This document shows positions 1 through 15,562 of a stretch of 15,562 nucleotides of DNA, in pieces. The notes below the pieces were generated by a model, which worked only from the letters and a program-made list of their open reading frames with translations, did no database searches and was not told the origin of the DNA. The stretch is from an uncultured Oscillospiraceae bacterium (GTDB lineage Bacteria > Bacillota > Clostridia > Oscillospirales > Oscillospiraceae): assembly GCA_934635545.1 (NCBI GenBank), contig CAKTZN010000019.1, forward strand, positions 1 through 15,562, written 5' to 3'. Made by a program: the position numbers and the translations under genes. Every line of letters starts with the position of its first letter. Within the stretch, counting starts at the first letter, position 1.

Positions 1-139
1 ACTCTCCACCCTGCACAAGACGCTTCATCCAGCTTTCGGCGGGTGCAGCGTCCGCCCGGTCGCCGTCCATGCAGCAGACCGCCACAGCGGGCAGCGCCGG
101 GGCCAGCATGGTGAAGAACGAAAGCTGTTCAACGTCCAT
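1..139 (-). CDS. Unknown early phage protein, N-terminal part only (cut by window edge)
   Basis: The first 46 codons of a leftward gene are visible; the rest lies beyond the left edge. The product begins MDVEQLSFFTMLAP and has a hydrophobic Ala/Pro/Val stretch at residues 12-22 followed by CCMDGDRAD. The start is chosen because the ATG overlaps the TGA stop of the preceding gene (129-131), the tight overlap typical of this operon, and because the frame stays open to the edge. I do not recognise a family. In comparable elements a helicase, a helicase loader or small accessory genes follow the DnaD-type protein, but nothing visible here supports one of these. Confidence 0.6.
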   Translation of the reverse strand, partial: MDVEQLSFFTMLAPALPAVAVCCMDGDRADAAPAESWMKRLVQGGE

Positions 140-524
140 TGCGGCGGGCCACCTCCAATCTCGCTGCTTCCGGGCCGCAGCGTAACTGGGTGGCCTCTTT
201 CGACACGGCTTCCAACAGCTTTCGCTCTTCTTTGGCCTTGAGCATCTTCTGCATCTTCCGGTGAGCTATAAGGCAACGGCGTGTCATTTCGCGTTCACCT
301 TCAATCTTCTCTATGGCTTCCTGCCATTCCTTGAGAAGCTGGCTCTGCCATGTGCATTTCCAGATTGCGTTATAAAAAGCCTCCTCTGCGATATCGTCCG
401 GTGTATCCTTAATAGGCGATCTCGCCCAAATCTCCGCAATACTGGCGCGGCTTTCCGCCGTCTGCGGTCTTCCGAAATGGGCTTCGGCAGCGGCGAGGAG
501 CTTTGTCATGAGTTCTACGGTCAC
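129..524 (-). CDS. Hypothetical early protein, possibly replication-associated (helicase loader/inhibitor-like position)
   Basis: A 131-residue, mainly helical and strongly charged protein. It has an N-terminal helical part (residues 1-75, with motifs such as ESRASIAEIWA and DDIAEEAFYNAIW) and a very basic, Lys/Arg/Glu-rich C-terminal half likely to form a long helix. The start is a GTG with a GGGAG site upstream. It overlaps the last base of the DnaD-like gene's stop codon, so translation is probably coupled. Position directly after a DnaD-type organizer, and the size, recall G39P-type phage helicase loaders/inhibitors. The sequence resemblance I can see is weak, so this is only a suggestion. 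The gene is well supported by overlaps at both ends. Confidence 0.75.
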   Translation of the reverse strand: MTVELMTKLLAAAEAHFGRPQTAESRASIAEIWARSPIKDTPDDIAEEAFYNAIWKCTWQSQLLKEWQEAIEKIEGEREMTRRCLIAHRKMQKMLKAKEERKLLEAVSKEATQLRCGPEAARLEVARRNGR

Positions 525-1327
525 TATTTCACTCCCTTGAAAATATTTGCGTAGGCTTCAGCTACATTCTCGGTGGGCTTCTTTCCGCCTCCGGGGGGCC
601 CGGATTTTCCGCCCTGTTGTCGGTTCTGCCATTGTTCATCGCTCGCAGCTACGCCAGCAGGATTTGTAATGCCGTCTCGCTTCCAGCCTCTTAGAGTGCC
701 GTCCACATACGTCCAGTTTCGTTTCCCGGCCTCAGCAGCTCGGTCAATCGCCAGCAGAATCATCTCGGTGCTGAACACATCCATCCAGCTTTTTAGCTTA
801 TAGCCAACAGAGGGAGGAAAATCTCCGAACACCTCTTGTATGTGATTTGCGATTGATGCAAGGTCTTTGTCTACCGGTTCCGGATTAACAACAGTAGTAG
901 TAATATCTGATACGTTAGTATCAGTTTGTACTTTGTACTTTGTACTTTGGTTTTTATGGGTTTCGTTGGGTTCTTCATGGGTTTCCGTGGGTTTCTCTGA
1001 AAACCCATCGGTTTTTTTGGGTTCTTCTGAAAACCCATCGGTTTCTTTTGCTTTTCTAGGTCTGCCACCTTTGCGCCCATTTTGGCGATTTACCTCGATG
1101 GTGCGCTGATACGTTTTCGTGTTCTCGTCCAAAAACGACCGCATGGCCTCGAACGCTATCTGTTCGATGGGTTCAAGTTCTTCCGGCTCCGTGCCGCTTT
1201 TGACGTACTCGGCCATCGCAAAAAACACTCTGCGAAAAGCTGCATCATCAAGAACGTTCAGGAGTTTGAGCTTGTCAAACGGTATCAGCAATCCTTTTGG
1301 GCGGGCAACCTCGATTTCGTCCGCCAT
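524..1327 (-). CDS. Phage replisome organizer: DUF6291-like N-terminus plus DnaD/DnaB C-terminal domain
   Basis: A 267-residue protein in two parts. Residues about 10-95 (FDKLKLLNVLDDAAFRRVFF onwards, ending in NGRKGGRPRK) resemble DUF6291, common at the start of phage replication proteins. Residues about 155-235 resemble the DnaD/DnaB C-terminal domain, including the NWTYVDGTLRGWKRDGI segment matching its conserved YxxxILxxW end. Between them is a low-complexity hydrophilic linker (residues about 95-140) made of near-repeats of TDGFSEEPKK. Its DNA forms direct repeats and could be an origin (see the repeat entry). DnaD-type proteins open origin DNA and recruit the helicase. The gene has a strong AAAGGAGG site before its ATG and follows ssb by 29 nt, consistent with a recombination-replication cassette. 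Confidence 0.85.
   Translation of the reverse strand: MADEIEVARPKGLLIPFDKLKLLNVLDDAAFRRVFFAMAEYVKSGTEPEELEPIEQIAFEAMRSFLDENTKTYQRTIEVNRQNGRKGGRPRKAKETDGFSEEPKKTDGFSEKPTETHEEPNETHKNQSTKYKVQTDTNVSDITTTVVNPEPVDKDLASIANHIQEVFGDFPPSVGYKLKSWMDVFSTEMILLAIDRAAEAGKRNWTYVDGTLRGWKRDGITNPAGVAASDEQWQNRQQGGKSGPPGGGKKPTENVAEAYANIFKGVK
909..1060. repeat. Cluster of short direct repeats inside the replication gene; candidate phage origin
   Basis: Three tandem copies of TTTGTAC occupy 925-945, preceded by the inverted repeat GATAC-gtta-GTATC at 909-922. GGGTT units begin at 958, 968, 979 and 989, that is every 10-11 bp on one face of the helix, with another at 1019. The 19-bp sequence TCTGAAAACCCATCGGTTT occurs exactly twice, at 996-1014 and 1026-1044, 30 bp apart. 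All lie in the linker-coding part of the DnaD-like gene. In lambda and many Gram-positive phages the origin iterons lie inside the initiator gene. Use as an origin here is inferred; the repeats could simply reflect a repetitive linker. Confidence 0.5.
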
Positions 1328-1356
1328 CGGCTCACCTCCTTTCTGCGGCAGATGGA

Positions 1357-1908
1357 TTAGAACGGCAGGTCGTCCTTATCAGTGTCGATGATGCGGCTAT
1401 CGTCGTCGTATTCGGGCGCAGCTGCCGGGGCAGGTTGTTTATCCGGTGCGGGCGCGGAAACGTTCTGCGGCGGCTCAGAACTGGGGTCAAAGGGTGTTTC
1501 TCCATCCACAGGCTCGAAGCCGTCCGTCTGGGGCTGTCCGGGCTGGTCATAGAGCTGCTGCATGATGTCGATGCCCTGCTGCACCCACCGGGCGATTACC
1601 GCGCCGTCTGGGAAAATTCCGTCAACGTCGAGATTCCAGTATGTCTTGCCGCCGGATTCGTGGCTCTTCAGCTCCCGGCCAAAAGCCATGATAGCGTCGC
1701 CCTTCTGTAATAGGCCGTCCCACTGCTCCAGATTGCGCCAGATGCAGCACTCGACAAAGAGGCTGTTCCATTTGCCGGATTCATCTTTGGTGTTGCTCGC
1801 CTTAACGCTGAGGCTCAAAAACTGGCTCCCTGACCGGGTTTCCTTGATTTCAGGCTCGCGGGACAGGGTACCTAAAACCTGCGCTCCCGTCTTGGTCTGG
1901 ATAATCAT
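1357..1908 (-). CDS. ssb: Single-stranded DNA-binding protein
   Basis: A 183-residue SSB. Residues about 5-110 form the OB fold, with the typical GTLSREPEIKE start, the SGSQFLSLSVKAS strand and the FVECCIWRN strand. A disordered Pro/Gln/Ala-rich tail follows, and the protein ends in acidic DKDDLPF, the conserved tip by which SSBs recruit replication and repair partners. It coats single-stranded DNA during phage replication and recombination. Its ATG overlaps the TGA stop of the Bet/RecT gene in an ATGA junction, so the annealing protein and SSB are translationally coupled. The tip is DLPF rather than the E. coli DIPF, as in many Gram-positive and phage SSBs. Confidence 0.95.
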   Translation of the reverse strand: MIIQTKTGAQVLGTLSREPEIKETRSGSQFLSLSVKASNTKDESGKWNSLFVECCIWRNLEQWDGLLQKGDAIMAFGRELKSHESGGKTYWNLDVDGIFPDGAVIARWVQQGIDIMQQLYDQPGQPQTDGFEPVDGETPFDPSSEPPQNVSAPAPDKQPAPAAAPEYDDDSRIIDTDKDDLPF

Positions 1909-2747
1909 TCGACATCGCCTCCACCGTCAAACGGATCTTCGTCGCTCTCGACAGTCCCGATGGTCAGCGGTGCAGGTTCTTCCTTCTTAGGTTTCTGGAT
2001 GCGGCGGCGGGGAGGAACAGCGCCAGCGGCGGCAGCTTCCTCGGCAGACAGCTCCCGGAAGTCAGCCTCTGCGTCTACGGGAGATTCGCTTTCATCAATC
2101 AGGCCGCCAAAGGTGGCAGGAAAGGCCTCTCGCAGAGTGTGAACCAGCGCCACCTTGCGAATCATGGTGGCAGGCTTCGTTACCCAGAGGGACTTTTTGG
2201 TGTCATATTCGCTGAAGTTCACTTCCTCGTAGAATGGGCGGGAGCGGTCTTTGCGGTAGGTCTTTGCCCAGCCGCCAACCAAAATTTCGCCCTGATAGAC
2301 GATAGAGCCTTCACGATGAATCAACTCTCCGGCTTCAGCATCCATCACAATGATGCCAGCCTCAAAGCCGTCGTACTGAGGGTGCGCCTCTGCCATCTTC
2401 ATGTAGCAGGTCTTGCCCAGAACAATGGTGCTGGCGGTATCGCCGTTCTTGTTGTCGTAGTGGATGAGGTAGGCTTCCTTGGTGAAGGGGTTGAGGTGGT
2501 ACTGCTTGCACGTTTCCAAGAAGATGCGACACTCGGCGATGGTAGCTTCCTTGCAGATAAAGTTCCGCACATCATCGAAGGTGACGGTCATGCGCTGGCC
2601 ATCCATCGCCTCAATTTCAACAGGGGTAGAAGATGCAGCAGACTGCATGGCCTCATTCTGCTGCCGCGTCTGGGTGGTAAAAGAACGACCCTGCGTGACG
2701 GTTGCGGTAGTAGGAGCAGTGGCTCCAGTTCTTGAAGTGAATCCCAT
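1905..2747 (-). CDS. bet: Single-strand annealing protein of the Bet/RecT family
   Basis: A 280-residue phage recombinase of the lambda Bet (Red beta) type. The core (residues about 60-210) shows the family order: CKQYHLNPFTKEAYLIHYDN, then STIVLGKTCYMKMAEAHPQYDGFEAG, then WAKTYRKDRSRPF, then KSLWVTKPATMIRKVALVHT. The C-terminus is Ala-, Pro- and Lys-rich and then acidic. Such proteins anneal complementary single strands coated by SSB during recombination. The ATG at 2747 is preferred over upstream starts because GGAGG stands 9 nt before it and the family alignment begins after it; upstream extension runs into the DUF1351 gene. No exonuclease partner (RecE, YqaJ or Red alpha) is recognisable in the window, although DUF1351 proteins are usually neighbours of such annealing proteins. 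Confidence 0.93.
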   Translation of the reverse strand: MGFTSRTGATAPTTATVTQGRSFTTQTRQQNEAMQSAASSTPVEIEAMDGQRMTVTFDDVRNFICKEATIAECRIFLETCKQYHLNPFTKEAYLIHYDNKNGDTASTIVLGKTCYMKMAEAHPQYDGFEAGIIVMDAEAGELIHREGSIVYQGEILVGGWAKTYRKDRSRPFYEEVNFSEYDTKKSLWVTKPATMIRKVALVHTLREAFPATFGGLIDESESPVDAEADFRELSAEEAAAAGAVPPRRRIQKPKKEEPAPLTIGTVESDEDPFDGGGDVE

Positions 2748-2772
2748 TTTAGTGACCTCCATAAATTGAAAA

Positions 2773-3702
2773 TTATTTGATGCTGCCAAAGCGGAACTGA
2801 CGTTCCTTGGCGGCATTTCGGAACCATTCGATATCTTCCGGGCTGAACTCGACCCAGAAATAATACTTCTTGCGGGCCGGAGCGCTGGGCTGTGCAGCAG
2901 CCATCGTCTGCATTGCCTCGACATCCAACCGGCCATCCGGCGTGATGAACGCGGCAGCCTGCGTTGCAGCGGCGGCTTGTGCCCGCATCTCGCGTTCTTC
3001 AGCCGTCGGGGGAACGATTACCGGGGCCGACATCCGTGCCCGCTCTGCCGCTTCTCTGGCGGCCTCGGCCTCCCTCTGCGCTGCGCGGGACTTCTCGCGG
3101 CGGGTATGCTCGCGGACGGCCTCGTTGACGCTCAGGTTGCGCAGGTATTCGGTGGTGCAGGGTTCGACATCCTCTCCGCAGTTCTCGCGGATAAAGTCAA
3201 GGTCGCTGCGAATACCCTCAACGGCCTTGCACAACGTCTTTTTTGCTTCTGCGAGGTCAAAGGTCTTGTTCAGCCAGCGGGTATCCAGCAGACGTTCAAA
3301 GGGAATCAGCGGTTCCAGCTCGCCGATGCAGTCTCGGTATACCAGCTTCAACGTGGATGCCTTTTCATCTTTTTCGGCCTGTTCGACGGCCTTGACCTGC
3401 TCGTCAATCGCGCCGGAGACCTTTTTGCATTGCTCACGCATTGCCTTAATGTCAGTCTGAAAATCTTCCAGCGGCTTCAGATAAATCTTTTTGGCAGCCG
3501 TTACCGCCGCACCCAGCTGCTTATCCCAGTTGTTGATCTTGGCGCGGTCGTCTTTGGCTCCCTTGATGCTCTCCGGGGTGTAGACGCGGCCAGTGTAGGT
3601 CGCAAGCATCTCGTCGAGGTTCTGCTTCACCTCGTCTTTGTTCCAGCTCATGGCCGGAATCACCGGGTTCTGCACCCGGACGGTGAGTTCATTCGTCATC
3701 AT
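2773..3702 (-). CDS. DUF1351 family phage protein
   Basis: A 309-residue, largely coiled-coil protein beginning MMTNELTVRVQNPV. The region around residues 35-115 (INNWDKQLGAAVTAAKKIYL, then LEDFQTDIKAMREQCKKVSG) is typical of DUF1351. Another helical, Ala/Glu/Arg-rich stretch at about 220-270 precedes a C-terminal segment rich in aromatics (KKYYFWVEFSPEDIEWFRNA). The biochemical role is unknown. The family is repeatedly found beside Bet/RecT and SSB genes in Gram-positive phages, which suggests a part in recombination or replication. The start at 3702 is chosen for AGGAGGA 8 nt upstream; an ATG three bases later is possible. It overlaps the small acidic gene upstream by 14 nt. Confidence 0.85.
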   Translation of the reverse strand: MMTNELTVRVQNPVIPAMSWNKDEVKQNLDEMLATYTGRVYTPESIKGAKDDRAKINNWDKQLGAAVTAAKKIYLKPLEDFQTDIKAMREQCKKVSGAIDEQVKAVEQAEKDEKASTLKLVYRDCIGELEPLIPFERLLDTRWLNKTFDLAEAKKTLCKAVEGIRSDLDFIRENCGEDVEPCTTEYLRNLSVNEAVREHTRREKSRAAQREAEAAREAAERARMSAPVIVPPTAEEREMRAQAAAATQAAAFITPDGRLDVEAMQTMAAAQPSAPARKKYYFWVEFSPEDIEWFRNAAKERQFRFGSIK

Positions 3703-3808
3703 CGTCTTTGTCCTCCTGCTCTGCGTCACGCGGCAGAAAATAGTAGTCGTCGGGCGGCTCCAGCGGTGGGCCGAAGCCGTCAAGCGCTATATCGTACATC
3801 GGATTCAT
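3689..3808 (-). CDS. 39-residue acidic small protein
   Basis: A short leftward frame of 39 codons starting MNPMYDIALDGFGPPLEPPD and ending in an almost wholly acidic tail (DAEQEDKDDDDE). An AAGGTGG site precedes its ATG, which comes 3 nt after the TGA of the membrane-protein gene. Its end overlaps the DUF1351 start by 14 nt, so it fills the gap between two genes exactly, as expected in this operon. No family is recognised. The acidic tail could mimic nucleic acid or act as a partner-binding tail; both are guesses. It might instead be a short coupling ORF for DUF1351. Confidence 0.6.
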   Translation of the reverse strand: MNPMYDIALDGFGPPLEPPDDYYFLPRDAEQEDKDDDDE

Positions 3809-3811
3809 CAG

Positions 3812-4099
3812 TCAGACCACCTTTCGGTTGTTGCTGTTCTTGGCGTTCCAGGTCTCGGTGCGCTCAACGCACCCATAGTGGCTGCTCTGATGGTTCTCCA
3901 TGCGCATCTCATGCAGGGAGAACGCCAGTCCGCTTGCAAGCGCAACCAATACCCACGGGGCCACCTTTGCGGCGGCCTCCGGCTCCCAGCGCCCACACGC
4001 GACAAGCGCGTGAACCACGAGGCAATTTGCCCAGCAGACCACCTGACCTGCTCCAACCATCGCCAGCGCAGCGATAGCGATTTTTCCGATTTTCCGCAT
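3812..4099 (-). CDS. Small membrane protein with two predicted transmembrane segments
   Basis: A 95-residue protein with a basic start (MRKIGK), a long hydrophobic segment at residues 7-37 and a second at about 46-63 (VAPWVLVALASGLAFSLH), followed by a polar His/Asn-rich C-terminus. It probably spans the cytoplasmic membrane twice; the first segment could also be an uncleaved signal. AGGAGG stands 8 nt before the ATG. An overlapping frame at 3808-4056 lacks this membrane pattern and is treated as a shadow. Function is unknown. Small membrane proteins in phage early operons are sometimes involved in superinfection exclusion, but nothing specific supports that here. Confidence 0.7.
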   Translation of the reverse strand: MRKIGKIAIAALAMVGAGQVVCWANCLVVHALVACGRWEPEAAAKVAPWVLVALASGLAFSLHEMRMENHQSSHYGCVERTETWNAKNSNNRKVV

Positions 4100-4116
4100 G
4101 ATGTGTTCCTCCTGCT

Positions 4117-4377
4117 TTATTTTTTCGGCGCTTTCTTGCGCTGCTTCTTCGCTGCGCTGACCGGGGTCAGCGGCTTCATCAGCTTTGGCGGCTTTGGGTC
4201 GTTGCGATGGAGTTTGTAATTTTCCACGTCCTCTGCCTTAAAAAAGAACTTGCTCCTGCTGCCTTTTTCTCCGTGCGAGTACGCAACGAGCTTTCCTTCC
4301 AGTCTCATCTGGAGGACACGCTGACGGCAAACACCAAGGGTCTCTGCGGTTTCCTGAGTGGTGTAGTATTCAGGCAC
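4117..4377 (-). CDS. Small DNA-binding protein, MerR/excisionase-like helix-turn-helix
   Basis: An 86-residue protein. Residues 1-55 match the HTH_17/excisionase pattern: YYTTQETAETLGVCRQRVLQ, then a wing with EGKLVAYSHGEKGSRSKFFF and a DVENY helix. The C-terminal 30 residues are very basic (KKQRKKAPKK). It starts with GTG, supported by AAGGAGG 8 nt upstream and by the family's usual beginning. It is the first gene behind hammerhead ribozyme 1, whose predicted cleavage leaves a 33-nt leader. It may be an excisionase or an early regulator. An excisionase is usually close to int, which is 9.5 kb away here, so a regulatory role is equally likely. Confidence 0.8.
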   Translation of the reverse strand: MPEYYTTQETAETLGVCRQRVLQMRLEGKLVAYSHGEKGSRSKFFFKAEDVENYKLHRNDPKPPKLMKPLTPVSAAKKQRKKAPKK

Positions 4378-4405
4378 GTTCTATGCCTCCTTTCTGCGGT
4401 TGGCT

Positions 4406-4461
4406 CCCGCGACACCCTTTCGGGTGTTTCGGCCCGTGCCGCCGGGCCATCATCAGGCGGG
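4406..4461 (-). ncRNA. Hammerhead ribozyme 1 (open stem I)
   Basis: Read on the minus strand. Stem I is CCCGC (4461-4457) with GCGGG (4410-4406). The core CUGAUGA is at 4456-4450, followed by one unpaired U (4449). Stem II is GGCCCG/CGGGCC (4448-4443 with 4436-4431), loop GCGGCA. The core GAAA is at 4430-4427. Stem III is CACCC/GGGUG (4426-4422 with 4417-4413), closed by a GAAA tetraloop; A4427 pairs with U4412. The predicted cut follows C17 at 4411 in the GUC triplet. All invariant core bases of the hammerhead are present. It lies between two genes, and the UGA stop of the upstream gene (4455-4453) is part of the core. Confidence 0.93.
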
Positions 4462-4659
4462 GTTTACGTTTGCGTAGGCCATTTTCGCAGCCCGCAAGGT
4501 CTTGAACATCTCTATAACATCGTCGATGTACTTACCGCCGACATCGCCGTACACGCACCAGCGCCAGCACCACCGGCCATCAATGCGAACCTGCCGTTGC
4601 CGGATATAGCACTTGCCATCCTCGCGGACGTATCTATCAGAATCCTTGAGCCACTTCAT
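4453..4659 (-). CDS. Hypothetical 68-residue protein
   Basis: A small basic, Trp/Tyr-rich protein beginning MKWLKDSDRYVREDGKCYIR, with a probable beta-rich first half (alternating charged and aromatic residues, RIDGRWCWRWCVYGD) and a helical end (FKTLRAAKMAYANVN). No family is recognised. AGGAGGG precedes the ATG and overlaps the stop of the upstream gene. It is the third small gene behind promoter P1. Its UGA stop codon falls within the CUGAUGA core of hammerhead ribozyme 1, so a terminating ribosome would sit on the ribozyme. Confidence 0.75.
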   Translation of the reverse strand: MKWLKDSDRYVREDGKCYIRQRQVRIDGRWCWRWCVYGDVGGKYIDDVIEMFKTLRAAKMAYANVNPA

Positions 4660-4671
4660 TTTTCAACCCTC

Positions 4672-4848
4672 CTATTCTTTGACCTCGCACACGTCGGTCA
4701 CTTCGTAGACATCCAGACCGTGACCGGTTTCGTCAACCAATCGCTGAACCGCTACGTTGCGAGCGTCTATCGGGTCAGTAGCGTTGACTTGGTACGAATC
4801 CCAGAATCGGTCAGCCGTGTTATAAACCGAAACTTCGTAGCGCTTCAT
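4672..4848 (-). CDS. Hypothetical 58-residue acidic protein
   Basis: This short leftward gene encodes a protein beginning MKRYEVSVYNTADRFWDSYQ and ending TDVCEVKE. The mix of beta-like (KRYEVSVYN, LDVYEVTDVCEV) and helical (DPIDARNVAVQRLVDE) segments looks like a compact alpha/beta fold. GGAGGG stands 7 nt before the ATG, overlapping the TGA of the gene upstream (4852-4854). Its TAG stop is inside the ribosome binding site of the next gene. No family is recognised. The strong site and the exact packing between neighbours support it. Confidence 0.72.
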   Translation of the reverse strand: MKRYEVSVYNTADRFWDSYQVNATDPIDARNVAVQRLVDETGHGLDVYEVTDVCEVKE

Positions 4849-4851
4849 CGT

Positions 4852-5013
4852 TCAGCCCTCCACATTGACCATCGAGGTCAGGTTGTACAGCGTTTCGTGG
4901 TCGTCCCACGAGATTTTCTCTTCCTCGAACGCCCGGTCGATCTGCGCCCAGCAGTCGTCCCTGTCGTTCTCCGTCTTGATAGCAGCGATGGCTTTGACCA
5001 GCTTCTTGAACAT
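4852..5013 (-). CDS. Hypothetical 53-residue protein, first gene behind promoter P1
   Basis: A 53-residue acidic, helical protein (MFKKLVKAIAAIKTENDRDD, then CWAQIDRAFEEEKISWDDHE). It is the first gene after promoter P1, with a leader of about 40 nt. An AAAGGA site is upstream. Another ATG at 5020 opens a different frame to 4820, but its translation looks like out-of-frame sequence (Gly/Arg/Gln-rich) and it would overlap the next gene, so this frame is preferred. The next start codon follows 3 nt after its stop. No family is recognised. Confidence 0.65.
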   Translation of the reverse strand: MFKKLVKAIAAIKTENDRDDCWAQIDRAFEEEKISWDDHETLYNLTSMVNVEG

Positions 5014-5051
5014 ATTGCATTTTCCTTTCCGTTTTGGCGTGGCTTGTTTAC

Positions 5052-5103
5052 GCTAGTTATTATACTAGCTTTAAGCTAGTTTGTAAATAGCTTTGCGCTA
5101 ATT
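5052..5103 (-). promoter_or_regulatory. Leftward promoter P1 with overlapping palindromic operators
   Basis: On the minus strand, TTTACA (5087-5082) and TATAAT (5064-5059) are separated by 17 bp, a near-perfect sigma-A promoter. The spacer carries the perfect 17-bp palindrome ACTAGCTTTAAGCTAGT (5064-5080). A second palindrome, GCTAGT-N6-ACTAGC (5052-5069), covers the -10 box. TAGC-N5-GCTA (5088-5100) adjoins the -35 box. This arrangement is expected of a repressed phage promoter. The likely repressor is the XRE protein at 13134-13535, because the same module lies next to that gene. It would drive the genes from 5013 leftward. Confidence 0.85.
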
Positions 5104-5110
5104 CCAAAAA

Positions 5111-5138
5111 ATATTTTAGCCAGCAGCTAATTGCTGGC
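5111..5138 (-). terminator. Hairpin terminator between the two leftward operons
   Basis: On the minus strand, GCCAGCA/TGCTGGC forms a 7-bp stem (5138-5132 with 5125-5119) around the loop ATTAGC. A U-rich stretch (UAAAAUAUUUUUU) follows. It lies 35 nt after the last gene of the upstream operon and just before promoter P1, so it would end the long transcript from P2. The loop also contains an operator-like AGCTAAT, so a regulatory role is possible. Confidence 0.6.
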
Positions 5139-5172
5139 AGATAAAAAATAGGCGTTTCGCCAATTTGCCATA

Positions 5173-5406
5173 TCAAAACAGTGACATTTGCCCAGCATCT
5201 TCCGGGGCCTCAGCTGGAGGCTTCGGAGATGGGGGCTTGTACGTCCGCGTCTGGGTCAGAACGTCGATCTCGCAGAACTCGAAGCCTTTGCAGTGGTTCA
5301 GTCGCCGCAGGGCAGGGCCGTCCAACATCTCGTCTTTGTAGCTGCAATAGGCAAGATCGTCATCGTTCAGACAGGCGTTGCAGCAGTACCGGCAGTATTG
5401 CTTCAT
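5173..5406 (-). CDS. Small Cys-rich protein with a sliding-clamp-like C-terminal motif
   Basis: A 77-residue protein beginning MKQYCRYCCNACLNDDDLAYCS. Residues 5, 8, 9, 12, 21 and further Cys/His later suggest metal binding, probably zinc. A Pro-rich linker (PPSPKPPAEAPEDA) leads to the last residues GQMSLF, which match the bacterial beta-clamp-binding consensus QLxLF/QxSLF. The ATG at 5406 overlaps the stop of the upstream gene (ATGA) and has GGAGG before it, so it is preferred over a longer upstream extension. The likely role is a DNA-associated accessory protein tethered to the host sliding clamp; this is inferred from the motif only. It is the last gene of the long early operon. Confidence 0.75.
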   Translation of the reverse strand: MKQYCRYCCNACLNDDDLAYCSYKDEMLDGPALRRLNHCKGFEFCEIDVLTQTRTYKPPSPKPPAEAPEDAGQMSLF

Positions 5407-5933
5407 CGCGGGGCCTCCCAGAATCCAAAGGTTGCGGGAAGTTCCATCCAGTGGGTAACGCGGCTCCCAGACCTCCCTTCGGTGTTTTCTGGGTCGAGCA
5501 AGGCGTTTATAATTCTCGCACACCCATCCCAGCCAACAGAGAAAATTTTCTGCTCTGTATCATACATCGCAGGTGAAACGTACTCCCCATAGCTTTCATC
5601 TGGATAAAATGGTGAGCACTCCAAATCCCACGTTATGACATTCACAAGGCAGGGCACAAATATATCATCTTCCTTGTCAGATTCGGGAAGCCGTGTCTTG
5701 ATGCTGACCCACTGTCCAGCGAGCTGTCCCTCTTCGTCACCGGCTAAAAGGCCAACAGGAACTTTCAGCCCAGCCGCGAACTTGGCCAGCATCTTGGCCG
5801 TCGGGTTGGCCCCGCCATTCTCGTACAGGCTCACCGTCTGCTTGGTCACGCCCATTCTTTGGGCAAGCTGAATCTGTGTGATGTGAGCGTCTTTTCGTGC
5901 TGCACGAATTTTCTCTCCGATAGAATCAGACAT
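5403..5933 (-). CDS. XRE-type HTH protein fused to a DUF551-like domain
   Basis: A 176-residue protein. Residues 6-65 are a classical Cro/CI helix-turn-helix (IGEKIRAARKDAHITQIQLA, then VTKQTVSLYENGGANPTAKM). The rest resembles DUF551: it opens with WVSIKTRLPESD and ends with VTHWMELP, the two conserved ends of that family. It probably binds DNA. The DUF551 part, of unknown function and common in phage proteins, may be a sensor or partner domain. GGAGGAA lies upstream of the ATG. The gene overlaps the ASCH gene by 8 nt and the next gene by 4 nt. It is a second possible regulator in addition to the lysogeny repressor. Confidence 0.85.
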   Translation of the reverse strand: MSDSIGEKIRAARKDAHITQIQLAQRMGVTKQTVSLYENGGANPTAKMLAKFAAGLKVPVGLLAGDEEGQLAGQWVSIKTRLPESDKEDDIFVPCLVNVITWDLECSPFYPDESYGEYVSPAMYDTEQKIFSVGWDGCARIINALLDPENTEGRSGSRVTHWMELPATFGFWEAPR

Positions 5934-6411
5934 CTTTCAGTTCCTCCACATAGCACCAGCTTTGAGGCGGGCGAGTGACCTCCACAGGCCGCATACCGAA
6001 CCGTGTGCTCTGCAAACCTGTAAACGTTCGCAGCTCGCGCGGCTGGTCATAAATCTTCAGGTCGGAGATATGCCACGCCCAGCCGTGGCACTTGTTCAGG
6101 TAGCGGACAATGCGATCTCTGTCCATGCAAGCCATTTCTTCGACATCATCCGGGGCGCGGCATATCGGTGCAAGCTCCCAAATCTTGTCGCAAACGAACT
6201 CGCCAATGACCGTACCATCCAACCGCTGCCAGCCTTTGCCGGGGACGATTCGCAACCAGCCCATCTTCGACCGCTCTTTCGTGCAGTAGATGTAGCACTT
6301 GAATGGAGGCTTCACGCCCTCCGGCTTCGTCTTACGCACCTCAACGGTCTTTTCTTTCAGGACGATTTTGCTGCACCATACCGGCTGGATGCTCAATAGA
6401 ACTGCTTTCAT
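5926..6411 (-). CDS. ASCH-domain (PUA-like) protein
   Basis: A 161-residue protein. The start MKAVLLSIQPVWCSKIVLKE followed by KTVEVRKTKP is the hallmark of ASCH domains of the phage type, with the KxxEVRK motif in place. Further conserved elements are YIYCTKE, the GEFVCDKIWEL strand and a WHISDLKIYDQP segment near residue 120. The fold resembles PUA and suggests binding of RNA or modified nucleotides; the exact substrate is unknown. The ATG overlaps the stop of the preceding gene (ATGA). It is a frequent accessory gene in phages and mobile elements of Clostridia. Confidence 0.88.
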   Translation of the reverse strand: MKAVLLSIQPVWCSKIVLKEKTVEVRKTKPEGVKPPFKCYIYCTKERSKMGWLRIVPGKGWQRLDGTVIGEFVCDKIWELAPICRAPDDVEEMACMDRDRIVRYLNKCHGWAWHISDLKIYDQPRELRTFTGLQSTRFGMRPVEVTRPPQSWCYVEELKDV

Positions 6412-6713
6412 TCATCCACCTCCGGCAGCTTAGGAAGCGGCATCCAGATAGGGTACTCATCTGGGAATAGTGCAACCAAATCAAAATCCCATGTTTCGAC
6501 TGCGCCTTCAAAGGCACCGCATTTCGTTACGGAGAGAACTTTGCCGCGCTCATCGGCATCTTCCTCGGTAGGAGGAGCCACATCGGTCTTCCTCCAATGC
6601 AGACGGTTCGCCAGAATGAGCAGCGAATAAGCTGAGTTCATCTCCTGCTCATTCTCGCAGTGGATGGTCACATCGAACTCGTTGTTGTGCGCAGTGCAGA
6701 TTTCATCAGACAT
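6408..6713 (-). CDS. Hypothetical protein with a DUF551-like C-terminus
   Basis: A 101-residue acidic protein. The N-terminal half (residues 1-45) resembles a short alpha/beta unit (FDVTIHCENEQEMNSAYSLL). The C-terminal half, from WRKTDVAPPTEEDADERGKV to YPIWMPLPKLPE, resembles DUF551, especially the WMPLP ending. AGGAGG precedes the ATG. It overlaps the ASCH gene in an ATGA junction. The function is unknown. Together with the next XRE fusion it gives two DUF551-like domains within one kilobase, perhaps from duplication and recombination of modules. Confidence 0.72.
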   Translation of the reverse strand: MSDEICTAHNNEFDVTIHCENEQEMNSAYSLLILANRLHWRKTDVAPPTEEDADERGKVLSVTKCGAFEGAVETWDFDLVALFPDEYPIWMPLPKLPEVDE

Positions 6714-6729
6714 TGTTCTTAGCCTCCTC

Positions 6730-7053
6730 TCAGTAATACTCGATTTCTACCAGCGAGGTGGACACCAACTCGAAGCGGCCATCTACCAGAGGAATGCGCA
6801 GAAGCCGGTACTCTTTCTCGTAGGAGTAGGAACTCGGCACCAGTTCGGAAAAGCTGTCCACAGTGATTGTATATTTCGGAGACCGTGTGCCAGCATAGCC
6901 GACCTTTTCAATTTCCGGGGAATAGACCGTGACGTGGTAGCACGGCGCGACGGTAGCTTCAGCCTCAGCAGATGCAGAACCGCAGGCCGTAGCCCAGAGC
7001 GTCAGGGCCAGCAGCACAACGGCCACAGCGAAACAGGAAATTCGATTTTTCAT
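6730..7053 (-). CDS. Predicted small lipoprotein or secreted protein
   Basis: A 107-residue protein with a clear signal sequence: MKNRIS, a hydrophobic stretch (residues 7-20), then ATACGS with Cys24 as the possible lipidated residue. The lipobox is not ideal (Ala instead of Leu at -3), so cleavage by ordinary signal peptidase after ASA is an alternative. The mature part (about 80 residues) is beta-rich, with YHVTVYSPEIEKVGY and KEYRLLRIPLVDGRFELVST, and acts outside the membrane. The ATG at 7053 overlaps the stop of the Lar-like gene and has AGGGAGAG upstream. Exported lipoproteins in early phage operons can block superinfection; this role is an inference. Confidence 0.75.
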   Translation of the reverse strand: MKNRISCFAVAVVLLALTLWATACGSASAEAEATVAPCYHVTVYSPEIEKVGYAGTRSPKYTITVDSFSELVPSSYSYEKEYRLLRIPLVDGRFELVSTSLVEIEYY

Positions 7054-7727
7054 AACTGGATCTCTCCCTTCAGGTAATCTTTGACAGTTCTTTCGATAGC
7101 GGAATCGCGGTGGAATGTCCAAGAATCGTCGTTGTCGATAAACTTCCGCATTTTGGCAGCCGCAGCCGGAATCAGCTTGCAGATAGTGTCGCGGTCAATG
7201 TGGTATTTGCGCTGGAGGTCTGCATCAGAGAACTGCTCGATGTACGACCGCACATCCTCAATGTCGTCCTGATTCTGAGCACCCCAGACAGCTTCGCAGC
7301 GGCGGCCATCGGCCTGAACGCCGTACAGAAGAAACAAAACGCCCTTGCTGTGCCGGTCGTCAAACCAGCGCCAGACCTCCATCCGGTTCGTTCCGGCAGG
7401 GAAGTGCAGGAATGAGGCTTCCAGCTTTTCCGTTTCGGGGTTCATTGGAACGTCTGCAAACTTCGCCCACAGTTCTTCAAGCGCGGCATCGCGTTCCTTC
7501 AGGGTTTCCATCTCGGAAATCATTGCAGTCCGCGCAGCGGAACGAGAGTTCCAGAGCGCGGCAGCCTGATTCTGGGCAATGTACTTCGTGGAGTGCCACC
7601 GCTTTATGCAGACGGCTTCTCCTCTAGCTCCACAGCCGGAGCATACCACGCGGTACCGTTCGCCGAAGTTGCGAATCCTTGCGGATTTTCCGCAGAATGG
7701 GCAGGGTTTCAAATCAAAATTTGCCAT
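7050..7727 (-). CDS. Lar-like zinc-ribbon protein with long C-terminal extension
   Basis: A 225-residue protein. Residues 5-62 form a Lar-type zinc ribbon: LKPCPFCGKSARIRN, VVCSGCGARGE and the closing AAALWNSR. The paired CxxC knuckles are intact. Lar-family proteins were named for restriction alleviation, and related zinc ribbons are widespread in phages. Residues about 80-135 (ELWAKFADVPMNPETEKLEA, then FPAGTNRMEVWRWFDDRHSK) form an unnamed segment I know as recurrent in phage and conjugative-element proteins of Clostridia. The C-terminus is helical and rich in charged residues. Antirestriction is possible but unproven, because the family name is often applied broadly. Confidence 0.78.
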   Translation of the reverse strand: MANFDLKPCPFCGKSARIRNFGERYRVVCSGCGARGEAVCIKRWHSTKYIAQNQAAALWNSRSAARTAMISEMETLKERDAALEELWAKFADVPMNPETEKLEASFLHFPAGTNRMEVWRWFDDRHSKGVLFLLYGVQADGRRCEAVWGAQNQDDIEDVRSYIEQFSDADLQRKYHIDRDTICKLIPAAAAKMRKFIDNDDSWTFHRDSAIERTVKDYLKGEIQL

Positions 7728-7779
7728 CTTTATTCCTCACTTTCTGGAAATCAGTTCCATGCACAACTCTTTGTAGGTG

Positions 7780-8259
7780 TCACGCTGCACACAGACCTTG
7801 ATAAACTCTGTGTCCTCGTGCGAGTGCCCCCCCCTCAGAGGACTTTGCAGGTGCCGCCGGGACAGAAGCGGGAGCGGGTGCAGCAGCCACGACCGGCACG
7901 GGCTGAGGCTTGGACAAATAGTTGTCGAGGCCGAGGCTGGCCATTATGGCGACTTCCACCGCCTCCATTTCGCCCTGCGTCAGCTTGCCGCAATAATCGT
8001 TCAGGCGGGTCTTGTCCACGGTGGTGATCTGCTCGCAGATTGCGGTAGAGGGAAGCTGTGAACTGTCGATAAAGACATGTGTAACCAGCGGCTTCTTCTC
8101 TTTCGTCGTCAGGTAAACGACCTCGACCGTGGCGGCGTGTTTATTGTTCAGATTGTTGCTGACGACGATACCGGGCCGCCCGCTGCGCTGCTCGCAGCCG
8201 ACCTCGTTGCCCTCCGGCAGCACATAATAGATTTCACCGCGATAAACCATTCCGTTCAT
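7780..8259 (-). CDS. mazF: MazF/PemK-like toxin with a C-terminal extension, possibly frameshifted
   Basis: A 159-residue protein whose first 110 residues match MazF/PemK: YRGEIYYVLP, then GCEQRSGRPGIVVSNNLNN, YLTTKEK and STAICEQITTVDKTRL. The usual catalytic Arg (in GRPG) and Thr (in YLTT) are present, so RNA-cleaving activity is plausible. No MazE-like antitoxin is adjacent; such orphan copies are common in phages. The start at 8259 is chosen for AAGGAG upstream and the ATGA overlap with the preceding gene. After an Ala/Pro-rich linker the frame crosses eight G's (7834-7827) and ends with a short odd tail. One G fewer would give a 29-residue tail (HSHEDTEFIKVCVQRDTYKE and beyond) ending at 7737, which looks like genuine protein. 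Confidence 0.82.
   Translation of the reverse strand: MNGMVYRGEIYYVLPEGNEVGCEQRSGRPGIVVSNNLNNKHAATVEVVYLTTKEKKPLVTHVFIDSSQLPSTAICEQITTVDKTRLNDYCGKLTQGEMEAVEVAIMASLGLDNYLSKPQPVPVVAAAPAPASVPAAPAKSSEGGALARGHRVYQGLCAA
7827..7834 (-). repeat. Eight-base G run in the MazF-like gene
   Basis: A run of eight C's on the plus strand (G's in the coding sense) separates two open C-terminal tails of the MazF-like gene. As read, the tail after EGG is 15 residues and ends at 7780. With seven G's it is 29 residues and ends at 7737, reaching the ribosome binding site of the next gene. It may be a sequencing error, a mutation, or a phase-variable or slippery site. Confidence 0.7.
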
Positions 8260-8693
8260 GGTAAACACTCCTTTCGGTTTTCGGAAATCCAATTTTTAAG
8301 CCACTTCATGCTCATGTCGTGGTCGATAAAAGCCCACGTCAGGCCGCGCTTGATGCCACTGCCCATATAGGTGTAAATCAGCTCCATATCTTCTTCGGAA
8401 AAGTCTGTGTCCAGAAAAGCATTGACCCCCGAAAGCATAAATTCGTGGAAGCGCCGGTTTCGCCACTCCTGCGAATACGGAGCGGTCTTGAATGCTGCCC
8501 GTGAAAGATATTCCAACACCTTTGCCTCGACCGCTTCAACGGTCTTACAGTCTCGCAGAATGAAATACTGGTTTGTGCGCGGGTGGGCAATAAATTCCTC
8601 CCGGCTATTGATAAAGCTACCGGGGAAGCATTCAAGGAGTTTTGCACGGGCTTCCTCCATGTCAGCTGCGCTCTGACGTTCTTTGTCATTCAT
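8256..8693 (-). CDS. Hypothetical 145-residue protein
   Basis: A mainly helical, acidic/aromatic protein without a recognised family. It begins MNDKERQSAADMEEARAKLL and contains HPRTNQYFILRDCKTVEAVE and an HEFMLSGVNAFLDTDFSEED region. It ends with DHDMSMKWLKNWISENRKEC. Its stop overlaps the ATG of the MazF-like gene (ATGA), so the two are translationally coupled and could be functionally linked. It does not resemble MazE, Phd or other known antitoxins, so an antitoxin role cannot be claimed. Confidence 0.78.
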   Translation of the reverse strand: MNDKERQSAADMEEARAKLLECFPGSFINSREEFIAHPRTNQYFILRDCKTVEAVEAKVLEYLSRAAFKTAPYSQEWRNRRFHEFMLSGVNAFLDTDFSEEDMELIYTYMGSGIKRGLTWAFIDHDMSMKWLKNWISENRKECLP

Positions 8694-8705
8694 GAGAGTG
8701 TCTCC

Positions 8706-9533
8706 TTATACAAGAATCGTGTCTTTCGTTACCTGCGCATTGTCGCTGATTTCTATGACGGAATCCTCGGTGACCTCAATTTTGGCGGCCATTTTTCCGC
8801 CGTCGAAAGGTCTGAACGATGTGCGGTAATCGTCGAAAATGGCATACTTGCCATCAAAGAAGAATGTCCCGTAGCCCTTGGCGCGATACTCACAGTTCGT
8901 TTTGAGCGTGAGCAGCTTCGCCCGCTTTCCAACAAAATTCGGGGTCTTTTCGCCCTGCTTAGGGTCAGCTTCAACCACCGCTGCGTACAGTTCCGGGAAT
9001 AGGGCACGGAGCCGCAGAAGAAAGAACGGAATTTCATCGGCCTGATATTCTACGACCTCTGCATAGCCAAAAATCGTATGTGGATGCGCATTGCAGATTT
9101 TCAAGATGTTTTCTACCGTGAAATACTTCTCCGGGATGTAGGTCATCTCTTTCATCCCGAAGCTGAGGCCGTCGTAAATCAGTTTTCCGTTTTCGTTGAG
9201 TTTCAGGTCGAAATACCGCAGCACAACAAGCGCGTCATTCCCGATTCTGACGAGTTTTTCATTAAAGGGGAAATTCAGGACAGAGTAATTCGGGTGTGCT
9301 TTTGCTGCTTCCAAAACCTTGTTGTACATCTTGGAACGCTTCGTGCCTCCGTCAACCCGGCTCACGCTCCCGACCATGCAATGCCTCGAAAGGGGCACCG
9401 TCACAGCAAAGCAGGTTCCTTGTTTGTATGCAGAGCATTCATTCGCCCTGTCGCAGAAAATATACTCTGCCCGCAGACGGCAGTCCCTTGAACCGCTGCC
9501 GTAAAGGTTCACGTTGATAGCTTCTTCATTCAT
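8706..9533 (-). CDS. Hypothetical 275-residue protein with Cys-rich N-terminus
   Basis: The first 60 residues contain a Cys pattern (DCRLRAEYIFCDRANECSAY, then GTCFAVTVPLSRHCMVG) that could bind zinc. The rest is an alpha/beta mix with a FPFNEKLVRIGNDALVVLRY strand region, a LFPELYAAVVEADPKQGEKT loop and a C-terminal beta-rich half (GYGTFFFDGKYAIFDDYRTS). I do not recognise the family. The ATG at 9533 follows GGGAGG and overlaps the previous stop by 8 nt, which rules out a longer start. No catalytic motif is apparent. Confidence 0.8.
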   Translation of the reverse strand: MNEEAINVNLYGSGSRDCRLRAEYIFCDRANECSAYKQGTCFAVTVPLSRHCMVGSVSRVDGGTKRSKMYNKVLEAAKAHPNYSVLNFPFNEKLVRIGNDALVVLRYFDLKLNENGKLIYDGLSFGMKEMTYIPEKYFTVENILKICNAHPHTIFGYAEVVEYQADEIPFFLLRLRALFPELYAAVVEADPKQGEKTPNFVGKRAKLLTLKTNCEYRAKGYGTFFFDGKYAIFDDYRTSFRPFDGGKMAAKIEVTEDSVIEISDNAQVTKDTILV

Positions 9534-10452
9534 CGTTCTGTCCTCCCTGAAGCATTTTGATTTCTTCCAGCGCTGCGCGGGCTGCCCGCTTGCCGTTTTC
9601 ATTGAGGATGCGCTGCCATGCGCCCTGAGAGGGCGACCAGCGGAAAGCGTGATGCTTCAGAATCGCTCGAACGTCAGGGTCTGGCTTGCCGTCAAAGATA
9701 AGCTGCACCCTCATCAGGGCGCTGTTTTCGTGGTAAGTAACGCCCGGTAGCTCCACGACCTCCACCGGCTCCGCCTTAGCTTCCGCTGCGGCCTTGACCT
9801 CCTTGATACGGTCCTCCAGCCGGTGAATGCGTGCCATTGAGTTGCTCAGCTGCCACGGCAGAAATGGCGCACGGTCGCCCCGCTGCTTCATCCGCCCCTC
9901 AATCATGGCCTGTTCGCAAGAGCCAACGCCCTCGCAGCCCTCCACCGTGCCGAACTGGCGGAAATACTTGTTGACGGCAATCATGTGGTCGTGCTTCTGC
10001 TTTTCATCCTCCAGCTTCTTGTTCAGGGCTGCAAGCGCTTCAGGATCGCGGCTTGTGACCGGTGCACCATGCGCATAGCTGCGGATGCGCTCAAGCAATT
10101 CGGCGGCCTCGTTGAAGTTCTCCCGGTTGGCGTCCAGCGCGGCTACCTGCCGCTCCTTCTTCTTGACGGGGAAGTTGGAACCGCCGGTAATCATGACGCT
10201 GGGGCACCACGCGCCGACCTCATTCTCCCGGTTGATGGCAAAGGCCAACGTCCGCTCGTACTTGTCGAGCATCCCATCAACCCGGTTACGCTGTGCAGTG
10301 GTCTTGCAGCGGGCCTTCGCCTGTTCTGCAGCCTCCCGCGCCCTTGCAACCTGCTTCTCATAGTCCGCTGTGGCTTTGCCCGGAATGTAGTCCCGGAACG
10401 AGCGCATCTCGTGCGCCCGCCGGGCCATGTCCTCGTTGATTTCGTATCCCAT
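9526..10452 (-). CDS. Coiled-coil protein with a C-terminal domain shared with phage/plasmid polyvalent proteins
   Basis: A 308-residue protein. Residues 1-85 are helical and charged. A middle motif (GAWCPSVMITGGSNFPVKKK followed by ERQVAALDANRENFNEAAEL) and VNKYFRQFGTVEGCEGVG are features I associate with a recurrent, uncharacterised mobile-element family of gut bacteria. The C-terminus (MRVQLIFDGKPDPDVRAILK, then FRWSPSQGAWQRILN) resembles the domain ending ArdC-like and other large polyvalent proteins, which often accompany DNA transfer or antirestriction functions. The gene has AAAGGAG before its ATG and overlaps the next gene by 8 nt. Its role is unknown; protection of incoming DNA is speculative. 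Confidence 0.82.
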   Translation of the reverse strand: MGYEINEDMARRAHEMRSFRDYIPGKATADYEKQVARAREAAEQAKARCKTTAQRNRVDGMLDKYERTLAFAINRENEVGAWCPSVMITGGSNFPVKKKERQVAALDANRENFNEAAELLERIRSYAHGAPVTSRDPEALAALNKKLEDEKQKHDHMIAVNKYFRQFGTVEGCEGVGSCEQAMIEGRMKQRGDRAPFLPWQLSNSMARIHRLEDRIKEVKAAAEAKAEPVEVVELPGVTYHENSALMRVQLIFDGKPDPDVRAILKHHAFRWSPSQGAWQRILNENGKRAARAALEEIKMLQGGQNDE

Positions 10453-10455
10453 GAA

Positions 10456-10725
10456 TTAGGCTCCTTTCTTCATCTGAGGGAAGAAGAACTTCCCGATGTC
10501 CTTCTGCGGAATCTCCAGCAGCTCGCAGATAGCTTCAATTTCGCTGCTGCTCCATTCTGCATGACCACCCATCTTCCGGGAAAGCGTGGGCGGTTTCATG
10601 CCCAACGCTTCGGCGACCTCCTGGTCGCGGAATCCGCACTGACGAAAAACTCCCCTCAATGCAAAATACGGAATATTCCGGTAACTCCCCACCGGGGGCG
10701 TGGCCGGGGCTATGCGTTTCCTCAT
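10456..10725 (-). CDS. DUF739-like / Cro-type HTH protein
   Basis: An 89-residue protein with a helix-turn-helix from about residue 22 to 75: ALRGVFRQCGFRDQEVAEAL, then GMKPPTLSRKMGGHAEWSSS and EIEAICELLEIPQKDIGKFF. The EWSSSEI segment after the recognition helix and the terminal FFF match DUF739-type phage regulators. It probably binds operator DNA as a small early regulator (Cro-like). A GAAAGGAGG site stands 9 nt upstream. It lies inside the P2 operon and so may feed back on it. It is distinct from the XRE repressor at 13134-13535. Confidence 0.83.
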   Translation of the reverse strand: MRKRIAPATPPVGSYRNIPYFALRGVFRQCGFRDQEVAEALGMKPPTLSRKMGGHAEWSSSEIEAICELLEIPQKDIGKFFFPQMKKGA

Positions 10726-10741
10726 GACCTGTGACCTCCTT

Positions 10742-11131
10742 TCAAACGTCGATGCTCACCGAATGATAAGCGAACCAGTGGCCGTGGCGGCGGAACAACT
10801 TAAACCAGTTCGTGAACTTCTGACCGGAGCAGTCGTATGGCGTCGGGTAAAACTCTAAGTAGCGATTCGCCCGGAACCAATCGGCGGCAATTTCCTTGTG
10901 GGCCTTGTCCAGTTCATCCGGGAGCTGCACCAGCTCGATATAGCCGTCGCAGCCGCGCTCTTCCACGATGCGGCTATCCGATGCCGGACGGCGGTTGAAC
11001 TCCCGGATTTCACGCTTGACGCGGGCAACCAGACTGCTCAGGCTGGCTCCGTACTCTGCCGGAGCAGCGTTCACGGTATTCAGAAAGACGTAGGCCGCCC
11101 GCAGGTGGTCGTTATCGTTGATGTTGAACAT
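10742..11131 (-). CDS. Hypothetical 129-residue protein
   Basis: A protein beginning MFNINDNDHLRAAYVFLNTV, helical in the first half (SLVARVKREIREFNRRPASD) and aromatic-rich in the second (DWFRANRYLEFYPTPYDCSG, NWFKLFRRHGHWFAYH). No family is recognised. GGAGGG precedes the ATG. It is placed between the DUF932 gene and the DUF739-like regulator with short gaps on both sides, consistent with one operon. Confidence 0.78.
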   Translation of the reverse strand: MFNINDNDHLRAAYVFLNTVNAAPAEYGASLSSLVARVKREIREFNRRPASDSRIVEERGCDGYIELVQLPDELDKAHKEIAADWFRANRYLEFYPTPYDCSGQKFTNWFKLFRRHGHWFAYHSVSIDV

Positions 11132-11153
11132 GGTTTAGCCCTCCATTTCTTAC

Positions 11154-12080
11154 TTACCGCGCAACAGCCTTTGCCATTGCGTCAATCAGCCAGTGACCGC
11201 TCATGATGGTGTTCCAGTTATTCGCCTGATAGTTCTTGGTGTTGCGGTGGGGAGCGCTGTGGGTGACAAAATCGCTCATAGCGTTCACAGCGCCCCATGC
11301 GGTATTTCGGAACTTTGCGAGGTCAGGAGCCATCACGCAGACCATGTAGCCGTCCTTCATCTCCTGCACATGGCGCTTCTGGACATCGCTCATGTCATCA
11401 GCCGCAGGGAACAATTCATCAAGGATGTTCCGCAGACGCTCATCCGATACGGAGGTGTTTGCCATCTGGTCCGCCCGGTCAGACAGGGCATCCATGTACT
11501 TCCCGGCCAGTTCGAGGCACTGCTGCGCCTCAGTCAGCTTGGCGCTAATATCGCCTACATGACGCACGCTCCATGCGCGCTGTGCGGTATTCAGGGCGAG
11601 GTTTAAGGTGTTGTTGCAGACAACCCGAACGGGGGTCATGCAGACGCGGACAGCGCCGGAACCGTCGTGCGTGTTGGAGAAGCAGACGTAAGGCTCCATC
11701 TTGTCACCGCAAATTTCAGAATCGGGCAGCTTCGCCAGAAGCCAGATCTTCTTGCCGTCCAGCAAGCTCCCCGCCGTTTCGTAGCGCACATCGCCGCCGA
11801 TCAGAGCGTCCGTGAACGCGAACGCATCTGCGTTCTGCACGATACGGTACTTGTTGCTGACAACGCCCAGAACCTTACCATCGGAACTGCGGACGTTTGC
11901 CTTGTAACCAGGAATCGGCTCATAGCCGCCGTTCAGCCACATATCGCGGGCTTCGACCGTCCAATCCAGACCGGCCAAACGCAGGGCATCTGCGCTGGTG
12001 GGAGCCTCCTGAACCATCTTGCCCAGACCGTGCCAAGGCTTCTCGCGGACATAAAACATACTTTCGACGTTTGCAGACAT
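11154..12080 (-). CDS. DUF932 (TIGR03299-type) phage/plasmid protein
   Basis: A 308-residue protein of the DUF932 family, the phage/plasmid-like TIGR03299 group. The opening (FYVREKPWHGLGKMVQEAPT) and the middle segments (GVVSNKYRIVQNADAFAF, then DGKKIWLLAKLPDSEICGD and RVCMTPVRVVCNNTLNLALN) are typical. So is the C-terminal half with GAVNAMSDFVTHSAPHRN. The role is unknown. The family is very common in phages, plasmids and integrative elements, and often lies near recombination or DNA-metabolism genes. The length is usual for the family. TGGAGG precedes the ATG. Hammerhead ribozyme 2 lies directly upstream; its cut would leave a 42-nt leader on this gene. Confidence 0.93.
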   Translation of the reverse strand: MSANVESMFYVREKPWHGLGKMVQEAPTSADALRLAGLDWTVEARDMWLNGGYEPIPGYKANVRSSDGKVLGVVSNKYRIVQNADAFAFTDALIGGDVRYETAGSLLDGKKIWLLAKLPDSEICGDKMEPYVCFSNTHDGSGAVRVCMTPVRVVCNNTLNLALNTAQRAWSVRHVGDISAKLTEAQQCLELAGKYMDALSDRADQMANTSVSDERLRNILDELFPAADDMSDVQKRHVQEMKDGYMVCVMAPDLAKFRNTAWGAVNAMSDFVTHSAPHRNTKNYQANNWNTIMSGHWLIDAMAKAVAR

Positions 12081-12117
12081 TATTTATACCTCCAAGAGTT
12101 TTCTTTCTGCGGTGGTT

Positions 12118-12185
12118 CCCGCGACCATTTTCGTGATGCCGCGAAAATGGTTTCGGCTGCTGCCATGCAGCCATCGTCAGGCGGG
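12118..12185 (-). ncRNA. Hammerhead ribozyme 2 (open stem I, long stem III)
   Basis: On the minus strand, stem I is CCCGC (12185-12181) with GCGGG (12122-12118). The core CUGACGA is at 12180-12174, followed by an extra U (12173). Stem II is GGCUGC/GCAGCC (12172-12167 with 12160-12155), loop AUGGCA. The core GAAA is at 12154-12151. Stem III is a perfect 9-bp CCAUUUUCG/CGAAAAUGG (12150-12142 with 12133-12125), 8-nt loop. A12151 pairs with U12124. The predicted cut follows C at 12123 (GUC). The stems differ in sequence from copies 1 and 3 but keep pairing, which is good evidence for selection on structure. A small hairpin (CTTGC-tcg-GCAAG) lies just upstream. Confidence 0.93.
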
Positions 12186-12210
12186 TTGTTGCCTTGCCGA
12201 GCAAGTGCCC

Positions 12211-12465
12211 TCATTTTGTAGTCGGTTGGGTTTCATCGATCTCTTCCCAGTCCGTGACCAGCCGGACGCGGATGCGGCTCTCGATAACCTTCTGCTGTGG
12301 GTCATCTGGGTAACGGCTCGCAAGGGTCTGGATTGCGTTCTGTGCTTCCTCCAGCGTCCCGGCGTACCGCTTGGCAGCGGGCGACGTGTGCCAGATGGCG
12401 TTCGCCCAGCGCGTCGGAGCAAACGCGAACTTGACCTGTGCAAGATATTCTTCGTGCATAGACAT
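12211..12465 (-). CDS. Hypothetical 84-residue protein
   Basis: A protein beginning MSMHEEYLAQVKFAFAPTRW, with a helical part (TLEEAQNAIQTLASRYPDDP) and an acidic, probably beta-strand end (SRIRVRLVTDWEEIDE). No family is recognised. TAGGAGG precedes the ATG, and hammerhead ribozyme 3 lies upstream with a predicted 41-nt leader after cleavage. Another ATG two codons later is possible. The stop is 25 nt before hammerhead ribozyme 2. Confidence 0.75.
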   Translation of the reverse strand: MSMHEEYLAQVKFAFAPTRWANAIWHTSPAAKRYAGTLEEAQNAIQTLASRYPDDPQQKVIESRIRVRLVTDWEEIDETQPTTK

Positions 12466-12501
12466 CTGAAATCCTCCTAAAATTTAAGTTGTGCGGCGGC
12501 T

Positions 12502-12556
12502 CCCGCGACACCCTTTCGGGTGTTTCGACCTGTGCCGGAGGTCATCGTCAGGCGGG
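12502..12556 (-). ncRNA. Hammerhead ribozyme 3 (open stem I)
   Basis: On the minus strand, stem I is CCCGC (12556-12552) with GCGGG (12506-12502). The core CUGACGA is at 12551-12545, with an extra U (12544). Stem II is GACCU/AGGUC (12543-12539 with 12531-12527), loop CCGGCAC. The core GAAA is at 12526-12523. Stem III is CACCC/GGGUG (12522-12518 with 12513-12509), closed by GAAA. A12523 pairs with U12508. The predicted cut follows C at 12507 (GUC). The TAA stop of the upstream gene (12559-12557) touches stem I directly. Compared with copy 1, stem II shows compensatory changes (G-C to A-U, C-G to U-A). Confidence 0.93.
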
Positions 12557-12715
12557 TTAAGCGTCGAGATAGATTGTAAGAGAGGTCATTGCGCCTTCCA
12601 TGCCAAATCCGTAGAAATGTTCCTGCACATCGTCGGATTTTCCCATCTTGCGTGCCTGCTTCAAAATGGCGTTCATTGCTTCTTCCAGTTCTTTGGCGGT
12701 GATGGTCTCTTTCAT
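12557..12715 (-). CDS. 52-residue small protein
   Basis: A short leftward gene encoding a product that begins MKETITAKELEEAMNAILKQ and ends FGMEGAMTSLTIYLDA. It is helical and amphipathic in the first half. AAGGAGG stands upstream of the ATG. Its TAA is directly followed by the 5' strand of hammerhead ribozyme 3. No family is recognised. The strong ribosome binding site and the protein-like composition support it. Confidence 0.72.
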   Translation of the reverse strand: MKETITAKELEEAMNAILKQARKMGKSDDVQEHFYGFGMEGAMTSLTIYLDA

Positions 12716-12728
12716 TGTTCAGTCCTCC

Positions 12729-12965
12729 TTAAAATTTTGCGTCCTCTGCGGGAATCAGATTCCAGTTTTCTTCCGGTGCGCCGGGAGTGAAGTATTCGAC
12801 GTGGCCAGCCCGGAAAGCGGAGATGAAGTTCTCGAAGCGAGGCCAGCGGACTTCATAGCCGTTGACGACCATGTAGGTGCAGTCCTCGCTGGTACGGAAC
12901 TTGTCATCCAGACGGCTTTCTTCCAACTGGAACAGCGGGATGGTTTTGTTGAGCAGATTCTTCAT
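12729..12965 (-). CDS. Hypothetical 78-residue protein, first gene behind promoter P2
   Basis: A protein beginning MKNLLNKTIPLFQLEESRLD, with an aromatic middle (YMVVNGYEVRWPRFENFISA) and an acidic end. It is the first gene of the long leftward operon, with a leader of about 75 nt behind promoter P2. GAGAGG precedes the ATG. No family is recognised. First genes behind the repressed early promoter are often antirepressors or regulators, but no DNA-binding motif is visible. Confidence 0.75.
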   Translation of the reverse strand: MKNLLNKTIPLFQLEESRLDDKFRTSEDCTYMVVNGYEVRWPRFENFISAFRAGHVEYFTPGAPEENWNLIPAEDAKF

Positions 12966-12992
12966 TTTTCTTTACCTCTCTTGTTGATTTTC

Positions 12993-13112
12993 TAGCTTGT
13001 GAGTGTTATTATTTAGCTAGTATCTAATTTATCTCTGTGCTAGTTATTATACTAGCTTTTCGCTAATTTGTAAATAGCTTTGCGCTAATTTTTTTCAAAA
13101 AATTAGCTAATT
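12993..13112 (-). promoter_or_regulatory. Leftward promoter P2 and operator region between the divergent operons
   Basis: On the minus strand, TTTACA (13074-13069) and TATAAT (13051-13046) are 17 bp apart. The stretch 13039-13090 is 49/52 identical to P1. TAGC/GCTA half-sites recur at 12993, 13014-13019, 13039-13044 (GCTAGT), 13051-13056 (ACTAGC), 13062-13067 (GCTAAT), 13075-13078 and 13084-13087. The perfect palindrome AATTAGCTAATT lies at 13101-13112, just upstream of the repressor gene. The region therefore probably binds the repressor and controls both directions. I could not identify a convincing rightward promoter for the repressor. Confidence 0.82.
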
Positions 13113-13133
13113 GTGAGTTTTGGAGGTTATCCC

Positions 13134-13535
13134 ATGGGCGCTTTTATGTTTGATCGACTTGACTTCTTGCTAAAAAGAAACGGAATGACGAGAAAAGCGC
13201 TGTGCGCAGCGTCTGGCCATGCGGACAATTATATTCGGATGTTCGAGAAGCGAAACACGGAGCCTCCGAGAGAATTTGTAAATTTCTGCGCTCAGAAGCT
13301 AGACACAACTAGCGCATACCTATTTGGCGAAACCGACGACCCGGCAGCGCCAAGCGTTCAGGCTGTGCAGCCGGAAAAAGAAAAAGGCCACGCAGCCGAA
13401 AGCCGCGAGGTCTCAGATGATGATTTGAAATTTGCACTCTTTGGGGGCGGGGACGTGACCGACGCTCAGTTTGAAGAGGTCAAGTCCTTCGCTCGTTTCG
13501 TTAGGGAGCGAGATGCGAATGGACAGAGTAAATGA
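13134..13535 (+). CDS. XRE-family phage repressor (CI/ImmR-like)
   Basis: A 133-residue protein with an N-terminal helix-turn-helix (RLDFLLKRNGMTRKALCAAS, then ADNYIRMFEKRNTEPP) and LDTTSAYLFGETDD closing the domain at about residue 72. A hydrophilic linker and an acidic helical C-terminus follow; there is no LexA-like peptidase domain. It is the probable lysogeny repressor binding the TAGC-type operators at P2 and P1. The start at 13134 has GGAGG 7 nt upstream; a GTG at 13113 would lie before the ribosome binding site and is rejected. Relief of repression probably uses the metallopeptidase encoded next, as with ImmR/ImmA of ICEBs1. Confidence 0.88.
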   Translation: MGAFMFDRLDFLLKRNGMTRKALCAASGHADNYIRMFEKRNTEPPREFVNFCAQKLDTTSAYLFGETDDPAAPSVQAVQPEKEKGHAAESREVSDDDLKFALFGGGDVTDAQFEEVKSFARFVRERDANGQSK

Positions 13536-13938
13536 ACTGTATAGCGTTGCAGAGGACAGCGGAATCGAGGTCTACAATTTTCCACTGCCAAACACTGGAA
13601 GCATGAGCATTGAAGTCAATGGACGCTGCTGCATCGGCATGGACAGTACCAGACGCTTCACAAGGGCCGAAGAAGCCGCAAGGCTTGGTCACGAATTGGG
13701 GCATTGCCTTTACGGCGGGTTTTACACCAAAACAACGCCGTTTGACCTGCGGGAACGGCATGAAGTCCGAGCCGACCGCTGGTACATCCTGAACTATATC
13801 CCGGAGGACAAGCTGATGGTCATGCTCAAGGCCGGCATGGACGCTTACGAAATCGCGGAGGCGCTGGACACCACAGAAGAGTACATCCGGCGGGCTTACT
13901 ATTATTACAAGGACGTGAGAGGGGGTGTCTTTCATTGA
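13513..13938 (+). CDS. ImmA/IrrE-like zinc metallopeptidase
   Basis: A 141-residue protein with the zinc motif HELGH at residues 60-64 in GHELGHCLYGG, and a downstream HEVRADRW segment that supplies the third ligand region. This matches ImmA/IrrE (peptidase family M78), which cleave or inactivate the partner XRE repressor to induce the element. The gene overlaps the repressor by 23 nt, the usual arrangement. AGGGAG lies at 13503-13508. ATG 13513 leaves a short spacing and ATG 13519 (two codons later) a 10-nt spacing, so either may be used. Its stop overlaps the integrase start. Confidence 0.92.
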   Translation: MRMDRVNELYSVAEDSGIEVYNFPLPNTGSMSIEVNGRCCIGMDSTRRFTRAEEAARLGHELGHCLYGGFYTKTTPFDLRERHEVRADRWYILNYIPEDKLMVMLKAGMDAYEIAEALDTTEEYIRRAYYYYKDVRGGVFH

Positions 13939-15071
13939 AAAAGAGAACCACAACTGCCGAGTGGCAAGAATGCACAAACCGCTGGAGAATCCGGGTGCAG
14001 AAGAACGGAGTGTCAAAGAGTTTTTACAGCAGCACTCCCGGCCGCACCGGTCAGCGGGAAGCCAACGCCAAAGCGGACGCTTGGCTTGATGATAGCATCC
14101 GGGATGGGCGGAAGAAAGTTTCCGCGCTGTATGCGGAGTGGGTAGAGGAAAAGAGCCTGACCTGTGGCACGTCCTACCGCGACCAGTGCGAGAAGTACGG
14201 CGAATACTACATTTTGCCCGTCATTGGGAACCTGAGAATTGAAGAACTGACCGATGGCGATCTGCAAAAGGCAATAGATATGTCGTTCAAGAAGCGCTGC
14301 CTATGCAAAAGAAAGGTCATGAAAAACAGCGACAAGCCTTTGAGCAAAAAGACCCTCATGACGATTCGATCGGTAGAGAACAGCTTCGTGAAGTGGTGTA
14401 GAAAGAACAGGTACACCACGCTGAACCCGGAACTGACCATCCCGAAAAACGCTCGCACAGGGGAGAGGAAGATACTGCAACCGGAGGCATTGCGCACATT
14501 GTTTTCGGTCGATACGCGCAAATGGTACTCGCAGCATATCTTTGACGACTATGTGTACGCATACCGCTTTGCGGTGTCTACTGGCGTTCGCCCGGGCGAG
14601 CTGGTTGGTCTGTGGTACGGTGACATAAAGGGCAACACGGTCAACCTTCGCCGCAGCATCAACGCCTACTCGGAAGAAACCACCGGCAAGAACGAAAACA
14701 GCATCCGGTCATTTGATATGTGCGAACAGGCGCGGGAGGCATACGATGCGCAGGTGCAGCTTTTGAAGGATAGAGGCATACAACTGAACTATAACACGCC
14801 GCTGTTCCAGATACCCTGTCAACGCTCGCTGAAACGTCGCTGGGAGAAGTATCAGGACGGCAACGACATCAGCCCGCGAATCACGCTGTATGAGCTGCGG
14901 CACACCTTTGTCAGCATGGAGGCCGGGGAACTGACGGACGGCCAGCTGAAGATGCTCGTAGGGCACAGCAGGAACATGGACACCTTCGGAGTGTACCGTC
15001 ACGAGATAAAAGGGCAGCGGGAGGAACTCGCAGCAGCGACGACCGCAGCTATCAAAAAGGCCCATGGGTAA
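13935..15071 (+). CDS. int: Tyrosine-type site-specific integrase
   Basis: A 378-residue tyrosine recombinase of the Tn916/phage type. Residues 1-60 form the basic N-terminal arm-binding part and residues about 62-160 the SAM-like core-binding domain. The catalytic domain follows, with Arg219 (STGVRPGELVGL), Arg322 (YELRHTF), His344 (LVGHS) and the nucleophile Tyr354 (FGVYRH). The first His of the HxxR box is Tyr319, as often seen in Firmicute integrases. It starts with TTG at 13935, overlapping the metallopeptidase stop (TTGA) and preceded by GAGAGGGGG, so repressor, peptidase and integrase are one rightward unit. It integrates and, with an excisionase, excises the element at the tRNA-Gly site. 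Confidence 0.95.
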   Translation: MKKRTTTAEWQECTNRWRIRVQKNGVSKSFYSSTPGRTGQREANAKADAWLDDSIRDGRKKVSALYAEWVEEKSLTCGTSYRDQCEKYGEYYILPVIGNLRIEELTDGDLQKAIDMSFKKRCLCKRKVMKNSDKPLSKKTLMTIRSVENSFVKWCRKNRYTTLNPELTIPKNARTGERKILQPEALRTLFSVDTRKWYSQHIFDDYVYAYRFAVSTGVRPGELVGLWYGDIKGNTVNLRRSINAYSEETTGKNENSIRSFDMCEQAREAYDAQVQLLKDRGIQLNYNTPLFQIPCQRSLKRRWEKYQDGNDISPRITLYELRHTFVSMEAGELTDGQLKMLVGHSRNMDTFGVYRHEIKGQREELAAATTAAIKKAHG

Positions 15072-15090
15072 GGCGTTACAGAGGCCACCG

Positions 15091-15112
15091 TTTGACCCAG
15101 TTTTTGACCCAG
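15091..15112 (+). repeat. Two TTTGACCCAG direct repeats, candidate integrase arm sites
   Basis: TTTGACCCAG occurs at 15091-15100 and again at 15103-15112, with a 12-bp period, just after the integrase stop and about 120 bp before the attachment core. Short direct repeats in this position usually bind the integrase N-terminal domain. Function is inferred from position only. Confidence 0.5.
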
Positions 15113-15132
15113 TAAAATTTTCTAAAGCGAAA

Positions 15133-15166
15133 AAAGGGCTTGCCGGTTGTGGCAAGCCCTTTCCTG
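15133..15166 (+). terminator. Rho-independent terminator of the integrase unit
   Basis: AAAGGGCTTGCC (15133-15144) pairs perfectly with GGCAAGCCCTTT (15151-15162) around a GGTTGT loop, a 12-bp stem. A pyrimidine-rich tail with a T run (to 15170) follows. It lies 61 nt after the integrase stop. Confidence 0.85.
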
Positions 15167-15228
15167 TTTTATGATGCACTTTCGGCAAAAATATCTCTCT
15201 TTTTTCATGGTGAATAAGAGAATCCATT

Positions 15229-15252
15229 GTTCGATTCCCATTACCCGCTCCA
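15229..15252 (+). other. Attachment site: duplicated 3' end of a tRNA-Gly gene
   Basis: The sequence reads GTTCGATTCCC, then ATTACCCGCTCCA. This is a tRNA T-loop (TTCGATT) with the 3' half of the T stem, then the acceptor strand TACCCGC, discriminator T and CCA. The acceptor strand implies a partner GCGGGTA, as in bacterial tRNA-Gly. The 5' half is missing: the bases before it (AATCCATT) cannot pair to complete the T stem. So this is the duplicated end left by integration, and the intact tRNA-Gly should be at the other (left) end of the element, beyond the window. Sequence to the left is element DNA, to the right host DNA. Confidence 0.85.
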
Positions 15253-15254
15253 AC

Positions 15255-15290
15255 AAAAGCGCCTGGATTCGTTAGAATCCGGGCGCTTTT
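15255..15290 (+). terminator. Host terminator of the tRNA-Gly gene
   Basis: A 16-bp stem: AAAAGCGCCTGGATTC (15255-15270), loop GTTA, then GAATCCGGGCGCTTTT (15275-15290), with one T-G wobble, ending in a T run. It follows the tRNA 3' end by 2 nt and is the natural tRNA terminator on the chromosome side. Confidence 0.9.
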
Positions 15291-15562
15291 CGTTTACCGC
15301 AACACGCTATTTAACATACGTTTCGCCTTCTGCGCTATCCGGGGGCGCTTCCGGTGCGTCCGGCCGCTGCACGTTGTCTGCAGCGCGGTCGCGGTGCGTC
15401 CCGGTGTCGTCCGCACAGGCGCTTGCAAAGGTCAGCAGAGGGGCGTTGAATGGCGAACTGATGATTTATTGACGGCGTGACGAGAAAAAAGTCACTTTGC
15501 CAACGTGGCGGACTGACAGGGGCTGGCGAAATGAGGTCACTTCGCCGATCGTGCCACTTCGC
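15291..15562. other. Host chromosomal flank without a supported gene; short repeats near the end
   Basis: No convincing gene is seen. On the minus strand the frame ending TAPPDSAEGETYVK-like at about 15319 reads well for some 45 codons but has no usual start codon before an upstream stop. The last 80 bases contain related units: GTCACTTTGCC (15490s), GTCACTTCGCC (15530s) and CCACTTCGC at the very end. GGCGAA-N10-TTCGCC forms an inverted repeat. These may belong to a host repeat cut off by the window edge. Confidence 0.45.

Follow-up and report, generated by a model that had tools for sequence, protein, structure and literature searches.

Three segments on the minus strand of an Oscillospiraceae contig are, by their sequence, type I hammerhead ribozymes. 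Each sits where one gene ends, ahead of the ribosome site of its downstream neighbour, and we consider it likely that they would there cut the early mRNA of the prophage, probably one of a gut bacterium, into shorter messages. All three lie on the coding strand of a 15,562-nucleotide stretch of DNA (contig CAKTZN010000019.1, positions 1 to 15,562; hereafter the window) that also encodes an integrase, an excisionase-like protein and a RecT-like protein (the last by PHROG search), as in a prophage hammerhead cluster. Measured against the text sections of Perreault et al. 2011 (PMC3088659), where clustered prophage hammerheads and the idea of mRNA cutting are already described, what is new here is the variant form. 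The features, in minus-strand order and with scores from the covariance model R1 described below, are as follows.

13935-15071: integrase (Pfam search)
13039..13090, minus strand: promoter/operator-like element 1, TTTACA-17-TATAAT at 13074-13046; would drive the unit of copies 3 and 2
12557..12715, minus strand: 52-aa ORF preceding copy 3, with a UAA stop that abuts stem I
12502..12556, minus strand: hammerhead copy 3 (58.4 bits, E 4.7e-16); CUGACGA 12551-12545, extra U 12544, stem II and loop 12543-12527, stem III 12523-12508, C17 12507; predicted cut 12507/12506; pseudoknot GCCG 12500-12497 with loop II CGGC 12537-12534 (4 pairs)
12493..12506, minus strand: putative GCGG/CCGC 5' hairpin of the copy 3 product
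12211..12465, minus strand: 84-aa ORF between copies 3 and 2, ending 25 nt before copy 2 stem I
12118..12185, minus strand: hammerhead copy 2 (57.4 bits, E 9.5e-16); CUGACGA 12180-12174, extra U 12173, stem II and loop 12172-12155, stem III 12151-12124, C17 12123; predicted cut 12123/12122; pseudoknot CCA 12115-12113 with loop II UGG 12165-12163 (3 pairs)
12109..12122, minus strand: putative GCGG/CCGC 5' hairpin of the copy 2 product
11154..12080, minus strand: DUF932 protein downstream of copy 2 (Pfam PF06067, E 1.8e-57)
5052..5103, minus strand: promoter/operator-like element 2, TTTACA-17-TATAAT at 5087-5059; would drive the unit of copy 1
4453..4659, minus strand: 68-aa ORF preceding copy 1, with the UGA of the ribozyme core as its stop codon
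4406..4461, minus strand: hammerhead copy 1, type I (69.9 bits, E 1.6e-19); stem I 4461-4457/4410-4406 (read from the sequence), CUGAUGA 4456-4450, extra U 4449, stem II and loop 4448-4431, GAA 4430-4428, stem III 4427-4412, C17 4411; predicted cut 4411/4410; pseudoknot GCC 4404-4402 with loop II GGC 4440-4438 (3 pairs)
4396..4410, minus strand: putative GCGG/CCGC 5' hairpin of the copy 1 product, its loop holding the pseudoknot partner GCC
4117..4377, minus strand: HTH/excisionase-like ORF downstream of copy 1 (phrog_4691 excisionase, E 6e-7; PF12728)

The pattern CTGANGAT..GAAA..TCGCGGG, itself derived from the three copies, matches exactly at 4456-4406, 12180-12118 and 12551-12502 on the minus strand, where the original prediction had placed its segments, and has no match in 200 dinucleotide shuffles. 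RNAfold returns a three-way junction with the ends open at stem I for every copy (z of −2.2, −3.2 and −1.0 for copies 1, 2 and 3, the last weak on its own). All three hold CUGANGA, GAAA with A15.1–U16.1, and H17 before the predicted cut, with GUC as the cut triplet; this part order and core are those of Rfam RF00163 Hammerhead_1, and our scan of the window found no other hammerhead permutation. The predicted cuts and their distances to the next start codon (33, 42 and 41 nt) agree with our reading. The core make-up first proposed (CUGANGA, stem II, GAAA, stem III, UC) is likewise present, but it left unmentioned that in all three copies a single additional U separates A9 from stem II. Stem II, a helix of 5 or 6 pairs, differs between all of them as claimed, but stem III does not, CACCC/GGGUG being identical in copies 1 and 3.

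The Rfam hammerhead models, suggested at the outset as a check, gave no match reaching the cut-off in the window: with RF00163, copy 3 scored 13.1 bits against a gathering cut-off of 34 and copy 1 had no listed match, and a scan of the whole window, the only one to cover copy 2, contained no hammerhead match at E ≤ 1. Since Rfam also yields no hammerhead at cut-off in 18 related loci that hold 56 strong hammerheads by our structure filter, this failure says more about the models than about the RNA. R1, built from 19 relatives that include none of the window copies, recovers all three at E 9.5e-16 or better, with a top score of 14.0 bits in 16 viral control loci lacking a strong hammerhead. The structure filter passed 261 sites, among the matches listed, in sequences fetched with such patterns, and none once these had been reversed or complemented (7.66 Mb). 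Rfam 15 thus overlooks hammerheads of this form, and surveys that rely on it would undercount those of phages.

At least 319 distinct relatives were collected in at least 211 loci; they were fetched by scans with set letters, and the counts describe what was fetched rather than frequencies. The loose viral and genome scans set the stem I letters and the base after A9; two further viral scans set the stem I letters, GUC and the base after A9, and another set GUC and the base after A9. The shares of GUC, GCGG and the extra U are therefore fixed by the search, and the constancy of the core in the larger set proves nothing, as the core belonged to the search. Of the 119 stretches from the loose genome scan, one (L214) held a strong hammerhead; the loose viral scan gave at least 120 stretches, with 13 loci passing. 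Counts are per locus, and some loci share a contig (for example, L280 with L442 and L290 with L455). R1 finds one match each in FP_Epona and FP_Brigit, phages of the cultured host Faecalibacterium prausnitzii.

The tertiary contact of a type I hammerhead, between the stem II loop and the stem I side, is, as judged by sequence, provided by a pseudoknot between loop II and the 3' tail that covaries in relatives; in copies 1 and 2 its shortness, at 3 possible pairs, is a point against our favoured reading. Among the matches listed, the longest pseudoknot match of the 319 relatives averages 3.63, against 2.72 (s.d. 0.05) with tails swapped; in 49 copies lying outside all scan patterns it averages 3.37 against 2.44 (s.d. 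0.13). The pseudoknot entered no pattern or filter and hence was not selected for. At pair 24–60, the 19-sequence alignment holds five CG, five UA, four AU, two GC and one UG; double changes occur at 16 of its 21 pairs, stems included, although stem pairing was itself a condition of the structure filter. In L455, a relative fetched by gene rather than by pattern, the copy 2 junction also holds a hammerhead, whose stem III shows four compensated pairs. Pseudoknots have been reported for all three hammerhead types (PMC3088659). In the published account of the pseudoknot hammerhead 8YDC (PMC11300833), a pseudoknot involving the loop II region likewise stands in for loop–loop contacts, but it replaces helix II, whereas the window copies keep helix II, and its loop pairs with the tail that follows stem I on the 3' side.

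For two parts of the original prediction, ribozyme identity and a coding-strand position at the junctions of genes, comparative evidence gives strong support. A Shine–Dalgarno (SD) sequence and start codon follow within 100 nt of the cut in 135 of the 211 loci among the matches listed (median 42 nt), compared with 13 of 211 on the antisense strand and 302 of 2,240 random places; by the definition used, they are absent after the other 76 relatives. In 206 of 216 cases, compared with 2,545 of 6,286 CTGA controls, a frame of at least 50 codons ends within the final 45 nt or at the UGA of the core; the core UGA itself is not preferred over the control as the stop (90 of 206 versus 1,248 of 2,545). 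This control replaced a first stop test (202 of 211, versus 556 of 2,240 random places and 55 of 211 antisense) that was biased by the core UGA. When genes were called by longest ORF, 138 of 206 hammerheads fell within an ORF, 52 of them on the same strand; that caller picks antisense frames in GC-rich DNA, was judged unreliable and gave way to the SD and stop tests with controls. Among the matches listed, 60 loci hold at least two distinct copies and none of these uses both strands; the same is true of the 68 multi-copy loci obtained when repeats are counted too. The annotated records of FP_Brigit and of a Christensenellales phage agree with this layout. In the window, each copy sits at a gene junction as stated, except that copy 1 overlaps its upstream gene, a stop/core overlap kept in a relative of the 68-aa gene (L468).

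Where the original prediction has the set dispersed through one early operon region, the three copies probably belong to two transcription units, as a promoter-like element stands ahead of each. The two elements (13039-13090 and 5052-5103) are 52 nt long and 94% identical, each with a minus-strand promoter-like site matching at 11 of 12 positions. An Rfam c-di-GMP-I match at 13048-13118 (23 bits against a cut-off of 35) falls on this repeat and was taken as chance. The 52-aa and 84-aa ORFs have no PHROG or Pfam match. No constant neighbour gene emerged across relatives, 366 flanking proteins falling into 257 clusters, of which 198 are single and the two largest have nine members each. Before DUF932, a hammerhead occurs in 1 of 11 relatives and the scan found none in the other 10 (at most 67% identity), so that it is dispensable at that junction, a point against our favoured reading.

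In the window subfamily, the new 5' end of the downstream message can, from its sequence, form a hairpin that reuses the stem I strand. This hairpin is found in 174 of the 215 GCGG types among the matches listed, against 57 (s.d. 6) after shuffling, and in 47 of the 104 other types, against 26 (s.d. 3); it is missing from 41 and 57, respectively, and with 98 of these 319 relatives lacking it we rejected the idea that it is universal. Of the 105 non-GCGG cases among the matches listed, 36 have an arm that fits their own sequence, against 15 with arms swapped (highest 24 in 1000), and the 19-sequence alignment lends the hairpin moderate support. Neither this hairpin nor the stop/start spacing statistics were found in the text sections of PMC3088659.

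A cutting role fits this layout and, in PMC3088659, was already proposed for prophage hammerhead clusters. Cleavage is predicted to occur after GUC, co-transcriptionally. On the upstream message, the retained ribozyme would form a structured 3' end bearing a cyclic phosphate, and the downstream message would begin with 5'-OH GCGGG, about 40 nt ahead of the start codon. Once released, stem I's 3' strand would pair with the later CCGC into a 5'-terminal hairpin, which would both free the product and shield it against 5' exonucleases, so that co-transcribed genes would obtain separate, separately stable messages.

Cutting might instead serve to destroy, the 5'-OH message being degraded and the downstream gene turned down as with the glmS ribozyme. 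In its favour, the 5'-OH ends of ribozyme-cut mRNA enter a decay route in Bacillus (glmS/RNase J1); yet the hairpin enriched at the new 5' end is of a kind that would hinder decay, and in one locus (G003), where many consecutive genes are served by hammerheads, destruction would mean silencing much of the unit. We regard it as unlikely.

A different proposal treats the elements as module joints, short shared patches of DNA for RecT-type swapping of phage genes in which cleavage is incidental. The RecT-like protein of the window accords with it, as do two relatives: L455 keeps DUF932 and a hammerhead but differs over the 170 nt read upstream, and L468 keeps the 68-aa gene and its hammerhead with a different gene downstream. 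Alignment ends also fall in hammerheads more often than under uniform chance (58 versus 24.5, s.d. 4.9; 155 versus 38 with 20 nt added on each side and 243 versus 60 with 50 nt). Their density, however, nearly equals that at ordinary gene starts (4.16 versus 3.74 per kb, a control at the unwidened margin only), ends occur at 95 of 146 hammerheads and at 188 of 354 other junctions, and the pseudoknot letters change in concert, which selection for DNA homology would not yield. With ends little above ordinary gene starts, recombination was rejected as the main reading and is kept as a weak rival, quite improbable.

Slightly less probable still is that the copies are decayed or weakly active passengers. 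The extra U in all three window copies and the U4C core of five relatives among the matches listed, FP_Epona included, speak for it, the extra U being a junction position and a point against activity. Perreault et al. report that the core insertions A6a and 2a/2b slow cleavage, with U13a said to be easy to accommodate (PMC3088659). According to PMC10085705, hammerheads tolerate at most one or two nucleotides between CUGANGA and the adjoining stems, so that the window copies, with one U each, lie within this limit at the edge of the known range; the text sections of PMC3088659, apart from the Dataset S1 alignments, do not describe a U after A9. Against decay, at least 198 distinct relatives carry the extra U and the pseudoknot pairing is kept as well with it (mean match 3.91 with an insertion after A9 versus 3.59 without, among the matches listed), which argues that the form is under constraint. 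The 49 copies outside all patterns hold no insertion in 35 cases, U in 13 and A in one, with GUC in 32.

Least probable are processing hairpins without catalysis, whether RNase III or RNase Y sites or stabilizers of mRNA ends: stable stems at gene junctions would suit them, but a protein nuclease would not need the CUGANGA core found in six of the seven copies that came from gene or DNA similarity and not from a core pattern (one each in L451, L452 and L468 and two each in L453 and L455; the seventh is U4C), and another self-cleaving class, pistol, reaches its cut-off in 3 of 18 related loci (L284, L285 and L291), though in none of 20 further related or 16 control loci.

Our favoured reading, cutting into separate messages, has close precedents. 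Perreault et al. described clustered prophage hammerheads in Clostridium scindens, Azorhizobium and Agrobacterium and observed that three transcripts of ~2 kb, holding several hammerheads, were cleaved (PMC3088659); in those clusters, as here, several hammerheads per prophage flank single genes or short blocks whose identities vary. Ribozymes of the pistol and twister classes, also known near phage genes (PMC10085705), occupy similar places with other folds. Neither class is listed for the window, where pistol (RF02679) has no match at the Rfam gathering score; a twister-P1 match below cut-off lies in L109. Why self-cleaving ribozymes of bacteria cluster around phage genes is, according to PMC10085705, still unknown; the present set offers a testable answer in its regular layout on one strand, with predicted cut sites and end structures. 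More tentatively, one gene with one ribozyme may be the rule for the early and accessory genes of a large phage class, built of cassettes of stop, hammerhead, cut, 5' hairpin, ribosome site and gene, in which the transcript would dice itself into messages of one gene each, protected at both ends from the outset. Cutting might then be gated by upstream translation, as a terminating ribosome would cover the core, the stop lying mostly at stem I or the core UGA. A single phage contig carries 16 copies, all on one strand, within ~8 kb.

The pattern CTGANGAT..GAAA..TCGCGGG, composed from the three window segments themselves, has three matches in the window, all on the minus strand, and none in 200 shuffles, and a three-way junction is the predicted fold of every copy (3/3). 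The three minus-strand hammerhead segments of the original prediction (copy 1, 4406-4461; copy 2, 12118-12185; copy 3, 12502-12556) are borne out, and the predicted cuts agree with those proposed there, as do their distances of 33, 42 and 41 nt from the start codon that follows. Hammerhead nucleotides carry standard numbers, such as A9, G12, 15.1, 16.1 and 17; our use of these names partly follows PMC3088659. Every element of a type I hammerhead is present in the copies (stem I CCCGC/GCGGG, CUGANGA, stem II, GAAA, stem III and UC), and in each copy a single additional U separates A9 from stem II. Stems II and III had been said to differ between copies, which fails for stem III, identical in copies 1 and 3. 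The window hammerheads are real and conserved and very probably catalytic.

The original prediction had also called for a covariance-model check. At E<=1, a search of the window against Rfam 15 listed no hammerhead. When short stretches were scanned, RF00163 gave copy 3 13.1 bits against a cut-off of 34, and copy 1 was absent from the listing. Likewise, no hammerhead reached the Rfam cut-off in 18 related loci containing 56 strong hammerheads by our structure filter (an insertion follows A9 in 43 and is lacking in 13), or in 20 further loci. Relaxing the Rfam scan on six loci, namely locus L357 and five of the 18, gave two hammerheads, which lie in L357 and score 28.4 and 26.4 bits; L556, positions 14001-28000 of the record behind locus L280, gave three at 23.7 to 29.4 bits. 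All of these are below their cut-offs. Where Rfam gave none at cut-off, R1, a covariance model from 19 aligned relatives with none from the window, found all three copies at 57.4-69.9 bits (copy 1, 69.9 bits, E 1.6e-19; copy 3, 58.4, 4.7e-16; copy 2, 57.4, 9.5e-16), scores that place the copies in that set and far from random, the relatives having been gathered with patterns derived from the window. In 139,657 bases from 16 viral loci that lack a strong hammerhead, the top R1 score was 14.0 bits.

Relatives were collected by IMG/VR pattern scans, one genome scan, and gene and DNA likeness, followed by the structure filter, yielding at least 319 distinct hammerheads at at least 211 loci. The filter gave 261 strong matches in the sequences then collected and none in versions of the same sequences that were reversed or complemented. 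Among the matches listed, A9 is followed by U in 198 of 319, by no insertion in 115, by G in 5 and by A in 1, and GUC stands at the cut in 301 of 319, both shares being set by the search patterns; the 49 distinct copies outside every pattern (among the matches listed) have no insertion in 35, U in 13 and A in 1. Across 227 hammerhead loci there are also 11 type II and 5 type III permuted candidates (reversed control, 2 type II), and L556 has a type II hammerhead at 12738-12799, below cut-off. Three hammerhead loci (L284, L285 and L291) additionally carry Pistol ribozymes at the Rfam cut-off, and L109 has a twister-P1 match below it. Phage contigs including L497, L519, L538 and L555 represent a different subfamily with stem I GGUUAA/UUAACC, where UAA lies within stem I and a hairpin at the 5′ end of the downstream product is mostly absent.

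The 19-sequence alignment has 95.7% of 399 cells paired and both sides changed in 16 of 21 pairs, with a covariation score of 0.538; shuffling gave 0.132 and sliding no more than 0.084. Because pairing was a filter condition, the three stems are informative only through the variety of their pairs. A pseudoknot joining loop II with the tail 3′ of stem I was part of no pattern and no filter, and one of its pairs takes the forms CG, UA, AU, GC and UG in this alignment. Its mean match is 3.63 with own tails versus 2.72 with swapped tails across 319 relatives (200 swaps, highest 2.83), and 3.37 versus 2.44 across the 49 pattern-free copies (300 swaps, highest 2.80), in both cases among the matches listed.

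Placement between genes extends to most of the relatives. Among the matches listed, an SD and the start of an ORF no shorter than 30 aa lie within 100 nt past the cut in 135 of 211 relatives with enough flank, at a median cut-to-start distance of 42 nt, against 13/211 on the opposite strand and 302/2240 at random places. Upstream, in 206 of 216 (among the matches listed), a frame 50 or more codons long ends at the core UGA or no further than 45 nt before it, compared with 2545/6286 at random CTGA sites of the same loci; within those 206, the stop ends no more than 15 nt from the core UGA in 170, and the core UGA is itself the stop in 90. None of 60 loci with at least two distinct copies uses both strands (median spacing 624 nt), nor, with repeats counted, does any of 68 loci with at least two copies (both among the matches listed). 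Annotated FP_Brigit has its copy in a gap between same-strand genes, FP_Epona has one in a gap with the core CCGAUGA (a U4C change), and in a Christensenellales phage the core UGA is the annotated stop for two copies and a third, detected by R1, lies in a gap. The 46-kb record behind L280 contains 16 R1 matches, all on the plus strand within about 8 kb (16.7-24.8 kb); 12 sites of this cluster pass a letter-by-letter scan, an ORF of 40 aa or more begins 12-38 nt after each, and 11 of the 12 are preceded by a frame no shorter than 50 codons.

At locus L455, DUF932 is 93% identical and the hammerhead before it shows four compensated stem III pairs, with the 170 nt compared upstream unlike the window; at L468, the 68-aa gene (85% identical) and the hammerhead are kept, followed by a different gene. 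Our own scan found no hammerhead in the fetched stretch of 10 of 11 DUF932 relatives, not all of them independent because two pairs share identical upstream letters. The element has thus been gained or lost and serves unlike genes, consistent with the 257 clusters among 366 flanking proteins (among the matches listed). One gene family, among the two largest neighbour clusters, lies directly upstream of a hammerhead in nine loci (for example, L274) and looks like a candidate amidoligase.

Stem I and a predicted 5′ hairpin would compete for one strand: after the cut, the freed strand would form the hairpin at the 5′ end of the downstream product, and since stem I shares a strand, the hairpin would form post-cut, or as a pre-cut off state. 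RNAfold predicts it in all three window leaders. The complement of the first four post-cut bases occurs 7-34 nt downstream in 163 of 226 relatives (among the matches listed) versus 30.6 (sd 4.4) with shuffled tails; rougher controls gave 69/226 when the 39 nt preceding stem I were used and 16/226 at 34-60 nt downstream. With the hairpin defined by 4 or more pairs, the first at base 1-3, it is present in 174 of 215 relatives with GCGG directly after the cut versus 57.4 (sd 5.7) shuffled, and in 47 of 104 other types versus 26.2 (sd 3.4), both among the matches listed; ordinary gene leaders gave 166/584. Outside the GCGG types, 36 of 105 relatives (among the matches listed) have an arm that fits their own sequence, versus 15.0 for swapped tails (sd 3.4; highest 24 in 1000). 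FP_Epona (CCTGC/GCAGG/CCTGC) and L455, in its second copy (CCCAC/GTGGG/CCCAC), show clear triple changes. The 19-sequence alignment lends the hairpin moderate support (80.3% versus 71.4% shuffled; double changes in 2 pairs). The 5′ hairpin is a trait of a GC-rich subfamily and not universal.

We infer that the hammerheads likely cut mRNA, a role that Perreault 2011 (PMC3088659) had already proposed for clustered prophage hammerheads. In a figure legend, that paper names a hammerhead-like RNA from Faecalibacterium prausnitzii as inactive, and the words ribozyme and hammerhead are absent from the main text of the F. prausnitzii phage paper PMC5883640. In the portions of the literature examined, we found no description of the extra-U variant, a form that the alignments of Perreault 2011 or the paper of Jimenez 2011 may hold, or of a hairpin at the 5′ end of the downstream product. 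Apparently new are the extra-U form missed by Rfam, the stop-ribozyme-start layout put in numbers and reaching 16 copies in one contig and, as a prediction from sequence, the 5′ hairpin.

Within the window, the hammerheads stand among the following features:
68-aa gene, minus strand, upstream of copy 1; its stop is the UGA of the ribozyme core
52-aa gene, minus strand, upstream of copy 3; its UAA stop abuts stem I
84-aa gene, minus strand, upstream of copy 2; ends 25 nt before copy 2
13039-13090 and 5052-5103, two 52-nt elements, 94% identical, each with TTTACA-17-TATAAT on the minus strand

A promoter scan of the window overall gave 8 sites versus 5.2 expected, so only the 11-of-12 promoter matches inside a repeat carry weight. 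The two 52-nt elements suggest two coordinated early units, in which copies 3 and 2 likely follow the second and third genes of one and copy 1 the third gene of the other. Both elements also contain repeated TTAGC/GCTAA motifs; they are perhaps operators of a regulator. The window is prophage-like, encoding integrase, excisionase-like and RecT-like proteins. Distant matches point to a relative of Faecalibacterium as the probable host. Just past the integrase, ARAGORN found no whole tRNA around 15220-15265; by reading of the letters, this stretch resembles a tRNA 3′ end (TTCGATTCCCATTACCCGCTCCA) and is a possible attachment site.
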